Shown here piece by piece: positions 1 to 64,000 of a stretch of DNA of 64,000 nt (position 1 is the first letter of the stretch; each line of letters starts with the position of its first letter). Origin of the DNA: a virus. The position numbers and the translations under genes are program-made. The stretch lies in IMG/VR virus record IMGVR_UViG_3300031576_000018, positions 26,840-90,839 of that record, one strand, 5' to 3'. The notes beneath the pieces are model-generated. The model did no database searches, was not told the origin of the DNA, and was given only the letters and a program-made list of their open reading frames with translations.

Positions 1-1305
1 TATATTAACCAACAGAAGCCTGTACCCAAAGCCAAACCAGTTAATTTTGAAACCATAGACGGTACGTTGTACGACCAATACTTATTAGGTCCCCCTGTAC
101 AAGGATTTGATTTGGTCTTTTGGAATGAGGGCATGGGTAATAATCTCGTTACCAACTTTGGTACTGACACAGACGTACCTAATCCTGCTGACCCATTCGG
201 TCTTCCTTCTTTGCCTGGGGATAAAACATCGAACGAAACCATTACTAGCAAGTTAGATTATGGAGACGGTACAGAGGGTGTACGGACGTATAAATCCACA
301 CTGAATGTCAGAGGTGAGTTAACAGAGGAAATTACGCTTGTGGTGCAAGCCAAAGAGGTCAGAGATAAAATTGACGTAACTAAGACAACTACAACACCTC
401 TGAGAACGGTTAAAGAGATTAACCATTATGATATTAAAGGTGTTCTTATTAAGACAGACAAAACGACAACGACTAAGCAAGATGACGTTAACGCTCTACA
501 AGGAACAAATGGAACAAGTACCTTAAGGGAAGAGACAGACGAAAATGGTAAAGTAACACTCACCACGACAACCACTTCTCACGATTCTGATTTCTCCCAT
601 GAAACAACAGAAGAACAAAAGCAAGTGATTACCCCCGGTCTTCCTATTATCTCATTTACTAAAAATATAACCAGGGACTTTAAAAACAATACCCAGGTAA
701 CAGTCTTTACTGAAACCGTTAAGAATACCGATGGTGATGATAAAACAACTACCTGGACAGAAGAACTACCTATCAATGCAAATAAGACAACCTCAGAAGA
801 AATTACAGAAAAAAAAGACGAAGCCATTATTGATGACGTAGTGGTAGGAAGACTGATTACTGAGTACAGACTGTCTGGAGAATTATTAGAGAGAACACAA
901 GCCTTTAAAATAATGAACAAATATATTGAGCATCAACACGCTTGGGCTATGTTTAATTTCTTAGGTCAACAATTAGAACTTGGAGAAAGGTTGGCTCCCA
1001 AAGATAGAAAGTCACTCTTTGAACAACAGATGAGAATCTTTACCGCAGAGCTTTTAGTCGGGGAGACAGAAATTAGGCAAGGACCTGTTCTTGATAGAAT
1101 TGAACTAGAGTGCAACGGAGAAACGCAATTGGGTGTTGTCTTCGCACCTAACGCTGGATTTGATTTAGAGTGGATAGATGGAACAGATGGATATTACCGC
1201 TGGACGATTAATGTTCAAACCTATTCCAATGTGGTTGTAGAAGAACCCGGTGCGATTGGTGAAGATACCTTAGGCGGTGTTTATATTCGATATGAGGAAA
1301 CCTAG
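1..1305 (+). CDS. virion structural protein, 5' end cut by window
   Basis: The frame is open from the first base of the window (434 codons visible), so the true start lies upstream; the TTG at 67 is just an internal codon. The first two thirds is rich in Thr, Lys, Asp and Glu with runs of four to six threonines, suggesting an extended beta-rich or linker region. The last 120 residues look globular, with Trp, Phe and Gly patterns. I do not recognise the family. It ends one base into the next gene (TAGTG overlap), which is hub-like, so a tail or baseplate role is inferred from position only. Confidence 0.7.
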   Translation, partial: YINQQKPVPKAKPVNFETIDGTLYDQYLLGPPVQGFDLVFWNEGMGNNLVTNFGTDTDVPNPADPFGLPSLPGDKTSNETITSKLDYGDGTEGVRTYKSTLNVRGELTEEITLVVQAKEVRDKIDVTKTTTTPLRTVKEINHYDIKGVLIKTDKTTTTKQDDVNALQGTNGTSTLREETDENGKVTLTTTTTSHDSDFSHETTEEQKQVITPGLPIISFTKNITRDFKNNTQVTVFTETVKNTDGDDKTTTWTEELPINANKTTSEEITEKKDEAIIDDVVVGRLITEYRLSGELLERTQAFKIMNKYIEHQHAWAMFNFLGQQLELGERLAPKDRKSLFEQQMRIFTAELLVGETEIRQGPVLDRIELECNGETQLGVVFAPNAGFDLEWIDGTDGYYRWTINVQTYSNVVVEEPGAIGEDTLGGVYIRYEET

Positions 1306-3749
1306 TGGCAGTTAAGTTAACTAAGATAATTCCTGATGCAACGCTGGATAACTGGAGAAAATCAGTCTTTGTAGCCTTAGATATCTTCGATGGGTTGTCG
1401 CCTTCTGTTATTGGCTCATTTAATTTAAACATGAGTCAAAATGGAGGAACGTTTACCCTTGTTCTAGAGAATCAATTTAATTCCCATACGTATGTAAAGA
1501 ACCAATTTGTTACTGTTTTTAGAAGAGGCTCCTTAGAGTACACTGGTACAATCAATGAGTTAATTCCTGGTCGAACAAAGGGCGGTGTAGCGTTAACGAT
1601 TACAGGTACGGTTAACCCACCTGCGATTAAGTACATCAGCAAGTGTACATTTATGTCCAATCAGAAATTTACCGTCCCTGACTTTCCCACAACAACAGCA
1701 TTGGCAAATGACAAGACAGCCTTTGAAGATGACGAAACTATTAAGTTTTTAGGGAATTCTAACTTTTCTCCTACCGTAGCCGAAGTCATGCAGAACATAG
1801 CGGCGTTTAGTGGAGTGGCAATCAATGTTGATCAAGTCATCGAGTTACCACAACAACTTAATTATAAAGTCTACCGCTATGTTTTGGGTGCCAACAATGT
1901 CTTCGATGCCTTAGAAGAACTGGCTAAAGCCTGTGGATGTAATGCGGTTACACGTATGATTTCTCCAGGTGTTTTTGGAGTATTTATTGTAGACCACCAA
2001 CGCAGAGTGTTTAATCATACCTACGAGTTCAGTGACACTTTAGACGGATTAGAACCAGCCTCGACAGTTACTGACTTTACTGGTTTGGTTATTCATGGTT
2101 CTTCGGATATTACGCCTTACAATTCCTCATATGCAGGTGTACCCGAATCAGTAGGAACGATTTCTTTCGAGTCTGGTCCGGTGGCGTTAATCGATTTTTC
2201 AAAAGGTGAGGGTGTTGTACAGAAGCAGGATCAATGGGAATTTCCAGAAGAAGAAACTCAGAATAAATGGTCACAAATTACGATTGACCCAACAGCGGAG
2301 CATACATTTACTGAGATTTCTAGGAATCTTCCAGTTACACAGTGTTGGGATTATAAGTTAGTCAGTGAAAACCCTGTTACTTTTTCTTCGCTGACTAATC
2401 AGTTTTTAAGCAACTTTACCATAACAGGTGTTAACCCATCTGCACCAAAGCCCGATAGTAACGTGCTAACACGAAGAGTGTTTAAGTATTTGGTTTCTTG
2501 GGCAAAGGCTGTCTACACACTCAAGCAAGTAGGAGATATTTACCCAAAGGTTTTAGTTATTCCGAGAGATGCCCCAGATATGGTTGAGCGTTTTGATATT
2601 CCCGATAACGAATTTAATACTAAATTATTCTCCTACAGCGTGTTTGCAGGGAACACCCTTAACGCAAATTTGCCGAGTAAACTTAGTCTTATCACGCCCA
2701 GTGGCTATTCCATCAATGTATTTAAGAATAAAAACTTAACACAAATGGGTTTCACTCAAGACGGGGGTTGCTATATTGGTTTAATTCCAAGGTCACGACA
2801 AGTTTTAGGGTTACCTGTGTACCCACAGTTACAGATGGTACAGACATCGGTCACAGAGATTACAGGGGTTCAGTTTGATACGGTGGATTTTACTTTAGGA
2901 TCAGACGTTGTTGTAGTAACCAGTGCCAATTACGTTGCCGTTGACGGTTTTGTTACTTTAGCTAGTTTTCTTAGAGGGAAAAGAAATCCCAACCTCACTA
3001 CAGAGTATTCAATTGTTAGAGCAACCTCCTCTAAAACGGCTGATCCTAACAACTATACAATTAGAGAAATTCTTGAGGAAACTTTGCCCGATGGCACTCA
3101 GAATAAAGACAAAGCCCTTATAAAAATAGCCAATAAAGCCCGTAAGACAACCACAGGGGATAAGTTCTATTTCGCCAAAGCGGATAGCGTGGGTTTAAAT
3201 CAAGAGTCTCTACGGGAACTAGTTAATCCCAATAACAATAAAGTATTGATTCTGGATTCGGGGGTTGTTCAACAAAATAGAGAAAGCCTAAAAGGAGAGT
3301 GGACGTTATACGGGTTTAGAAGAAAAGTTTATACACCTACTCTTGTGGCTAGCCTGTCTACTCCTGGTATGTATTTTCTATACGACATTGACGATCCCAA
3401 CGACTCGTTAACTAATGCCCAGAAGATAGAACAAGTAGCTGGCTTTAACCCCAGAGAAATAAGTTCATCTCTGATTACAGATTTCTTAGCACCTTTAGAG
3501 TTTTTCACACACCTCTCCCAATTAGCCTTGAAAATTAAAGAAATACTCAACACAGAATACTTTATGTTCTCTCCAACTTTTATGGACAGAGGGCAACCCA
3601 TTCCAGAGGTAGGAGATTCATTAACTATTAACAACGGACTTGCTCAAGGTCAAGCGATTACAAGTAAGGTAATTGGATGGAACCTGAGTGTTTCTAGACA
3701 AGGTGGCTCTAGGATAACAATTAACTGTGGAAGGTTGCCTATCCTATGA
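1305..3749 (+). CDS. large tail/baseplate hub-like protein
   Basis: An 814-residue protein starting with GTG that overlaps the upstream stop by one base. Around residues 195-235 it reads like the domain of phage tail-hub proteins that sets a helix beside a short sheet (segment VFDALEELAKACGCNAV followed by a GVFGVFIV strand). The rest is beta-rich without clear motifs. Long single-chain hub or baseplate proteins commonly sit just before cell-wall hydrolase and fibre genes, as here. No TM segment or signal peptide is visible. The hub assignment is inference; that it is a real structural gene is well supported by its length and coupling on both sides. Confidence 0.6.
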   Translation: MAVKLTKIIPDATLDNWRKSVFVALDIFDGLSPSVIGSFNLNMSQNGGTFTLVLENQFNSHTYVKNQFVTVFRRGSLEYTGTINELIPGRTKGGVALTITGTVNPPAIKYISKCTFMSNQKFTVPDFPTTTALANDKTAFEDDETIKFLGNSNFSPTVAEVMQNIAAFSGVAINVDQVIELPQQLNYKVYRYVLGANNVFDALEELAKACGCNAVTRMISPGVFGVFIVDHQRRVFNHTYEFSDTLDGLEPASTVTDFTGLVIHGSSDITPYNSSYAGVPESVGTISFESGPVALIDFSKGEGVVQKQDQWEFPEEETQNKWSQITIDPTAEHTFTEISRNLPVTQCWDYKLVSENPVTFSSLTNQFLSNFTITGVNPSAPKPDSNVLTRRVFKYLVSWAKAVYTLKQVGDIYPKVLVIPRDAPDMVERFDIPDNEFNTKLFSYSVFAGNTLNANLPSKLSLITPSGYSINVFKNKNLTQMGFTQDGGCYIGLIPRSRQVLGLPVYPQLQMVQTSVTEITGVQFDTVDFTLGSDVVVVTSANYVAVDGFVTLASFLRGKRNPNLTTEYSIVRATSSKTADPNNYTIREILEETLPDGTQNKDKALIKIANKARKTTTGDKFYFAKADSVGLNQESLRELVNPNNNKVLILDSGVVQQNRESLKGEWTLYGFRRKVYTPTLVASLSTPGMYFLYDIDDPNDSLTNAQKIEQVAGFNPREISSSLITDFLAPLEFFTHLSQLALKIKEILNTEYFMFSPTFMDRGQPIPEVGDSLTINNGLAQGQAITSKVIGWNLSVSRQGGSRITINCGRLPIL

Positions 3750-3901
3750 TTGTAGACGTGTTGATTAAGTCAATTAATTCCGATGGCACAGTGAATATCG
3801 AATTTCAAGGTGTTGTTGTTCCTAAAGTAGCAGGAAAGCCTAATGTTTCTTTAGGCTCTGCCAAAGCGTTCAAACAAGGCAATTCGTTTAAATTGATATG
3901 A
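3746..3901 (+). CDS. 51-residue OB-like mini protein
   Basis: This short frame starts with ATG inside the upstream stop (ATGA overlap) and ends in ATGA shared with the next gene, so it is tightly coupled on both sides. Its core IKSINSDGTVNIEFQGVVVP closely matches residues 41-60 of the next protein (IKSINSDGTVNVSVKGTTVP), a pattern typical of the OB-fold strands of phage spike proteins of the gpV type. It looks like a duplicated or split-off copy of that fold. Function unknown; perhaps a small spike subunit. Confidence 0.6.
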   Translation: MIVDVLIKSINSDGTVNIEFQGVVVPKVAGKPNVSLGSAKAFKQGNSFKLI

Positions 3902-5022
3902 CCTTTAACCCGTCAGATGTAAACATAGAAGGTATTACCCCAAGTGGTAAGAGTTTTATTGATGTCTTTACAGAAGGGCTTCGAGAACTTGCAAGGTCTA
4001 GGCAAGATGAGCTTTATCCAGGGGTTATTAAGTCAATCAATTCTGACGGTACGGTTAATGTCTCTGTAAAAGGAACGACAGTTCCAAGATTACCCGTTAA
4101 CGGTCTAGCCAAATTAGGTGGGGATGTTTTAGTAACTGCTCAGAATATGCTTGTTCTCTCTAACCTCCCCAACAAAGTTATTAAGGCATCAAAACTTCCA
4201 GTAACAAAACCTAGACATGTTTTCGCATCGCAAAGGGATATTCCTTTTGAAAGAACGCACAGTGTGTCGATAACTCAAGGGGAGTACTTCTTTGATTTCT
4301 TTCCTACCGCCGCAGGAGATGGGGTTCTTACGGCGTATATGACAATAAACGGTAAGTTGTTAGCCGCTTTAATCAACTATGACTTTCCTGACGCTGTATT
4401 TGATCCTTATCCACACAGAGCGTTGGAAAATTTCTTGAACTACAACCATGACCTACCCCTCCCTCTCATGGCTAACCCACCTGACGCTGTGGATATCCCT
4501 TTAGGGACTAAAACAGTATTCGGTTTCCCCACAGGTGAAGTTGGTACACACACTTTGATTATAGGTGATCCTTTACTAGTTTCTTCTGGTGTATTGGATG
4601 CTTTTGTTATTGGTAGTCAGCTCCCGTCTAACGTCAACCCAATAGGTTCAGGTGAAGGAGCAGGTGTTAGCCCAAATGGGTTAAGTCTTGTAACAGGAAC
4701 ACCATCGTTTGTTCCGGCTCCTTACTTACCATCGCCTGAATCAGGAAGCCTGTTTCATCGAATTGACATTACCCCGTACGTCTCCGTAGGACAGGAAAAT
4801 TGTGGTGTTTTTCAAATAACAACAATTCACAATACGTCCCATTTCGATATTACATTTGATTTTAGAATTGTAAGAAAAGTTAATGGTACAGAGGTTACTA
4901 TTTTGAGTGATAATGATACAATGTTCTACAATAGTGGAACGCCTAGCGAAACTAAAATAGCTTACTTTAGAGAGTTTTGTTTCACAGGTACGACTGTTAA
5001 TAAAGACCCTTCAGATTGGTAG
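3898..5022 (+). CDS. tail spike/baseplate protein with OB-like segment
   Basis: A 374-residue protein overlapping the preceding mini gene by four bases. Residues 40-75 carry the same OB-like pattern as that 51-residue neighbour (IKSINSDGTVNVSVKGTTVP). The central and C-terminal parts are beta-rich and contain no recognisable catalytic motif. Position between a hub-like protein and an endolysin supports a tail-tip or baseplate role, for example a spike or adaptor. That role is inference. Confidence 0.55.
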   Translation: MTFNPSDVNIEGITPSGKSFIDVFTEGLRELARSRQDELYPGVIKSINSDGTVNVSVKGTTVPRLPVNGLAKLGGDVLVTAQNMLVLSNLPNKVIKASKLPVTKPRHVFASQRDIPFERTHSVSITQGEYFFDFFPTAAGDGVLTAYMTINGKLLAALINYDFPDAVFDPYPHRALENFLNYNHDLPLPLMANPPDAVDIPLGTKTVFGFPTGEVGTHTLIIGDPLLVSSGVLDAFVIGSQLPSNVNPIGSGEGAGVSPNGLSLVTGTPSFVPAPYLPSPESGSLFHRIDITPYVSVGQENCGVFQITTIHNTSHFDITFDFRIVRKVNGTEVTILSDNDTMFYNSGTPSETKIAYFREFCFTGTTVNKDPSDW

Positions 5023-5032
5023 GTAAGAAAGC

Positions 5033-5791
5033 ATGACGGTACCCCAGAATGTTATAGCGTACGCTAAGAAAGAGTTAGGATACGGTGAGTACCCATCGGG
5101 ATCTAATAACTGTAAATTTAACACATGGTACGGAGGAAATGGGTATCCTTGGTGTGCAACGTTTGTTAGCTATTGCTTCTTTATGGCGGGTCTTCCACTA
5201 CCTGCGTCAACACCTAAAGGATTTTCTTACTGCCCTGCTGGTGTTGATTGGTTTAGGAAAAAAAACGCCTATCACACAACACCCGTAGTAGGGGATGTCG
5301 TTTTCTTTGATTGGTATAAGGGAACAGGAAAAAGTGGAGCCTATCATGTAGGTATTGTCTCTGCTGTAAACAACGATGGCACTATCTTAGCCATTGAGGG
5401 TAATACGTCTAACGTTAGTCAAGATAACGGCGGTCAAGTGATGGAGAAAAAGCGATCTCCTGTGAACTATCACGGATTTGGAAGACCAGTATATTCAGGG
5501 AGTACCCCTGTTCTTACGCAGCCCGTTATTTTAGCACCTGTTGAGGGATACCCAGAGTGGGACGGTACTTATTATTACCTAACCTCTCCTAATATGAATA
5601 GAGACAAACTAAAACAGTGGAAACTAAGGATGAAACAGAGAGGTTGGAACATAGATACAGAACCCCTGTCAGTATATGGTGAGTTCTGTGCGAAAGTAGT
5701 TAAAGACTTCCAACTAGAAAAGGGTCTAGAGGCGGATGGTGTTCTAGGACCGCTCACCTGGAAGATGGCTTGGGAAGCACCAATAACATAA
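5033..5791 (+). CDS. CHAP-domain endolysin with peptidoglycan-binding domain
   Basis: A 252-residue peptidoglycan hydrolase. Residues 10-150 form a CHAP amidase/endopeptidase domain with Cys41 (PWCATFVSYC), His105 (AYHVGIV) and the acidic/Asn stretch IEGNTS near 121-126. A linker follows, and the last 50 residues match a PG_binding_1 repeat (VVKDFQLEKGLEADGVLGP, then TW). No signal peptide is visible, so it would act from the cytoplasm with a holin, or be carried in the tail. It is the last gene before a strong terminator at 5830-5855. Its place beside hub genes also allows a virion-associated lysin; host-lysis endolysin is the simplest reading. Confidence 0.85.
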   Translation: MTVPQNVIAYAKKELGYGEYPSGSNNCKFNTWYGGNGYPWCATFVSYCFFMAGLPLPASTPKGFSYCPAGVDWFRKKNAYHTTPVVGDVVFFDWYKGTGKSGAYHVGIVSAVNNDGTILAIEGNTSNVSQDNGGQVMEKKRSPVNYHGFGRPVYSGSTPVLTQPVILAPVEGYPEWDGTYYYLTSPNMNRDKLKQWKLRMKQRGWNIDTEPLSVYGEFCAKVVKDFQLEKGLEADGVLGPLTWKMAWEAPIT

Positions 5792-5829
5792 TAATGTTCT
5801 ACCATTAAACTATAGCTGTGCTTCGGCTT

Positions 5830-5855
5830 GATGTCAGGAAACTGACATCTTTTTT
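5830..5855 (+). terminator. intrinsic terminator after the endolysin
   Basis: Perfect 8-bp stem GATGTCAG/CTGACATC closed by a GAAA tetraloop and followed directly by six T. It lies 39 bases after the endolysin stop and should end the baseplate/lysin transcript. Confidence 0.9.
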
Positions 5856-5870
5856 GTTTAGTAGTATACT
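5842..5870 (+). promoter_or_regulatory. candidate promoter inside the terminator
   Basis: CTGACA at 5842-5847 and TATACT at 5865-5870 are separated by exactly 17 bp, a good sigma70-type match. The -35 hexamer is the 3' arm of the terminator hairpin, so termination and re-initiation would share the same bases. The first gene begins 20 bases after the -10. Assignment is by consensus only. Confidence 0.4.
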
Positions 5871-5889
5871 TAAAAAAGAGGTAACTAAA

Positions 5890-6285
5890 ATGGCTCAGCA
5901 ACCTAAAGATTCGAGAAACACCTCCAGTGTTCAAAACATATTAAATGACTCTAGACCAAGTAAGTTGTTGGGTTGGACACAAAATTGTCTACCGAACACG
6001 CAGACGACTATCAATATACCGGTTAATGGGGGGAGCTTCTTCTTTAGCATATTCTTTAAAGACGCGGCAACAACTAATACGGCGGCTCCAGTGTGGATTT
6101 CAGATACTTCAGGCAACGTGCTACCTTCTGCAAACGGCACAGCAACGATAGCTCAGAATGAAAAATCAATTTGGTTTGAAGGTGGAAGATTAACGTTTAC
6201 CGTGGAGAAAGAAATTAAGGCACTTTACGTTTGTCCAGTTGATCCCGCTCAAACGGTAACTGCTCATTTTATAATTGGAGATTAA
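5890..6285 (+). CDS. small beta-rich virion protein
   Basis: A 131-residue protein starting at ATG 5890, chosen over an upstream in-frame start at 5818 because GAGG lies just upstream and the earlier start falls before the terminator. The sequence is beta-rich with alternating polar and hydrophobic residues and ends in a strand-like ALYVCPVDPAQTVTAHFIIGD-type tail. No known family recognised. It is the first gene of the fibre operon and may be a fibre-attachment or decoration protein. Confidence 0.65.
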   Translation: MAQQPKDSRNTSSVQNILNDSRPSKLLGWTQNCLPNTQTTINIPVNGGSFFFSIFFKDAATTNTAAPVWISDTSGNVLPSANGTATIAQNEKSIWFEGGRLTFTVEKEIKALYVCPVDPAQTVTAHFIIGD

Positions 6286-6288
6286 CCT

Positions 6289-7281
6289 GTGTTACTTAAT
6301 ACTACTAATTTTTATACAGGTGGAGGAGAAGGTGGGTCTGGGGCTAGCCCACCAATTCCAGCTATTCCCCCACCCCCTTCAAATTTGCCCGTATTTCCGC
6401 CTACTGTTGGTTTAATGACTTTTTTGGCTATTGGGGACAATGTTTCCATTTTCTATAAGTATAATGCAGGAACACATGAGCAGTACTACCACAACTTCTT
6501 CCTCGTAGACCCCTTCCTAGCGGGTGGGTTTTTGGATTTACCACACACGCCCCTTGTGGTTTCTGAGGTTACGGTTCAGACTGCGGGTGGGGTTGTGTTA
6601 GAGTATGGGGTACACTACACTATTGTATTAGACGGAGCAAACAATCAAAGGAGATTTCTTTGGAATCCTGCCTATGTGATTGCTGGGTTAACCCAGACTG
6701 AGTTTACTGAAATTGCGTTTACTGGATTAGGAGTTGTGGGTGGTTTAAGTTACTTTGACTTACCTTTTATTCCTGCTTACCCCTTACAAACGTACTTACA
6801 ATTTCCTAATGGCACAATTGCAGTTCCTGGGGCTGACTTTACAGTTGTCGAGGATGGTGCAGGAAATCAGAGAAGAATTACTTGGAATCCTCTGTACGCA
6901 GGAACACCTACTCCCAATGGGCTACCCACAGTTGGCTTAATGGTGCTAGCCAATGTGGGGGATACACTGATTGCTTTTTATGAAAAATCAGTGTTGACTG
7001 TTACACAGTCTGTGGAGATAGAAACATTTTTAGTAGACCCTTTCTTAGTTTCTGGGTCTGTTCCTCTTACGTATGCTGTTAGTTCTGCGAGTAATATCTT
7101 GTTACTACACGTTGGGGCTGTGGCTATGAAAATGGGGGTTAACTATAGTGTTGTTAACGACATATCAGCTCAATTGAAACAAGTAACTTGGAATCCAGCA
7201 GTAGACCCAAGTTTGTCCGGTTTAATGAGTTACTTTTCTGCTGGGGATAAAATTATTGCTATTTATAAAAGAACAATTTAG
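6289..7281 (+). CDS. fibre protein with three tandem repeat modules
   Basis: A 330-residue protein (GTG start) with a Gly/Pro-rich N-terminal linker (residues 10-38) followed by about three copies of one module. Each copy holds a G-V-x-Y/F-x-V-V segment with TWNP or LWNP (around 106-127, 180-201 and 282-303) and a GLM...GD...I.FYK segment (41-57, 216-233, 311-328). The same module closes the next protein. Repeats like this are usual in trimeric phage fibres and adhesins. Which receptor it binds is unknown. Confidence 0.7.
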   Translation: MLLNTTNFYTGGGEGGSGASPPIPAIPPPPSNLPVFPPTVGLMTFLAIGDNVSIFYKYNAGTHEQYYHNFFLVDPFLAGGFLDLPHTPLVVSEVTVQTAGGVVLEYGVHYTIVLDGANNQRRFLWNPAYVIAGLTQTEFTEIAFTGLGVVGGLSYFDLPFIPAYPLQTYLQFPNGTIAVPGADFTVVEDGAGNQRRITWNPLYAGTPTPNGLPTVGLMVLANVGDTLIAFYEKSVLTVTQSVEIETFLVDPFLVSGSVPLTYAVSSASNILLLHVGAVAMKMGVNYSVVNDISAQLKQVTWNPAVDPSLSGLMSYFSAGDKIIAIYKRTI

Positions 7282-7301
7282 GACTATAAGAGAGGGTCAC
7301 T

Positions 7302-9080
7302 ATGACAATTTTAAAAGAGAAATCGCTAACAGTGGAGTCTATCCATACAAATAAGAATACGTCGCAGACTGAGCCAGTATCCAGCCTTCCGTATAACACG
7401 TTTTCTACGGGTGCTAATACTAAGCTAGACCTAGGCACTGGTTTTATTACCAATGCTGGAACACCTACTACTGGACAGACTACTCGATTAGCCAACGTCC
7501 AGTTCGTGCTTGACCAGATTGCGTTAGCTGCTACTACGGGTGGTCAGATGAAAGAGGCAGTCTTATGTGCCGGTCAGCTAGATAATACAGAAGGTATTCT
7601 TCCTGCTTTTGGGTTTTATATCACAGGTAGTATTGGTGCGGCACACGCAGGCACCATTATAGGGTTTGATTCTAGTGCAACCGCTGCCATAACTTTTAAA
7701 GAAACAGCTACTCCTTCTGTAGATGGGGATTGGTCTAAGGTTAACGGTAACGCGGTTACTTCTATGACTAACCTTGTTACAGCTATGAACGCCCACCCAA
7801 CATTTTCAGCCGCCTATGTTGCTGATTTTAGACCACAGCCAGAGCTTAATACTATCGGTGCGGGCGCTGGTGTTATTGTTATCTATGCTAAGGCACAGGC
7901 GACAACACAAATGAGGATATGGGCAACTATTAACACATCTAATATATTTCAGGTAATTAGTTATATAGCTGAGGCGAACTATGAGTATCCCAACGCAAAT
8001 TTTTTAGCTGCGGCTACATCAGACCCCGGTGTAGCGGGCTACCAAGGATTCTCTAGAGATGTGGCTTCTCTTTTGGAACCAGAAGTTCACGCTACTTTAG
8101 CTGAAAACTCTTGGCATTCTTGGGATACTGACGATCAGGTTTGGAATTTTATGGCTTCGTTCTCCCATGGTATTCCTTTTGGTAATGATGGAACACCCGG
8201 TATCGTAGCTCCCAAAGAGAAGCAGTTCACAGTTAATCAAACTACAGGGGAACTAATTATTAACTTGGGGGATGGTTTAATCGAGTCACCTTCTGAAGAC
8301 TACGTGCAAGTGGATCTTGAGGCTCCAGGTGCAGGTACCGGTGGTCTCGAGTTTAATGGTTTAGGCATAGGACTAAAGAAAATTAAGGTTAGCACAGATG
8401 AAGCAAGGGGTCTTTCTCTAACTGATAACGGACTTGGTTTAGATATTGGAACGGATACAGGACTCCTTTTTAATGCTAACGCTTTAGAGGTTGCTCCTGG
8501 TGATGGTATAGCCCTTAGTGCTAATGGAGTAGATGCTGATTTAGAAGCAGTTGCTACTGGAAGTTTGGAATTTTCAGGTTCTAGCCCTAATAAGAAGATT
8601 CGTGCGGCTGTAGAGGCCGCTGGGGTTGGGGTAGGGGGTCTTAAAAGAAATGCGACAGGGTTGGCTCTCAACTTTGAGGCAGCAGGGGTGGCTACTGGAG
8701 GTATTTCGTTAACGGCTAACGGTGCGGCTGTCCTTGTAGATGGCACGACTGTTACTAAATCCGCTTCTGGTCTATCGGCTAATCGAGCAGCTTTGTCGCC
8801 CAAGAATCATGTGATCACACTAACAGGTACGGATATAACCAATCAATGGGTTGCTTTACCTGCTGCCGCTTTATCGGCTAATAGTGTATGGGTGGTTCCT
8901 CTTGGGGGTGTTGCTCAGGAACTGGGTGTGGACTTTACAATATCTGGTATACTAGTCACAGACTTTGACAAGCTAGCTTTTGGTACTACTGCCGGGTTGT
9001 TTTCTAACCCCTCTGCTAACGGGTTAAGTTCTCTGCTAGCTTCCGGTGATAAGATTTTAGTTTTCTACGCACATGCGTAA
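7302..9080 (+). CDS. tail fibre shaft/adhesin protein
   Basis: A 592-residue protein with a good ribosome site (GAGAGGG). Residues about 320-490 are built of short Gly/Ala/Asn/Leu repeats (motifs like GGLEFNGLGIGL and GISLTANGAAVLVDG) of the kind seen in triple-stranded beta fibre shafts of T4-like long tail fibres. The last 90 residues repeat the module of the preceding gene (LGVDFTISG and GLSSLLASGDKILVFYAHA). A fibre shaft with a shared C-terminal tip is the natural reading. Confidence 0.75.
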   Translation: MTILKEKSLTVESIHTNKNTSQTEPVSSLPYNTFSTGANTKLDLGTGFITNAGTPTTGQTTRLANVQFVLDQIALAATTGGQMKEAVLCAGQLDNTEGILPAFGFYITGSIGAAHAGTIIGFDSSATAAITFKETATPSVDGDWSKVNGNAVTSMTNLVTAMNAHPTFSAAYVADFRPQPELNTIGAGAGVIVIYAKAQATTQMRIWATINTSNIFQVISYIAEANYEYPNANFLAAATSDPGVAGYQGFSRDVASLLEPEVHATLAENSWHSWDTDDQVWNFMASFSHGIPFGNDGTPGIVAPKEKQFTVNQTTGELIINLGDGLIESPSEDYVQVDLEAPGAGTGGLEFNGLGIGLKKIKVSTDEARGLSLTDNGLGLDIGTDTGLLFNANALEVAPGDGIALSANGVDADLEAVATGSLEFSGSSPNKKIRAAVEAAGVGVGGLKRNATGLALNFEAAGVATGGISLTANGAAVLVDGTTVTKSASGLSANRAALSPKNHVITLTGTDITNQWVALPAAALSANSVWVVPLGGVAQELGVDFTISGILVTDFDKLAFGTTAGLFSNPSANGLSSLLASGDKILVFYAHA

Positions 9081-9093
9081 GTAGGAGTTTAGT

Positions 9094-9363
9094 ATGTCTA
9101 AGGTTAGACCTAAATCATTGCTAGGGGCTTCCCCAACATTGGGGGGGATTCTAGCTGTTCCCTCTTCAGATGCTACCCAATTTCAAGAGATTGACCCTGC
9201 TTCGCTAGGTTCTACCGTGGATATTAGCCCAAGTGCTAACCTTACGTCTAATGGCAGCGATACTTCGGAAATTCAGGCAGGTGCGACTGCTAAGGCTAAC
9301 TTTGGGGCAACAACCTTAGCCTATACGCCACCATCAGGGTACAATGCGGGGGTTTATGTTTGA
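9094..9363 (+). CDS. small Ser/Thr/Ala-rich virion protein
   Basis: An 89-residue protein with the ribosome site TAGGAG before its ATG. It is low in charged residues and rich in Ser, Thr, Ala and Gly, fitting a short fibre-associated peptide. Its last codons overlap the metallopeptidase gene. No family recognised. Confidence 0.55.
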   Translation: MSKVRPKSLLGASPTLGGILAVPSSDATQFQEIDPASLGSTVDISPSANLTSNGSDTSEIQAGATAKANFGATTLAYTPPSGYNAGVYV

Positions 9364-10159
9364 TCTTTGTCATAAATTTTCATTTCCAGATTTAAACGTA
9401 ACCCTTTATAGGCATTATAGGGATGGCTTTCTTGATCTTCTGGGCAACGTAGAACATTGGAAGAGTGTTATTGACCAGTTATTTTTTCAAAACCCCAATA
9501 AGGAACTGTGGTCCGGTGTGCAAATTCATGTATGGGATATTAAACATCCTAAGCTCAAGGAGTACGCTGAACAAAAGAAAGCTCACCTTCTCGATATAGA
9601 TTTTGATAAAGCAGGTGATCAATCTGCTGTCGGGCTTTACTTTGGTGCGGATGGTAAGGAGATTGCTTTAGGTGTCTGGACTGATTGTTCTTATGTGGGT
9701 TACCACCCGTATGAGTGGTCTTCTCTGGCATTGTCACATGAGCTCGGTCATCTTGTTCAAGACCTGTGCCAGTTAAATGAAGGCAGAACAGAGACAATTT
9801 ATAAACTTCTTTCTAGTCAGTGGGAAACGCTCAGACCAAAAAAGACTGAAAACGTTTATGAAGATTTTGCAGAATGTTACCGTGCTATCTTAGGGGATAA
9901 TCGAGTGAGGGGTTCTTATTCAGACGGTGTTTCTTTTCCTAACGCAGGTAAAGTGATTACATTTGTAACCCTGTGCTATTGGCTATCTACTAATTTAAGG
10001 AACAAAGAAATTTCTCAGCTAACCATTCAGGACTCTTGGATTGAGTGGGTTGAGGTGTCTTGGTTTTGGATATTTTCATTCAAAACAAGGTATGCTATTA
10101 ATAGGAACGTGGAGATGTTTAAAGATCAGAATATGAATTTTTCTTGGAGAAAGATGTAA
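9356..10159 (+). CDS. zinc metallopeptidase (HELGH) in the tail locus
   Basis: A 267-residue protein. I chose ATG 9356 because GGGGG lies seven bases upstream; ATG 9344 in frame is the alternative. Residues 124-133 read LALSHELGHL, the HExxH zinc-binding and catalytic signature (His128, Glu129, His132). About 40 residues later YEDFAECYRA offers Glu169 or Glu173 as the third ligand, as in gluzincins. No signal peptide or TM segment. It sits between fibre genes, so it may be a virion-carried protease acting on surface proteins or on fibre maturation. Peptidase fold is well supported; substrate is unknown. Confidence 0.65.
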   Translation: MFDLCHKFSFPDLNVTLYRHYRDGFLDLLGNVEHWKSVIDQLFFQNPNKELWSGVQIHVWDIKHPKLKEYAEQKKAHLLDIDFDKAGDQSAVGLYFGADGKEIALGVWTDCSYVGYHPYEWSSLALSHELGHLVQDLCQLNEGRTETIYKLLSSQWETLRPKKTENVYEDFAECYRAILGDNRVRGSYSDGVSFPNAGKVITFVTLCYWLSTNLRNKEISQLTIQDSWIEWVEVSWFWIFSFKTRYAINRNVEMFKDQNMNFSWRKM

Positions 10160-11628
10160 TGGCTAAACTAAGTTCTAAACAAATCGTAGGGTCTCAAGTA
10201 GATGAGAGGCTTATCTCTAAAACGGTAGGGTCTTCTGACTTATCTTATTCTACTTGTGAGGCGACTACATCAGGAGTGCTTAGAGTTCTAAACGCCTTGG
10301 CTATTAACAAAGGCTCTGGTGTTAACCCTAACAGACGAATTGACATCACATGTGGTGCTTCTGATGCTTTTTATGCCGAGGGTGCGGGTGAACAGGCAAA
10401 CGTTACATTAAAAAGAACAGGCACGGTGGGAACTGGTGTTAACCCTTACTTTCAAATGGGTAGGATTCAACCCTCTCCTGTAGCTGAAGCACAAATGAGT
10501 ACGTTTTTCGAGGACGATAACTCCGGTGGTCAAAAGAAAGTTTTCTCTGTGGAAAGTACAGGCACATTTGCTTCGATCACCCGTGGTGTTAGACGTTCTT
10601 GTTTTGAGAGTTTTATTACAGACGGGGATGATGAGCCTGTCTTTAGGTTAAACTCCTACGGTCATTCTGGTGAGATGGCTCTAGAGTTTGGTTCAGGGGG
10701 ATTAAACACTCCGGCTACCTACGACAAGTCTACTGATATTATGCTTCAAAGAAATCCTTCTGGGCATAAGATAGATATTATAACTGGAATTTATTCTTCT
10801 CCCAATACGACAAGGTATACCCGAATGGCTTTAGGGTCTACAGGAATGGATTTTTATCAGAATTCTACAGACCCTGCCCCCACCAGTACCTCTGCCAGAT
10901 TTTGGGATGACGGAAATACCAACTATGTGGGCTTAAAAGCTCCTTCGACAATAGCTTCTAATTTTGACCTTACCCTCCCTAGTTCGGCAGGTAGTGTGGG
11001 GGATTCTTTGACTCTGACAGGTGCTACTACATTTGGTTTCATAGCTAAGGCGAACGCCACACACACACACGCAACGACGGATATAACGTCGGGTACTTTT
11101 GCGGATGCACGTATTGCTTTCAGTAATGTTACACAGCATGTACCTATCTACCTAGAAGTCATAGCAGCGGATCAATTTATCACTGTTTCAGGATCAGACT
11201 GGCTTGTGAACGCAGGTGCTACACTTCAGAACGACGCAACAAACGCTGCTCTCTTAGTCAGGGCTTTTGACGATACGACTGACGAGGGCGTTGGCTTTTG
11301 GTTAGATGTTCCTAGTAACGCAACAAGCATTATTTTCAAAACAAGGGGTAGGGCTGCGACTGCATCGACTTCTGTGGTAAAACCTTTATTCGCTAAAAGG
11401 GGTATCCCCGATAATGGGGCTGTGGGTGCGTGGGCGAGTGTTGCCTTAGGGGACATTAACATCCCTAACAATACTCTTTTCCAAACAGATTCTACTACGC
11501 TAACCTTGGCAGCGGCTGGTTTGACAGCAGGGGCGCTCAGCCAGTGTCAACTCATACGAGATGCAGGTGCTTCTGACACCTTGACTGGGGACTTTATGTT
11601 ACTTTCACTTACAATAGCGTTTGTCTAA
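10159..11628 (+). CDS. tail fibre protein
   Basis: A 489-residue protein. ATG 10159 is preceded by GGAG and sits in the stop of the metallopeptidase (TAATG); a TTG at 10144 is less likely. It is rich in Ser, Thr, Gly and Ala. Around residue 305 it has the HTHATTDITSGTFADARI motif widespread in phage fibre proteins, with clustered histidines that bind metal in some fibres. The C-terminal 150 residues look like a separate beta domain, possibly a receptor-binding tip. Confidence 0.75.
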   Translation: MAKLSSKQIVGSQVDERLISKTVGSSDLSYSTCEATTSGVLRVLNALAINKGSGVNPNRRIDITCGASDAFYAEGAGEQANVTLKRTGTVGTGVNPYFQMGRIQPSPVAEAQMSTFFEDDNSGGQKKVFSVESTGTFASITRGVRRSCFESFITDGDDEPVFRLNSYGHSGEMALEFGSGGLNTPATYDKSTDIMLQRNPSGHKIDIITGIYSSPNTTRYTRMALGSTGMDFYQNSTDPAPTSTSARFWDDGNTNYVGLKAPSTIASNFDLTLPSSAGSVGDSLTLTGATTFGFIAKANATHTHATTDITSGTFADARIAFSNVTQHVPIYLEVIAADQFITVSGSDWLVNAGATLQNDATNAALLVRAFDDTTDEGVGFWLDVPSNATSIIFKTRGRAATASTSVVKPLFAKRGIPDNGAVGAWASVALGDINIPNNTLFQTDSTTLTLAAAGLTAGALSQCQLIRDAGASDTLTGDFMLLSLTIAFV

Positions 11629-11632
11629 AGAT

Positions 11633-12268
11633 ATGAGTGCTGAATTTAACGATTCGGATAATGAGCGATTTGACTCTGCTTCTAATATTGCTCCACCTAG
11701 CTCTGGGACGGTTATGTTCTGGCTTTACGCTAGGAGTGTCACCGGTAATAGGCGAATTTCCGGTGGTGAAACTACTTTTGAGTGTAGGCTGAATGGTGCA
11801 AGTATGCTCCATGAATTTTTTTCTAACAACGCCACTAACCCGACAGGACAAACGGCAACCATTAATACTTGGGAACACTGGGCGTTTACTTGGAATGGAA
11901 CAAACAAGAGTGTTTACAGGAATGGGGTTCAAGTATACTCTGCGACTAACACACACGGATCCCCAGTAACGGGTATATTCTGTATTGGTACTTCTCAACA
12001 CGACCTTGGTGGAACAAACTACTTTTATGGGGCTATTGACGATTACCGAGTTTATAACAGTGCTGTGTCCGCATCTATTATTCAGTCCATACACGCCGCC
12101 AAAGGTGGCGACTCCGTAAGAACTAGTCTTATTCATCAATGGCTTATGCGTGGTGGGGCGTTTGGGGCTGTTATGACCAACCAAGTTGACCATGCGGGTT
12201 CTGTAACTATGAATGTAGTGGGTAATCCTAATTACGGGGAGCTTATTTCTAATGGGAGGAGAAGGTAA
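11633..12268 (+). CDS. LamG/concanavalin-like lectin-fold fibre protein
   Basis: A 211-residue protein with the order of a LamG_3-type jelly-roll domain: VMFWLYAR strand, then WEHWAFTWNGTNKSVYRNG, and finally YFYGAIDDYRVYNSAVSAS near the C-terminus, which is diagnostic of this fold. Such domains bind glycans on fibres. The start is uncertain: ATG 11633 has no good ribosome site, and TTG 11621, overlapping the upstream gene, is possible. It ends overlapping the next ATG. Confidence 0.75.
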   Translation: MSAEFNDSDNERFDSASNIAPPSSGTVMFWLYARSVTGNRRISGGETTFECRLNGASMLHEFFSNNATNPTGQTATINTWEHWAFTWNGTNKSVYRNGVQVYSATNTHGSPVTGIFCIGTSQHDLGGTNYFYGAIDDYRVYNSAVSASIIQSIHAAKGGDSVRTSLIHQWLMRGGAFGAVMTNQVDHAGSVTMNVVGNPNYGELISNGRRR

Positions 12269-12729
12269 TGGCAGATGTTTTAAATAGGACAACTAAGCAA
12301 TTCTTGAGTAGTGTGAATACACCTGAGTACGCAGTTGAGGATTGGGTTATAAATCCAGATATGTCTTCAGTTGATGGTGTTCGTCAGGAGTACTTGAAGA
12401 TCTCTGGAGATTCAGTCTCTGAGATGACACAAGAGGAAAAGAACGCCTACGATAGTTCCGTCGAAGAGCATGTTCCTTTGTTTGAGGTAGAGGTTTCTTT
12501 TAAGGGCAAGATTCAGACTAAGACATGGTACGGGCTAGATAACGGAAATGGAACATATGCTAATAAGGCGAGTAGTATCACGAATATTTGGTCTGAGAGT
12601 AAGGTAACTTCAGAAGTCCATAGGTCATTTTTTAAGGACGGCTCGGTAAAATCCGAGGTTACTTACACTCTTTACACCAACCAAGTTGATAGTTCCACTA
12701 AACATCTAATTAGAAAGAAGGCAGTTTAA
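12268..12729 (+). CDS. small fibre-associated structural protein
   Basis: A 153-residue protein with a strong ribosome site (GGGAGGAGAAGG). Its first 60 residues (pattern Y-x-V-E-D-W-V-I-N-P-D-x-S, then KISGDSVSEMTQEEK) match a segment common to small phage fibre-associated proteins. The rest is beta-rich. It overlaps the lectin gene by one base and probably belongs to the same structure. Confidence 0.65.
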   Translation: MADVLNRTTKQFLSSVNTPEYAVEDWVINPDMSSVDGVRQEYLKISGDSVSEMTQEEKNAYDSSVEEHVPLFEVEVSFKGKIQTKTWYGLDNGNGTYANKASSITNIWSESKVTSEVHRSFFKDGSVKSEVTYTLYTNQVDSSTKHLIRKKAV

Positions 12730-12730
12730 A

Positions 12731-13672
12731 ATGGAAGTCCAAGGTTTCCAGACAAGTAACTATGATTCTGAAGGGGCATTAGTTGTCTCCGAACCATCTA
12801 AGGCTGGTATGAGTGGCAGTAATGGGCTAGACTTCCTGACTCCTAACATTTGTGATCAAACTACTTGGTATCAGCAAGCGACTCTTTCTGAGGATGTAAC
12901 ACTTTCTGAGATTTCGTCCACTGTCTTTAGGGATAACGCTAATACCACACATGTATGGATTAACCCATTTAAGCTAGCGGGTAGGGATTATAGGTTACTA
13001 TGGCTAGATGGTACGTTCAAGAGTTTACTAGATTTTCGACCTGAGTTCACAGCAAACGACACACCCGTCGCTTGGACAGATATAGCGAATGTTAACTTTC
13101 TTACTAGGGAAGTCACTTTTAGAACGTCCAAGTCTGGGCAGACTATAAAATTCACAGGGTTTAAGGTTCTTTCCACAAGTCACTTCCAATTTCTTCTTGT
13201 TCCGCCTGCTACAAAGATTTATGAGGTTAGCTATGTGGAGTGCCAATTTAGTCCTGACATAGGTTTTGAACAATTAAAACAATTTTTACGTTTTGAGGTC
13301 TTAATCGGAGCATTTTCCCAGACACCTTTTACTGATTTAGACTTTGATACGCGTTTCTGGGATGAGACTTGCTTCATGGCTAATGGTGGATCGCAAGGTC
13401 TTGCGTTTAGGCAATCTTTTACAGACCCCTATGCTTATGAGAGCGTGGGTAATCGGGGTGTTGGGAGTATCCCAGATTGGGGAGGAAAAGGACACACCTC
13501 TTTAGTGTTTCCGTTTAACTACGGGCAGTCTGTTAACCTTAAGTCTTCTGCTTTAATGGGCTTAAGATTACATGTTATAGACTCTGTGGATGCACTTGGT
13601 ACTGACTCTTCTGGTGCGTTGCAGGGTACTTTTGCTACAACTACTTTCTACGGTTATCTAAAGGATATGTAA
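12731..13672 (+). CDS. virion protein of unknown function
   Basis: A 313-residue beta-rich protein with many aromatic residues and no recognisable motif, TM segment or signal. It begins one base after the preceding stop. Its place among fibre genes suggests a structural role. Confidence 0.55.
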   Translation: MEVQGFQTSNYDSEGALVVSEPSKAGMSGSNGLDFLTPNICDQTTWYQQATLSEDVTLSEISSTVFRDNANTTHVWINPFKLAGRDYRLLWLDGTFKSLLDFRPEFTANDTPVAWTDIANVNFLTREVTFRTSKSGQTIKFTGFKVLSTSHFQFLLVPPATKIYEVSYVECQFSPDIGFEQLKQFLRFEVLIGAFSQTPFTDLDFDTRFWDETCFMANGGSQGLAFRQSFTDPYAYESVGNRGVGSIPDWGGKGHTSLVFPFNYGQSVNLKSSALMGLRLHVIDSVDALGTDSSGALQGTFATTTFYGYLKDM

Positions 13673-13675
13673 CAC

Positions 13676-14269
13676 ATGGTAGCCACGGTAAACTTCAATG
13701 CTTTTTCTGTTAAGGGTTGTATCGTATTCGAGAGTAATAGAGCTTCTCTTGTGGGTCATGCTATTAATGCTGTTACTCAAGGAGAGTTTAGTCATACTTT
13801 TATTTTTACAGGAATCGAGAAGGGAAAGAGTATTTTCGAGGCTAATGAACGTGGGGTTGTGTTTGACACTTTTGACCGTTATAGTTCTGTGGATCATAGG
13901 TTAGAGGTTTACGCACCTTATTCCCCTCACAGTAAAGTTCTTGAGTCACTAAGTGCATTGTACTTCGTTTACCAGCAAAAGCCAGAAGGCTATGGGTGGT
14001 TTGAGGTTTTAGGTAATGCCACAGCTAGGCTTGCTCAGGCTATAGGTTGTAAGAACTTTCGGAATCCCATAGATGTTGGGAAGATCTGTGTAGAGGTCGT
14101 CTTTGATTACCTTGAACTGCTAGACCTTATGGATGAGGAGATGTTAGAAGGTTTTTCTACTGACGTTTACTCCCCAACTGACTTGCTGAACTATGTTAAG
14201 TCTCGTCCTGATAGTTTTTATAAAATTCTGGACAAACCCTATGGCGTTAGTGGTGTTTACTCAGAGTAA
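13676..14269 (+). CDS. NlpC/P60-like permuted papain-fold hydrolase
   Basis: A 197-residue protein resembling the YiiX/YebB branch of NlpC/P60. It has a conserved FSHTFIFTG motif with His40, an IFEANERGVV strand with Glu55, and Cys138 in GKICVEVVFDYLE, the circularly permuted His-then-Cys order of that branch; a YSPTDLLNYV tail follows, as in that family. Members are thiol hydrolases acting on peptide or acyl bonds, some on cell walls. No signal peptide is visible. It may be a virion-associated wall or lipid hydrolase. Confidence 0.55.
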   Translation: MVATVNFNAFSVKGCIVFESNRASLVGHAINAVTQGEFSHTFIFTGIEKGKSIFEANERGVVFDTFDRYSSVDHRLEVYAPYSPHSKVLESLSALYFVYQQKPEGYGWFEVLGNATARLAQAIGCKNFRNPIDVGKICVEVVFDYLELLDLMDEEMLEGFSTDVYSPTDLLNYVKSRPDSFYKILDKPYGVSGVYSE

Positions 14270-14303
14270 CTAATTTGTATCTATAATTTTAAGAGGTATC
14301 TAT

Positions 14304-14642
14304 ATGGACACATTAAATCAAGAGGCTATAAATCACCTGACTTCTATAGCCACAGCAGAAGTAGTTAAGTTAGAGTTAGAAGAAAAAGCCAAGCCTGAAT
14401 CTGAACAACTTTCTGGTGAACTTAAAAAAAAGTTGGTTATCGCAGGTCTAAAGGAAACTCTTAATCAGTATGAGAAAACAGGTTTAGCGTTATACCACAC
14501 GGTAGACCAAAAAATTATAAAATTTCCACCGATTGTTACGCTTGTGGTAGATAACCTAATCCCTTACTTAAGTGACATTGTAGAGTGGGGTTATTTACAG
14601 GCTAATTCCATTCCTTGGTTTAATAGACATAAGAAGAGGTAA
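14304..14642 (+). CDS. small helical protein of unknown function
   Basis: A 112-residue, mostly helical protein with a ribosome site AAGAGG. The N-terminal half is acidic and may form a coiled coil. The C-terminal part (IVTLVVDNLIPYLSDIVEWGY) is moderately hydrophobic and could touch a membrane, and it ends in basic residues. A holin-related role is conceivable from size and this tail, but there is no clear TM helix. Confidence 0.5.
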   Translation: MDTLNQEAINHLTSIATAEVVKLELEEKAKPESEQLSGELKKKLVIAGLKETLNQYEKTGLALYHTVDQKIIKFPPIVTLVVDNLIPYLSDIVEWGYLQANSIPWFNRHKKR

Positions 14643-14664
14643 AAGGTCTTTTCTCAGTTAATGT

Positions 14665-14670
14665 TATAAT
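14665..14670 (+). promoter_or_regulatory. possible -10 element just before a fibre gene
   Basis: A perfect TATAAT lies only six bases before the ATG at 14677, with no ribosome site between. If used, it would give a leaderless mRNA. There is no good -35 at 17 bp, so this is weak. Confidence 0.25.
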
Positions 14671-14676
14671 TCAATT

Positions 14677-15483
14677 ATGACTTTTTCCTTGAGTGCAAAC
14701 ATACAAAATTATACAGATGCTTTGGCGTTCTTCCAGACGAAACTATTACTGGGAAACTGGAGCCAATTAGCCGATTTAGGTGGGGCGAGGCGTTATCGAA
14801 TTAAAACGCCTTTCAATACCGCAGGTCTTACTGACGAAGAGTACATGGACTTAATTATTTATGACAATCCCACAAACCTTACACTTTCTGCAGCCAAAGG
14901 GATGTCAGCAGGTGCGAATGACACAGAGACGCCTGCACCCAATAGAATTGTAATAGGCTCTTTATCTTTTCCTGTTATCGCTACCATACTAGTTACCAAC
15001 TCAAAAGTAGTACTCAGTCTGCAAGATTCTCAGGGTGTTGTTAAATCAGCGTTTCTCTGCGCTGTTAATTACCAACTACTTGACCTGCCTGGTATTACGA
15101 ATCCAACAAACTTATTTAATCTACAGAATAACTGTCACCTTATTGGAGACCCAGGGAATATTCCAGGCACAGCCTTTCTTCTCTACTACGGGGATAACTC
15201 GAATCCCAATCAGTTTAATAGCACAGCTAATGTAAAAGCAGTTGGTCCAGATAGAGCAATTATGCCAAATATTCAAAATAACAGGTATTGGTGTTCGACT
15301 GTGTTCGTAGGCAAGACGTTAGCAGGAAACTTCCAACAATCCATTTACGGTCTTTTAGACGGTGTAGTCACAAGTAACTCACCTGTTTTCTTCAACTATG
15401 ACATTTGTCCAGATCAAAATGGGGCTGAGTATAGAGCATACCGGAATCCAAGTTCGCAGACTGTGGGGATATTTAAAACATGA
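14677..15483 (+). CDS. virion structural protein of the fibre array (1)
   Basis: A 268-residue protein, first of six consecutive large structural genes. It is beta-rich and begins with a helix (ALAFFQTKLLLGNWSQLADL), then an RRYRIKTP strand. The general plan (short N-terminal helix, then long beta region ending in YRNPSSQTVGIFKT) is shared in outline with the next gene (YRGFKNLGSPTTVVIKET), suggesting distant paralogy. No catalytic motif. It overlaps the next gene by four bases. Confidence 0.6.
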   Translation: MTFSLSANIQNYTDALAFFQTKLLLGNWSQLADLGGARRYRIKTPFNTAGLTDEEYMDLIIYDNPTNLTLSAAKGMSAGANDTETPAPNRIVIGSLSFPVIATILVTNSKVVLSLQDSQGVVKSAFLCAVNYQLLDLPGITNPTNLFNLQNNCHLIGDPGNIPGTAFLLYYGDNSNPNQFNSTANVKAVGPDRAIMPNIQNNRYWCSTVFVGKTLAGNFQQSIYGLLDGVVTSNSPVFFNYDICPDQNGAEYRAYRNPSSQTVGIFKT

Positions 15484-16283
15484 GCTTTGCAGGATTTTTA
15501 AACAACAATAACCTAGGCGTTATACTCGATCAGATAAAAGTAGAAATGCAAGCGGGTCCTACTCCGTGGACATTTGTTTATGATGGGACTGCTTCTTCAA
15601 TCTCTGCAAACCGTGTATTGATTATGAAAACTAAGTCAGCAGTTAATAGCGCAGGAGCAGGAACGGAAGAATATTTTTACATCTGCTTAGAAATCACTCT
15701 TACGGGACCAGATATTTTACTTAGACTGTGTAAGACAGCTACAGGAGCGGGTGTGGTCACAGGGTTTACACCAACAATAGATGCACAGGGTCTTGGAAAG
15801 ATTACTCCCGTTGGAGCCCCTTACCATGCCTACATCGTGTTTAGTGCTAATCGCTTTGCTTTATTTATTGAGTCGTTCTCCGGAAGTGAGGGTGTTTTCG
15901 CTTGTTCAATGTTGACTATGATTCCTACAGGACAATCTGCTAGGAACTTTGCCCATTGTATGGGAAAGACAGATAATTCAAATAAGGTATGGGCTTTAGA
16001 CGCGCCTACTTTCTATACAGCAGACGATTATGATATTTTTGTTCCTGTAGAAGCAGACCAATTGAGTGTTCAAGGAACAGTACCTTTTCTTCATTACTGG
16101 GTGCAACACGCAGCCGTTTATAAGACAGCCCAGAATACGATGATTGGATTTCTAAACGGTGTCCATTTCATAACTGACCCTGCGGTCAATTTATTAGACA
16201 ACTTTACAATGCCCAATTTAGATAACTACAGGGGATTTAAAAATCTAGGCTCCCCAACAACCGTTGTTATAAAGGAGACTTAA
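15480..16283 (+). CDS. virion structural protein of the fibre array (2)
   Basis: A 267-residue protein coupled to its neighbour by an ATGA overlap. It has a central AYIVFSANRFALFIESFSG strand pair of a type common in phage virion proteins, and a YRGFKNLG C-terminal stretch like the YRAYRNPS end of the preceding gene. Probably part of the same appendage. Function not recognised. Confidence 0.6.
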   Translation: MSFAGFLNNNNLGVILDQIKVEMQAGPTPWTFVYDGTASSISANRVLIMKTKSAVNSAGAGTEEYFYICLEITLTGPDILLRLCKTATGAGVVTGFTPTIDAQGLGKITPVGAPYHAYIVFSANRFALFIESFSGSEGVFACSMLTMIPTGQSARNFAHCMGKTDNSNKVWALDAPTFYTADDYDIFVPVEADQLSVQGTVPFLHYWVQHAAVYKTAQNTMIGFLNGVHFITDPAVNLLDNFTMPNLDNYRGFKNLGSPTTVVIKET

Positions 16284-16284
16284 G

Positions 16285-18255
16285 ATGACTGTTTATGGAC
16301 CAATTGCCTTAGCAACCCCTGTATCCCTTTTCGATGGCATAGTTAATAGCATAGACGCAATTCGTAGTGGTAATGCCACGGGTTGGCATATTACCAAAGA
16401 TGCCAGAGATCCAGCCAGAGTTCCTATTGTTGCGGGTACGCCCAACCCCACAGGTCCTATAACACTAGCTAGAAATAGTGGAGTAGAGCAGTTAACTAAT
16501 TTTGAAGCGATATACCCCGCATTTAACCAGTTTGAAATTTTGGATGCTGTGAAAGACGGTGGTGGTGTTATTCACGCATTTATGCGGAGAGTTAACGGAA
16601 CCACGGTTGTTACAGATATCTTGCGAATAACATCCACAGATGGTGGGCATACGTTTTCTCCTTGGCAAACAGCTACACCGATTAACTTTGTGAGTCCTCC
16701 AATAGCGGGTGTACCTGTATCGATGAAGTTTTTTAAAAGGGTAGACCCAACACCCGGAGGTTGGGGTATTATTATAGGCTGGGCTGATTCTCCTACAGGT
16801 GTTCAAAAAAGAATATTCTTTGGAGAGACGCCTAATTTAACTTCGGTTAGTTTTTTTAATACGCCTCTTATTGTAGACGCGGGCGGAGGTTTTTTTAATC
16901 AGGACTTCGGTGGTTATTACTTTGTTAACCCTTCTTCTGTTGCGTATGTTTACACGATACACGGAGGTAGCATAAAAAGAATGACTATTACAGGAGATAC
17001 TATTTTAGGGGGAGTAACCGTAGGGCCTTTAACCCATTTTCAAAATTTAGGAAGTATACCCGGTATAGGGTTTCCAGTAACTAGTAGAATAGATGCTATT
17101 TGGATAGACGCAGGGAATGTTAAATTTATTGTCGCCTCAACAAAGGGTTCTTCTGCAACTGAATCTGGCTGTCATACTCTGACTACACCCAATTTGGAAT
17201 TAACCGAATCAATGACTCTTGTGCCAGGTGGGAGGGTATTTACAGGATTTTTAGATGGAACGGCTACAGCATCTGACAATCTTAACGCACCTTCAGCCGC
17301 ATTAAAAATTAGTAATAACACTGTAGAGAAATTATTTTGTACAAATAAGCGTTTCGCTTTAGGAAAATTTAGACTCATCATAAAGGACTTAAATCTCCCA
17401 GGCGACTTAGACGGCCTTCCCGATTTAGCAGGTAATAACTATGAACTGGTGGTATTAAAGTCAGATTACGTTTCTCCTATCGGTGGAGAATATAGCCTGG
17501 TTCTCCTCTACCCAGTAACTGTACCGGCTAACACAGATGCCTACACAGCTAGTAAACGACCTATCTTTATGCGTCCTGTTAGACGTTGGGCAGTTGGCGT
17601 GCCAGACAATATTAAACGTTTTTACTTTGAACCACACGCACTACCTAATGATGCCTATGGGCCTTCTATAGAAAGCCAGCCTACAGTAGGCGATTCCCAT
17701 CAACTTCACCTAAGAGTTGAGCAGCGAGTTATTCACGCGTATGTGGAAAGTTCTTTGAGTTTAAAGAAACAAATACTGCATTACAACATTCTCGATACTG
17801 AGATTGGAATGAATACAGGCAACGCAGAGTATAACCAGGATAATATTGTTACTTTAGCTATGGGAAGTGACCAAGGCGCTCAGTGCATTTATTTAGGGCG
17901 CAGTGGGGGTGTAGAAACTTCTGGGTTAAGAGGAACGGGTTATAGTTTTTATCCGTTAGGAACAATTGAGAGTTATCAGGGTGTCTTATCAGATAACAAC
18001 TTAGTAGATGGAATCGAATATGTGTTCGTTCCTTATGTGGCTGACAACGAAGGGACGTTTGTTACAGCTCCCAATAAAAACCTAATCTATGTTGCAGGAA
18101 GAATGAAAGATGTTTTTCTTCTAGGTACAACAAGTCCTAACTTATCTATTGTTTCCGTAGCTGGTGTGAGTTATAAACTATTTACCCCTTCGACAAATCC
18201 CGGTTCTAATTTTGCAGCTTGCTTGCCCAGTCATTTGTTAGTTCGGTGGGATTAA
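16285..18255 (+). CDS. large fibre-array protein (3), tandem paralogue
   Basis: A 656-residue protein starting one base after the previous stop. It begins LFDGIVNSIDAIRSGNATGW and ends in LLVRWD. The next gene has the same start pattern (LWDHICNSIDATRSGLATGW), the same length and the same ending. The body is beta-rich without motifs. A receptor-binding or capsular-appendage role is inferred from position and duplication. Confidence 0.65.
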   Translation: MTVYGPIALATPVSLFDGIVNSIDAIRSGNATGWHITKDARDPARVPIVAGTPNPTGPITLARNSGVEQLTNFEAIYPAFNQFEILDAVKDGGGVIHAFMRRVNGTTVVTDILRITSTDGGHTFSPWQTATPINFVSPPIAGVPVSMKFFKRVDPTPGGWGIIIGWADSPTGVQKRIFFGETPNLTSVSFFNTPLIVDAGGGFFNQDFGGYYFVNPSSVAYVYTIHGGSIKRMTITGDTILGGVTVGPLTHFQNLGSIPGIGFPVTSRIDAIWIDAGNVKFIVASTKGSSATESGCHTLTTPNLELTESMTLVPGGRVFTGFLDGTATASDNLNAPSAALKISNNTVEKLFCTNKRFALGKFRLIIKDLNLPGDLDGLPDLAGNNYELVVLKSDYVSPIGGEYSLVLLYPVTVPANTDAYTASKRPIFMRPVRRWAVGVPDNIKRFYFEPHALPNDAYGPSIESQPTVGDSHQLHLRVEQRVIHAYVESSLSLKKQILHYNILDTEIGMNTGNAEYNQDNIVTLAMGSDQGAQCIYLGRSGGVETSGLRGTGYSFYPLGTIESYQGVLSDNNLVDGIEYVFVPYVADNEGTFVTAPNKNLIYVAGRMKDVFLLGTTSPNLSIVSVAGVSYKLFTPSTNPGSNFAACLPSHLLVRWD

Positions 18256-20208
18256 GTGGTAGCACATCAAGTTAAATCTGGGCTAGTTTCTTCGAGGCTG
18301 TGGGATCATATTTGCAACTCTATAGACGCTACCCGTAGTGGTTTGGCTACCGGTTGGGCTATTTGGAGAGACTGCCGGAATCCTAATCGATTAACAATAA
18401 ATGAGAGTAGCCCCAATGCACCGCAGGTTGGTAAAGAACCTGTAGGCTTTAGACCAATAGCCAGAAGAACCAAACAAATCAGCTACACCAATATCTTTAC
18501 AACGACAAATCCTGTTCCAATTGTTTGTGGTTTCCATAAGACTAATATCTTTCCAGGCATTTATAAATTACTTTATAAAAGAGGGAATAATATTTATGTT
18601 TCTGAATCGGATGAAGGTTGCTTTTATAGGAATGAAGTCGTTACTTTAGACCCTCTGTTGGGAAATAGCTATTCAGGGATGAGTTTAATTCCCTCTAAAT
18701 ACCTTGATGGTTTCTATGAAATGTACACAGGGTACGTCATTAAAAATGGTGTAATGACCGAAGTGGGTTCTAACTATTTATCCACTTTTGCTTTCTTTAA
18801 CACAGATCCATTAGCAGAGCCTGTCCCTATGGATTCTACTTTATGCACTTATAAGTTTGTAGTCAATGAATTTACCGTGTTTTACGTAAATAGTGGCTAC
18901 GGCGCTGTGTTCTTCAGAACAGCCACAGGAGATGGAGCCGGACAGGGAGCACTTGCTATTTTTATGGACTTAACCGATTTAAATTCGCCCAGCGCACCTG
19001 TCTTGACAGTAGCACAAGCCGGTGGAGATATTAATAAACTGTTGGGTATTTCTGGGATATTTTTTAACGGAGGTGCTTATGAAGTTTTAGTTAACGTAGT
19101 ACTTTTGACTGGGGAGAGGATGGTAATTAAGTTCACAACCCCTAATCCTAAAACGCCTGGTTCTTACACCAGGGTAGCCGATGATATAGGTGTAGGATAC
19201 TTTCCCAATAAGGTTTATCAGACCTATTTACAAACAACGGCTTCATCTTCGTTTAATAACTTCAGTCACACGATAACCAATCAATTTTATGCCAACTCAA
19301 CTTGGGATGGAACGCCTAGTATTCCTACCGAAGGTAGGGTATTTATACAAAATCTACAAGACCATACCCGTGTAAATGGTTTACCTGATTACTCGTTTAA
19401 TCAATATGAATATGTTGTTTTTAAATCCACAGCGTCTATTCCACAGCACTTAGTCTTACTGTATCCCAACACAACTAATTCAGATGCCAGTATAAACTCG
19501 CTGAAACCTATCTTTATGAGAATGGCTAAAGACTGGGTACTAGGTACAACACTCAACGGAAAGAATGATACCCCCGACAGGTTTTTCTTTGACCCAGTAA
19601 TACCCAGTGATATTATGCCTCTGGCAGATGAGGGGTGGTTCCCTGCGATAGAGACTAATCCTGGAGGAACAATTGACGCGTCAAAAGTATGGCTTCGCAC
19701 AACATCTTCAACAGTCTTTATAGGTACACAAACGGCGATAACTAATAAACGACAATGGCTCCTATTTTCAGATACGGGAGGAACCGTTCCTGTCCAGTTT
19801 TCTATTATAATGGGTAAAGGAAGCGATAAAGGAGGAGGTTGCTGTTTTCTCAACAACGCCAACTTTACCCCATTTCCTTTTCGCTTTGGTTTAGAAGAGT
19901 TCTACTATTTAGGAGGAACCGCTTCTTATGCCTTGTGTGTAGAAGGAGTCAATACCGTGACACAACAGGAGCACGCTTTTGATTTAAGAGTATTTATGAA
20001 TACGGGAGGTTTTTCTGGTGTACCTCACTTGAGTACTATTTTCTCAGCAGGAAAAATACCAGACTGTTTCTCTCTGCCAGTCAATATTAATATGTTTGGG
20101 GATTTAAAAACAATTTTGGGTAATGAGTATTTAGAATTTTTACCCTCTACCTCTGCAAGTCCCTTCGATGGTATTGTAGAACCTTTTCTTTTAGTGCGGT
20201 GGGCGTAA
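18256..20208 (+). CDS. large fibre-array protein (4), tandem paralogue
   Basis: A 650-residue protein starting with GTG immediately after the previous stop. Start (NSIDATRSGLATGWAIWRDC) and end (FLLVRWA) match its neighbour, and both share LVLLYP and PIFMR stretches in the last third. The middles have diverged strongly. This is a tandem duplication followed by divergence, a common origin of alternative receptor-binding proteins. Confidence 0.65.
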   Translation: MVAHQVKSGLVSSRLWDHICNSIDATRSGLATGWAIWRDCRNPNRLTINESSPNAPQVGKEPVGFRPIARRTKQISYTNIFTTTNPVPIVCGFHKTNIFPGIYKLLYKRGNNIYVSESDEGCFYRNEVVTLDPLLGNSYSGMSLIPSKYLDGFYEMYTGYVIKNGVMTEVGSNYLSTFAFFNTDPLAEPVPMDSTLCTYKFVVNEFTVFYVNSGYGAVFFRTATGDGAGQGALAIFMDLTDLNSPSAPVLTVAQAGGDINKLLGISGIFFNGGAYEVLVNVVLLTGERMVIKFTTPNPKTPGSYTRVADDIGVGYFPNKVYQTYLQTTASSSFNNFSHTITNQFYANSTWDGTPSIPTEGRVFIQNLQDHTRVNGLPDYSFNQYEYVVFKSTASIPQHLVLLYPNTTNSDASINSLKPIFMRMAKDWVLGTTLNGKNDTPDRFFFDPVIPSDIMPLADEGWFPAIETNPGGTIDASKVWLRTTSSTVFIGTQTAITNKRQWLLFSDTGGTVPVQFSIIMGKGSDKGGGCCFLNNANFTPFPFRFGLEEFYYLGGTASYALCVEGVNTVTQQEHAFDLRVFMNTGGFSGVPHLSTIFSAGKIPDCFSLPVNINMFGDLKTILGNEYLEFLPSTSASPFDGIVEPFLLVRWA

Positions 20209-21348
20209 GTGTTAATTCCTGCGTCCTTTACTGTAAACTACGCACCGGGAGCTACCCCTTATTTATTTACTGGGCAAAATGCTTACACGATTTTTGTAAC
20301 CAGTCTTGTTTCTACTGGTTGGACATACACACACGGAGCGGGTAGCTTATCAAACACCAGAATCTATCAAAAGACGATTAATGGTGTTTTAAAGTATCTG
20401 AGCATAGCGCTTAGCTTCAACACCGGTAGTTTCGCTTCTGTAGATACTTCGGTGGTTGGTTCTACCTGGTTTAGACCTCTGCTTTTTTGGAGACTGGGGG
20501 ATTCTTTTTCTGTCGTAGACGCTAACAACGGATTAGTATCTGCGCCTTTTTTAGCAGGAAACCTCGCTTTAAATTGTGTTAGAACTCAAAACAGCGCACC
20601 TGGTGTTTCCGTAGACCCTGATGATCCTGGAGTGGTTTTTATAAACAGATTCTTCCAGCCTACGCATACCGCCAAGTGGTTTTCTTTCCGTTCTTCTGAT
20701 TCGTATGCAATCGCCTACTGTATTTTTGACAGTCTTAACCAACCCATTTTTATGGATGGTATAATGTTCCATGGTATTAGCTCGTATAACCCCGTATACA
20801 ACGTGTTAAACGTAGCTTGTTTAAACCCACGAACGGGTAATAATTTATTGAGCATTGATACAACAAACGGACCGCAAACGCATCAAAATGTAATTTTTTC
20901 AAGCAAACCTCCTTTTCCAGGCGGAAACCTTTTTCTTGTGGGAAATACTGATATTGACTCTATTTTCTCTGCACCGGATATCTCAAAAAAGAATACGCTA
21001 GAAAGACCACCGAACACTGTGTTTAGGGCTTATCCAAGGATAGCTGCAACCCCTAGTCTAAATAGTCCAAAGGCTTGTAAGATTGTAGAGAACTACATGG
21101 TTATACAAGAACCAGACGCAGGTATCGCACGGCCCGGAGTTATTACTTTGAGCGATCATACTTTGTCAGGAGTTATAAACTATCTTCTTGTGTTTGGTCA
21201 TACTAACGGTATTGTCTCTGACTTTTCTTTAGCTTTATCTACGAGTCCTGCATTTGCAGACTTTTATAACAGCGCGTTTGGGGCTAGACTACCTATTACA
21301 GGTAGCCCTGTATACAACGTATCTTACATGATTGGACCCAGTATATAA
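20209..21348 (+). CDS. virion structural protein of the fibre array (5)
   Basis: A 379-residue protein with a GTG start directly after the previous stop. It begins with a short beta segment and TGQNAYTIFVTSLVSTGWTY, similar in outline to the N-terminal helix plus W pattern of other array members. No enzymatic motif. It overlaps the next ATG by one base. Confidence 0.6.
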   Translation: MLIPASFTVNYAPGATPYLFTGQNAYTIFVTSLVSTGWTYTHGAGSLSNTRIYQKTINGVLKYLSIALSFNTGSFASVDTSVVGSTWFRPLLFWRLGDSFSVVDANNGLVSAPFLAGNLALNCVRTQNSAPGVSVDPDDPGVVFINRFFQPTHTAKWFSFRSSDSYAIAYCIFDSLNQPIFMDGIMFHGISSYNPVYNVLNVACLNPRTGNNLLSIDTTNGPQTHQNVIFSSKPPFPGGNLFLVGNTDIDSIFSAPDISKKNTLERPPNTVFRAYPRIAATPSLNSPKACKIVENYMVIQEPDAGIARPGVITLSDHTLSGVINYLLVFGHTNGIVSDFSLALSTSPAFADFYNSAFGARLPITGSPVYNVSYMIGPSI

Positions 21349-22109
21349 TGGCAACATTTAGACACATAGGATTTTTCGCTAAAGATTTGCATTTTAAGCT
21401 ACTTCAAGTGCTAACAGGCATTCATTTTATTACAACGTCTAATACTTTAGTTAATGGGTTTGGAGAAACACTACACGAACCTATATCTGATTTGCAGCCG
21501 TTTAAGTTGAGGATAAGAAGTCAGGCTGGGCCGGCTGGTGGAATTAACCTCTCTATCGGTTTTGACGGGTCTACAGCGGTTGCCCAAAACTACCAAATTC
21601 TGCTAGCAGGAACGGGTTTAAATCTTTACGGATTCGTGGGTCTGAACGCTGACAATAAGATACTGTTCTGGTTTACACTTTTTAACCTCAATCAAGTTAT
21701 AGGCCCTTACACATTTGTCTTACAGAATGTTTATGAAAAGTTCTATGCCAGTGATTTAGGGCTAGTTATAATCAATAGCAACTTCCGTTCTAACGAGATA
21801 TGGGGAGATCCCGCAGGCGTACAATACCCAACCACAGCAGGAAATATGACTTTACTTAACAATGTCTCTAGTATTTCTGGGGTAGGTAATGTAGATGGTG
21901 TGGGTCAGCACGCCGCTTTTGTAGGTGTAATAAGTAGAGATGCGGCTTTATCCAATGCAGGCGCGAGAGGATTAACTCAGGATGATACTTTTTTCCTCTT
22001 TGGACAAAACACAGAGTTGGTTAACCTCAGTCAAATTCAAGTGGATGGACAACCCTGTTTAATTGTTCCTATCGCCGCAGGCAAACAAGCTGCAGTTTAT
22101 TTCCCTTAA
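21348..22109 (+). CDS. virion structural protein of the fibre array (6)
   Basis: A 253-residue beta-rich protein, last gene of the structural block. It has an N-terminal HFKLLQVLTGIHFI segment that recalls the GIHF/GVHFITDP stretch near the end of fibre-array protein 2. Function not recognised; structural by context. Confidence 0.55.
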   Translation: MATFRHIGFFAKDLHFKLLQVLTGIHFITTSNTLVNGFGETLHEPISDLQPFKLRIRSQAGPAGGINLSIGFDGSTAVAQNYQILLAGTGLNLYGFVGLNADNKILFWFTLFNLNQVIGPYTFVLQNVYEKFYASDLGLVIINSNFRSNEIWGDPAGVQYPTTAGNMTLLNNVSSISGVGNVDGVGQHAAFVGVISRDAALSNAGARGLTQDDTFFLFGQNTELVNLSQIQVDGQPCLIVPIAAGKQAAVYFP

Positions 22110-22140
22110 ATTAACTCAACTATTTTCTTGACACCTATTA

Positions 22141-22183
22141 ACCCATTTATTTTGTTTACAATTTAGTCTTTTTATGGTATAAT
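22141..22183 (+). promoter_or_regulatory. repeated early-type promoter A
   Basis: TTTACA at 22155-22160 and TATAAT at 22178-22183 with a 17-bp spacer; TGG before the -10 makes an extended -10. The upstream bases CATTTATTTTG are shared with four other copies at 23051, 28671, 48061 and 56068. A TTGACA at 22129 is not at a useful distance. It marks the switch from structural to early-type genes. Confidence 0.85.
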
Positions 22184-22216
22184 ATTAGCTGTTACCAACA
22201 AAGTATTAACCATTTT

Positions 22217-22246
22217 AAATAGTGTGGGAAATTTCCCACACTATTT
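22217..22246 (+). terminator. leader palindrome/terminator-like hairpin A
   Basis: A perfect 30-base palindrome (arm AAATAGTGTGGGAAA) placed between promoter A and its first gene and followed by only a short T stretch (TTTTAG). It may act as an attenuator in the leader or as a protein-binding site. Confidence 0.55.
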
Positions 22247-22264
22247 TAGTTAGAGGAGAAAGTT

Positions 22265-22477
22265 ATGCACGCACATTTATTTCTTACAAAGGTCTTTTTA
22301 TGTGTTCAGGATTTTTATACAGTTAACTCAATTCTGCCTACTTTTGGGTTGTCTGCCCATTATGAAGCTACTCGAACACTAACCCCAGACGGGGATATGT
22401 ACGTAATTAAACTAAGTAATAAAAGCCACTGGTTTACTCCAGAGGAGTTTAAGGTCTACTTTCAGGAGGTCAAATGA
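22265..22477 (+). CDS. small early protein, unknown
   Basis: A 70-residue protein with a strong ribosome site (AGAGGAGAAAG) directly after the leader hairpin of promoter A. Soluble, with SHWFTPEEFKVYF near the end. No family recognised. It overlaps the next gene by four bases. Confidence 0.6.
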   Translation: MHAHLFLTKVFLCVQDFYTVNSILPTFGLSAHYEATRTLTPDGDMYVIKLSNKSHWFTPEEFKVYFQEVK

Positions 22478-22755
22478 AAACAATTTCTTCAGAAGAGTGG
22501 GAAGAATCTTATGGGATTCATCTAGACGAGTGGGGTAATCCAAAACCTTACGAAACGTACGGGGATGACCTGCAGGTTGTATTGGAGAATAGGAACAAAG
22601 TTTGGACAATGCTAGAAACTGATAATGAAGAATCAGACGAGAATGGTTATGTAGACAATACTTTAGTTGTTAGTGGCTATCATTGGGTAAATCGTATTCA
22701 TCATTTCATAGGTACAAAAGATGTTCCAGCAGAAGATATACAAGTAGATTGGTAG
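22474..22755 (+). CDS. small acidic early protein, unknown
   Basis: A 93-residue, strongly acidic protein (many Asp and Glu) with an AGGAGG ribosome site inside the upstream gene. Highly acidic small phage proteins sometimes mimic DNA or bind host proteins, but nothing specific is recognisable here. Confidence 0.55.
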   Translation: MKTISSEEWEESYGIHLDEWGNPKPYETYGDDLQVVLENRNKVWTMLETDNEESDENGYVDNTLVVSGYHWVNRIHHFIGTKDVPAEDIQVDW

Positions 22756-22764
22756 AAAAAGATT

Positions 22765-22998
22765 ATGGAAGAAGAATTTCAAAGTTTAACAATAAGACAA
22801 TTTGCAGAGCAAGAAGACGTTGATTTAGATGAAACAATCTATAGGCTATGTACGCACGACTTTTTACTGGCTTTGGATCAAATGGAATTTTCAGAAAAGT
22901 TAAATAAAAAGGTATTGGGTAAGTTTAGTCCCAATTTAATCTCAGGTAAATTGCAATTCAAGACTTCATTAGATACCGAATGGTTTAAAGCTGTTTAA
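22765..22998 (+). CDS. small early protein, unknown
   Basis: A 77-residue protein, last of the three-gene operon after promoter A. The stretch IRQFAEQEDVDLDETIYRLC suggests a helical, possibly HTH-like, N-terminal half. No family recognised. Confidence 0.5.
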   Translation: MEEEFQSLTIRQFAEQEDVDLDETIYRLCTHDFLLALDQMEFSEKLNKKVLGKFSPNLISGKLQFKTSLDTEWFKAV

Positions 22999-23035
22999 GT
23001 TGAAGAAATAACCTAAGTGGTTAACTCAGCTAATC

Positions 23036-23079
23036 TATTCATTTATTTTGTTTACAATTATAGGTTTATATGGTATAAT
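23036..23079 (+). promoter_or_regulatory. repeated early-type promoter B
   Basis: TTTACA at 23051-23056, TATAAT at 23074-23079, 17-bp spacer, TGG extended -10. The upstream stretch TTAACTCAGCTAATCTA (23021-23037) and CATTTATTTTG are nearly identical to promoter E at 56068, giving more than 40 matching bases upstream. Confidence 0.88.
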
Positions 23080-23138
23080 ATAGACTATCTTTAGGATATT
23101 TTCCTTTAGATTTTTAGGCAATTTTTATTTTACGTTAG

Positions 23139-23174
23139 TTAGGTGTAGGGAGTTTTCCCACACCTAATTTTTTT
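23139..23174 (+). terminator. leader terminator B before the first gene
   Basis: Stem TTAGGTGT(A)GGGA with TCCCACACCTAA, one bulged A and loop GTTT, followed by seven T. It is a good intrinsic terminator yet lies between promoter B and its first gene, 24 bases before the ATG, so downstream expression would need read-through or antitermination. Confidence 0.8.
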
Positions 23175-23197
23175 ACTTTAATGGGAGAAAAGATAAT

Positions 23198-23428
23198 ATG
23201 AAAAATAACTTAAAAGCTATTTTTGCTCTAGGGCAAATGTTACAACACATTTCAAGCAGCGATACGCATAGGGCTGTGACAGAAAACAAACCAGCTTCAC
23301 ACACTTTTTATCCAGACGGAGTTCCTTTTATGTCCGAATTGTTACCACAAAAAAGAAAGCGTAAAAAGAAAGATAAACTAAGTAGGTCTGAGAGAAAGAA
23401 AAAAAAGACAAGTGGTCAGCTCAAATGA
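23198..23428 (+). CDS. small basic early protein
   Basis: A 76-residue protein with ribosome site GGGAG. The last 30 residues are almost all Lys and Arg (KRKRKKKDKLSRSERKKKK), which suggests nucleic-acid binding. First gene after leader terminator B. No family recognised. It overlaps the next gene by four bases. Confidence 0.6.
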   Translation: MKNNLKAIFALGQMLQHISSSDTHRAVTENKPASHTFYPDGVPFMSELLPQKRKRKKKDKLSRSERKKKKTSGQLK

Positions 23429-23655
23429 ATGAATTTGACGCAGCGTTAGATAACTTGGCAAAGACTGGAGATGTAACATATCTTCAGGAGTGTAGAGAAT
23501 GGCTTGCTAAAAAACAAAATAGCCTGGGGTGTAACCACGATGACTTAGAAGAGTTGGATAAACTTGTTAAGATGATTCGTTTTCTAGACGGAACAATTAA
23601 AGTATTTACGAACTTTTCTAATATGGGAAGAGCTGAATGTGGAAATCCAAGATAA
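23425..23655 (+). CDS. small helical protein, unknown
   Basis: A 76-residue helical protein coupled to the preceding gene (ATGA). No motif recognised. Confidence 0.5.
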   Translation: MNEFDAALDNLAKTGDVTYLQECREWLAKKQNSLGCNHDDLEELDKLVKMIRFLDGTIKVFTNFSNMGRAECGNPR

Positions 23656-23929
23656 CGACTTATATATCGCTATGACGAGAACGGAGATAAGTTCACATCT
23701 TGTCAAACTATCAGATGAGCTTAGTAAGCTAATATCGGAATTTGTTCTCCTTAAGGATGACCTAGAGGACGTTCTCCAACTAAACAAGACAAATCCGTTT
23801 AGTTTAATCGGTCAGAAAGTAGGTCATAATCTACAGCAAATAGACAATATGTTTAATACAGTTAAACGAGATATCAACCATCTTGGGGATAGACACCGGA
23901 GATGGTGGGAGGAAATAGAAAGTGTTTAA
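23639..23929 (+). CDS. small coiled-coil protein, unknown
   Basis: A 96-residue protein starting with GTG inside the preceding gene. It is helical with heptad-like leucines (SSHLVKLSDELSKLISEFVLL) and two basic patches near the end. It overlaps the helicase gene by eight bases, so the two are probably co-translated. Confidence 0.5.
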   Translation: MEIQDNDLYIAMTRTEISSHLVKLSDELSKLISEFVLLKDDLEDVLQLNKTNPFSLIGQKVGHNLQQIDNMFNTVKRDINHLGDRHRRWWEEIESV

Positions 23930-25811
23930 TGAACAACAGTTAGCAGCGATACAACACCGAGAAGGGCCTGCCATTGTTTTAGCTGCAGCAGGGTCTGGTA
24001 AGAGTACATTGATTGTAGGAAGAATAAAAGAGCTTATAGAGAGTGGAGTAAAGCCTGGGCGTATTCTCACCATTACCTTCTCCAAAGCCAGTGTAGAAGA
24101 CCTCAAGAAGAAGTGTGACAAGCTGAACTTAACGGGTGTGGAAATAAGAAGTTTCCACTCTCTGGGCTTTTGGATTGTTCGTACAGAGGTCGAACACTTA
24201 AGACTACTTCCACTATCTTTGCATTACAAGAAGGGAGTAAAAGTATTTACTGAAAATTCCCAAGGTTTCTTTATGCGAAAGTTTATCAAAGATAACGACT
24301 ACAAGGTAGACTTTGGTTCTGCCTTGGGTGTGATTGGAATGTTTAAACGGAATCTGATAACTGTAGAAGAAGTAGGAAGATACTTGGCGGAGCACTATTG
24401 GGAAAATGCCCCGATGTGGCTACACATTTACGAAGCCTACGAAGCATTTAAGCGTGAACAAAATTCCATTGATTTTGATGACATGATTTTCATAGCCGTT
24501 AAACTATTGGGGATTGAGGGGATTCGTAAAAAGTGGCAAACCTTCTTTGACTATATGATGGTGGATGAAGCACAAGATAACTCGTTAATGCAGTTTCAAC
24601 TCCCACAGGCTTTAGCAGGAGAAGAGAATAACATTATGATTGTAGGAGATGACTTCCAGGCTATCTATTCTTTTAACGGGAGTCGAGTAGAACAGTTTTT
24701 AAATTTTCCTAATCTTTCTCCTAAGACACAGGTTTACTTGTTGGAGAAGAACTACCGTTCTGGAGAACCTATTTTGGAGTTGGGCAACAAGTTAGTCCGA
24801 TACATGGATAACCCCTTTCAAAAGCAAGTGCAAGCTACCAGAAATGGACAGGGTGCGTCCATAAACTATCAGCAGTACATTGACTCAGAGGAAGAGGGTT
24901 TGGGGATTGTAGAACAAATTATGATGAGTAGCGAGGATACTCCGTATGAAGACATGTTGTGTCTTTACAGAACCCATGCCCAATCCAGGGCAATAGAAGA
25001 TGCCCTTATCCGTTCTAGAATACCTTATGTGATCGTTGGGGGAATATCCTTTTATCAGAGAAAAGAGGTAAAAGACGTTCTTTCTATGTTGATGATAGCC
25101 TACGACTCTAGAAAGTACGAAGATCATATAGCCAGAGTAGTTAATATTTCTTCAAATGATTTCCCTTATCCTACAAGAAGACTGGGAAAAGAATTTATAG
25201 CTGAAATGAAGGCTTACGCTAAAAAAGAAGGTGTGTCTTACGCAGAGGCGTTAAGTGGAATGAGACTAACTGATTTCCAACGTAAAGGGGTCAGAGATTT
25301 CTCCGCTTTCTTAGGTATGCTTCGCAAAGAAGAAACATTAGCCAAACAGATAGAAGTATTCTTAGATAAGGGATACCTGCGTTATGTTCGTAACGAGTTG
25401 GGTCTACAGGATGACGAAAGCTGTGACCGAATAGAGATGATTAACGAGCTAAAATACTTTGTCTCTCTCTACCCAGACCCAGAAGAATTGTTCAGCTATG
25501 TTGAGCAAATATGGGATGGTTCTCAATCTAAGGATGAGGGAGTACGACTGATGACTTTGCATAAGTCCAAAGGATTAGAAGCCCATACCGTGTTTTTACC
25601 TGGGTTAAATCAGGGAATCTTACCTCACAAGAACGCAGGAAGACTGCAAAAAGGGGAACCTTCTGGTTCTCTTGAAGAAGAGAGAAGATTGTGTTACGTT
25701 GGAGTAACCAGAGCAACGCATAAACTTTATATCAGCCGGTTTCGTTGTAAAGAGGAGAAAGTATTCGCGCCTTCCTACTTTCTTAAAGAAATGGGCTTAA
25801 TAGAATATTAA
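23922..25811 (+). CDS. UvrD/Rep/PcrA-type SF1A DNA helicase
   Basis: A 629-residue ATP-dependent 3'-5' DNA helicase by family. Motifs in order: Walker A AAAGSGKST (21-29); DEAQDNS (motif II); GDDFQAIYSFNGS (III); LEKNYRSG (IV); LMTLHKSKGLEAHTVFLPGL (V); EERRLCYVGVTRATH (VI). It is slightly shorter than host UvrD (about 720). GTG start after GGGAGG. Likely roles are replication-fork restart or recombination in support of the phage replisome. It ends the operon and is followed by a terminator. Confidence 0.93.
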   Translation: MFNEQQLAAIQHREGPAIVLAAAGSGKSTLIVGRIKELIESGVKPGRILTITFSKASVEDLKKKCDKLNLTGVEIRSFHSLGFWIVRTEVEHLRLLPLSLHYKKGVKVFTENSQGFFMRKFIKDNDYKVDFGSALGVIGMFKRNLITVEEVGRYLAEHYWENAPMWLHIYEAYEAFKREQNSIDFDDMIFIAVKLLGIEGIRKKWQTFFDYMMVDEAQDNSLMQFQLPQALAGEENNIMIVGDDFQAIYSFNGSRVEQFLNFPNLSPKTQVYLLEKNYRSGEPILELGNKLVRYMDNPFQKQVQATRNGQGASINYQQYIDSEEEGLGIVEQIMMSSEDTPYEDMLCLYRTHAQSRAIEDALIRSRIPYVIVGGISFYQRKEVKDVLSMLMIAYDSRKYEDHIARVVNISSNDFPYPTRRLGKEFIAEMKAYAKKEGVSYAEALSGMRLTDFQRKGVRDFSAFLGMLRKEETLAKQIEVFLDKGYLRYVRNELGLQDDESCDRIEMINELKYFVSLYPDPEELFSYVEQIWDGSQSKDEGVRLMTLHKSKGLEAHTVFLPGLNQGILPHKNAGRLQKGEPSGSLEEERRLCYVGVTRATHKLYISRFRCKEEKVFAPSYFLKEMGLIEY

Positions 25812-25855
25812 CTCACTCCATGAGCAGACTTTGCTTTCTCCCATTAAACAAGCAC

Positions 25856-25886
25856 AGATGGGGGTTACTCCCCCTCTATTTTTTTT
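25856..25886 (+). terminator. intrinsic terminator after the helicase
   Basis: Stem AGA(T)GGGGG with CCCCCTCT, loop TTACT, one bulged T, then a run of eight T. It ends 7 bases before the next ATG, so that gene either lies on read-through mRNA or has its own start signal. Confidence 0.85.
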
Positions 25887-25893
25887 ATAAACT

Positions 25894-27153
25894 ATGAGAA
25901 GACAACTAAAACTATATAGCTTTCATCCCCACATAATTTATGAACCTGTAGAAACCTTAATCGAGATTCTATCGGTTAATGGGTATGGGGTTAGAAAGAA
26001 TACCCAGAGTGTAAAGGTCAGAGACTTTGTAATTTCTTGGAAACCTGCTTTAAGCGTAGAGATGATTCAAACACAATTCCCCTACACCATCTACTACCCC
26101 TCTGGAGCTGTAGGAGAGGCCACAGAAACAGATATTTGCCAGTTGGTAGAGGAAATACAAGGAGTAGACTATAGTGTTAAACGTAAAGTCTCAGAAGGCA
26201 TTATCCAACATAACCAGGTAGAAGAGTTATTAAATGATACCAAAATGGTACTACTCCCAAAATGTGAAAACCTAAGAGTCTATATTAGCCGTAGAAAGAA
26301 AGTAAAATTTTATCAGGCCGGTAAACATGAAGTGCAATACTGTGACACAGCTATTACAATGGAGCCTGTTTCTGGGAGTGTAGACATTATCGATTGCTTT
26401 CCAGAGTTGAAAGAGGCACTAAGTAAACTGGACAACGATTTAAACTTTATTGTAGAAGGCTGGTTGTATCATCCTAATTACAATCCAAAGGCATTCCTAA
26501 AAACAATCGTTCAGAGAGAGGAAGGAGTCTTTTCTCGTAGAGGTCAGGATTCACCTAAGCTAGTTTTAAGTGACATTCACCTCTACGGAGTAGAAGATTA
26601 CTCTCAATTGAAGTTTAAAGCTAGGAGAGCTATCCTAGAGCATTTCTACAGCCTTCTCGATACAAAGTCAGTCTGGTTGGGAAAAGTTTTATATGAAAAG
26701 GATAAGAAGGATTACTTCAGTAGACACCTAGGTAAGGCATTTAAGTTTGTGTTTGTCGACACCAGAAGGACGCTAGCAGACCAACATATCTTACCTATCT
26801 TTAAATCCTATTGCCACTTCCATGCTGTAGTCTGTGAGGTCAAGTTTGGAGATAAGCCGTTGGCCCAGTCCATTACTTTTGGATTTTACGTGGAGAATAT
26901 GGACACAGTTATCGCGTATATGGAGTTGAAGCTGGATAATTTTTCTGGTATTGATAAACACAAACTCTTAATTAAAACAAATGCCTCCTTCTGGAAGAAC
27001 AGAGTTGTAAAATTAAGAGGCTATGTCACACCACAGTTTGAATTTATAAATATTAAAGTACTGAAGTATTGGGGGATTGAGTATATCAATGACTACAGAG
27101 TCTGTACAATCGAAAGATTTAAGAGAGAATCCGTGGAAGAACGAAGAGGTTAA
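25894..27153 (+). CDS. possible divergent ligase/nucleotidyltransferase-fold protein
   Basis: A 419-residue protein with no certain family. I see a pattern like the ATP-dependent ligase superfamily. LPKCENLRVYISRR (122-134) resembles motif I KxDGxR with Lys123, Glu125 and Arg128. FIVEGWLYH (186-194) resembles motif III. LVLSDIHLYG followed by KFKARRAIL (223-248) resembles motif IIIa and the RR element. A C-terminal NRVVKLRGYV...INIKVLKYWG stretch could be the OB domain. Motifs IV and V are not clear, and the usual D and G of motif I are E and N. It could be a divergent nucleic acid ligase, an inactive relative, or chance similarity. Confidence 0.4.
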   Translation: MRRQLKLYSFHPHIIYEPVETLIEILSVNGYGVRKNTQSVKVRDFVISWKPALSVEMIQTQFPYTIYYPSGAVGEATETDICQLVEEIQGVDYSVKRKVSEGIIQHNQVEELLNDTKMVLLPKCENLRVYISRRKKVKFYQAGKHEVQYCDTAITMEPVSGSVDIIDCFPELKEALSKLDNDLNFIVEGWLYHPNYNPKAFLKTIVQREEGVFSRRGQDSPKLVLSDIHLYGVEDYSQLKFKARRAILEHFYSLLDTKSVWLGKVLYEKDKKDYFSRHLGKAFKFVFVDTRRTLADQHILPIFKSYCHFHAVVCEVKFGDKPLAQSITFGFYVENMDTVIAYMELKLDNFSGIDKHKLLIKTNASFWKNRVVKLRGYVTPQFEFINIKVLKYWGIEYINDYRVCTIERFKRESVEERRG

Positions 27154-27478
27154 GACAGAACTCCAGTTTAAAATGTGGCTACAGAACTTTGAGCTTCAGG
27201 CTATCGCAGACGAACTAATTGAGGGGGTGTACAGGGGAAAATGGTGTACCTATATTGCAACAGACTCTAAAATTTACAGATTTAGACCTGTAAGAGGATT
27301 TGAAGGGCCAAAGGTTCGTTGGCGTATCGAAGTCTTTGTAAAACAACTAACTTTTGAAGTTAACGAAGAGCTTTCACAAGTACGAACAGTTGAGAAGGAT
27401 AAACTCATTGCCAATTTTCAAGTCTACGGAAAACACCAAGGATTAAAAACAGCTATAGAGGAGATATTCAAATGTTAA
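27089..27478 (+). CDS. unknown protein
   Basis: A 129-residue soluble protein. I prefer ATG 27089, which overlaps the end of the ligase-like gene; an in-frame TTG at 27077 is possible. WCTYIATDSKIYRFRPV suggests beta strands. No motif recognised. Confidence 0.5.
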   Translation: MTTESVQSKDLRENPWKNEEVKTELQFKMWLQNFELQAIADELIEGVYRGKWCTYIATDSKIYRFRPVRGFEGPKVRWRIEVFVKQLTFEVNEELSQVRTVEKDKLIANFQVYGKHQGLKTAIEEIFKC

Positions 27479-27699
27479 CTTTAGTTGATACAAAAGGGAA
27501 CATGGTTAATTTAGACATTAATATGGTAGAAAGCTTTTTAATTGATAAAGAGAAAACTAAGTTTTCATTACGGGTGTGGCGAATGGACGAACCCACGCTT
27601 ATGAGGTTGCCAACAGACTTTATCATAACAAAGACAGAAGCTAAGATATTCTGTGAAATGTGGGTTCAGTCTCACTTAGTTAGAATAGGGGCTAAATAA
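27472..27699 (+). CDS. small unknown protein
   Basis: A 75-residue protein overlapping the preceding stop by seven bases. Alternating beta strands at the start (LTLVDTKGNMVNLDI). No family recognised. Confidence 0.5.
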   Translation: MLTLVDTKGNMVNLDINMVESFLIDKEKTKFSLRVWRMDEPTLMRLPTDFIITKTEAKIFCEMWVQSHLVRIGAK

Positions 27700-27885
27700 A
27701 TGAGGGAGTATCAATTAAACGCGGTTGTTGAAAACTTTGACCAAATTACCGAGTACATTATCCAAGAACTTGTTCCTGTTGTAGTTCTAGAAGAGCAGGT
27801 TAAAAGAATGATCATCTTACCTTGGGAAGATTACTTTACGATAAAATGTAGGCTACTAAAGGTTGAGTTGAAGGAAAATACTTAA
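27700..27885 (+). CDS. small unknown protein
   Basis: A 61-residue protein starting directly after the previous stop. No motif recognised; held as a gene because it is packed without gaps between neighbours. Confidence 0.5.
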   Translation: MREYQLNAVVENFDQITEYIIQELVPVVVLEEQVKRMIILPWEDYFTIKCRLLKVELKENT

Positions 27886-28257
27886 GTGGATAAAATGGAA
27901 CTGCTTAAGCAAGCACAACAGAAAGTAGAGAGAAAGAAGAAAACCCTTTCTAAAAAATCAGCCAAGAAGCAAATATTGAGTTATTTCAGAATGAGGTATA
28001 AAGAACAATACCAAGAAACCTATGTTCCCAGTGCAAATGTACAGTTTACTCTGGAGCACATCTTAGGTTTATTTGATGAAGACTTAACGCTCTTAAAACA
28101 ATCCATTGACTGGTTAATGAAACACTATGAGGAAATGCCAAATATTAATCTAGATGTATTCCCTAGACCGTCTATTGTTGTTTTACATAGGTGGGGAAGC
28201 TATATCTCACAACAGCTAAATAAGCCAGAAATTGATCCAAGATTTGGAATACTATAG
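27886..28257 (+). CDS. unknown basic helical protein
   Basis: A 123-residue protein starting with GTG right after the previous stop; ATG 27895 is an alternative. The N-terminus is strongly basic (QKVERKKKTLSKKSAKKQ), suggesting nucleic acid or protein docking. No family recognised. Confidence 0.5.
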   Translation: MDKMELLKQAQQKVERKKKTLSKKSAKKQILSYFRMRYKEQYQETYVPSANVQFTLEHILGLFDEDLTLLKQSIDWLMKHYEEMPNINLDVFPRPSIVVLHRWGSYISQQLNKPEIDPRFGIL

Positions 28258-28266
28258 GAGGTTGGT

Positions 28267-28644
28267 ATGAAGAAACAGAAAGTGATAAGAATAGAAAAAC
28301 CAGAAAATTTAATGTCCGGTTTAATATCTGCGTCACAACGCATTAAACGAGTAAGACATTACTTTTATGCGTGTAAAGTCTGAGAACGTTTTGCCTTTCT
28401 CTCTGCCCAAGAAGATATTGAAAAAGAGGTTGTGGGTGAGTTGGTTTCTTTGGGGTTTAAAGAGATAGATACGTGCGGATTAGTAGAAGACAAGTATTAC
28501 CTTATTGTAGACTTTGAGAAAATGAAATTTATGTTTGTTGAAGAAATTTATGAACTAGATGATTTTTCCACGCCTGGTTTTTATCTAGAACAGTTGATAT
28601 TTAACGAGCACACAACAAATTGGGCAAATAACTCAGAAGATTAA
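28267..28644 (+). pseudogene. gene interrupted by an in-frame TGA at 28381
   Basis: An AGGAGG ribosome site precedes ATG 28267, which opens a 38-codon frame ending in TGA at 28381-28383. The same frame then stays open for a further 87 codons to 28644 with gene-like composition (EDIEKEVVGELVSLGFKEID, then YYLIVDFEKMKFMFVEEI). Two separate genes in exactly the same frame with nothing between would be unusual, so one 125-codon gene with a nonsense change (for example CGA to TGA) or stop read-through is likelier. The alternative is a 38-residue peptide plus a GTG-started 70-residue protein at 28432. Function unknown. Confidence 0.5.
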
Positions 28645-28659
28645 GACAGGTAATTAACT

Positions 28660-28699
28660 CGTTTATTTTGTTTACAATTATACCTTTTTATGGTATAAT
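28660..28699 (+). promoter_or_regulatory. repeated early-type promoter C
   Basis: TTTACA at 28671-28676, TATAAT at 28694-28699, 17-bp spacer and extended -10 TGG. CGTTTATTTTG and ATTATACCTTTTTATGG match promoter E. The leader (28700-28753) has no terminator hairpin, unlike copies B and E. Confidence 0.88.
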
Positions 28700-28753
28700 A
28701 TTTAGACTTTCAGGCAGTTTTAACTAAATTTATTTTAATTGGGAGAATAAAAA

Positions 28754-28996
28754 ATGATGACAACAATTCCGTTTACAGTTTCTATACTGGCAAAACCATT
28801 AAAGGAGATAATCACACAACTTAACTTTGTGAAAGCGCACAAAGCAGTTATCCCAGAGCTAGAGAATGTTGTTTTGGAGAAAGACGATAAAGGTTGTCTA
28901 CAACTTTGTGGAACAGACTTAGAAGTTTACATGACAGTTTCTACTAAAATTCGTGTAGCCGGTGACTTTAAACCAGGAGATAAAAAATATTTGTAA
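28754..28996 (+). CDS. stand-alone fragment of DnaN sliding-clamp domain 1
   Basis: An 80-residue protein whose sequence follows the first domain of bacterial beta sliding clamps: FTV...LAKPLKEII at the start, IPELENVVLE in the middle, and LQLCGTDLEVYMTV, the DnaN hallmark GTDLE motif. A normal clamp is about 370 residues in three domains; this ends before domain 1 is complete. It is well expressed by design, being the first gene after promoter C with a GGGAG ribosome site. It might bind the host clamp loader or clamp, or be a decoy. The similarity is clear; the role is inference. Confidence 0.6.
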   Translation: MMTTIPFTVSILAKPLKEIITQLNFVKAHKAVIPELENVVLEKDDKGCLQLCGTDLEVYMTVSTKIRVAGDFKPGDKKYL

Positions 28997-29274
28997 TGAA
29001 AGTACAAGACTTAATTAGGATGCTCCACGAAGAATACTTACTTTTAAAGAAGCGGAAGTATAAGATTGAAAACACACCTCAAGTCTCTGTATACGAAGTT
29101 TGCGGCCAAGACGAAAAGAATATTCTGATCAGCCTAATTAACTTGTCTTCGGATGACTTAGACCGAATTTTCCATATTGACCTACCTTGTGTTGAAGATT
29201 TTGTATGGGAATTTCAAGAAAGAGATAAACTAACTATTCATCAATTACCGCACAAACAACGTAAACTAGAGTAA
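28996..29274 (+). CDS. small unknown protein
   Basis: A 92-residue protein whose ATG overlaps the stop of the clamp-like gene (TAATG), so the two are coupled. Acidic and helical. No family recognised; perhaps a partner of the clamp fragment. Confidence 0.5.
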   Translation: MKVQDLIRMLHEEYLLLKKRKYKIENTPQVSVYEVCGQDEKNILISLINLSSDDLDRIFHIDLPCVEDFVWEFQERDKLTIHQLPHKQRKLE

Positions 29275-29299
29275 TTAAATTTTAAAAGAGGACTTACTT

Positions 29300-29590
29300 A
29301 TGTTTACACAACTTGCGCTGATTACACTTACAACCGTTTCTTTTTACGCAGATAAATTTGAAGGAAAGCGAACAGCTTCTGGAGAAATCTTTCACCAGGA
29401 GTCTTATTATGCTGCCCATAGAACACTTCCCTTTGGAACCTGGGTACAGTTGAATCATAAAGGGAGGATTGTATTTGTTCAGGTAGTAGACCGTTGTAAT
29501 TGTAAAGGGATTGATATTTCTAAACGTGCTTTTCGAGCCTTGGGCTTACTAGAACAAGGTGTTTTGAAAGATGTTCAATTAACTTATTAA
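29300..29590 (+). CDS. RlpA-like double-psi beta-barrel protein
   Basis: A 96-residue protein matching the RlpA double-psi barrel: SFYADKFEGKRTASGEIF, YYAAHRTLPFGTWVQL, VVDRCNCKGIDISKRAF, then LG and the GV...V strand. RlpA proteins bind or cleave peptidoglycan glycan strands lacking stem peptides. The RTASGE and DR-x(5)-D-S residues are kept. The first 14 residues (MFTQLALITLTTVS) could be a short export signal without a basic start. It sits among early genes, away from the lysis block. Confidence 0.75.
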   Translation: MFTQLALITLTTVSFYADKFEGKRTASGEIFHQESYYAAHRTLPFGTWVQLNHKGRIVFVQVVDRCNCKGIDISKRAFRALGLLEQGVLKDVQLTY

Positions 29591-29603
29591 AAGGAAAAAG
29601 ATT

Positions 29604-29957
29604 ATGCAAATAGATTTAAAAGAAAATAGCGTCATTATTGACGGAATTGAGTATGAAAAGAAACAGCCGCCTCTATCTGATTTTTGTATTATACGCACCT
29701 ATTCAGCGGGTGTGTTCGCAGGGTATGTAAAAGAAAAACGAGGACACGAACTAGATTTAACAGACGTAATTCGACTTCACTACTGGGGAGGGGCTTGCAG
29801 CCTAAGTCAGTTGTCTCAAGAAGGAGTAAAGGAGCCGAACGTGTGCAGATTCTCGGTGGTTGTTCCTTTTCAAACAGTTAACGGCTGGATTGAAATTATA
29901 CCTTGCACCGCTGCCGCAGAAAAAAATATTAAGGGAGTAAAGACGTGGAAAAGTTGA
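29604..29957 (+). CDS. conserved phage protein of DUF6948 type
   Basis: A 117-residue protein with the recurring pattern IIRTYSAGVFAGYV, LTDVIRLHYWGGACSLSQLS and IEIIPCTAAAEKNIKGV..W, which I recall from the small phage family called DUF6948. Its function is unknown. Its last 13 bases overlap the start of the Gly-X repeat gene. Confidence 0.6.
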   Translation: MQIDLKENSVIIDGIEYEKKQPPLSDFCIIRTYSAGVFAGYVKEKRGHELDLTDVIRLHYWGGACSLSQLSQEGVKEPNVCRFSVVVPFQTVNGWIEIIPCTAAAEKNIKGVKTWKS

Positions 29958-30199
29958 CGAATCCTTTTTTCAATCATACTTACACAGGCGATGGCTGTGG
30001 CAGTGGCAGTGGCGATGGCAGTGGCGATGGCAGTGGCTATTATGGCAGTGGCGATGGCTGTGGCTGTGGCAGTGGCTGTGGCAGTGGCTGTGGCAGTGGC
30101 GATGGCAGTGGCGATGGCAGTGGCTATGGCAGTGGCTATGGCGATGGCTATGGCAGTGGCGATGGCGATGGCTATGGCAGTGGCTGTGGCTATGGTTAA
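29945..30199 (+). CDS. Gly-X repeat protein (X = Ser, Asp, Cys, Tyr)
   Basis: An 84-residue protein: 14 ordinary residues followed by about 70 residues that are strictly Gly alternating with Asp, Ser, Cys or Tyr. GTG 29945 is preceded by GGGAG at seven bases, so this frame rather than the Ala-Val frame is the likely one. Every second codon is GGC and the others are AGT, GAT, TGT or TAT, making a GC-rich island in an AT-rich genome. Such a chain would be flexible, could bind metal through Asp or Cys, or form fibrous material. The DNA repeat is prone to slippage. Confidence 0.55.
   Translation: MEKLTNPFFNHTYTGDGCGSGSGDGSGDGSGYYGSGDGCGCGSGCGSGCGSGDGSGDGSGYGSGYGDGYGSGDGDGYGSGCGYG
29985..30195 (+). 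repeat. hexamer-type GGCNNT tandem repeat
   Basis: About 35 near-copies of the unit GGCNNT, NN being GA, AG, TG or TA. It is much richer in G and C than its surroundings. Copy number would change the length of the encoded Gly-X protein in steps of two residues without shifting the frame. Confidence 0.9.
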
Positions 30200-30215
30200 A
30201 AAAAGGAATTTGTCA

Positions 30216-30225
30216 CCCCCCCCCC
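30216..30225 (+). repeat. poly-C tract of ten
   Basis: Ten consecutive C in otherwise AT-rich DNA, just after the stop of the Gly-X gene and about 40 bases before the next ribosome site. Homopolymer tracts of this length are slippage hot spots. Confidence 0.9.
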
Positions 30226-30268
30226 TGTTAGCCAAGGAACAAAGCATATTTAGGTAAAGGAGAAATTA

Positions 30269-30601
30269 ATGGGAGTTGTACAAGCAAGTAAAGTAGATGT
30301 GACTAAAGAATTAATAGGGAAGATGGAGAAGCACGTTAAACGTGTTTTGGAAAACTTCGCCTCTGACTTCTATGACCACGATGTGAAAGAAATAGAGGAG
30401 TATGCTAAGGAGGCCGAACCGCCTAAACTTTTGTGGAGTATTAGGGAATCTGGAACCTGGTTAATTCCGCTTATACCAGAGCAGGAAGAGAGGATAGAAC
30501 AGATTAAAGAGCAATATAAAGACCACAGGGTAATTGAGTATTTCATAGTCGATGTGAAAAAAGGAACACTTAAAAAGATTTATTTTTACAATTCACAATA
30601 G
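30269..30601 (+). CDS. unknown protein
   Basis: A 110-residue soluble helical protein with ribosome site AAAGGAG. Mixed charges and one Trp-rich patch (KLLWSIRESGTWLIPLIP). No family recognised. Confidence 0.55.
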   Translation: MGVVQASKVDVTKELIGKMEKHVKRVLENFASDFYDHDVKEIEEYAKEAEPPKLLWSIRESGTWLIPLIPEQEERIEQIKEQYKDHRVIEYFIVDVKKGTLKKIYFYNSQ

Positions 30602-30612
30602 GGAGGTTTACC

Positions 30613-31137
30613 ATGATCGTCAATTTAAGAGACTTTTTAAGCACCTATGTACAAGAGGCAGTAGGGGAGTGGCTAGAAGTACAGGATATCCCGCAAAGTA
30701 AGCATGAACTCTTTTATAGCGTGCTTAGAAAGAAAATTCAGGAAAGGGTTGAAGGATTTCTTCACCGTAACGCGATTATAGCTACGGCAATTGAAATAGC
30801 CAGACATGACGAGTTTAAACCAGATAAATTAAAGCTAGTGTGGCAAAATTCTCAAATAGGCGAAATAGTCTTAGCGGGAAAGGTTATTGGGCAAGCAAGA
30901 ACATTCCCAATAAACGGTATGAGCACAAACATTTATATCTTGGATAAAATTTCAGACGCTTTAATTGTGGAGGTGGATAGTTTTTACTCAGGAAACGAAC
31001 CAGAGAAACCTGAGTTTGTTATTGTCCATCCCAACAAGGGTCAGTCTAAATACAGTTACAGTCTTATCTTCACTCAGTGGGAAGATGTACAAAAGGTCGT
31101 AGATGGATTTTTTAACGTAAAAGAGTGGGGTAAGTAG
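30613..31137 (+). CDS. unknown protein
   Basis: A 174-residue soluble alpha/beta protein with ribosome site GGGAGG. The N-terminal 60 residues are helical. No catalytic or binding motif recognised. It precedes the initiator-like genes. Confidence 0.55.
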   Translation: MIVNLRDFLSTYVQEAVGEWLEVQDIPQSKHELFYSVLRKKIQERVEGFLHRNAIIATAIEIARHDEFKPDKLKLVWQNSQIGEIVLAGKVIGQARTFPINGMSTNIYILDKISDALIVEVDSFYSGNEPEKPEFVIVHPNKGQSKYSYSLIFTQWEDVQKVVDGFFNVKEWGK

Positions 31138-31139
31138 AT

Positions 31140-31508
31140 ATGTCTAAAACCTACCCACTTCTTAAGCCTTTAAACAATGAAGTTGTTATTTTAGTTCCTC
31201 CTTTACTTGCCAAAGAAATTGGTGTGTTAGAAGCTATCTTTTTACAACAAGTTCATGAGTGGTTAGAAGCAATAGAGAAAGTTGACCCAGAGACAGAAGA
31301 AAACCCAGTTAATTATATTCGCAGACCTAAAAAAGTGTGGCTGAGCGAACTACCTTTTATAACTTTTTCAGAGTATGACCGAGTAATTGCAAGTCTACAC
31401 CCTAAAGGATTATTGACTTTTAAGAATGATTATGACCATTTAACTATGCGGATTGATTATGAGAAATTGGCTACCTACAAAGGTCATTTGGTGAGCACAG
31501 AGCGTTAG
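31140..31508 (+). CDS. winged-helix replication-initiator-like protein (short)
   Basis: A 122-residue protein with the start pattern of phage and plasmid primosomal winged-helix proteins: LVPPLLAKEIGVLEAIFLQQ, VHEWL, then WLSELPFITFSEYDRVIASL and LHPKGLLTF. It is clearly related to the larger protein at 31588 but lacks the C-terminal tail. It probably binds origin DNA or partners with that initiator. Confidence 0.65.
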   Translation: MSKTYPLLKPLNNEVVILVPPLLAKEIGVLEAIFLQQVHEWLEAIEKVDPETEENPVNYIRRPKKVWLSELPFITFSEYDRVIASLHPKGLLTFKNDYDHLTMRIDYEKLATYKGHLVSTER

Positions 31509-31514
31509 ATAAAA

Positions 31515-31558
31515 AAATAGCCCCACTGTTTTTCAATATGTTACAATGGGGAAATAAA
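31515..31558 (+). promoter_or_regulatory. inverted repeat and extended -10-like site
   Basis: CCCCACTGT and ACAATGGGG form a nine-base stem with one mismatch around a 13-base loop, ahead of the initiator gene at 31588. The 3' arm contains TGTTACAAT, which fits an extended -10. It may be an operator or initiator binding site. Confidence 0.3.
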
Positions 31559-31587
31559 TCTTTTTTGAATTGGAGATATTGTACCTC

Positions 31588-32436
31588 ATGTCTAAGACTT
31601 TAATCAATGAAGCCCCCTTATTAATTCCCCGCACTTTAGCTAAATACCTTGGTTTATTGGATGCTATTTTCCTACAACAAGTTCATTTCTGGGTAGAAAT
31701 TAACAAACAAGCAGGAAGAAATCTAAAAAAAGGTGATTATTGGATGTATCTCTCCTCAGAAGGCTGGATAGAAGAACTTCCCTTCTTGTGTGAAAAAACA
31801 ATAAAAAATATTATTGTTAGACTAAAGAAATTAAATTTGTTAATTGTTGACCATTTAGATAAGAATCATTTTAATCGCACAAATTGGTTTCGTGTTAACT
31901 ATGAAGAGCTAGAAAGATTAGAAGTTTCTTGGTTAGAAGAGAAAGAAGAGAAAGCCAGATTAAAATTTTTTGCACTCGCTGTTAAAGAAGTGGAAGAAGA
32001 ATTAGAAGAGTCAATGGGTTCTAAAATACCAGATAGATTGGGTAAATTTACCCAATGCATTAGTGAACCAAATACCCAATCAGAAAGGGTAACTGACGCA
32101 CAATCTAAACAGAGAGTAACAGAGATAACAAAAACAACTTCTTCCGAAGAAAAAGATTACCCAATGGATATAGAGGAAGAGGACAAAGAACTACGAGAAG
32201 ATTTTGAGTTAGTGTGGGGAGATTTTCCTAAGAAAGATTCTCATAAGGAAAAGCACTGGTTAAGATATAAACAGCTCAAACCAAAAATAAAACTAGTTAA
32301 ATTAGCTTTAGACCTTTTAGAAGAACAAACAAACGGACAAGTAAAATTCTATCCCAACTTTGATAACTTTCTTACTTCTTTTGTAGCTAAGAAAACCAGT
32401 TCTGATGACTACGACCCTAAAACAGGGATTCTTTAG
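31588..32436 (+). CDS. winged-helix replication initiator (DnaD/RepO-like)
   Basis: A 282-residue protein; ATG 31588 is preferred over TTG 31570 because families of this type begin with LINExPLLxxPxLA. The N-terminal 110 residues contain LGLLDAIFLQQVHFW, GWIEELPFLCEKTIKNIIVRLKKLNLLI and FRVNYEEL, the winged-helix module of replisome organisers. An acidic linker follows, and a C-terminal segment (DFELVWGDFPKKDS, then FDNFLTSFV) resembles the primosome-partner region. It is followed by a zinc protein and the helicase loader, as expected for an origin-binding initiator. Confidence 0.7.
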   Translation: MSKTLINEAPLLIPRTLAKYLGLLDAIFLQQVHFWVEINKQAGRNLKKGDYWMYLSSEGWIEELPFLCEKTIKNIIVRLKKLNLLIVDHLDKNHFNRTNWFRVNYEELERLEVSWLEEKEEKARLKFFALAVKEVEEELEESMGSKIPDRLGKFTQCISEPNTQSERVTDAQSKQRVTEITKTTSSEEKDYPMDIEEEDKELREDFELVWGDFPKKDSHKEKHWLRYKQLKPKIKLVKLALDLLEEQTNGQVKFYPNFDNFLTSFVAKKTSSDDYDPKTGIL

Positions 32437-32438
32437 TT

Positions 32439-32684
32439 ATGCCAAATATATTACCGTTTCCTACAGGGGATAGTCTTGAGGGTGTAAGCACTAAAGCACC
32501 TACTGGTGTTAACGTAGACGTGGTTTGTGCGAATTGTAGAGGTGTATTCGTTACAAGTGTTAGCGAAGAAGAGCTGCTCAGAGGCGCATTAAAGGTTCAT
32601 TTGCCTTTTCCTGCTGCGTGTCCTAATTGTGGTGTTATGCGTAAAAAATTTAGACTGCTTGAGGATGATTGGATAGATGAGTGA
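32439..32684 (+). CDS. small zinc-ribbon protein
   Basis: An 81-residue protein with two CxxC knuckles (VVCANCRG and AACPNCGV) about 30 residues apart, a classic zinc ribbon. It lies between the initiator and the DnaC-like loader and overlaps the latter by eight bases, so a replisome role is likely. Confidence 0.65.
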   Translation: MPNILPFPTGDSLEGVSTKAPTGVNVDVVCANCRGVFVTSVSEEELLRGALKVHLPFPAACPNCGVMRKKFRLLEDDWIDE

Positions 32685-33213
32685 TGAGATATTAGGTCGA
32701 TATGGAATAGGAAAATCCTATAGAGGTTTACAGCTTCAACACAGTAAATCTGCTTTTGTTGCTTCAGAAGTTTCAAGTTACTTAGAAAGACTTAAAACCC
32801 ATGTTCAAGAAGGAACGGGTTTACTTTTCCAAGGTGCTGGGAATACAGGTAAATCAGCTTTGGCTTCTATAATTTGCCGAGAGGCAATTCTAAAGCATTA
32901 CTATCCTGCTTATTTTATGTCTTTAGATGATCTTCTTCTTTTAGACAACGCTCGTTGGAAGATGAAACAGTACCAAGAAGAGTATTCCAAGAAGGTAGAG
33001 AAGCCTAAGATTTTAGTTTTAGATGACGTACCTTTTGTTTCTAACAAAGCGAAAAGTCCAGAAGAATTAATAAAACAGGTTCTTGCTAAGAGGCTTAGAG
33101 AGAATAATGTAACCATTTTTACAACTAAAAGCCTGAAAAATATTAAAGAGCCTATTCCAGAATTGATGTTGAGAAAGAACAAAATTATAGAGTGTACGGT
33201 GGAATATGTTTGA
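32677..33213 (+). CDS. DnaC/IstB-like AAA+ helicase loader
   Basis: A 178-residue ATPase. Walker A GAGNTGKS (53-60) and Walker B ILVLDDVP (112-119), followed by sensor-1-like TIFTTKS. Size and motif order match phage DnaC/DnaI-type loaders, which place the replicative helicase on DNA. The DnaB-like gene follows three genes later. Confidence 0.8.
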   Translation: MSDEILGRYGIGKSYRGLQLQHSKSAFVASEVSSYLERLKTHVQEGTGLLFQGAGNTGKSALASIICREAILKHYYPAYFMSLDDLLLLDNARWKMKQYQEEYSKKVEKPKILVLDDVPFVSNKAKSPEELIKQVLAKRLRENNVTIFTTKSLKNIKEPIPELMLRKNKIIECTVEYV

Positions 33214-33661
33214 AGGGAACATTTCTAATCAGCCCGCGGCTACTATAGGCTGGTATTATGATGTACTTCTGATTATTAAGTATCCAAAATTATTTCGATG
33301 GGCTAAAAAAAGTATGCCTTCTATACTTAAGTTTCTTTATCAACGTAACGAATTGGCGATAGCCCAAATGGAATTGTATTTCAAAGACTACAATGTCAAA
33401 GTAGTCGTAGACCATCCAAACCTGAAAAAGATATTTGATGACGAATATAACACAGTAGCGGTAGGACACATCTCACAGCTTAGCCAGTTGCCTTATTTTA
33501 GGGTTTTTACGACAGATAAGCGTTTTATAGGTCTAAGTGGAATTGTACGTTATATTATGCCTTTTAAGCAGTTTATAAAAGAAGACAAACAACTTAAAGA
33601 TAATGTAGCTGGTTTTGCAGAAATGATGATTGAGCTTGGAGAAAGGTTGAAGAAAGAATGA
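33206..33661 (+). CDS. unknown protein
   Basis: A 151-residue protein overlapping the loader gene by eight bases. Helical N-terminal half with aromatic residues. No motif recognised; context suggests an accessory replication protein. Confidence 0.5.
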   Translation: MFEGNISNQPAATIGWYYDVLLIIKYPKLFRWAKKSMPSILKFLYQRNELAIAQMELYFKDYNVKVVVDHPNLKKIFDDEYNTVAVGHISQLSQLPYFRVFTTDKRFIGLSGIVRYIMPFKQFIKEDKQLKDNVAGFAEMMIELGERLKKE

Positions 33662-33918
33662 GCTACACCAAAAGAGAAGTACAGAAAGACACATTAGCAA
33701 TTCTAAAAAGCATTAAAGGTTACGAGCTAGTGCAAATTGTTCCTGCCTGTTTTTCAGACCCAGAAAAGGAACAAATGTTTCAGTTTGTTCCATTTAACAA
33801 GATTGAAGACAATGTAATAACCATTTATACCCGCTTTTGTAATGATGAGGTGGTGGAGCAAATAAAAAGAATCCATAAAGAGTTTTATTCGTATTTGTAT
33901 TTGGGACAAAAAGAATGA
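33658..33918 (+). CDS. small unknown protein
   Basis: An 86-residue protein with four-base overlaps at both ends. No family recognised. Confidence 0.5.
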   Translation: MSYTKREVQKDTLAILKSIKGYELVQIVPACFSDPEKEQMFQFVPFNKIEDNVITIYTRFCNDEVVEQIKRIHKEFYSYLYLGQKE

Positions 33919-34349
33919 CAGAACATAGAAAGTATAAGCGAATTAAAGAGAACAGAGGTAGAAGTCAAATACTTCGCAGCACTACGTTAAGTATTTCTAG
34001 GTTGTATGGGAAGGGGCTAAGTGTAAAAAGCATATCAAAAAAGTTAGGTATTTCTACAACCACCATATACACGTATATAAAAAGTTTAGGCGTAAAAAAG
34101 GAAAGTTTACTATCGCCACAGCAGCTAGTTTTAAGAAAATGTGTAGCGTCTCTGCTATGTATTAAAATGCCGCCAGCGGCATTGAAAAAAATTCTTAAAT
34201 TGAAACAAACTAAAAAAGTCATTAGAGCTTGGGAGAACCAGTATGGCTATTCCGAGGATTATTTTAACAAGGGTTTAACTTTAATTAAGTATAAGGTACT
34301 ACAAAATCCTCCAAAGAAAAAGGGTAGCAAACGGGTTAAAGAGAGGTGA
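33915..34349 (+). CDS. helix-turn-helix DNA-binding protein
   Basis: A 144-residue, very basic protein. Residues 27-59 (SISRLYGKGLSVKSISKKLGISTTTIYTYIKSLGV) contain a resolvase/Sigma-type HTH in which LGISTTTIYTYIK is the recognition part. Basic tail at the C-terminus. It lies between loader and helicase genes and may bind the origin or regulate the module. Confidence 0.65.
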   Translation: MTEHRKYKRIKENRGRSQILRSTTLSISRLYGKGLSVKSISKKLGISTTTIYTYIKSLGVKKESLLSPQQLVLRKCVASLLCIKMPPAALKKILKLKQTKKVIRAWENQYGYSEDYFNKGLTLIKYKVLQNPPKKKGSKRVKER

Positions 34350-35557
34350 GTCTTGACAGAAAATTTATAACAACCCTGATTACTGAGGATGAAGCTCTTC
34401 GTAAAGCCATAGACGCTAATATTCAGGATAACTGGATATTAAAAGAACTTAGACCTGCTTATCAGTGGATTAAATCTTTCTACACAGACTTTGGTAAAAT
34501 ACCCTCAAGGGAATCTCTCATTAAACGCTTTGGTGATATCCTCACCCTATCCGAAGAGAATGTAGCTTTCTATATTTCAGAGATTAGAAACCGTCAGAAG
34601 TTTAGTGTTATGGTCATGACTGCTGAACAAGTTTCTAACCTATTAATGGATGATAAGCAACCCGATAAGACCAAAGCCTTAGAAGAAGCCGAGAAGTTAT
34701 TTAATTCTGCTCATAAGCAACTCTATACAGAACTGAATACCTCTAAGGTAGTTAACATTGCTAAAAAGGCTACAGACAGGTATGACCAGTATCTTCATAG
34801 AAAATCCAATAAAATCACAGGGGTTATAACCCCATGGGAACCATTAACCGAAGAAACAATGGGTTGGCAACCAGGAGAGTTTGCCCTTTTTGTAGGACGT
34901 AGAGGTTTAGGAAAGACCTTAACACTTCTTCTTAATCTCTCCAAAGCCTACCAAGCTGGGTATAAACCATTACTCTTTACCCACGAAATGGGTGTAAAAC
35001 CAATCAGTTTAAGACTAGATGCTATTTTAGGGCAATTTGATTACGAAGCCTTGAGAAAAGGTAAGCTAGACCTCTCTGAGGAAAGAGCCTACTTAGAATA
35101 TCTTAAACGTATGGAAGAATCAGAGATGGTTTTGGAGGTAGCCGAAGGTGCAGGAAGAAAAGGAGTAGAAACTATTTATGCGTATTGCAGGACATTAAAA
35201 CCAGATATTGTCTTTGTAGATTCTGCGTACCTCTTCGCTAAATCGTATGACTGGAAAGACCAGTATGCTTTTTCAGCAGACTTAAGAGCAATGGCTGAAT
35301 CTTTAAAGATACCTATTATTATCTCTTTACAGGAGAAAAAAGACGGTGTAGCCATAGCGAAAGCCTATGAGAATGATGCGACGTGTATGTTCAGGCAGTA
35401 TAAGGATAAAGACATGGAAGAATTACCGTTTATGTGTTTTGAGACTCGGAAAATTAGAGAAGGAGAACCCATTCGTTGGGTATCCCATTGGGATTTTAAG
35501 TCTATGAACTTTACTTGGAACCCCCAAGTAGACCCACAGGAATATATAGATATATAA
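34346..35557 (+). CDS. dnaB: DnaB-like replicative helicase
   Basis: A 403-residue helicase with a short N-terminal domain and a RecA-like C-terminal domain. GWQPGEFALFVGRRGLGKT (173-191) gives the Walker A, LLFTHEMGVKP is the DnaB H1a-type motif, and PDIVFVDSAYL is Walker B. It should unwind DNA ahead of the fork as a hexamer with the primase and DnaC-like loader encoded nearby. GTG start overlapping the HTH gene. Confidence 0.85.
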   Translation: MSLDRKFITTLITEDEALRKAIDANIQDNWILKELRPAYQWIKSFYTDFGKIPSRESLIKRFGDILTLSEENVAFYISEIRNRQKFSVMVMTAEQVSNLLMDDKQPDKTKALEEAEKLFNSAHKQLYTELNTSKVVNIAKKATDRYDQYLHRKSNKITGVITPWEPLTEETMGWQPGEFALFVGRRGLGKTLTLLLNLSKAYQAGYKPLLFTHEMGVKPISLRLDAILGQFDYEALRKGKLDLSEERAYLEYLKRMEESEMVLEVAEGAGRKGVETIYAYCRTLKPDIVFVDSAYLFAKSYDWKDQYAFSADLRAMAESLKIPIIISLQEKKDGVAIAKAYENDATCMFRQYKDKDMEELPFMCFETRKIREGEPIRWVSHWDFKSMNFTWNPQVDPQEYIDI

Positions 35558-35558
35558 A

Positions 35559-36515
35559 ATGTTAGACACGACTGCTCTGGTAATAGCTCTTCAATCCGCA
35601 GGCATTAAGAAGATTAAAGTATGGAAAGACGAAGTTAAATTTTGCTGTCCTTTTCATGCTGATAGAACACCCAGTGCTTTCCTTAACGTTTCCAAAGTCG
35701 TCTATAAATGCTTTTCGTGTGGGAGAGGAGAATCAGCGTATAGCTTTCTTCACTTAATAGGTATTCAACCTTACTCTTTAGAAATAGAGTCCATAGTTGA
35801 CTTTGTCAGCTCAAAAGTTAATAAGGTAGTACAGAAAAGGAAATCTAAAACGTATGATCAGTTTATGGGACGTGTTGTTTCTCAAAGTATGCAAGAAGGA
35901 CTCCTTATTTGGGAACAAAGTGTACCTACTTTTACGGTAGACCCTGTAGAGGAGTATATAAAGAATCGAACAGGAAATGCGTTTACACCTATTCCGGTTG
36001 CTTATCATCCTCAACGGTACTCACTGGTTTTTAAGACAGAATTTAATATTGTTGAACGCTTCTTTAAATGTCGGTCGCAGAAGATTACTGTTCCTTCTAT
36101 GGTCTATGGAGAAAAGCATCTCTTTACACACGACTTTAAGAGCAAATCAGACACAGTTTACTTGGTAGAGGGGTTATTCGATTACTTGAACCTTTATCAA
36201 GCAGGATTTAAAAACTGTGCGGCTTTACTAGGTAGCTCTGTCTCTGATATTAACCAGGTAGAGATAGATTCTCTAGGAGAAGACGTTACTCTAATACCAG
36301 ATAGTGACAAAGCAGGATTAAACAGTCTAAAACCAAATGCAAAGAAATTAACTGAACTCGGTAAAAGAGTGTATGTGATTTACCCAAAACCAGAGAAAGA
36401 TTTTGGAGCCATGACACACGAACAAATTAGAGAAAATATTTTTAACGGGAGAACAGCGTATGGTAACAGGATATCTGGGGGCAACCTTGAAGATTGCCTT
36501 AGCCGATTCGGATAA
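35559..36515 (+). CDS. dnaG: DnaG-like primase
   Basis: A 318-residue primase with a CHC2 zinc finger (Cys30, His33, Cys51, Cys54 in CCPFHADRTPS and YKCFSCGRG) and a Toprim domain with VYLVEGLFDYLNL and the acidic IPDSDKAG motif. It is shorter than bacterial DnaG (about 580) because the helicase-binding C-terminal domain is missing, as in many phages. It begins one base after the helicase stop. Confidence 0.85.
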   Translation: MLDTTALVIALQSAGIKKIKVWKDEVKFCCPFHADRTPSAFLNVSKVVYKCFSCGRGESAYSFLHLIGIQPYSLEIESIVDFVSSKVNKVVQKRKSKTYDQFMGRVVSQSMQEGLLIWEQSVPTFTVDPVEEYIKNRTGNAFTPIPVAYHPQRYSLVFKTEFNIVERFFKCRSQKITVPSMVYGEKHLFTHDFKSKSDTVYLVEGLFDYLNLYQAGFKNCAALLGSSVSDINQVEIDSLGEDVTLIPDSDKAGLNSLKPNAKKLTELGKRVYVIYPKPEKDFGAMTHEQIRENIFNGRTAYGNRISGGNLEDCLSRFG

Positions 36516-37818
36516 GATTAATTTAGACTTATGGAAAGTCCCCAATTCAGCCCCAGCTAAAAACAGCTTTGGAGAATTTATTCCTCTCTATTACGAAGAA
36601 GCTGGTTGGGTACACTTCCCAAGAAACAATATGCCTGAATTAGAGTGCATAATAGAGGAAAGGAATTATACATCCTCAATAGAAACTGGTTATTTCTTTC
36701 ATCAAGAGTATAGAGACTATCAAGTTGAGGTAGTAGATAAAGCACTTAAATTTATGAGGAGGAGTATTCGTTTAGGAATAGCCAGAGATGTTATTATTTG
36801 TGCACCATGCGCCAGCGGTAAAACCCACATGGCGTTCTATGCAATTGACCAATTGGCTGTAAAAACTTTAATCGCCGTCCCAACAGAGCCTCTATTTAAA
36901 CAGTGGGTAGAACGGTTAACTGACTGGACGGGTGAAGAGCCGGGTATGTTTACAGGTAGAAAAAAGAGTTTCAAAAATATTACAGTGGCGCTAGTGCCTT
37001 CTTTAATCTCTAAATTAGCGAAAAAGTATCAGCACGAATTGAATAAGTTCGCCTTGCTGATTAATGATGAAGTACATAGGCTAGGCGCTGATAAATGGTC
37101 AAAGGCGGTATGCCGTATACCGGCAGGCTATAGACTGTCTTTTTCAGCTACTCCCAAGAGAGGAGACGGACTAGACATTATTATGTTCTCTCACTGTGGA
37201 CAAGTCGTAGCAGAAGTTTCTAGGAAGCAGTTGATAGAAGAAGGGTATATAAAAAATCCTAAAGTCTTTATCTTTGAGAGAACCATTCCAACGTTGATTC
37301 AACGTTGGAATGGTTTTAACTGGGCAGCAACCTGTACGAAGATTGCGAGGCACTCTGTAGTTATCTCAGATGTTCAACATATTATCAAACAGTCCCTCAA
37401 CAAGGGTAAGAAGACGATGGTTTTAACTAACCGGCTAGAGTTAATACAGCCCCTAAAAGAGTTATTTCCAGATGCTTTTCTTCTCGTAGGTGTAAGCAAC
37501 TTAGAAGAGGCTATCGACAGAGAGAAGCTATTTAAAGCCCAGCTTATCTTAGCCATAGATAAATTAGCGACTACAGGGATAGAACTTCCTGCCTTAAGCA
37601 CAATGATTTCAGTAACACCCTATGCAGATCCTTCTGTTATTGAACAAATGTTGGGTAGGAACTCCAGACCAGATTCTATAGACCCTGTGTTTGTAGATTA
37701 TTATATTCATGAACCGAAGACGGATAAGAAGGATTTTCTAAAATTTATGTTCCAATCACGCCTAAAAGTGTATGAGTCTTTAGAGTGCGAAGTAACTTAT
37801 GTCAGGAGAGAGGAATGA
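36460..37818 (+). CDS. SF2 DNA helicase (UvsW/RadD-like)
   Basis: A 452-residue helicase. Q-like YRDYQVEVVDKAL, Walker A APCASGKT (115-122), IAVPTEPLFKQW (Ia), DEVH box (203-206), SFSATPKRGD (III) and QMLGRNSRPDS (VI). This set fits UvsW/XPB-type branch-migration or repair helicases. It starts inside the primase gene, with GGGAG upstream. A 35-base perfect palindrome occurs inside the gene at 37281-37315. Confidence 0.85.
   Translation: MVTGYLGATLKIALADSDKINLDLWKVPNSAPAKNSFGEFIPLYYEEAGWVHFPRNNMPELECIIEERNYTSSIETGYFFHQEYRDYQVEVVDKALKFMRRSIRLGIARDVIICAPCASGKTHMAFYAIDQLAVKTLIAVPTEPLFKQWVERLTDWTGEEPGMFTGRKKSFKNITVALVPSLISKLAKKYQHELNKFALLINDEVHRLGADKWSKAVCRIPAGYRLSFSATPKRGDGLDIIMFSHCGQVVAEVSRKQLIEEGYIKNPKVFIFERTIPTLIQRWNGFNWAATCTKIARHSVVISDVQHIIKQSLNKGKKTMVLTNRLELIQPLKELFPDAFLLVGVSNLEEAIDREKLFKAQLILAIDKLATTGIELPALSTMISVTPYADPSVIEQMLGRNSRPDSIDPVFVDYYIHEPKTDKKDFLKFMFQSRLKVYESLECEVTYVRREE
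37281..37315 (+). repeat. perfect palindrome in the SF2 helicase gene
   Basis: Two 16-base arms (AACCATTCCAACGTTG and its exact complement) around the 3-base loop ATT, inside coding sequence. No T run follows. See findings. Confidence 0.85.
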
Positions 37819-38141
37819 AAAAAAGAATTAAAGAAATGATTAAATTGCTGAAGTCTTTTGACAAGGCAATTTTAATGAAAGAAAGGCACAATGTTTTAGA
37901 AGAAGACGAAGCGGAAGCCAGAATAGCGGTTGAGGAATCTCCGTTCGAGAGGACAGAGATTGTTTGTACCAAGGGTAATAACTTTCAATTGTTTTTCTAC
38001 GAGTTAAACAAAATGGCAGATGGCTACGATTTGGTGAAAGATATTCCCCACATTCTGACAGAAGATAAGCTAATGGACAAGTTGGTCAGTGATTTAAAAG
38101 AAGAAAAGAAAATCTCTTTAGAGCTCTATTTTAACTCTTGA
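37815..38141 (+). CDS. unknown small protein
   Basis: A 108-residue helical protein from ATG 37815 with a strong AGGAGAGAGG site; an earlier in-frame start at 37785 lacks one. Basic N-terminus and acidic middle. No family recognised. The -35 of the next promoter overlaps its stop codon. Confidence 0.55.
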   Translation: MKKRIKEMIKLLKSFDKAILMKERHNVLEEDEAEARIAVEESPFERTEIVCTKGNNFQLFFYELNKMADGYDLVKDIPHILTEDKLMDKLVSDLKEEKKISLELYFNS

Positions 38142-38173
38142 CAAAGATATAAAAGGGATATACATTATATATC
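38138..38173 (+). promoter_or_regulatory. promoter and operator of the RHH gene
   Basis: TTGACA at 38138-38143 and TACATT at 38161-38166 with 17-bp spacing. Over it lie GATATA at 38146-38151 and the perfect inverted repeat GATATA-CATTA-TATATC at 38157-38173, which ends exactly before the ATG. The mRNA would be leaderless or nearly so. The layout is that of an autoregulated promoter. Confidence 0.55.
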
Positions 38174-38314
38174 ATGAGTGCAATTAGAAAATTAATTTCT
38201 TTACCAAAAGAATCCTGGGATTGGCTTTTAGAACAAGCTACCCTCCAAGGTATTTCTGTAAACGCATTAGTGGCAACCATTATCTATCAGGAAAAATGTT
38301 CAAGGAAGAAGTAG
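38174..38314 (+). CDS. ribbon-helix-helix repressor, 46 aa
   Basis: A short frame whose sequence IRKLISLPKESWDWLLEQAT followed by LQGISVNALVATII matches the strand-helix-helix plan of CopG/Arc-type repressors (strand RKLISLP, then helices on each side of QGIS). No ribosome site is visible before the ATG. It overlaps the next gene. Likely a dimeric repressor of its own promoter, whose half-sites surround the -10. Confidence 0.6.
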   Translation: MSAIRKLISLPKESWDWLLEQATLQGISVNALVATIIYQEKCSRKK

Positions 38315-38640
38315 ACAAGTTCTTATTTAAAGATTTAAAGAAAAGAGAACTGGGTTTATACAGCTATGGACAAGTTGCCAAAGAATGCCAAATCAAATTC
38401 AAAACGTTAAAGTGGTTATTTAAAAAGAAAATATTTGAGAAAGGGGAGCAGTTTTCAAAGAAGACTTACCGTCTTTATCTCACCGAACGAGAAAGAGAGC
38501 TAATTACTACTACCTTTAGACTAGCAAGAAAGGAGGCTCTAGAGAACTCAGACAGAAGAGATTCAGAAGGTAACTACGTGTACAACCTATCCTATGAACG
38601 TGTAGGACAAATTTATAAACAGTTGAAGGAGAAAATATGA
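38296..38640 (+). CDS. unknown basic protein, possible HTH
   Basis: A 114-residue protein. I prefer ATG 38296 (CAGGAAAA upstream) over an earlier TTG at 38221 that lies mostly inside the RHH gene. Two HTH-like stretches: SYGQVAKECQIKFKTLKWLFK and SYERVGQIYKQLKEKI. Probably DNA-binding, co-transcribed with SSB and RHH. Confidence 0.5.
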   Translation: MFKEEVDKFLFKDLKKRELGLYSYGQVAKECQIKFKTLKWLFKKKIFEKGEQFSKKTYRLYLTERERELITTTFRLARKEALENSDRRDSEGNYVYNLSYERVGQIYKQLKEKI

Positions 38641-39329
38641 GTTTTTTTACAGTTGGTTTTGAAGCAGTTGTTGAGGAAGCAAAAAGGCAAGAAGACGCCA
38701 GAGCGGCTTACTCGGATTATGACGAACTTTACCTAAACAAGGCTAAAAGCGGAAATGATGAGTGTAAAGTATTCTTTATGAGTACTGAGCCTACTAATTT
38801 TCATATCCATGATTTTGGAGAAGTGACAAAGGACAGATCAGATAAGTTTTTATGCACTGACCCCGTTAATGGGTGTGACATTTGTAAGTATATGGAAAAA
38901 CCCAATAAGTACTTTAAGTCTATGTGGCCTGTTTATGTTCCGCACCATATCTACAGAGCTGTGTCTGAAAAGGGCAAGGATAAGGAGTACAATAATGTTA
39001 TTTCCTATCTTATTTTTCCTGCTAAACACGCTGCTACTTTGGGAGCCAAAGCTACTAAATGGGGTTCATTGACTGACTTTAGAATAGACATTATGAAAGC
39101 AGGGGACGGGGGTTCTTATCAGTTTGAGAAGACCTCTGTGCCAACACCAGAGGATGTGTTAAAGATGCGTATCCCTAAACCAGAGGAGTTTATTGTTCCT
39201 CCCTCTAAAGAAAAGGTAGCTGCTTTTATTAAGAAGTATGCAGGGAAAACCCTTCATGTTGATAAGGTTTCTCTGAGTGCTCCAAAGGAGCCAACACCCG
39301 TACCAGAAAATTTTGAAATAGATTTCTAA
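38637..39329 (+). CDS. single-stranded DNA-binding protein (gp32-like)
   Basis: A 230-residue protein with a probable zinc site (His56 or His58, Cys73, Cys80, Cys83 in FLCTDPVNGCDICKYM), as in T4 gp32-type SSBs, and an aromatic-rich core. It ends in a Pro-rich linker and the acidic tip FEIDF, like the SSB tails that recruit replication partners. Its position between helicases and polymerase fits. Confidence 0.6.
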   Translation: MSFFTVGFEAVVEEAKRQEDARAAYSDYDELYLNKAKSGNDECKVFFMSTEPTNFHIHDFGEVTKDRSDKFLCTDPVNGCDICKYMEKPNKYFKSMWPVYVPHHIYRAVSEKGKDKEYNNVISYLIFPAKHAATLGAKATKWGSLTDFRIDIMKAGDGGSYQFEKTSVPTPEDVLKMRIPKPEEFIVPPSKEKVAAFIKKYAGKTLHVDKVSLSAPKEPTPVPENFEIDF

Positions 39330-39370
39330 GTAACTTAGGGCTAGGTTTTTACCCTAGCCCTAAGTTACTT
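39328..39370 (+). other. 18-bp perfect intergenic hairpin
   Basis: Arms of 18 bases (AAGTAACTTAGGGCTAGG and its exact complement) around the loop TTTTTAC, beginning in the SSB stop codon. No T run follows, so it is not a classic terminator; it may protect the mRNA 3' end or terminate with a factor. Confidence 0.6.
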
Positions 39371-39394
39371 GTGTACGGACGGTATAGCCCTACG

Positions 39395-39423
39395 TTCAAT
39401 AAAAATTTAGCTTTTCTTATTAT
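39395..39423 (+). promoter_or_regulatory. weak candidate promoter before the polymerase
   Basis: TTCAAT at 39395-39400 and TATTAT at 39418-39423, 17-bp spacer, just upstream of the polymerase ATG at 39434. Weak match to consensus, unsupported otherwise. Confidence 0.3.
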
Positions 39424-39433
39424 AGGTTATTAA

Positions 39434-41299
39434 ATGATAGTTGACAATTTAGATAAGTTTGAACAATTCTGTGAGTTCCTTTCCCAAGAGCCTTTCATGG
39501 CATTTGATACAGAGACGGATAATCTACACGGTGATATCGTAGGTATGAGTTTTGCCAAGTCTTCCTCAAAAGGTTGGTACATTCCAATAGCGCACGCACC
39601 AAACTTTGTCGATGGGGATAGAAACATTCCCAAAGAAAAAGTTATCGAACTGATGAAGCCTATCTTTGAAGCCAAGCACACACAATGGTTGTGTTGGAAT
39701 TTACAGTACGAGTACTACACCTTACGGCACTGGTTGGGTATTGAAATGGCAACTGGAGAAGATGCCCAGATTATGTACTGGCTTCTTAACTCTGAAGGAA
39801 ATCTACGACTAAAACATAGAGCTGTGGTTGACTTAGGTTTATCTGGAGCCACAACCTATGAGGATATGGCAAAGGGAAAATCCCCAATGTATTCCCCAGT
39901 CGATGAGTGTGGTGAGTACGCCATTCAAGATGCTCGTTTTACTTGGGAACTCTATTGGAAGTATTTACCGCTGCTCAAAGTCAAGGGTAATTGCTACAAT
40001 GTCTACAAAGGAATACACCTACCACTTGTTGTTGTCTTAGATTCAATGTTTGAAAGAGGTATTCGTATTGATCGACAAGCTCTAAACGAGGTGAAAATCT
40101 ATTGCCAAACTAGTATGCTTAGTTTGGCTGAAGAAATGTACTCTGTGGCAAAGCGTTACTTTAATCCTAACTCCGGTTCACAGGTAAGAGATTTATTTGT
40201 TAATCAGCTTAAATTACCTGTTATTAGTTGGACTAAGGGGGGTAAGAGTGGAAATTCTCAACCATCGGTGGATCAGAATGCACTAAGTCACTATGCTAAG
40301 GAAGCGGAAGGGGAAGCGAGTTTACTTGCTAAAAAGGTGTTGGCGTACAGAGAGCTTGGAAAGATTTTGTCTACGTACACGGATTCTATTCTACAAAAAG
40401 CAGACCATTCAGATCGTATACATTCCTCATTTAACCAGACAGGAACGGTAGGCGGTCGGTTTTCTAGCCGTAACCCTAACTTTCAGAATATACCCGCCCG
40501 TTCGGAAGTAGGTAAGGCTATACGGAAGGTATTTATAGCCAGGGAAGGGTACAAACTAGTTTGTGCTGACTTCTCCCAACTAGAGCTTCGTATTTTGGCA
40601 CATTTTACTAAGGACCCTATCCTGTGTGAAGCGTTCGCTACTGGTAAAGACCCGCACTCTGCAACAGCGGCTATGCTAATGTCCATGCCGTATGAAGAGT
40701 TCTTTAGTGCGTATAAAAAACAGAAGGCAAAAGATAAAGAAATTGTTGAATTATGGTTGGCAGAGTACGGGTTTACACCTGAAGATATGCGAGGACGGTC
40801 TAAAACGGTAAATTTTGGTATTGCGTACGGCAAAAATACCGATTTAGATTTAGGGATAACCAAAGACTTCCTTGATCAATGGAAGTCTATTCATAAAGTA
40901 GTGGTTAAGTATATACAAGGCGAACACAAACAACTCCTTAATCAAGGGTTCGTCAATACTGTTCTTGGTAGGTTTAGACATTCAGAAAAAGTGTTTTCTC
41001 CTAGTTGGGAAGAAAGGGAAGCCGCTTTAAGAGAACTTTTCAATACGAAAATTCAAGGAACTGCGGCTGATCTGGCTAATATGAGTATGATTATGATTCA
41101 TGGAGAGTTTCAGACGAGAGGTCTAGACGCTTTCCTTATTGCTCAAGTACATGATGAGATTATAGCCGAGGCTAGAGAACAGCAAGCACAAGAGGTATCA
41201 GATATTATGAAACACTGTATGGAAACATGTTATCCACTAAGTATTGTTTTAGAGGTGGAACCAGGGATAGGAAACAATTGGGTAGAGGCAAAAGGATAA
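39434..41299 (+). CDS. polA: family A DNA polymerase with 3'-5' exonuclease
   Basis: A 621-residue replicative polymerase. The exonuclease domain carries FDTETDN (Asp25, Glu27). Polymerase motif A is CADFSQLELRILAHF, motif B is RGRSKTVNFGIAYG (Arg, Lys and Phe present), motif C is QVHDEIIAE. The 5'-3' exonuclease domain of bacterial Pol I is absent, as usual in phages. The last bases overlap the RecA start (TAATG). The motif A residue after the catalytic Asp and the intact motif set indicate an active enzyme. Confidence 0.95.
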   Translation: MIVDNLDKFEQFCEFLSQEPFMAFDTETDNLHGDIVGMSFAKSSSKGWYIPIAHAPNFVDGDRNIPKEKVIELMKPIFEAKHTQWLCWNLQYEYYTLRHWLGIEMATGEDAQIMYWLLNSEGNLRLKHRAVVDLGLSGATTYEDMAKGKSPMYSPVDECGEYAIQDARFTWELYWKYLPLLKVKGNCYNVYKGIHLPLVVVLDSMFERGIRIDRQALNEVKIYCQTSMLSLAEEMYSVAKRYFNPNSGSQVRDLFVNQLKLPVISWTKGGKSGNSQPSVDQNALSHYAKEAEGEASLLAKKVLAYRELGKILSTYTDSILQKADHSDRIHSSFNQTGTVGGRFSSRNPNFQNIPARSEVGKAIRKVFIAREGYKLVCADFSQLELRILAHFTKDPILCEAFATGKDPHSATAAMLMSMPYEEFFSAYKKQKAKDKEIVELWLAEYGFTPEDMRGRSKTVNFGIAYGKNTDLDLGITKDFLDQWKSIHKVVVKYIQGEHKQLLNQGFVNTVLGRFRHSEKVFSPSWEEREAALRELFNTKIQGTAADLANMSMIMIHGEFQTRGLDAFLIAQVHDEIIAEAREQQAQEVSDIMKHCMETCYPLSIVLEVEPGIGNNWVEAKG

Positions 41300-42555
41300 T
41301 GGCAACAAATATAAAGAAAAAAGAAGAGAATAAAAAGTCTAAGGTTCTGCAACCAAAAACGTTGCAGGAAGTTTTAGATACAATGAACAAATCAAGACCG
41401 GGAACAATTTTTACAGGTGCGGACTTGGAGAGGGCTAAGAATAAAAGGGCAAGCGTCGGTATACCTAGCGTAGATAGAATTTTAGGGGGCGGTATGGTTA
41501 GAGGGGGAAAAGTACACATTTATGGGAAATCAGGAACTGGTAAATCTACGCTCACTATACAGACAGGGGCAAATATTCAAAGGATGGATAAATTCGCCAC
41601 AGGCGCTGTAGTTAACTTAGAGGGGTTTTGGAGGACAGAAGGTATTCAGTACGCTAAAAAGTTTGGAATGGACCCAGAAAGAGTAATTATATTAGAAATG
41701 GGGGAAAACGAGGGTTCTGAAAATGTATTGGACACCGCAATTCAACTAGTAAAAACTAGAGCATTGGATTTTCTTATTGTCGATTCTATAGCGGGTATAA
41801 TAACAAGAGATGAGCTAGAGAAGTCTATGGACGAAAATGAGAAGATTGCTTTTCAAGCAAACCTAGTAAAAAAATTTCTTTTGCGATTAAATGCGGTTAC
41901 AGCCCCTCGTATAGAAAATGGTGAGGTTCTTGTGCATCCCTGTGCAATTATGATAATCAATCAGCTAAGAGCGGGTGGTTTGGGTTATGTGTTAGCGGAT
42001 AAGAATACGCCTGGTGGCTCGGCCTTGCATTTTTTTTCTGATATTGAAGTGCATGCGTCTAGGGTTGATCCTATATTTTATAAGGTGCAGAAAGACCAAC
42101 TAGACCTACTTTCTGACTCTTTAGAGCGTAGAGAGTTAGAGAAGGGATGGGCAATAGGGCATAGCACACAATACAAAATCCATAAGAACCGAACTGCTCC
42201 CACAGAGGATAAAGCCACTGTGATTGATTTTTACCGAAGTAAAATTGAAATACCTTCTCCCACAGGTTTTACAGGCTTTGGGTTTGATTTAGTAGGTGAT
42301 ACCTTTGATACAGCCGTCTTAGCTGGGATTATTCCTACAAGCGGAGCATACCGTACAATAGAAGGGAAGACTTATCAAGGAAGAGAGAAAGCGCTTACCT
42401 TCTTTAGGTCTTCTCCTGAAGTCTATCAACGGACACTTAAACAATTGGAGGATATTGGTAAAGATGACACACGAAATAAAGAAGTTAAAAGCAAAGTCTC
42501 GAAGAAACGAGAAAATGTTGTCGAAGGAATTGGACATGATGTTAACACCAGGTAG
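41299..42555 (+). CDS. recA: RecA-like recombinase
   Basis: A 418-residue recombinase from ATG 41299 (AAAGGAT upstream). The longer frame from 41227 lies inside the polymerase gene and is not needed. Walker A GKSGTGKST (76-84), FLIVDSIAGI (Walker B), CAIMIINQLRAGG (loop 1 region) and GGSALHFFSDI. An extra basic N-terminal 40 residues precede the core. Expected to form filaments on ssDNA and drive recombination-dependent replication together with the resolvases downstream. Confidence 0.9.
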   Translation: MATNIKKKEENKKSKVLQPKTLQEVLDTMNKSRPGTIFTGADLERAKNKRASVGIPSVDRILGGGMVRGGKVHIYGKSGTGKSTLTIQTGANIQRMDKFATGAVVNLEGFWRTEGIQYAKKFGMDPERVIILEMGENEGSENVLDTAIQLVKTRALDFLIVDSIAGIITRDELEKSMDENEKIAFQANLVKKFLLRLNAVTAPRIENGEVLVHPCAIMIINQLRAGGLGYVLADKNTPGGSALHFFSDIEVHASRVDPIFYKVQKDQLDLLSDSLERRELEKGWAIGHSTQYKIHKNRTAPTEDKATVIDFYRSKIEIPSPTGFTGFGFDLVGDTFDTAVLAGIIPTSGAYRTIEGKTYQGREKALTFFRSSPEVYQRTLKQLEDIGKDDTRNKEVKSKVSKKRENVVEGIGHDVNTR

Positions 42556-43063
42556 TGGCTCAGGAAGGAAAAAAGGAGATTTACAAACAAATCCAACAAA
42601 CAGTATTGGCTTTATGGTTGAATTGAAAGAAACTAAGTATGCGGCTATTACTTTCCAGACAGAGTGGGTTTACAAAGTGTACAGAGAAGCTCAGAAGGAA
42701 GATAAGATACCAGCGTTTTGCCTAGACTTTAATGGTAGAAAAATTTACTTGATTACCTTATACGATTGGCAGCATATGACCAGTAAGTCTAAGCCAGAGT
42801 CTAGTCGGGCGTTGAATGGGTTAACTACAACTCTTTATGCTACTGAATTACAAGAGGGATTAGAGCTAAAAATTCCTAATGGACATTATGCACCCTTGGT
42901 AGTTACGTCTGCCTTTGACTTTAAAAACTACAAGAACAAACTCGAACAAGGAGGTTTTCTAGATGGATTGGCAGAGCCTGTGGAAGTTATTGGAGAACAA
43001 GAATATCGAGAAGAGAATGTTGAAAGCCCAATCGAAGGGGGAAGTGAAATTACTCCTGATTGA
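42464..43063 (+). CDS. Hjc-like PD-(D/E)xK Holliday junction resolvase
   Basis: A 199-residue protein from ATG 42464 (GGAGG upstream), overlapping the end of recA. LTPGSGSGRKKGDL (27-40) followed by VELKETKYAAITFQTEWVYK (52-71) is the pattern of phage and archaeal Hjc-type nucleases, with Asp39, Glu53 and Lys55 as the catalytic set. KIPAFCLDF is the next strand. The acidic C-terminus is longer than usual. Nuclease fold well supported; junction cleavage is inference. Confidence 0.65.
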   Translation: MTHEIKKLKAKSRRNEKMLSKELDMMLTPGSGSGRKKGDLQTNPTNSIGFMVELKETKYAAITFQTEWVYKVYREAQKEDKIPAFCLDFNGRKIYLITLYDWQHMTSKSKPESSRALNGLTTTLYATELQEGLELKIPNGHYAPLVVTSAFDFKNYKNKLEQGGFLDGLAEPVEVIGEQEYREENVESPIEGGSEITPD

Positions 43064-43298
43064 GATTATTTCTTGTTTTAGAGCGATAGGGCAAAAAGAT
43101 TATGTTAACCCCCTAAAAGAAGCGTGTCTAGAAGTCTTTATGCGACTCCAGAGCAATGAATTATTTTCAATAACTTTGCTTCACACCTTAGAGCTATTAG
43201 AAGAGCTAGACCAGATGGTGACTAATTTTAAAAATTCTTCTTCTAAAGAAGAGCAAAAGTTTTGGTACAACAAAATGAAGATAGAACAATACCTGTAG
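43017..43298 (+). CDS. unknown helical protein
   Basis: A 93-residue helical protein. The start is uncertain: ATG 43017, ATG 42963 or GTG 43042 just after GGGGG are all in frame. Leucine-rich helices and no motif. Confidence 0.45.
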   Translation: MLKAQSKGEVKLLLIEIISCFRAIGQKDYVNPLKEACLEVFMRLQSNELFSITLLHTLELLEELDQMVTNFKNSSSKEEQKFWYNKMKIEQYL

Positions 43299-43307
43299 GA
43301 GGTTTTT

Positions 43308-43592
43308 ATGTACATTATTCCCTATATGACCGTGATGGACTCTGGAAGAGGTTCGTTTTCTGGTTACAGTGGAACAAAATTTCTAGGCTCTTTGTCTGAT
43401 GTAAAAGATTGGATAAAGAGCAATTGTGGTGTCAATCACGCACTTGAGCTGATTAACAATAAAGGGGTTACTCAGGATATCTTACCCGTCTTTTACCAAA
43501 AGATGTCAGACAGTAGTTACAAAGCTAAGTTTAATTATCTGGATGAAGACAATGAAATTGTACTTTGGGAGAGTGACAAAGAAGATGAGTAG
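43308..43592 (+). CDS. unknown protein
   Basis: A 94-residue protein with an AGGAGG ribosome site. Gly/Ser-rich loop GRGSFSGYSGTKF and an acidic tail. No family recognised. Confidence 0.55.
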   Translation: MYIIPYMTVMDSGRGSFSGYSGTKFLGSLSDVKDWIKSNCGVNHALELINNKGVTQDILPVFYQKMSDSSYKAKFNYLDEDNEIVLWESDKEDE

Positions 43593-44076
43593 CGAGGAGC
43601 AGCGATTTAAGGTGATTTCTGATACTGTGGATTATATTCTACCCGGCTTTAATAAGATGCCAGAGATAACGATAGATAGTCTGGGTATTCCCTATGACTT
43701 AACACAATGTAGTCTAGAGGAGTTGGGTATGTTTTCTTCTTCTCTACGCTCTTTGGTATCTTATGCGGAAGGTAAGCGTAGTGAGATTTCTGTGAGAAAG
43801 TTGATTATAAAAGATACGATTGACCAGGAAGAGTCTTTTCACTTTAATAAGATTAGAGAAGAAAATTCCCAAGGTAAAAAGTGTATTTTAGGCGCCACCG
43901 AGTTAAAAGCAGCGGCAAGAGAAAAAGTACTGGACAATTACACACGGCTGACTATCTTAACAGGGCAGGGAAAGCTAATAGATGCTCGTGTTAACTCAGC
44001 CAATGAGACAATAAAAACGATCTCAAGAGAAATATCAAACAGGGCGTTACAGTTAGAATATGCGAAACTTAAATAG
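43585..44076 (+). CDS. unknown helical protein
   Basis: A 163-residue protein from ATG 43585, overlapping the preceding gene by eight bases; a longer frame from 43543 is not needed. Mostly helical with a likely coiled coil in its C-terminal half. It overlaps the RuvC-like gene, suggesting a recombination partner. Confidence 0.5.
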   Translation: MSSEEQRFKVISDTVDYILPGFNKMPEITIDSLGIPYDLTQCSLEELGMFSSSLRSLVSYAEGKRSEISVRKLIIKDTIDQEESFHFNKIREENSQGKKCILGATELKAAAREKVLDNYTRLTILTGQGKLIDARVNSANETIKTISREISNRALQLEYAKLK

Positions 44077-44770
44077 TGAAATTTCTATTTTAAAAATAGA
44101 CCCTAAAAAAATTAGAGCGTACACTGTTTTTCCTTGGACGCAAATATTGGATTACTTTGAGGAAGACGAAACGGTAACGACTCAATTTCCTTCTATTTTA
44201 GGATTAGATCCCAGCTTAACAAATTTGGGGTTTGCTTCTATAAGCAGTAAAAGTAAAACAGAAATCTCTATCCCAGAGGTTGGAACAATCTCTCTAAAGT
44301 CTAAAAGTACAGATAGACTAAAGCATTTTGTGTCAATACTGCCTTACCTATTATTAAAATATATGCCGAATGTCGTTGTAGTTGAGGACTATGCTTATGG
44401 TGCTAGTAATAAATCGCATCAAATTGGTGAATTAGGTGGCTTGGTTAGATTGGTGATTGCTGAGTATTCGGAAGTAATTAATCAGTTTTGTTTAAGCATA
44501 TTCTTGTCTCCAACACAGGTAAAAAAGTTTGCCACTGGGGTAGGTAACTCTAAAAAGAATATTATGTTGATGCACATGTTTAAACAGTTCGGTATTGAGT
44601 TAAAAGATGACAATCAGGCAGACGCTTTTTATCTTGCAGCTATGGGAAGTTTAAAGACGTACAAGAGTTTGTTAGGACATAAGTTAAAAGATCTGGAATT
44701 AACAGAGAGTCAGCAGAAGATAATTTCAGACCTCAGATTTAATAAACAAGAGGAACCCGTAAGCATATGA
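44060..44770 (+). CDS. ruvC: RuvC-like Holliday junction resolvase
   Basis: A 236-residue RNase H-fold nuclease. ILGLDPSLTNLGFA carries Asp50, VVVVEDYAYG carries Glu109, and KDDNQADAFYLA carries the C-terminal Asp pair (184, 188), the RuvC catalytic arrangement. It is longer than host RuvC (about 170) through N- and C-terminal extensions. It would cut junctions during late recombination or before packaging. Confidence 0.8.
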   Translation: MRNLNSEISILKIDPKKIRAYTVFPWTQILDYFEEDETVTTQFPSILGLDPSLTNLGFASISSKSKTEISIPEVGTISLKSKSTDRLKHFVSILPYLLLKYMPNVVVVEDYAYGASNKSHQIGELGGLVRLVIAEYSEVINQFCLSIFLSPTQVKKFATGVGNSKKNIMLMHMFKQFGIELKDDNQADAFYLAAMGSLKTYKSLLGHKLKDLELTESQQKIISDLRFNKQEEPVSI

Positions 44771-45183
44771 CAATCTATAAATTTCTTGACGTGACTGATC
44801 AAGAGTTAGTTTCTCAGGTTCCCCTCTTCTTTGAAGAACAAAGACCTATATTCGTGTTGGACGCCGCAGGCGTAGAAAGAATTATTAAGGACTTTGATAG
44901 TCCTGTTCATTACCGTAAGAATAGCTTTTTTATCAAACCATACCCACTGGTGGAGAAGTACAACCTTCTAATATTTCCCTATCAGGACAATAACAACAAT
45001 TTGATTAGACGAGTTACAAAGCTGTTTAATAGAGCATACGCAGGGTGTATGGTGGTTATCTTTGGCTATAAAGAAGACGTGATAGAAACGTCAAGACTCG
45101 TTAAAGATTATTGTGACCCCATCTCTTGTGTGTTTAACGTTGATAAATCTATTTGGACGGGTGTTAAACTAGATGGACTTTAA
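44767..45183 (+). CDS. unknown protein paired with the TIM-barrel-like gene
   Basis: A 138-residue alpha/beta protein with four- and eleven-base overlaps to its neighbours. No motif recognised. The tight coupling to the 497-residue protein suggests a partner. Confidence 0.5.
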   Translation: MTIYKFLDVTDQELVSQVPLFFEEQRPIFVLDAAGVERIIKDFDSPVHYRKNSFFIKPYPLVEKYNLLIFPYQDNNNNLIRRVTKLFNRAYAGCMVVIFGYKEDVIETSRLVKDYCDPISCVFNVDKSIWTGVKLDGL

Positions 45184-46666
45184 CCGCAATTGGTCACGTA
45201 TGAAAACCTGTCTTGACCCTATTTATGGAAAGTTGATTCTTTTTTCAGGAGTAGACCAGGAGAAAGATCAAGACCTTTTACGTTCCATGGAAGTAGAAGA
45301 CGTGATGCTGTCTTACTACCACCTAAGAAAACGCGGTAAGAAATCACTAGAGAAAACATTTGCCAACTTTAGAATTATCGGACTTTATAGTGGTATCCAA
45401 ACCTATCACAACGGGTTAAAGCGTTCTGGTGGAGCTGGGCTACAAGAAGAGCTAGAAGCCTATTGTAGAGACTATATTGAGTTTTGTGATCTCTGGGCTA
45501 ATCAACTATCCTTTGTTATTAGTACAGATGCAGAGGACCTGGTAGGAGCAGAGTTTAATGACGCTGTGTGTGAAGAACTCCGTGATAGAGAAGTAAGAGC
45601 CTATCCAGTCATAACCTATGGCAATATCGAACACAATCTCAAAGTAGGAAAGCTAAAGTGTAAAGAGGTTTGCTTTGCAGGAGAATTGGTAAAAGGCTTC
45701 ACCATAGACAGTAAAGAAATCATAGACTTCTGCGTTCGCAATAAGATTATTACCCATGCTTTAGCAGCTAAAGACGCAATGGCAGCTTCCTCTGCCAATC
45801 TGTTTTCTATCGACACAGGAGCCTGGTTAAACGCAGTCAAGTATGGAACGACTTATATCTTTAAAGGCGGAGCCTTACGAACATACGATAAAAACTCTAA
45901 ATCTATTCGCACTTTATCCAAGAAAGAGTATATGGACGCAGGAATAGACTGGAGAGGGGTTGAGTTAGAAAAACGTAAAGAAGTTTCCCAGATTAATATC
46001 TTAGCTTGGAGAAGGTACAAAGAGCATGTAGCTCAAGATATTTCCCAAGCCTACTGGCTTTCTAATTATGAAAAGGCAGAAGCTGCAGATTACTTTAGAC
46101 AACGCAACGGGCTAAGCCATACTCAGGAAGACATGACGAAGCAGTTACAAGATATGGCTCGTTCTCCAGATAACTACCGTCCTCATGTGATTAGTAACCA
46201 GAGAGATATTATTCAACTTCTTAGCCCTCAAGTGACAGAACCTTTAAAGTGTAATACCTGTGACATACAAAGAAGCTGTGCTCATTTTAAACCTAACATG
46301 GCCTGTTATTACAACACAATGGTAGCCATTAATGGTCTTGACGATGCGAAAACAGTAACAGGTCTTATGTTGTCTGTACAGGCCAATCGAATAAATCGCT
46401 TTGCCAACTTTGAAGCCCAGAGAGGTGGTAGCCCAGATCCTCAAATTGCTAAAGAGATGAGAGAGTTTAGACAAATGAGTAAAGGTTATACCGATATCGT
46501 AGAAGCAGCAAAACCCCAGTTTGGAGATTTACCTGCAGCTACTGTAACCGAAGAAGGTAAAAAGGGTGGAGATAGAGTGATGAACGCTATTTTCTCAGAA
46601 GTTGTAGAAGAGGGTGATGAAGAGGGAGAACAAATTACAGAGGAGATGAATAGTTATGGACCCTAA
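45173..46666 (+). CDS. TIM-barrel TGT/DpdA-like protein with four-Cys motif
   Basis: A 497-residue protein. Residues 70-225 recall DpdA and other tRNA-guanine transglycosylase relatives: GLYSGIQTYHNG where those have an SGAFS-type strand, EAYCRDYIEFCDLW, YPVITYGNIEHNL where those have PVFHYG, CFAGEL for the LGG strand, and NLFSIDTGAWLNAVKYG for the SVDSTSW-type strand. A C-terminal CNTCDIQRSCAHFKPNMAC (360-378) gives CX2CX5CX8C, a zinc or Fe-S site. The last 40 residues are acidic. No other deazaguanine gene is in view, so an enzyme role is uncertain. Confidence 0.4.
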   Translation: MDFNRNWSRMKTCLDPIYGKLILFSGVDQEKDQDLLRSMEVEDVMLSYYHLRKRGKKSLEKTFANFRIIGLYSGIQTYHNGLKRSGGAGLQEELEAYCRDYIEFCDLWANQLSFVISTDAEDLVGAEFNDAVCEELRDREVRAYPVITYGNIEHNLKVGKLKCKEVCFAGELVKGFTIDSKEIIDFCVRNKIITHALAAKDAMAASSANLFSIDTGAWLNAVKYGTTYIFKGGALRTYDKNSKSIRTLSKKEYMDAGIDWRGVELEKRKEVSQINILAWRRYKEHVAQDISQAYWLSNYEKAEAADYFRQRNGLSHTQEDMTKQLQDMARSPDNYRPHVISNQRDIIQLLSPQVTEPLKCNTCDIQRSCAHFKPNMACYYNTMVAINGLDDAKTVTGLMLSVQANRINRFANFEAQRGGSPDPQIAKEMREFRQMSKGYTDIVEAAKPQFGDLPAATVTEEGKKGGDRVMNAIFSEVVEEGDEEGEQITEEMNSYGP

Positions 46667-46949
46667 ACATATCGTAACTGCTGTTACTCTGTATAAGGAA
46701 ATTATTAACAAAATTCTCATACATGGAGAATTTAGTATTTACCCGTTTACTGTGCGCTTTAAAGACGGCTACTTTGTGGTTAGTAGAGTTTTGTACACTG
46801 ACAGACTGGCTGGAAATAAAATTGACTCGTCAACTTGTTCTCCTTTTGAGTTTAAAAGTGAGTTCATAGAACAATTTTTAATACCAATAATAGCTGAGCG
46901 AGAGTTAGAGATGTTAAAAGCGGGTGTATTTAACCAGCTCGATAGTTAG
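46656..46949 (+). CDS. unknown protein
   Basis: A 97-residue protein overlapping the preceding gene by eleven bases. No motif recognised. Confidence 0.5.
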   Translation: MDPKHIVTAVTLYKEIINKILIHGEFSIYPFTVRFKDGYFVVSRVLYTDRLAGNKIDSSTCSPFEFKSEFIEQFLIPIIAERELEMLKAGVFNQLDS

Positions 46950-46961
46950 GAATAGTTCGTA

Positions 46962-47723
46962 GTGGAGAATAAGGGGTTTAAAGTAGTCTCTGGTAAAATC
47001 AATATTCCAGATTCTCTTACCATTCACTATATCAACCCCGGTGTTAAATCAACAGTTGTTTCCAAGTACACACTAAAGCATAAAGAGGAAAAGGAAGTTC
47101 CCAGACACGCAGGGCGGCAGACATTAGACCCTGAGAAAGTGTATAAAGCCTTACTTAAGGGAAAGAATAATAAAGTCTCTGGAACCTTTCTCAACATATT
47201 TAAAAAATTTAAAAAAGTGCCTACACATAAAATTAGTAAGTCTGTCTTCTTTGAAAAGATTTATGCGTTACCTACTGTCTTGTGCAGTAAGTGTTCATAC
47301 AAAAGTGATTGTCCTTATTACAACGAAGAGTTTGCCTGTAGCTTTGCAACCTCGCCTTTATTTCTTCCAAGAGATTTACGCTTTACTGAGCGTTGGATAT
47401 TAATGTATATGAACAGGCAATTATGGACAACAGCCGTATTCACAAATAGAGCCTCATTTCTAGACAATTTCGTTATATTCTACGCTACCTATATTTTAGC
47501 TCGTATTCAAGCAGATAAAGAGCTACCAGATGCGAAGATAAAGAAGTACAAAGGTAAAAAATATCAGGAAAGTAAGTACAGAGTTTCTTTACAGGAAGGG
47601 AAGATAAACATAGGGAATAAGTACAGTAACCAGAGTAACTATTTTATAAAAACAAAACTCGATAAACGAGAAAACAGAAAATCATTATTAGGATTCAAAT
47701 CAGGAGAAAAACATGCGCAATGA
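46962..47723 (+). CDS. four-Cys (CX2CX5CX8C) protein
   Basis: A 253-residue basic protein with a GTG start. CSKCSYKSDCPYYNEEFAC (108-126) has exactly the cysteine spacing of residues 360-378 of the TIM-barrel-like protein two genes upstream. The CxxCxYxxxC part also resembles the Fe-S clusters of Cas4/AddB nucleases, but no nuclease motif is visible. A helical stretch (FVIFYATYILARIQA) follows at a similar distance in both. Likely a functional partner. Confidence 0.5.
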   Translation: MENKGFKVVSGKINIPDSLTIHYINPGVKSTVVSKYTLKHKEEKEVPRHAGRQTLDPEKVYKALLKGKNNKVSGTFLNIFKKFKKVPTHKISKSVFFEKIYALPTVLCSKCSYKSDCPYYNEEFACSFATSPLFLPRDLRFTERWILMYMNRQLWTTAVFTNRASFLDNFVIFYATYILARIQADKELPDAKIKKYKGKKYQESKYRVSLQEGKINIGNKYSNQSNYFIKTKLDKRENRKSLLGFKSGEKHAQ

Positions 47724-48021
47724 AAAGTTAGTTCAGTTCCACAGTTCACATTTATTAGCAGACATCCACATTAGACCACTGGGAAAGATTAGACAAGTTG
47801 TTTTACGTTTTATCACCGGGAGCTACCTAGGGTCAGAGATAGAAACAGTAGAGGAAATAGACGACCCAGAGTTATCAGAGCAAATTGTTATTGAATCTTA
47901 CAGCACACCTTCAGAAGCCTTTAACCGTTTAGCAGAACTAATAAAGCAATTCGACTTGGTTATTATAACCACACCTTCTTTCTGGCGGTCACCTTATGAC
48001 GGTGGTAACTCAGGCGATTAG
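47713..48021 (+). CDS. unknown protein
   Basis: A 102-residue alpha/beta protein overlapping the preceding gene. Last gene before a weak terminator and promoter D. No family recognised. Confidence 0.5.
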   Translation: MRNEKLVQFHSSHLLADIHIRPLGKIRQVVLRFITGSYLGSEIETVEEIDDPELSEQIVIESYSTPSEAFNRLAELIKQFDLVIITTPSFWRSPYDGGNSGD

Positions 48022-48032
48022 CTGAGCTTTTT
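48009..48032 (+). terminator. weak terminator-like hairpin
   Basis: CTCAG and CTGAG pair across an eight-base loop and are followed by CTTTTT. It overlaps the stop of the preceding gene and may end the long replication operon. Confidence 0.45.
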
Positions 48033-48049
48033 AGCGTAGAGAATTAAGT

Positions 48050-48089
48050 CATTTATTTTGTTTACAAAGTATACAAAATATGGTATAAT
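48050..48089 (+). promoter_or_regulatory. repeated early-type promoter D
   Basis: TTTACA at 48061-48066 and TATAAT at 48084-48089, 17-bp spacer, extended -10 TGG, upstream CATTTATTTTG as in the other copies. The spacer differs (AAGTATACAAAATATGG). A short hairpin AGGCAT-CCT-ATGCCT follows at 48100 without a T run. Confidence 0.85.
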
Positions 48090-48155
48090 AGTAGTATATG
48101 AGGCATCCTATGCCTTGCGTAAAAAACTGCTATAAAAATATAAGGAGATAAACAA

Positions 48156-49298
48156 ATGACTACATTAATTCAGAAAAAAAACTACAATAAACAACTTGGA
48201 AGATTGGGTTTAACAATCAACCCAGCTAAGTACGATATTTACATAACTCAAGATTGTATTTCACTTCTAGAAGTGGAACCAATCTTTAAAACACATTGGA
48301 ACGGCGATAGCCTTAAACAAGCTATTCCTGTAATGAATACAGTGTGTACAGTTATTAATTGGCTCTCTCCAAAATTTGAAACTCCAGAAACTGTACACTA
48401 TATGAGAAGAGAGAGAATAAGAAAGTTTAAGAAAGTAGACAAAGCAAACTATGAACCAGATCCCTTTAAAAGAGAAATGGTAGCTAAGTTAAGAAGTATT
48501 TTTGGACAGAAGGAAGAAAAGGCACAACAAGAAACATCTACCAATTCCCAATATGAGGAAATTGTAAGTGGGGGTGAACAGTTCAGAGCAACAAGAGCGG
48601 AAGTTCAAGTAGTTGTGCACGTTGGGTTTAAACAACTAGCGTTTGGTACAGACAAACCATATAAGTTAAACAACATACCCAACTTGTTTTGTGACCCAAG
48701 CAAAATGAATTTCCAGAACGTAGAAGGTAGTCCAGTAACTTACCTAAACGAAGATGGTAAGAATAAAGATTTAATTTGTAGCGAAACTGTAGAGAATGCA
48801 ATCGGTATAGGAACTTCTGACGCTTGGTTTGCGTTTAATCAATCTTTAGAGAGAGTTGCTATACAATCAGGTGTTGCTACTTACGAAGTATTAGAGAAGT
48901 TAAGAGAAAATTGGAAACAGTTAGGATTAGGTAAGAAGATAGGAGCAAAACCTAAGTTTCTTAATCCAGAGCAACTTTGGACATTAACCAACTTTTTAAA
49001 CTTTATATGTAACAATGTAGAAACTTTAAAAGAAGTTAAGAAAGATATTATTCTACTCACACGGTTTTACAATAAACCAAGCGTAGAAAGTGCCTTCGCA
49101 ATAAAAGAAGGTATTTCAGGTAACATTAGAGAAGATAAAGCTGTAAAGGAAGTCATTAACCTAGCGAAACAAGGTAAGCATATAACAGACATGCAAAGTA
49201 TGTTGTGTTGTATGAGAGTACAAGGCTTAATAGACGAGTTGTTAGAGTCCAAAGATAGCATGAATATATATATATATGATGAACTCTGTAAACTGTAA
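48156..49298 (+). CDS. unknown protein, single-gene operon
   Basis: A 380-residue soluble protein with an AAGGAG ribosome site, alone between promoter D and a terminator, so it is probably made in quantity. A charged segment near residues 115-140 may be a linker. No motif, TM segment or signal found. A run of AT dinucleotides near the end (49264-49277) encodes NIYIYD. Confidence 0.65.
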   Translation: MTTLIQKKNYNKQLGRLGLTINPAKYDIYITQDCISLLEVEPIFKTHWNGDSLKQAIPVMNTVCTVINWLSPKFETPETVHYMRRERIRKFKKVDKANYEPDPFKREMVAKLRSIFGQKEEKAQQETSTNSQYEEIVSGGEQFRATRAEVQVVVHVGFKQLAFGTDKPYKLNNIPNLFCDPSKMNFQNVEGSPVTYLNEDGKNKDLICSETVENAIGIGTSDAWFAFNQSLERVAIQSGVATYEVLEKLRENWKQLGLGKKIGAKPKFLNPEQLWTLTNFLNFICNNVETLKEVKKDIILLTRFYNKPSVESAFAIKEGISGNIREDKAVKEVINLAKQGKHITDMQSMLCCMRVQGLIDELLESKDSMNIYIYDELCKL

Positions 49299-49314
49299 CA
49301 AGGTATAATCCTTA

Positions 49315-49341
49315 GACTATCCGCAAGGGTAGTCTTTTTTT
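49315..49341 (+). terminator. intrinsic terminator
   Basis: GACTATCC/GGGTAGTC stem with one G-T pair, GCAA tetraloop and seven T, 16 bases after the stop of the 380-residue gene. Confidence 0.9.
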
Positions 49342-49377
49342 ATGGAAATTTTTAATAAACGGGAAGAGGTATTGTGA

Positions 49378-49632
49378 GTGAAGGTAAAAAGGACACACGG
49401 TTATGACGGGTATTGTTGGTGTGAGACACGGTTTACTTTATTTGGTAACGCCAATGAACAGGTTACTAAGGTAATAAACCCATACAGCACAACGGAGCTT
49501 AAATTTTCCATTATGTCCTCCACACCTCCAAGCTACCATTTAGAGCTTAAGGAATACTTTAATTCCAATAACTGGCAAGAAATAAGCAAAGTCCTAGACG
49601 ATATGTACCCGTCCAGAAAAGTAAGTTACTAA
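49378..49632 (+). CDS. small unknown protein
   Basis: An 84-residue protein with a GTG start after GAAGAGG. It contains a CWCETRF patch. No family recognised. It follows a terminator, so transcription must come by read-through or a promoter I cannot see. Confidence 0.45.
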   Translation: MKVKRTHGYDGYCWCETRFTLFGNANEQVTKVINPYSTTELKFSIMSSTPPSYHLELKEYFNSNNWQEISKVLDDMYPSRKVSY

Positions 49633-49651
49633 TTAAAGGAGAGAGTGAAAA

Positions 49652-50302
49652 ATGGAAATTAAAGAGAAGCCACAGGTAAAAGAAATTAAAATCCTCTGGA
49701 TTGAGGGAGACGACAGACAGCTAAAGTTAGAGAGTAGAGTATTTACACAGTACTTTGCTATTAATTGGGAATTGTCTCAAGTCCTCCAAAGGATGAGAAC
49801 AGATAAAACACAGGGCTACAACAAATGTAAACTTGAAGTAACTTTTGAAAATGGGCGTACGTTTGTCTTTCGTTATGATATTGGAGATTACGAGAAAGTA
49901 GATATTAGAGAATATTTGTTTGACTTGTGTATGCTTTATGCAGGTTTTAAAAAAACAAGAGGAGTTACAGAAGAAGAGTGGTTGGCAGAGCCATTAAATC
50001 AGAAATATGTAGAATTTCTACGAAACTATAATGTCGCTTGTAGTCAAATAGCCGCATGGTTAGAAGTAGAAACAATCACATACTGGTGTGAGCCTCAACG
50101 CATACCAAAGATGTTGAAACTTCTAGATGGCAACACCATTAATATTTTTGGTTGTTTGGGTAGAGAAGTTTGGGAGAGAGGAGATTTAGAACCACGCTTG
50201 GGTATGGACGCTTTAGTCTTTACTAACACTGAGAACGGCTACCAGCTCAAACAAATAAAAAAGTATGTAGATTTAGCAAACAGTTTAGTTAGTCTAGTTT
50301 AA
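49652..50302 (+). CDS. LPD25-like domain protein
   Basis: A 216-residue protein with ribosome site AAAGGAG. Residues 11-100 (IKILWIEGD, then GYNKCKLEVTFENG, then FRYDIGDYE) resemble the LPD25 domain found in large polyvalent phage and plasmid proteins, here on its own. Function of LPD25 is not known. Confidence 0.45.
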   Translation: MEIKEKPQVKEIKILWIEGDDRQLKLESRVFTQYFAINWELSQVLQRMRTDKTQGYNKCKLEVTFENGRTFVFRYDIGDYEKVDIREYLFDLCMLYAGFKKTRGVTEEEWLAEPLNQKYVEFLRNYNVACSQIAAWLEVETITYWCEPQRIPKMLKLLDGNTINIFGCLGREVWERGDLEPRLGMDALVFTNTENGYQLKQIKKYVDLANSLVSLV

Positions 50303-50316
50303 AAATAAAGTGGGAA

Positions 50317-50538
50317 GTGAGGAGTAAGTATTTGGAAGGTAGCGCTAACACGATTAACCTTTCCATGCCTGAAAGTATAGAATGCTATGAATTGGAATTA
50401 GAAAAGGCAATCCATAGACACGAAGGGCTTAAGAGTGGAGAAATACCAAGAGGTCATAGTTACTCTCTGACCTATGCCAAAAAGGATAGAAACGAATTAG
50501 AGAAAAAAGTAAAATTAGCCAAGATTATTTGGGGTTAA
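50317..50538 (+). CDS. small unknown protein
   Basis: A 73-residue charged helical protein. GTG 50317 or TTG 50332 (GAGGAG upstream) could be the start. No family recognised. Confidence 0.45.
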   Translation: MRSKYLEGSANTINLSMPESIECYELELEKAIHRHEGLKSGEIPRGHSYSLTYAKKDRNELEKKVKLAKIIWG

Positions 50539-50549
50539 GGAGAAAACAT

Positions 50550-50780
50550 ATGTTAGATACTAGGGAAGCTAGGCTGAAAGAGAAAGGCTTTGACGAATTT
50601 TGGCAACAAGAGTTTTCTGAACATTATTTCCAACTGACCGGAATAAGGTTTATAAAATCTCTAGTTAGTTGGGTAGCTATAGAAGAAAGATGCTTAGAGG
50701 GTAAAACCCCCGAGCAAGCCGCTCAATGGTCTGCCGAATTAAATTACACCTATAAGAAAGAAAGACGAGAAAAAAGGTAA
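50550..50780 (+). CDS. small unknown protein
   Basis: A 76-residue charged protein from ATG 50550 with an AAGGAG site; a longer frame from 50529 lacks one. It overlaps the next ATG by one base. No motif recognised. Confidence 0.5.
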   Translation: MLDTREARLKEKGFDEFWQQEFSEHYFQLTGIRFIKSLVSWVAIEERCLEGKTPEQAAQWSAELNYTYKKERREKR

Positions 50781-51826
50781 TGACAGAAGAAGTAGTTAAA
50801 GAAACCAAAGAAAGACAAAAGCTAACACCCAAGTTTGTAGAGGGATTAATTAGTCCTCTGGGCTATAAATTGGATCGAATACTAGCCTTATTAACGGGCG
50901 CTTACGATAAGCCGATCCCATTTAAAGCGGAAATGTTAGACAACACTACTATTCTGTGTTCAACAGAACAAGCGCCATCCCCACTTGAATTTGCGGATGA
51001 AAAAGACGTAGAACAGCTACCGTTCGTAGTCGGAGATGGGGGACTTATAACTCCCCGTACAATTCAATTAATTGACCCGTACTCAGAGAAGTTTAAACTA
51101 GCCAAGTCTTTAGCAGATGCCAATAGAAAAGAGCTGTACATAACGATTGAGGAGCAAAAGAAACAATTGGATATGTTGGGGGAAAGAGTTGTTTCTCAAT
51201 ATAAAGAACTCAACGAACGTGCTGAAGCTATGAAGAAGCAAGAGGAACGAGTTGTTGAATTAGAAACAACAATGGAAGAGACTATAGGAATACCTGTACC
51301 AGAACCTGTTCGAGATCTGAAGAAACAAGTTATTTCGCTAGAAGATAAGATTGTTGTTTTAGAGGAAGTGGAAGCAGAGTATAAACAACTGGTTTCCAAA
51401 CAGGCAGAAGAGATAAGAAGTCTTCTCCTGACAAATAAACTACAGGATGACCACGTTGAACAAAGTACCGAAGAAAAGAGACTGACCCAGAGGGTAAGAG
51501 AGATCGAGAGTTTATATGAAGACGCCAAGGAAGAACTTAGCGCAGTGGAAGAAGAAAACGGTAGACTTTCTGAGGAAATAGAGGAGTTAAAAGAGCAGTT
51601 AAGGGGTATTGTAATTTCTCCTCCAGATGCTTTAGGTAATGACCCACTACCGATAGACAGACCTCTAGTAGAGAGAATAAGTAAGTTTATCTCTTACGCT
51701 ATCAAAACCTTTCAGAGTAAGTTACCTAATGACCCTCATACCGATGTAGCTGTATATAAGTGTTTAGCTTTACAAAGTGATATTGAAATAATTGCAAGAG
51801 AACATCGACTAATTTTACCAAATTAG
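50780..51826 (+). CDS. coiled-coil protein
   Basis: A 348-residue protein. Residues about 115-275 are a long Glu/Lys/Leu-rich coiled coil (repeats such as LEEVEAEYKQLVSKQAEEIR). The N-terminal 100 residues and C-terminal 70 residues look globular. It may be a scaffold or structural adaptor; no family recognised. Confidence 0.55.
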   Translation: MTEEVVKETKERQKLTPKFVEGLISPLGYKLDRILALLTGAYDKPIPFKAEMLDNTTILCSTEQAPSPLEFADEKDVEQLPFVVGDGGLITPRTIQLIDPYSEKFKLAKSLADANRKELYITIEEQKKQLDMLGERVVSQYKELNERAEAMKKQEERVVELETTMEETIGIPVPEPVRDLKKQVISLEDKIVVLEEVEAEYKQLVSKQAEEIRSLLLTNKLQDDHVEQSTEEKRLTQRVREIESLYEDAKEELSAVEEENGRLSEEIEELKEQLRGIVISPPDALGNDPLPIDRPLVERISKFISYAIKTFQSKLPNDPHTDVAVYKCLALQSDIEIIAREHRLILPN

Positions 51827-51839
51827 ATATAATGCGGAT

Positions 51840-52103
51840 ATGCGTTTACCGACACAAAATGAAGAGCTATCTGACAAGCAAAAGTTTTATAAACTTTTAG
51901 TCACGACAATTAGTGATAACGTTTCTTATCAAGAGTTACCAAGGAACAAACAACTTAAAGTAGCCTGTTCAATTTGTGAGAATGTAGATAAAGAGTTTAA
52001 GCGTCTCTTTAGAGACTGGAAAAAACCACCAATAAATAAAAGATTATACCGAGGATTAAGCAGTGGACAAAGAAAAAGTAAGAGAAATGATAACGGCACA
52101 TAG
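51840..52103 (+). CDS. small unknown protein
   Basis: An 87-residue helical basic protein. TATAAT lies 7 bases upstream with a partial -35 (TCGACT) at 17 bp, so it might have its own promoter; the ribosome site is poor. No family recognised. Confidence 0.45.
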   Translation: MRLPTQNEELSDKQKFYKLLVTTISDNVSYQELPRNKQLKVACSICENVDKEFKRLFRDWKKPPINKRLYRGLSSGQRKSKRNDNGT

Positions 52104-52470
52104 CCAAGCGTATTTTCAAGTCATCCGAAAGTTAAGTGAGGACGAACTACGGATCGTCCTCACACACATTGTTAGCCAAACTCTACCTGTTGTGTTGTAC
52201 AGTAAGGACGCAAAGGATGTATCGAGAGGTATTTCCAATGTTCTAGCGACTAGCCTATTTTTCCGTGTCATTGACGATGAAAAGTTTGCACAGGTTCTTA
52301 AAAATCCAAATGAGAAAGTACAACCCAGTGATGAAGAAAAAGAAAGAATTAATGTTCTTACCTCACAGGTGGTACAATACTTAGATGTCGTCCTTAACCA
52401 ACCCCCACCGACTCCCTCAAAAATACATATTCCGACAAGTATTATTCAAGGGTCAACAAACAGGAACTAG
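52063..52470 (+). CDS. unknown helical protein
   Basis: A 135-residue helical protein with a GTG start inside the preceding gene. No motif recognised. Confidence 0.5.
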   Translation: MDKEKVREMITAHSQAYFQVIRKLSEDELRIVLTHIVSQTLPVVLYSKDAKDVSRGISNVLATSLFFRVIDDEKFAQVLKNPNEKVQPSDEEKERINVLTSQVVQYLDVVLNQPPPTPSKIHIPTSIIQGSTNRN

Positions 52471-52726
52471 ATTGTATGTCCAGTTGAGAGACGGTACAGT
52501 AGAGGCTTCTTTCCCTCGTAATGTAGGATTAAGCCTGTACAAAGCTAAAATACACTTGATTGATATTCTACAAGGCTACGTACTTGTCTCTCAAGCTGAA
52601 CAGCTTAAGTCAATTATTGTTTTCTTAACGGATGAAGAGCGCAAGGTATTAAATAGACGTTGTAAAGCAGGTCTTAGAAGACTCGAACACGTAGAACCTA
52701 TTAAAATAGTAAAGAGGAAAAAATGA
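52385..52726 (+). CDS. small basic protein, unknown
   Basis: A 113-residue basic protein. The start is uncertain: ATG 52385 overlaps the preceding gene by 86 bases, while TTG 52472 after CAGGAA would follow its stop directly. Beta strands near RLYVQLRDGTVEASF and a basic C-terminus. Confidence 0.45.
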   Translation: MSSLTNPHRLPQKYIFRQVLFKGQQTGTRLYVQLRDGTVEASFPRNVGLSLYKAKIHLIDILQGYVLVSQAEQLKSIIVFLTDEERKVLNRRCKAGLRRLEHVEPIKIVKRKK

Positions 52727-53190
52727 AAAGAATGTGGTGTGTACACCCACGCTATTTACCAGACCATATTTTAGTGGAATCTTGGAAGTATTGTATTAAG
52801 CTACAGAAGGATATGATATTTGGAGGTGTTCCTAGACAGGAAGATCCTTTACTCCACGAGCTATTCCAACAGGACTACCCAATGGAGTACCTAGGGGATT
52901 ACCTGATGTCTCTCCTTGAAGAAGGAAGGGTTAGAGGGATTGGATTTACTTTAGCTGAAATTCATACGTCAGAAAGAAATCCCAACCTGACAAAGTTCTA
53001 CATTAAGACAGATGAGCTAAGAACTGACTTTTTGACTTTGCGTGAAAGGGCTACTAAAGAGGGAGCTAAAACAGGCGCTATCTTAGGAGTTAAAGAAGAG
53101 AAAGGGGGTAGCTTTAACTACTTAATAGCCCTTAACCCTGTTTTTACATTAACACCGATTGCGGAGGAAAGTAATGACCAAGAAAGTTAA
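52723..53190 (+). CDS. pyrimidine-dimer DNA glycosylase (EndoV-like)
   Basis: A 155-residue protein. MKRMWCVHPRYLPDHILVESW near the start, then DPLLHELFQQ, YLGDYLMSLLEEGRVRGIGF, matches the pyrimidine-dimer glycosylase family related to T4 endonuclease V, whose hallmark is MRxWSxHPxYLDxxxLxxxWRE followed by a P-x-L-x-x-F segment and an RGYxF motif. It would excise UV dimers in phage or host DNA. The C-terminus beyond residue 120 is less conserved. Confidence 0.6.
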   Translation: MKRMWCVHPRYLPDHILVESWKYCIKLQKDMIFGGVPRQEDPLLHELFQQDYPMEYLGDYLMSLLEEGRVRGIGFTLAEIHTSERNPNLTKFYIKTDELRTDFLTLRERATKEGAKTGAILGVKEEKGGSFNYLIALNPVFTLTPIAEESNDQES

Positions 53191-53596
53191 ACAACCCACA
53201 CCCAAAGAACTTATTAAAAGAACTAAGTCTGTGGGTCTTCAAAATGCCAAGAAAGAGAATCCAAGAAGCGAGTTTATTCGTGTTCGTCTATCAACTGAAC
53301 AGCTTAATAAGCTGTTAGCTGTTTTCTCAATAGAGTCTACTCAGGTAAGGGAGAAGATTAGAGATTTGTTACTTTCTCAGAGTGAGAAGTTAAATCTCGA
53401 TAAAGTAGAAAAAAGAACTTATGTGTATGGCACAGAAGGATATACACAGTACTTTTCTATAAGAGTGACTAAAGCCGGTAAAAAGAAGTGCTTTCTGTTT
53501 AAGCCTAAAGCGTATACAGAGGCAGAATATATAAGAAAGGTGATCGAGTATGCCTGTAGCGGAAGAGAAGTACCGGTACAAGCTAGCACTGACTAG
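53174..53596 (+). CDS. RHH-like basic protein
   Basis: A 140-residue basic protein from ATG 53174 (GGAGGAAAG). Residues 33-70 (FIRVRLSTEQLNKLLAVFSI, then QVREKIRDLLL) fit a ribbon-helix-helix pattern. A C-terminal beta region follows. Perhaps a DNA-binding regulator. Confidence 0.45.
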   Translation: MTKKVKQPTPKELIKRTKSVGLQNAKKENPRSEFIRVRLSTEQLNKLLAVFSIESTQVREKIRDLLLSQSEKLNLDKVEKRTYVYGTEGYTQYFSIRVTKAGKKKCFLFKPKAYTEAEYIRKVIEYACSGREVPVQASTD

Positions 53597-53765
53597 CTGT
53601 CCAGAGTGTAGCCTCCCTACCTATGAAGTATTAGAACACTTGGGAGAGAGTAATAAGTTTATTAAGCTAATTGACGTTCAACTGTTAAAACCAGCTATAC
53701 CCTTTATTGATTACCAGGAGCATGAATGTGAAGAAGAGCAAGAAGAAAATACTCAACCAGATTAA
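53550..53765 (+). CDS. small protein with one CxxC
   Basis: A 71-residue protein overlapping both neighbours. TSCPEC and a later EHEC could bind one zinc. Acidic tail. No family recognised. Confidence 0.45.
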   Translation: MPVAEEKYRYKLALTSCPECSLPTYEVLEHLGESNKFIKLIDVQLLKPAIPFIDYQEHECEEEQEENTQPD

Positions 53766-54468
53766 GAATCTTTTACAGTTGGGAACCTCACCTAATCAAA
53801 ATGAAGCAGAAGCCGCTTTGGCTAAAGCCTATGAGTTAATGGAGAGGTATAACTTCTCTGAAGACCAGGTACAAGGTAGTTCAATCTCACACACTGACGT
53901 GGCTACCTTTGAAACGGTTCCCATTTTTCTCCCATTTATTGCAGAGCTGCTTAGAAACTTTTTCTTTACTGAAGTTCTGGTAAATAAAGAGGCTCCACAT
54001 AGAGTCTGTGTTCTGTGTGAGAGCAAATATACCGCTGGTTCAACACAGTTCTTTAAGTATTTGGTAGAAACGCTAGAGACAAATATTCCACAGACAGTGG
54101 ACGTGTTCTCTCAAGTTAATATAGCATTTGCACTATTTCAGCACAGCCCTCTTTATAGAGAAGAAATTAATAGTGGGTCTAATTTTAGGACTACTTTAGA
54201 GGCAGAGAAACTATCGTATCTTGTGGGATTTTTTCAGGCACTTACGGCTAAGTTCTCACAAGTTAAGCAGGATCTACGCAAAGAAGGGCTTGTCCTGGTG
54301 AATAGGTCTCCAGAAGTAGAAGCGGTTATGGAAAAGGTAGGCAGAAAAGATTTTAATAGTGTTGGGCAACAGAAACAAATAGGCGATACAGCGATGCTGA
54401 TGAGGGGCTATAGGGATGGAAACAAAATGAGTATAAACCAGCAAATAGGAGCTAAACGTGGATTATAA
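53722..54468 (+). CDS. DUF2786-type protein
   Basis: A 248-residue protein from ATG 53722 (AGGAG). Residues 8-45 (KILNQIKNLLQLGTSPNQNEAEAALAKAYELMERYNFSE) match the DUF2786 pattern of lysine/leucine helix, spacing SPNxxEA and LMxxYN. Function unknown; widespread in phages and mobile elements. Confidence 0.65.
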   Translation: MNVKKSKKKILNQIKNLLQLGTSPNQNEAEAALAKAYELMERYNFSEDQVQGSSISHTDVATFETVPIFLPFIAELLRNFFFTEVLVNKEAPHRVCVLCESKYTAGSTQFFKYLVETLETNIPQTVDVFSQVNIAFALFQHSPLYREEINSGSNFRTTLEAEKLSYLVGFFQALTAKFSQVKQDLRKEGLVLVNRSPEVEAVMEKVGRKDFNSVGQQKQIGDTAMLMRGYRDGNKMSINQQIGAKRGL

Positions 54469-54742
54469 AGTAATTATGGTATTTCCAACACCCGTTGTGT
54501 TTGGGTTTACCGATGAAATGCAGTTGAGACAAGTTATTGTAAAAGCGATAAATAGTATGGCTACGCTGAAGAGCGACCTTACAATATACAACAATAGAAA
54601 CATTCACTTTCCCCTTACTACCTTTTTTCCAGAGCGGGTAGAGAGAGTGCTTAGAAATATTATTTTCTGTTCCTTTAGACCTACTAGTGTCACACTTAGT
54701 CAGTTTAAAGCAGACAAAACAGAAATGAGTTTTGCCCCATGA
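54458..54742 (+). CDS. unknown protein
   Basis: A 94-residue alpha/beta protein with a GTG start inside the DUF2786 gene. No motif recognised. Confidence 0.5.
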   Translation: MDYKVIMVFPTPVVFGFTDEMQLRQVIVKAINSMATLKSDLTIYNNRNIHFPLTTFFPERVERVLRNIIFCSFRPTSVTLSQFKADKTEMSFAP

Positions 54743-55077
54743 CAGTGTGGATTCCTGTAAGTCAAGAATTACCCCCAAAAGATCAAAGTAACTTGAACAC
54801 GTCTATAGAAGTTTTGGTTACAAGGAATTTTTCGCATAGCGGGTCTGACATTTACATAGCCAATTTTTCTTTTGCCAAGAATTTATGGGTAGACCAACTT
54901 AATTTAATAGTAGATAACGTAGTGGCTTGGGCTTATTTGCCAGAACCATACACAAAAGATGTTTTTCACCAAGAAATATCTTTAAAAGAGCAACACGCTC
55001 AGTTAACCCTAGAATTGTATAAAAACGCTGCGATAAGGAATAGGCTATTTTATGAAAAAATTAGAGGAAACGACTGA
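54739..55077 (+). CDS. DUF551-type protein
   Basis: A 112-residue protein coupled to the preceding gene (ATGA). It starts MTVWIPVSQELPPKD, has IEVLV strands and continues to NVVAWAYLPEPY, the DUF551 signature (W-I-P-V-x-x-x-L-P to V-x-W-x-x-L-P-x-P). Role unknown; common in phage early regions. Confidence 0.65.
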   Translation: MTVWIPVSQELPPKDQSNLNTSIEVLVTRNFSHSGSDIYIANFSFAKNLWVDQLNLIVDNVVAWAYLPEPYTKDVFHQEISLKEQHAQLTLELYKNAAIRNRLFYEKIRGND

Positions 55078-55100
55078 GTAAAGATGAGTTTTGCACCATA

Positions 55101-55802
55101 ATGGGATTACACTTTACACCCGAAGAGAAGGCTTATGTTTCTGCAAATTTTTCCTGGGGAAAAGGAATTATAAAAGAGATAACTAAGGACTTAAACCGGC
55201 AGTTTAATCTTAATAGAAAACCAGACAGTGTTAGGAGAGTTGCTAAAAGTTTGGGTGTTACCAGAGGGATAGTAAAATTACCTTGGCATTATTCTCAATC
55301 CTATATTGAACAAAAAAGTCATTTCCCACAAGATAGAATATCTAGGCTGGTTATCAAAGGTACAGTTCCTTCTGTACCCTATCAAAGGTTTGTTCACGTT
55401 GATTTTTTAGCACTTAGACGATACGTAATTAGCGAACCCGTTTTGTACGGATATAAAAGGTATCAATGCTTAGTGTGCGCGGTCCCACTGCAAGGAGATT
55501 TATTGTGTACCTTTCACATCCCTGTAGAAGAACCAAAACCCAGTAAGCCAAGAGACAGCATTAATCTAAAGCTAGAGCCCACGACTCATATTGATGCGAT
55601 AGGGAGTCTTTTAAGGCAGATTAGAGAGTCTAGAGGGTTAACACTCAGGGAATTAGAAGCCAAGTCGGGTTATGACAGGGACGTTTTATCAAAGTTAGAG
55701 AGAAACCAAAACAACGCTTATGTCCACTTTACCCATTTGTTAGACATAGCGACTGCCTTGGGGTACGAAGTCAGTTTAAGACTAGACAAGAAAAAGAAAT
55801 AA
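55101..55802 (+). CDS. XRE-family regulator with N-terminal HTH-like region
   Basis: A 233-residue protein. Residues 170-225 (IGSLLRQIRESRGLTLRELEAKSGYDRDVLSKLERNQNN) form a Cro/CI-type HTH. The N-terminal 50 residues (FTPEEKAYVSANFSWG, then RKPDSVRRVAKSLGVTRG) look like a second HTH. CxxC near residue 124 (CLVCAVP) with a later C-x(3)-H (CTFHIP) might bind zinc. Likely a transcription regulator of the phage program. Confidence 0.7.
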   Translation: MGLHFTPEEKAYVSANFSWGKGIIKEITKDLNRQFNLNRKPDSVRRVAKSLGVTRGIVKLPWHYSQSYIEQKSHFPQDRISRLVIKGTVPSVPYQRFVHVDFLALRRYVISEPVLYGYKRYQCLVCAVPLQGDLLCTFHIPVEEPKPSKPRDSINLKLEPTTHIDAIGSLLRQIRESRGLTLRELEAKSGYDRDVLSKLERNQNNAYVHFTHLLDIATALGYEVSLRLDKKKK

Positions 55803-55846
55803 GTTTAACTTAGTTATCAAATAAGGAGAAGAAGGTACAACAGTTT

Positions 55847-56023
55847 ATGAACGAACCCAGAAGATTAAAAAAAACCACTCAAGAGAAGAAAGTAACTATT
55901 GAGGAAATTCCTCTTGGAAGTACAAAGCCAAAGGAAGCCGAAACCAAAGAACAGTTCCAAAAGCGAATGGGAGTTAATCAGCCTAGTAACCTAGTGGTTA
56001 AAGTCAGAGGTGGAACACGTTAA
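55847..56023 (+). CDS. small basic protein, 58 aa
   Basis: A 58-residue, highly charged protein with GAAGG upstream. Disordered-looking start (NEPRRLKKTTQEKKVTIEE). Last gene before promoter E. No family recognised. Confidence 0.45.
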   Translation: MNEPRRLKKTTQEKKVTIEEIPLGSTKPKEAETKEQFQKRMGVNQPSNLVVKVRGGTR

Positions 56024-56035
56024 ATTAAGCCAGAA

Positions 56036-56096
56036 GATTAACTCAGCTAATCTACTCGTTTATTTTGTTTACAATTATACCTTTTTATGGTATAAT
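56036..56096 (+). promoter_or_regulatory. repeated early-type promoter E
   Basis: TTTACA at 56068-56073, TATAAT at 56091-56096, 17-bp spacer, extended -10. Upstream bases TTAACTCAGCTAATCTA and CGTTTATTTTG match promoter B almost exactly; the spacer matches promoter C exactly. Confidence 0.88.
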
Positions 56097-56154
56097 ATAA
56101 GGTATCTTTTGAATGATTTCCTTATTCATTAGGTAGATTTTTAAAGCAATTTTT

Positions 56155-56193
56155 AATTAAGCAGGTAGACAGTCTACCTGCTTAATTTTTTTT
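56155..56193 (+). terminator. leader terminator E before the first gene
   Basis: A 16-base perfect inverted repeat (arm AATTAAGCAGGTAGAC) around one central A, then eight T (the first two within the stem). A strong terminator placed between promoter E and its gene. Confidence 0.85.
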
Positions 56194-56213
56194 ACATCAA
56201 TGGGAGTGAAACA

Positions 56214-56456
56214 ATGAACCAATATTGGGAGAACACACTAATTATAAAGAGTAAGTACTTTGAGAAGTTTATACTCTACCTGGCCGCCGTAGACTTAAAA
56301 CCAATGGGAATAAGATTCCTTGTCTTCTCCAACAACAGAGTAGACCAAGACTGGGTGTGTTGGTCACACCCACTAACAAAACTAGAAGATGCCAAAGAAG
56401 AATTTAAAAAGACCATTGAACAAATTAAGTCAATTGAAAAAGAACAAGTTACATAA
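56214..56456 (+). CDS. small unknown protein
   Basis: An 80-residue protein with GGGAG upstream, first gene after leader terminator E. Helical and charged. No family recognised. Confidence 0.55.
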   Translation: MNQYWENTLIIKSKYFEKFILYLAAVDLKPMGIRFLVFSNNRVDQDWVCWSHPLTKLEDAKEEFKKTIEQIKSIEKEQVT

Positions 56457-56488
56457 TTTTAATAATAAAAGAAAAGGATTAGCCAATT

Positions 56489-57079
56489 ATGGAAAGTACA
56501 GAAAAACAAACAAAGTCTTGGGATGTTTTATTTGGGGAATCTGAGGGGTATACAATTACCTTCGATGCTCCACAGAATATTAATATTAATCAGCAAATAG
56601 AAGCAGTCAACACAGTGGCCCCTGTCTACTTTAAGACAGCCTACACAGGATTTCAATGTATTTTACGTTCCGAAAACCCCGATGGGTATAAGTTTAAAGG
56701 TGCATTTTATACACAATCTTTTCTCCTACTTAAAAACTTTGGTAGGGAGATAGATTTAAGTACACTCAAAGGCACAGCGGTTAACTTAACTCTTCCTCAA
56801 ACGCTGTTTAAGATGACGTTTATTGAGTTAATGAACAAAGGTGAATTACCACATTTAAAAGAAGTGGTTGCCCAATGGAAAAAGGATAGAAAGTCAGAAG
56901 TAGACCCACTAAACTTTGCGGCTATTCACCAGGAAGTTATTAACTTGGAGGAGAAAGTTAAAAAAGTTATGGTGACAGAGATTACTAAGTTTTTAAATAG
57001 GCAATCAAAAGAGTTTAAGGACTTAAATCTAGTTGTGGAAGCCACAGTACCCAAGATAACAGCGTTGGTGGAAGGCTAG
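56489..57079 (+). CDS. unknown protein
   Basis: A 196-residue alpha/beta protein. Helical C-terminal half (EEKVKKVMVTEITKFLNRQ). Overlaps the PP-loop gene by one base. No family recognised. Confidence 0.55.
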   Translation: MESTEKQTKSWDVLFGESEGYTITFDAPQNININQQIEAVNTVAPVYFKTAYTGFQCILRSENPDGYKFKGAFYTQSFLLLKNFGREIDLSTLKGTAVNLTLPQTLFKMTFIELMNKGELPHLKEVVAQWKKDRKSEVDPLNFAAIHQEVINLEEKVKKVMVTEITKFLNRQSKEFKDLNLVVEATVPKITALVEG

Positions 57080-57883
57080 TGAAGCACATTATTATGTACT
57101 CCGGCGGTCTTGTAAGTTTTGGTGCTGCCAAAGTAGTTATTGATTTATATGGCAGAGAGAATGCCTACGCTCTCTTCGCTGATGTAAAGAACGAACACCC
57201 AGATTCGTACAGATTTCTAGAAGAGTCCACAGACAAATTGGGTATTCCGCTCGTAAAGATTGAAGACGGTCGAGATGTTTGGACATTGTTTATGGATCAG
57301 AAGTTTGTAGGTAACAGCCTAGTAGACCTCTGTTCTCGCATTTTAAAACGAGAGTTAATGGATAAACACCTATTCGCCCACTTTAAGCCGCATGAGTGTA
57401 TTTCTCATGTGGGTATTGATATTTCAGAGATTCATAGGTACGAGAGGTTACGACCCAGAAAACTTCCTTATTATTTTGATGCCCCTTTATTAACCACAGA
57501 GGAGTATGAAGAAGATAAGAAGTTTAAATTTAAGACCAAGGACTTAATTCCAAACTGGCTTAACTCTCTTTCTAGAGCCACCTGCGTTGTACAAGTATGG
57601 CTTTCCCAACAACAACTGTTGGGGAGCCTGTGTAAAAGCAGGTTTAGGACAATGGCGTTTGGTTTGGAAATTCTTTCCAGCCGTTTATATCAACTCTGAG
57701 AGCAGAGAGCAAGACTTTATTCGTAATGTCAGTGCAAACCATAAAGGTTTCCTACATAAGCAAATTAAAAATAAAAAAGGTTACTTAACATTAAAGCAGT
57801 ACAGAGAAGATTATCTAGAGAAAGGAAAGGTATCTAAAGAAGAGCAGCTAGACTATGGCGGTTGTGGCTGCGCTTTAGAATAA
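57079..57883 (+). pseudogene. PAPS-reductase-like PP-loop protein, frameshifted
   Basis: Two overlapping frames together give one protein of the phage and bacterial phosphoadenosine phosphosulfate reductase-like family. The first (57079-57699) has the PP-loop YSGGLVS, ALFADVKNEHPDSYRFL, IEDGRDVW and CSRILKREL. The second frame supplies LEPPALYKYGFPNNNC, WGACVKAGLGQW and a C-terminal GGCGCAL. They join near 57565-57572, where removing one T from CTTTCT restores WLNSLLEPPALYKYGF. Paired cysteines (CWGAC, CGC) could hold an Fe-S cluster. It may be real inactivation, slippage or sequence error. GTG start. Confidence 0.75.
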
Positions 57884-57885
57884 TT

Positions 57886-58134
57886 ATGAGAATACTAAAA
57901 TCGGAAGATAGCTTTTATATTGATTGTTCAACTATTTACGCTATGCAGCACGATAAGGAAGAGGAACTTTTAAAACTCTACTTTGGAAGTTCAGAAACAG
58001 TTATCATCATCCACTGTAAAGAGAAAGACTTTATTCCAAAGCGGTTGTTCACCATTTTAAAAGCAACCTGTATAACATCGGAGGTTTTAACCTACCAAGA
58101 ATTAGAAAGTCTAATAGCACTGGGGGAATATTAG
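57886..58134 (+). CDS. small unknown protein
   Basis: An 82-residue protein from ATG 57886. Alpha/beta with a KRLFTILKATCITSEVLT stretch. No family recognised. Confidence 0.5.
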   Translation: MRILKSEDSFYIDCSTIYAMQHDKEEELLKLYFGSSETVIIIHCKEKDFIPKRLFTILKATCITSEVLTYQELESLIALGEY

Positions 58135-58136
58135 TA

Positions 58137-58319
58137 GTGGAAGATTTCTTGAATAAGAACCCGGTTTGTGCGTGGGCTTTAACAGTTGTCGCTGTTTACT
58201 TAGCGACAACTATTTTGTTTCTATCCTGTCTACTTACACTTGTAAGTTGGATATGGTTGGGTGAACACATTGCGGAGTTTTTTAATTTACCAATAGAGAT
58301 ATTTTGTTTAAAGGAGTGA
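58137..58319 (+). CDS. small membrane protein
   Basis: A 60-residue protein with a GTG start. Residues 12-38 (AWALTVVAVYLATTILFLSC, then LLTLVSWIW) form a long hydrophobic segment, one or possibly two TM helices. It could be a host-interaction or holin-like protein; nothing specific. Confidence 0.55.
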   Translation: MEDFLNKNPVCAWALTVVAVYLATTILFLSCLLTLVSWIWLGEHIAEFFNLPIEIFCLKE

Positions 58320-58322
58320 ACT

Positions 58323-58934
58323 ATGAATTTCTTTGGCTTTTGTCCTCTTTGTAACATACGAGGCATTACTGGGTTTTGGTACGACCAACACGATATGCAA
58401 AATCAATTCAGAGAATGGGTGATCGGTTATAAAGTAGACACCGATCCTTACTTAGAAGGTCACGAAGTCGCTGCTTACCTAGGTGATTGTGAGAATAGTC
58501 TGCTCGACAGAGAAAGGATAAAGAGAAGCATACAAGATTGTATGCTAATGCCCTTCAACAATATTGTAGAGGCTAGAAAATCAAGTTTATCACCAAAAGA
58601 GATTCGATGTATTTCTTGTAGTAAAGATGGTGTTGTCGGGAGTGGGTTTCAGTTTATGTACGGAGATGCAGAGAAAAGTGTATTTCAGTGTAATACCTGT
58701 TACCTAAAAAGACCTACCCCACTACCAAGAATAGGACATGATTTATTAGAAGTGCTGCCGATTAAAGAGATACTTACATCTTTTAGGCATCTGAACAGGC
58801 AGAAGCAGGAGTTAGAAACTAAGCTGGTTGAAATAGATGCACTTATGCGTGAATTAGCTAATGCAGCTAGGAAACATTTACCCAATGCAGATTGGAAAGA
58901 TTTACTCGAAGAAGAAAAGAGGACAGAACTATGA
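58323..58934 (+). CDS. zinc-finger protein with coiled-coil tail
   Basis: A 203-residue protein with three CxxC pairs: FCPLCN at the start, RCISCSKDG and FQCNTCYLK in the middle, fitting one zinc ribbon plus a lone knuckle. The C-terminal 50 residues are a coiled coil (LNRQKQELETKLVEIDALMREL). DNA, RNA or protein binding is likely; no family recognised. Confidence 0.55.
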   Translation: MNFFGFCPLCNIRGITGFWYDQHDMQNQFREWVIGYKVDTDPYLEGHEVAAYLGDCENSLLDRERIKRSIQDCMLMPFNNIVEARKSSLSPKEIRCISCSKDGVVGSGFQFMYGDAEKSVFQCNTCYLKRPTPLPRIGHDLLEVLPIKEILTSFRHLNRQKQELETKLVEIDALMRELANAARKHLPNADWKDLLEEEKRTEL

Positions 58935-59206
58935 TATTAGACAACACTAAATATTTGGAGAAGGAAAGCGTAAAGAAACCTCTCCAGACGAGTGTAACGA
59001 TAGATTATGAGGTCGGTTTTATAGTCATTAGTATTCCACAACATCTTCCTATAGGAAGTGAGTCAGATTTTGAAAACAAGTTATTGAAGATAAGCATAAA
59101 AATGGATAATCCAGAGATTAAACTCAAAGGAAGAGAAAAGGTAACCTGTCCATTTAACGCATTAACAGATATAGAAATTAGGGAGAGAAGAAATGACAGA
59201 GGATAA
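58931..59206 (+). CDS. small unknown protein
   Basis: A 91-residue beta-rich protein from ATG 58931 after GAGGAC. No motif recognised. Confidence 0.5.
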   Translation: MILDNTKYLEKESVKKPLQTSVTIDYEVGFIVISIPQHLPIGSESDFENKLLKISIKMDNPEIKLKGREKVTCPFNALTDIEIRERRNDRG

Positions 59207-59402
59207 GTTATTTTGTGAACTATCTTGGGATAAGCACAAACTTACAACGGAAGAAAGAGAGAAAAGGCTTCAGGCGTTAAGAGAGCACTACAAGATGACT
59301 GACGAAGAGATGGTCACACGGTTTAAAAATGGTATTGGGTCGTGGGGATCTGGTATAACCGAGTGGTTAGTTTTAATTGGCAGAGGCGATTTGGTGCTTT
59401 GA
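59193..59402 (+). CDS. small unknown protein
   Basis: A 69-residue helical protein overlapping the preceding gene. No family recognised. Confidence 0.5.
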   Translation: MTEDKLFCELSWDKHKLTTEEREKRLQALREHYKMTDEEMVTRFKNGIGSWGSGITEWLVLIGRGDLVL

Positions 59403-59450
59403 CTAGAGAGTGATAAAAAATATGAAAGAGGACGAGGAGAGTTATAGACA

Positions 59451-59745
59451 ATGAAATTAAGTAAAGCAAACATTAAGAACCATCACAAAGCAGAGGAACT
59501 GTTAAAACGAGGAGACTTAACCAGCGATGAAAAACTATTTGTTTTCTCTCACTGGAGAGAGGATTATTACAATGTGGTTGCGCCAGTAGGCACTTTTTTA
59601 CGCCTGTTCAGTAGAACCTGTTTATCATACCTGTGGTAGAAACTGTGAGATAGAAGAGTGCACAGGAAGTGGAAATAAGTATTTTATGGAGCAAGAGATT
59701 AATTGCTTAGATGAGGTGTTGAGCTGTATAGAGACTTATAAATAG
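59451..59745 (+). pseudogene. Cys-rich small gene broken at a T6 run
   Basis: ATG 59451 opens a 62-codon frame whose last residues become unlike a protein after the six-T run at 59594-59599. In the next frame the sequence is gene-like up to 59745 (FYACSVEPVYHTCGRNCEIE, then ECTGSGNKYF and NCLDEVLSCIETYK). Removing one T joins both into a 97-residue protein with five or more cysteines, probably a metal-binding protein. Real frameshift or sequence error. Confidence 0.5.
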
Positions 59746-59763
59746 TTTAAAGGGGTAAGATAA

Positions 59764-60004
59764 ATGTTTATGGATTTAAAAGAATTGATAGTGTTTAATG
59801 CGTTAGCTAGTGAGATAGGTTAAAGAAAAGCCTTCTTGTTAAAGGATATCTATCTTAGAACGAGTTATCCCTCAGCTCCAGATGCTTAAGAGAATAAACA
59901 TTACCCAGTTGTATACCATGTTAGGAGAACTCATAGAGGATAATTTAATAGCCTGTACTAAACTTTTTAAGGGGCAAGCATACGGGTATAGAATTAATTG
60001 GTAG
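59764..60004 (+). pseudogene. remnant of a winged-helix gene
   Basis: ATG 59764 gives 19 codons (MFMDLKELIVFNALASEIG) and a stop. A second frame from 59843 reads SILERVIPQLQMLKRINITQ, then LYTMLGELIEDNLIACTKLF and GYRINW, which looks like the last helices and wing of a small winged-helix protein. At least two changes are needed to join them, so this is a decayed gene, or a real 40-residue peptide from ATG 59882. Confidence 0.4.
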
Positions 60005-61510
60005 TCTAATCCGTATAAACATTAGATAAGGGTAAACTGAGAGTGTGCTAGAATCTTACTATGTTTTAGACAGCTACTTACGTAGCCTTATTAGCTGTGG
60101 ATAGGAATAAGGAAACCAGTGGGTTTTGGAGAGTGCTTTAGGAATGGAATTTGGCGGAAAGTAGAAGAATTTAGAAGTGCCCAGAGGGCTTTCAAAAACA
60201 CAAGGGAAATCTGCAAATTTTCATTCCTCCTTGCCGTAGTATAAGCTAGAATAGCCTACCTTTCTTTAGAATACAGCAATCAACCAACTTTGTCAAGCAA
60301 ATTAGCGCACTTTCAGAATACACCCTCTTTAAAAGTGTGCGGAACGCACTGACGACCAGGATGGAGAGCCTGAAGCTATCCGTGTTATTCCTTCCACTTT
60401 ACCCCCCGTGGGGAAGAAACCTAGTACTAGTCATTACCAAATTTTTATTTACTTGATATAGAACTAGAAGAGATAAATCAGGGGAAAAAGCCTGAAAACA
60501 GGAAAACATTTTTTTATAAAATGGACGAATTTGATTTTTGATTTCTTACTTTTGGTAGTAGAAATTTAGTCAATCCTGTTGGTTCCTATTATAAGATATG
60601 CCTTAATTATACAAGAAAATGGCAGGAAAAGAAAGATAAAAGTGCCATTTCTAAGGGTATATTTTAATCAAATATGTAGGATATAACCAGGTTTTTGTAG
60701 TATACAGAGGAATATTGTAAATAAGCCCTTTTTCACTTTATCTCATAAAGTAGAATTGGAAAGGACAAAAAGTAAAAATGGTTATATTCTTTAGTTTTCT
60801 AACATATCTGGCAGAGGTTCTCAGAACGAAATCCCTCATGCTAACTGTAAATACAAAACACGTCTAGATTCAGCGGCTTTAGCTAATGAAGATTTGTAAA
60901 GTACCTAAAAAATTGATATTAAGAGTAGAGGCTAGCTTTACGAAGATATAACGAGTAATCAAGAGAGAATCACTTAACCCCAAAAAAGGGGTAGGAATAA
61001 ATGGTGCTATCAGTAGAGAAAGCTGTGCCACAATTACCGTTTGACAGAATACAACAGAATACACGTGTGTAAAACGTAAACCGTCCCGACTTTTTTACAT
61101 TTCTTTACAATTAAAGAGACAGGAATTTACTTTGTGGGTTAAAGTTATAAATAGAGAAGTACGATACTCACAGAATAACTGAAATCTGTACCATACCAAC
61201 ATTTGACAGGTGTATAGCGTAGGCGTACAGGGTAAACGTGTAACGTAGATGTAGAAAATGGGGGAAATTTTGAAATAAAATCCTTACCGGAGAACAGGGC
61301 TCCCGCCTGTTCTCCCCCAGGAAATTCCCAGCCTAAAATTCCCCTTCCCAGAAATTGGCAGTGGGTGTGATAGGGCTTCGCCTAGTGAAATGTTTCCAGA
61401 CTCCCTTTCCTCAAATTGTCAGCTTCTTTGAAGCTCTTTTCTTTAACCTTTCATATTTATATTATAACTCATTACGTGCTACAAAGTCAATAGCTAAATG
61501 AGTTATTTTT
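60005..61510 (+). other. 1.5-kb noncoding, strongly structured region
   Basis: No credible gene on either strand over 1.5 kb in a genome that otherwise has almost no spare DNA. It contains many strong stem-loops: ACAGCTA/TAGCTGT (60070-60098); a 13-14 pair long-range stem 60140-60153 with 60214-60228 enclosing GCCC-AGA-GGGC; GCGCACTTT with AAAGTGTGC (60305-60340), which competes with GTGCG-GAA-CGCAC (60337-60349); a 10-pair stem 60614-60652; ACCCC/GGGGT (60977-60992); GGAGAACAGG/CCTGTTCTCC (61289-61315). The pattern suits a large structured noncoding RNA, or a replication origin or genome end. Confidence 0.45.
61289..61315 (+). other. 10-bp perfect hairpin
   Basis: GGAGAACAGG and CCTGTTCTCC around GCTCCCG. 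No T run on the + strand. Part of the structured noncoding region; it may be an RNA stem or a protein site. Confidence 0.5.
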
Positions 61511-61553
61511 GAAAAAAAAAATAAAAAAAATTAGAGGGTATCCCCTACCCTCT
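61511..61553 (-). terminator. minus-strand intrinsic terminator
   Basis: On the minus strand AGAGGGTA and TACCCTCT close a five-base loop (GGGGA) and are followed by AA and then long T runs (the A-rich stretch 61511-61530 on the + strand). It lies 13 bases after the stop of the minus-strand gene and fits its 3' end. Confidence 0.8.
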
Positions 61554-61566
61554 GGAAATTTTGAGG

Positions 61567-61707
61567 TTAACTTACTGCTCTCAGAGCTACGATTAGCTCT
61601 TGAGTTGTTAGCCCTTGCGCTGCCAACATAGCGACAATTGTAGCTATGGGTGCGAGGGTTTCATTTCCCAAGTGTATGATTTCTTGTACAATTTCTTGTT
61701 TGCTCAT
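61567..61707 (-). CDS. 46-residue minus-strand protein, unknown
   Basis: The only gene I support on the minus strand. ATG at 61707 is preceded by AAGGA ten bases upstream. The product is a short amphipathic helical protein (MSKQEIVQEIIHLGNETLAP, then IATIVAMLAAQGLTTQELIV) with no known family. An extended -10 (TGCTACAAT, 61754-61746) lies upstream and a strong terminator downstream, so it looks like a complete transcription unit. It may be a regulator or a small membrane-active peptide. Confidence 0.6.
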   Translation of the reverse strand: MSKQEIVQEIIHLGNETLAPIATIVAMLAAQGLTTQELIVALRAVS

Positions 61708-61745
61708 TTGTTTTGTTTCCTTTTTATTTTACGTTTTATACCTAT

Positions 61746-61776
61746 ATTGTAGCACGAAATAAACAAAACTTGCTAC
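61746..61776 (-). promoter_or_regulatory. extended -10 promoter of the minus-strand gene
   Basis: TGCTACAAT (TG, one base, TACAAT) on the minus strand, about 39 bases before the ATG at 61707. There is no good -35, but GTAGCA/TGCTAC half-sites flank it (61749-61754 and 61771-61776), which could be an operator. Confidence 0.4.
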
Positions 61777-62390
61777 CAATTTTGTATTTAGTTTGTGTTA
61801 AATTTGTTTAACAAACCTTCTCTCAATCTCTACCGGTTTGCCCTACACTTTTTACCTACAAAATTAGCCTATGCTCTTGAGACTCGTTTAAATCCATTTC
61901 TAGCCATGTTTCTAACTTGTGGTACTAAATCATTACTTGCTCTCAAACTCTATACTCCGCATGAACACTATGTTTGAGACTCATAACAAATCATTAACAG
62001 TTAAACCCCCATGCTAAAAAACGCTTATATATAGATGTTTAGAGAAAGTGCCTCAAACCCAGTAATAGCACCATTTTTTAAGTTTCCAGACAAATAATCG
62101 AACATTGATGAAAAAGGCTAATTGTAAGAGAACAGAAGAGAACACTACTGATTATGTGCTACAAATAAACAAGTATGGCACAATATGAGACTAGACAATG
62201 ATACCATTTTGATATATGATAGCTATATCGAAAGACAAACAAATCGAAGCGATTCTAACAAGAGTCATCGAAGCGACTTTCTAGTTTAATCTTACTAGCT
62301 GTGAGCATAACACAGTATTGAAAAAAACAATGCGAGTGTTATAGATTGTCACTCAATACAATCTAAATAAATAGGTTATAGGTAATTGTT
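61777..62390. other. noncoding region with operator-like repeats
   Basis: No gene seen in 614 bases. Possible sites: TCTCAAAC/GTTTGAGA stem (61941-61979); GATATA-TGATAGC-TATATC (62211-62229); ATCGAA repeats starting at 62227, 62243 and 62267; CTGTG/CACAG around 62300; AGATTGT/ACAATCT (62343-62364). An in-frame stretch of 60 codons at 61795 has no start signal. Confidence 0.5.
62343..62364 (+). promoter_or_regulatory. inverted repeat upstream of the 62391 gene
   Basis: Perfect seven-base arms AGATTGT and ACAATCT with an eight-base spacer, 27 bases before the ATG. Spacing suits a repressor dimer; it could also form a hairpin. Confidence 0.35.
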
Positions 62391-62636
62391 ATGATGTGTG
62401 CCCCTGAATTAAGAAAAAATGCTACTAGATACACGATTGGTACTAATACATCTGTTTTAGATTTGTTTAGAACAGATAATTTTGAGGATGTTAAAAAATA
62501 CTTCAAAGATAATTTCAGTACCGATTCTAGTATGATTTTTACTAAAAATTTAGGAGAACGTACAGACAATCATTTTCATCTCAATACTGATGAAATCTGT
62601 TGTTACAAAACAGTTACACATTACTATAACTACTAG
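62391..62636 (+). CDS. small unknown protein
   Basis: An 81-residue protein (two ATG in a row at 62391 and 62394) with a poor ribosome site. Contains CC and His clusters near the end (NHFHLNTDEICCYK). No family recognised. Confidence 0.5.
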   Translation: MMCAPELRKNATRYTIGTNTSVLDLFRTDNFEDVKKYFKDNFSTDSSMIFTKNLGERTDNHFHLNTDEICCYKTVTHYYNY

Positions 62637-62686
62637 TTTTATAAAATTGCTAAAAATCTATAAAATTAAAAAGGAAATTATTTATA

Positions 62687-63463
62687 ATGTCTATGAATTT
62701 TACAAATTTTGGTTCACTTCTTAAAGCCGGTATTGAATCTGTGACAGGTGTACCCGCTAAGGTAGCGGGTACACGTTCTGTTAGTGATAACTTAGTGTTT
62801 ATTCCCGCCATTGGGTTAATGGGTAACTACCCTGTGTTAACTGCCTATTTTGGCTCTGCCTTTGCCGATAGTCTATTATCAGGTGATCCTAATTTTTCCC
62901 TAATCGATCAAAATAGTATTGTTGCTCGTGTTTCTACTAAAGACAGTAACGGAAAACCTGATTTTACAAGAGGTAAAAGCAATGGCAAACCTGCTAGTAA
63001 AGCGGGTAGAATCGTTGAAGCATTGACTATGGTTATTCAAGGACAAGAAGCTATTAAGAACTATAAACACCTCAACACCTATTTTAAGTCTTTTTTATCT
63101 CACAATGATTCAAAGTCTAGAAAGTGGAAAGTCTGTAACAATTTCATTGAAACACTGGAAAGTAACCTTGTGTTAATATCTGAAAAAACTGTGTGTTCTA
63201 GTGAAGACATCGCTGTTTTAGATGGATTACTAACTATGATGAATCATTGGGATTCAAACACGGTTAATGAGGGTATTCTTAGTAACTCTCTTAATGTTAG
63301 AAGTCTTGTATTCACAGCCGATAAGGATGATTTGAAAGTTAATCAGGACAAAGTAAACTATGTGTTTACTGGTAGTTTAAAAGAACATAACATTGTTGTC
63401 GGTGATATTCTGCCTATCAATGATGTGTATGAGATCCTATTTGAACGTGAATTGAAATTCTAG
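62687..63463 (+). CDS. unknown protein
   Basis: A 258-residue soluble protein with AAAGGAAA upstream. N-terminal part Gly/Val-rich, C-terminal half alpha/beta. A perfect 27-base hairpin lies in the first part of the gene (62748-62774). No family recognised. Confidence 0.6.
   Translation: MSMNFTNFGSLLKAGIESVTGVPAKVAGTRSVSDNLVFIPAIGLMGNYPVLTAYFGSAFADSLLSGDPNFSLIDQNSIVARVSTKDSNGKPDFTRGKSNGKPASKAGRIVEALTMVIQGQEAIKNYKHLNTYFKSFLSHNDSKSRKWKVCNNFIETLESNLVLISEKTVCSSEDIAVLDGLLTMMNHWDSNTVNEGILSNSLNVRSLVFTADKDDLKVNQDKVNYVFTGSLKEHNIVVGDILPINDVYEILFERELKF
62748..62774 (+). repeat. perfect palindrome inside a gene start
   Basis: Twelve-base arms (GTGTACCCGCTA and its complement) around AGG, about 60 bases after the ATG at 62687. 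No T run follows. See findings. Confidence 0.85.
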
Positions 63464-63466
63464 GCA

Positions 63467-63550
63467 ATGAACGCACCCTTTCAGGTGTCAGCGGTTGGTA
63501 CACTGATTATCTTTCTCATGATCTGTATGCTGTCACAGTGTAGCGTATAG
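63467..63550 (+). CDS. possible 27-residue hydrophobic peptide
   Basis: ATG 63467, three bases after the preceding stop, gives MNAPFQVSAVGTLIIFLMIC then MLSQCSV. Its hydrophobic core would span a membrane once. The Cys after LSQ loosely recalls a lipobox. Ribosome site weak, so uncertain. Confidence 0.3.
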   Translation: MNAPFQVSAVGTLIIFLMICMLSQCSV

Positions 63551-63630
63551 AACAAGAGTTTGTAGGTTCTCATCAAAAACCTATACCTTCTCTAAACAAA
63601 CTAATAAATCTAATGGGAGCTAATAAAACA

Positions 63631-63903
63631 ATGAGTAACACAGTTTATATGATAGGTGAAAGTTTAAGTATCAATGTTCATAGAGTGCGTTCAAAGGAAC
63701 TCAAAGCAGTCATCAAGGAGCTAAACAAAATAGCAAAGCACAAGGCAAAGATTGAGAAAGCGGAGTACTATCGCAACACGGCGATACTCAATATTGAGTA
63801 CAAGGCAGAAAAAAGAGAGCATAGCTATAAACTTTTTGCCACTTCTTTTGATGACCTCCCGCTAGTAGAGGATTATAAAGAGGAAAGGTCAAACATTATC
63901 TAG
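63631..63903 (+). CDS. small unknown protein
   Basis: A 90-residue protein from ATG 63631 with GGGAG upstream; an in-frame ATG at 63613 is possible. Central helix very basic (KELNKIAKHKAKIEKAEYYR), suggesting nucleic acid binding. No family recognised. Followed by a terminator. Confidence 0.55.
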   Translation: MSNTVYMIGESLSINVHRVRSKELKAVIKELNKIAKHKAKIEKAEYYRNTAILNIEYKAEKREHSYKLFATSFDDLPLVEDYKEERSNII

Positions 63904-63920
63904 GCTGTCATTCAATTAAA

Positions 63921-63951
63921 AAGACCTGCTAATTTTAGTAGGTCTTTTTTT
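63921..63951 (+). terminator. intrinsic terminator
   Basis: AAGACCTGCTA and TAGTAGGTCTT (11 pairs, one G-T) with loop ATTT, then seven T, 18 bases after the stop of the last gene. Confidence 0.88.
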
Positions 63952-64000
63952 ATGTCTGGAAATATTTGAATTAACGCTACAACGTAGGCTACTACTAGGC

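What the first reader, a model, noticed from the sequence alone, without database searches (positions are those of the whole stretch)
23012..23197. Five near-identical extended promoters define a phage regulon
TTTACA-17-TATAAT with TGG before the -10 and CRTTTATTTTG before the -35 occurs at 22155, 23051, 28671, 48061 and 56068, each ahead of an operon. Copies B and E share more than 40 upstream bases, far more than sigma70 needs, so the extra bases may bind a regulator (TTAACTC repeat). They head early-type operons and one large single-gene operon.
Basis: partly seen in the sequence, partly recalled or inferred. Interest (0 to 1): 0.82.

Follow-up and report, generated by a model that had tools for sequence, protein, structure and literature searches.

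The report
Five matched phage early-promoter cassettes
A previously unknown 90.7-kb bacterial virus starts five of its early gene clusters from near-identical strong promoters that also carry a shared upstream repeat array and, in three cases, a 'stop' hairpin just after the start, which suggests these gene clusters are switched as a set.

Summary
TTTACA-N14-TGGTATAAT occurs exactly five times in the circular ~90.7-kb phage genome. All copies are on the + strand, all lie in intergenic gaps, and no near-misses exist (PWM scores 54-70 bits, next best 2.5). They are the only near-consensus sigma70-type promoters in + strand intergenic DNA, and none lies in the ~42-kb structural half.

The core resembles T4-type early promoters (UP-like tract/-35/TGn/-10); T4 and unrelated IMG/VR phages carry the same class, so it is a known kind.

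Two features go beyond that core:
(1) An upstream direct-repeat array of TTAACTC-like heptamers, 13-bp period (3-4 units in B, C, D, E; irregular in A), in fixed phase to the -35, as expected for a regulator site.
(2) Leaders B and E carry a 5' hairpin of shared architecture, then the genome's two strongest + strand intrinsic-terminator-like sites. Leader A has a similar hairpin; copy C lacks both.

In T4, RB49 and 37 IMG/VR promoters, terminators sit upstream of the promoter or are absent, never in the leader (0/83, versus 3/5 here).

Best reading: a dispersed early-promoter cassette, probably read by a phage regulator and gated by conditional termination. Binding and readthrough are inferred; host unknown; no close relatives found.

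The parts
22111..22144 (+). Copy A upstream motif: TTAACTC and TTAACCC 27 bp apart (irregular version of the repeat array)
   Evidence: 13-bp period not significant in A
22144..22183 (+). Promoter A: CATTTATTTTG + TTTACA-17-TATAAT with TGG
22217..22246 (+). Leader A hairpin, -18.5 kcal/mol folded alone, with a weak U-tail (terminator-like)
22265..22998 (+). Operon A: three small ORFs (70, 93, 77 aa), no family match
23008..23040 (+). Copy B repeat array ATAACCTaagtggTTAACTCagctaaTCTATTC (13-bp period)
23040..23079 (+). Promoter B: CATTTATTTTG + TTTACA-17-TATAAT with TGG
23087..23111 (+). Leader B 5' hairpin at the predicted +1: stem, UU/UU 2x2 loop, stem, 5-nt loop; -7.8 kcal/mol, z -3.1
23137..23175 (+). 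Leader B intrinsic-terminator-like hairpin (-17.2 kcal/mol) with T-rich tail, before the first gene
23198..28644 (+). Operon B: small ORFs, UvrD-type helicase (23922-25811), further ORFs
25856..25884 (+). Internal terminator-like site after the helicase gene; no near-consensus promoter before the next gene
28628..28660 (+). Copy C repeat array ATAACTCagaagaTTAAGACaggtaaTTAACTC; its distal unit overlaps the end of the upstream ORF
28660..28699 (+). Promoter C: CGTTTATTTTG + TTTACA-17-TATAAT with TGG; leader without 5' hairpin or terminator
28754..48021 (+). Operon C: clamp-like ORF, helicase loaders, DnaB-like helicase, primase, DNA polymerase A, UvsX-like recombinase, RuvC, Tgt-like protein
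48005..48050 (+). Copy D repeat array, four units: GTAACTCaggcgaTTAGCTGagctttTTAGCGTagagaaTTAAGTC
48050..48089 (+). Promoter D: CATTTATTTTG + TTTACA-17-TATAAT with TGG (divergent spacer)
48095..48121 (+). Leader D 5' hairpin, -8.2 kcal/mol, z -2.3; no terminator
48156..49298 (+). Copy D gene P0001, 380 aa, no family match
49314..49342 (+). Terminator-like site directly after the copy D gene (-12.5 kcal/mol, T-rich tail)
55101..55802 (+). P0002, 233 aa, C-terminal Cro/C1-type HTH plus putative N-terminal HTH: candidate (unproven) regulator encoded just upstream of promoter E
56025..56057 (+). Copy E repeat array TTAAGCCagaagaTTAACTCagctaaTCTACTC
56057..56096 (+). Promoter E: CGTTTATTTTG + TTTACA-17-TATAAT with TGG
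56103..56135 (+). Leader E 5' hairpin with the same architecture as B and a different inner stem; -9.2 kcal/mol, z -2.6
56155..56195 (+). Leader E intrinsic-terminator-like hairpin (-19.7 kcal/mol, 15 pairs) with T-rich tail: strongest + strand such site in the genome
56214..59639 (+). Operon E: 80-aa ORF, 196-aa ORF, PAPS-reductase-like protein, small ORFs

Best explanation
These are five paralogous copies of one early-promoter cassette of a lytic-type phage, used by the host's housekeeping RNA polymerase immediately after infection. The core (T-rich UP-like tract, TTTACA, 17-bp spacer with TATGG, TATAAT) is the strong UP/-35/TGn/-10 type used by T4-like phages (supported by sequence and comparison; transcription not shown). 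Directly upstream, an array of 3-4 heptamers with a 13-bp period in fixed phase to the -35 is most likely the binding site of a DNA-binding protein, probably phage-encoded, that boosts or shuts off the five promoters together (inferred). In B and E, and more weakly in A, the transcript folds a terminator 55-90 nt after the start and before the first gene. These operons are therefore probably attenuated until RNA polymerase is made terminator-resistant, while C (replication operon) and D (a 380-aa gene of unknown function) are open at once (inferred). The 5' hairpin common to B and E and absent from C is the candidate cis-acting RNA for that readthrough (speculative).
For: Five perfect sites and nothing similar elsewhere, all intergenic and ahead of early/replication genes. 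Same core class in T4 (8 sites) and in three large IMG/VR phages (7-15 each), mostly on one strand, with almost no hits to the reversed control pattern. T4 early promoters are described as UP/-35/TGn/-10 promoters (PMC2988021). 13-bp array: autocorrelation at lags 13 and 26 exceeds all 5,000 shuffles in C, D and E, and p = 0.008 in B. Three-unit arrays with at most 6 mismatches at period 13 occur in 4/5 upstream regions, against 0.05-0.15% of control regions. Leader terminators E and B are the two strongest + strand terminator-like sites of the genome and A is about fifth. Leader terminators occur at 3/5 sites here against 0/37 IMG/VR, 0/20 T4 and 0/26 RB49 promoter-like sites. B and E 5' hairpins share one architecture with different inner-stem sequences. 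Alignment shows C is the same cassette minus both hairpins.
Against: No RNA 5' ends, no binding data and no close relatives to show conservation. Consensus and period of the array were chosen after seeing it; B and E are related copies, so the effective number of independent arrays is about three, and A does not fit. The 5' hairpins are modest (z -2.3 to -3.1) and rest on two or three copies. Leader hairpins could instead stabilise mRNA, be RNase sites, or end transcripts arriving from the upstream operon. No candidate antiterminator protein was recognised.
Confidence: 0.6

Rival explanations
1. Plain strong sigma70-type early promoters that became similar by duplication. The upstream bases are an UP element plus inherited flanking sequence; nothing else binds, and co-regulation is simply early timing.
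For: Core class is common in unrelated phages. B, C and E are alignable through promoter, leader and ribosome-binding site, so they look like duplicates. TTTATTTTG at about -45 to -36 suits alpha-CTD contacts.
Against: Copy D has diverged in spacer and leader yet keeps the most regular four-unit 13-bp array in the same phase. Random drift would not be expected to keep phase and heptamers while losing the rest.
Confidence: 0.3
2. Leader hairpins terminate transcription coming from the upstream operon (a promoter-terminator composite as in T4-type PeSL elements). The promoter's own transcripts lose some efficiency but are not regulated there.
For: Operon A and the operon before E have no terminator-like site directly after their last gene, so the leader site is the first one met. 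PeSLs are known promoter-terminator composites of T4-like phages (title of Comeau et al. 2014 as cited in PMC4503421).
Against: In T4, RB49 and IMG/VR promoters of this class the terminator, when present, is upstream of the promoter and never downstream. Placing the two strongest + strand terminator-like sites after the promoter would choke the strongest promoters unless readthrough is arranged.
Confidence: 0.3
3. Leader hairpins are mRNA-stabilising or processing structures (5' stem-loops, RNase III-type sites) of early transcripts rather than terminators.
For: Leader A has a weak U-tail, D has only a 5' hairpin, and 5'-terminal stem-loops stabilise mRNAs in many bacteria (general knowledge).
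Against: B and E have T tracts directly after a strong GC-containing stem, the full hallmark of intrinsic terminators.
Confidence: 0.2

Closest known systems
Bacteriophage T4 early promoters (UP/-35/TGn/-10 type; Hinton 2010, PMC2988021)
   Same: TTTAC(A/T)-N14/15-TGGTATAAT, A/T-rich UP-like tract, several near-identical copies ahead of early operons, on one strand.
   Different: Phage unrelated to T4 (PolA-type polymerase, SPO1-like helicase); only five copies; 13-bp heptamer array upstream; leader terminators, which none of 20 T4 promoter-like sites has.
PeSL promoter-terminator cassettes of T4-like phages (Arbiol 2010; Comeau 2014; cited in PMC4503421)
   Same: Small repeated intergenic cassettes joining a strong early sigma70-like promoter and a stem-loop terminator, apparently duplicated within one genome.
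   Different: Order is reversed: in RB49 and T4 sites tested here the terminator lies upstream of the promoter, whereas here it lies in the leader. The PeSL papers themselves are not held, so their own definition of the order was not checked.
HK022 put RNA, EAR and conAn processive antitermination (PMC9378689, PMC8955417)
   Same: Hairpin RNA at the very start of the transcript followed by terminators that must be read through; terminator-like sites inside operons without an own promoter.
   Different: No sequence or Rfam match. put has two bulged stem-loops of about 70 nt, here one 25-33-nt hairpin. Antitermination is not shown.

Membership tests
T4-type early promoter (UP/-35/TGn/-10) | Near-consensus -35, 17-bp spacer, TGn and TATAAT together | tested here: met
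   T4 comparison
T4-type early promoter (UP/-35/TGn/-10) | A/T-rich UP-like sequence directly upstream of the -35 | tested here: met
   Invariant CRTTTATTTTG in all five; alpha-CTD contact itself not tested
T4-type early promoter (UP/-35/TGn/-10) | Active at once after infection with unmodified host polymerase | not testable with these tools
   Needs RNA from infected cells; host unknown
PeSL cassette | Strong early promoter joined to a stem-loop terminator in a repeated intergenic cassette | tested here: met
   Copies A, B, E; C and D lack a leader terminator
PeSL cassette | Terminator upstream of the promoter, ending the preceding unit (order observed here in RB49/T4) | tested here: not met
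   0/46 leader terminators in T4/RB49 sites, 7 upstream; here 3/5 in the leader
put-type antiterminator RNA | Two adjacent bulged stem-loops of about 70 nt near the transcript start | tested here: not met
   One 25-33-nt hairpin in B and E; definition from PMC9378689
put-type antiterminator RNA | Confers readthrough of downstream terminators | not testable with these tools
   Requires transcription assay

The most novel reading that the evidence does not exclude
The phage runs an early-gene switch in which a 13-bp-period direct-repeat array sets the activity of five matched promoters, and a promoter-proximal RNA hairpin makes RNA polymerase resist the strong leader terminators. This would be a promoter-linked processive antitermination system unrelated to N/nut, Q, put, EAR or conAn.
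Probability: 0.2. Interest if true: 0.75.

Novelty: new variant of a known kind. Interest (0 to 1): 0.5.

Why it matters
If the reading is right, one small cassette explains how an orphan phage lineage times its early genes. Matched strong promoters capture the host polymerase, an upstream array gives common control, and terminators after three promoters delay those operons until readthrough is possible. It is directly testable on plasmids and would add a terminator-in-leader variant to the known early-promoter cassettes of phages. The promoter core alone would be ordinary.

Tried and rejected
Searches for related phages with the helicase, capsid protein, DnaB-like helicase, P0001 and P0002 gave no relative in IMG/VR; the DNA polymerase gave only about 22-33% identity hits; megablast against phages gave nothing. 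Best DNA polymerase hits among 'phage' records (Acinetobacter phage MD-2021a, a Salmonella contig) turned out to be bacterial chromosome contigs with bacterial polA, so they are not relatives. Host assignment failed: the genome-contig scans found no copy of the promoter and no helicase relative. Structure prediction of P0001 and P0002 from single sequences was uninformative (mean pLDDT 32 and 42). Leader-peptide attenuation rejected: no conserved leader ORF in B and E (read from sequence). Known riboswitch or RNA family rejected: nothing above Rfam gathering scores. 13-bp arrays as genome-wide iterons rejected: the strongest 13-bp arrays are at these promoters. A 13-bp array in copy A was tested and not supported.

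Full report
OBSERVATION. The pattern TTTACA-N14-TGGTATAAT occurs at 22155, 23051, 28671, 48061 and 56068 without a mismatch; the remaining hits in the window have three mismatches and are at chance level. The window is bases 26840-90839 of a 90,839-bp virus contig, and the other 26.8 kb hold no further copy, even with one mismatch. The contig ends repeat 127 bp exactly, so it is most likely a closed circle of about 90.7 kb. A weight matrix of 48 positions separates the five (54.5-69.6 bits) from everything else on both strands (2.5 bits or less). All five lie in gaps between genes, and no other near-consensus (at most one hexamer mismatch) sigma70-type promoter lies in + strand intergenic DNA. 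CRTTTATTTTG before the -35 and TATGG before the -10 are invariant.

SETTING. Nearly all genes run on the + strand. The first half of the contig is structural (terminase, portal, major head protein, tail), and the second half holds helicase, primase, DnaB-like helicase, polymerase A, UvsX-like recombinase, RuvC and many small ORFs. All five promoters are in the second half. The phage has no near relative among 50,697 phage records (a 15-kb megablast, P0001) or in IMG/VR. Distant protein hits point to SPO1-like phages (helicase, 32%) and to Streptomyces phage BRock and Bacteroides phage BS162P1 (capsid and terminase, about 30%). The host is not known.

PROMOTER CORE. The same core is found in phage T4 (8 sites, one strand), in three large IMG/VR phages (7 to 15 sites each), and in 56 IMG/VR stretches when TTTGTTTACA-N12-TATGGTATAAT is scanned. 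The T4 review describes early promoters as having UP, -35, TGn and -10 elements together and outcompeting host promoters (PMC2988021). The core is therefore a known kind, most likely read by unmodified host polymerase at the start of infection. Near-identity of five copies fits duplication: B, C and E align from the upstream array through the promoter and an AGATTTTTAGGCAATTTTTA leader stretch to the ribosome-binding site.

UPSTREAM ARRAY. Ten bases before the -35 hexamer each copy has a TTAACTC-like heptamer, and further units follow at 13-bp steps: B ATAACCT-TTAACTC-TCTATTC, C ATAACTC-TTAAGAC-TTAACTC, E TTAAGCC-TTAACTC-TCTACTC, D GTAACTC-TTAGCTG-TTAGCGT-TTAAGTC. Matches at lags 13 and 26 exceed all 5,000 shuffles in C, D and E and reach p = 0.008 in B; A is irregular, with two heptamers 27 bp apart. 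When the period is left free (8-20 bp), single copies are only modestly unusual against genome windows (1.5% for C, 5.6% for E, 8.7% for D), so the case rests on the same period and phase recurring. Three units with at most six mismatches at period 13 are found in four of five regions, compared with 0.05% of random genome regions and 0.15% of shuffles. Across the genome the best 13-bp arrays are these. The consensus and the period were seen before they were tested, and B and E are related, so the independent support comes mainly from C, D and one of B/E. A direct-repeat array in fixed phase to the -35 is what a cooperatively binding regulator would need. A candidate is P0002 (55101-55802), with a Cro/C1-type HTH related to SinR and restriction-modification controller proteins. 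Its link to the array is a guess from proximity.

LEADERS. In B and E a 5' hairpin begins at the predicted start site. Both fold as stem, UU/UU 2x2 loop, stem and five-base loop, although the inner stems differ in sequence and length (z -3.1 and -2.6). It is followed by a terminator-like hairpin with a T tract before the first gene: E -19.7 and B -17.2 kcal/mol, the two strongest + strand sites of this kind in the whole genome; leader A has a third (-15.4) with a weaker tail. C is the same cassette without both hairpins, and D has a 5' hairpin only. In 37 IMG/VR promoters of the same class, 20 T4 and 26 RB49 promoter-like sites, a terminator, when present, is upstream of the promoter (13 cases) and never in the leader (0/83). 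The arrangement is thus unusual. Two further terminator-like sites, at 25856-25884 and 49314-49342, are followed by genes without a near-consensus promoter, which also calls for readthrough.

MECHANISM. Shown from sequence: five unique matched promoters, the array, the leader structures and their unusual order. Inferred: early activity with host polymerase (likely), a common regulator on the array (about even odds), conditional termination in A, B and E with C and D open at once (somewhat less than even), and the 5' hairpin as antitermination element (speculative; it fails the two-stem definition of put, PMC9378689). Rivals are plain duplicated strong promoters, terminators that serve the upstream operon, and mRNA-stabilising hairpins.

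VERDICT. The regulon idea is partly supported. The core is a known kind; the array and leader terminators make it a variant that merits a simple reporter experiment.

Noticed in passing
window 61281-61490, - strand: In an otherwise ORF-poor stretch, a - strand promoter-like site (TTGACT-18-TATAAT at 61490) is followed about 180 nt on by the strongest hairpin/T-rich tail of the whole genome (-21 kcal/mol): a candidate small RNA without an Rfam match above threshold.
   Followed up: partly
window 59640-61354: A 1.7-kb gap without forward ORFs of 45 aa or more, unusual for a compact phage; possible origin, packaging or RNA region.
   Followed up: no
L083:2301-6176 (contig 2301-6176): Terminase large subunit ORF of 1,291 aa carries an intein with LAGLIDADG domain.
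   Followed up: no
window 28754-28996: First gene of operon C is an 80-aa ORF matching only the N-terminal part of a sliding clamp; truncated or split clamp.
   Followed up: no
window 29966-30207: Array of 12-bp repeats coding for Gly-Ser/Asp/Cys/Tyr units.
   Followed up: no
window 57079-57883: Two ORFs in the scanned set match the PAPS-reductase family phrog_424; overlapping ORFs 57079-57699 and 57587-57883 suggest a frameshift or sequence error (the second member was not identified directly).
   Followed up: no
L092, L095, L107, L113, L126, L139, L142: IMG/VR phages share a motif in which a hairpin ending in TGCATTTT or similar runs straight into the -35 (TTTTTTTGTTTACA): promoter and upstream terminator fused.
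   Followed up: partly
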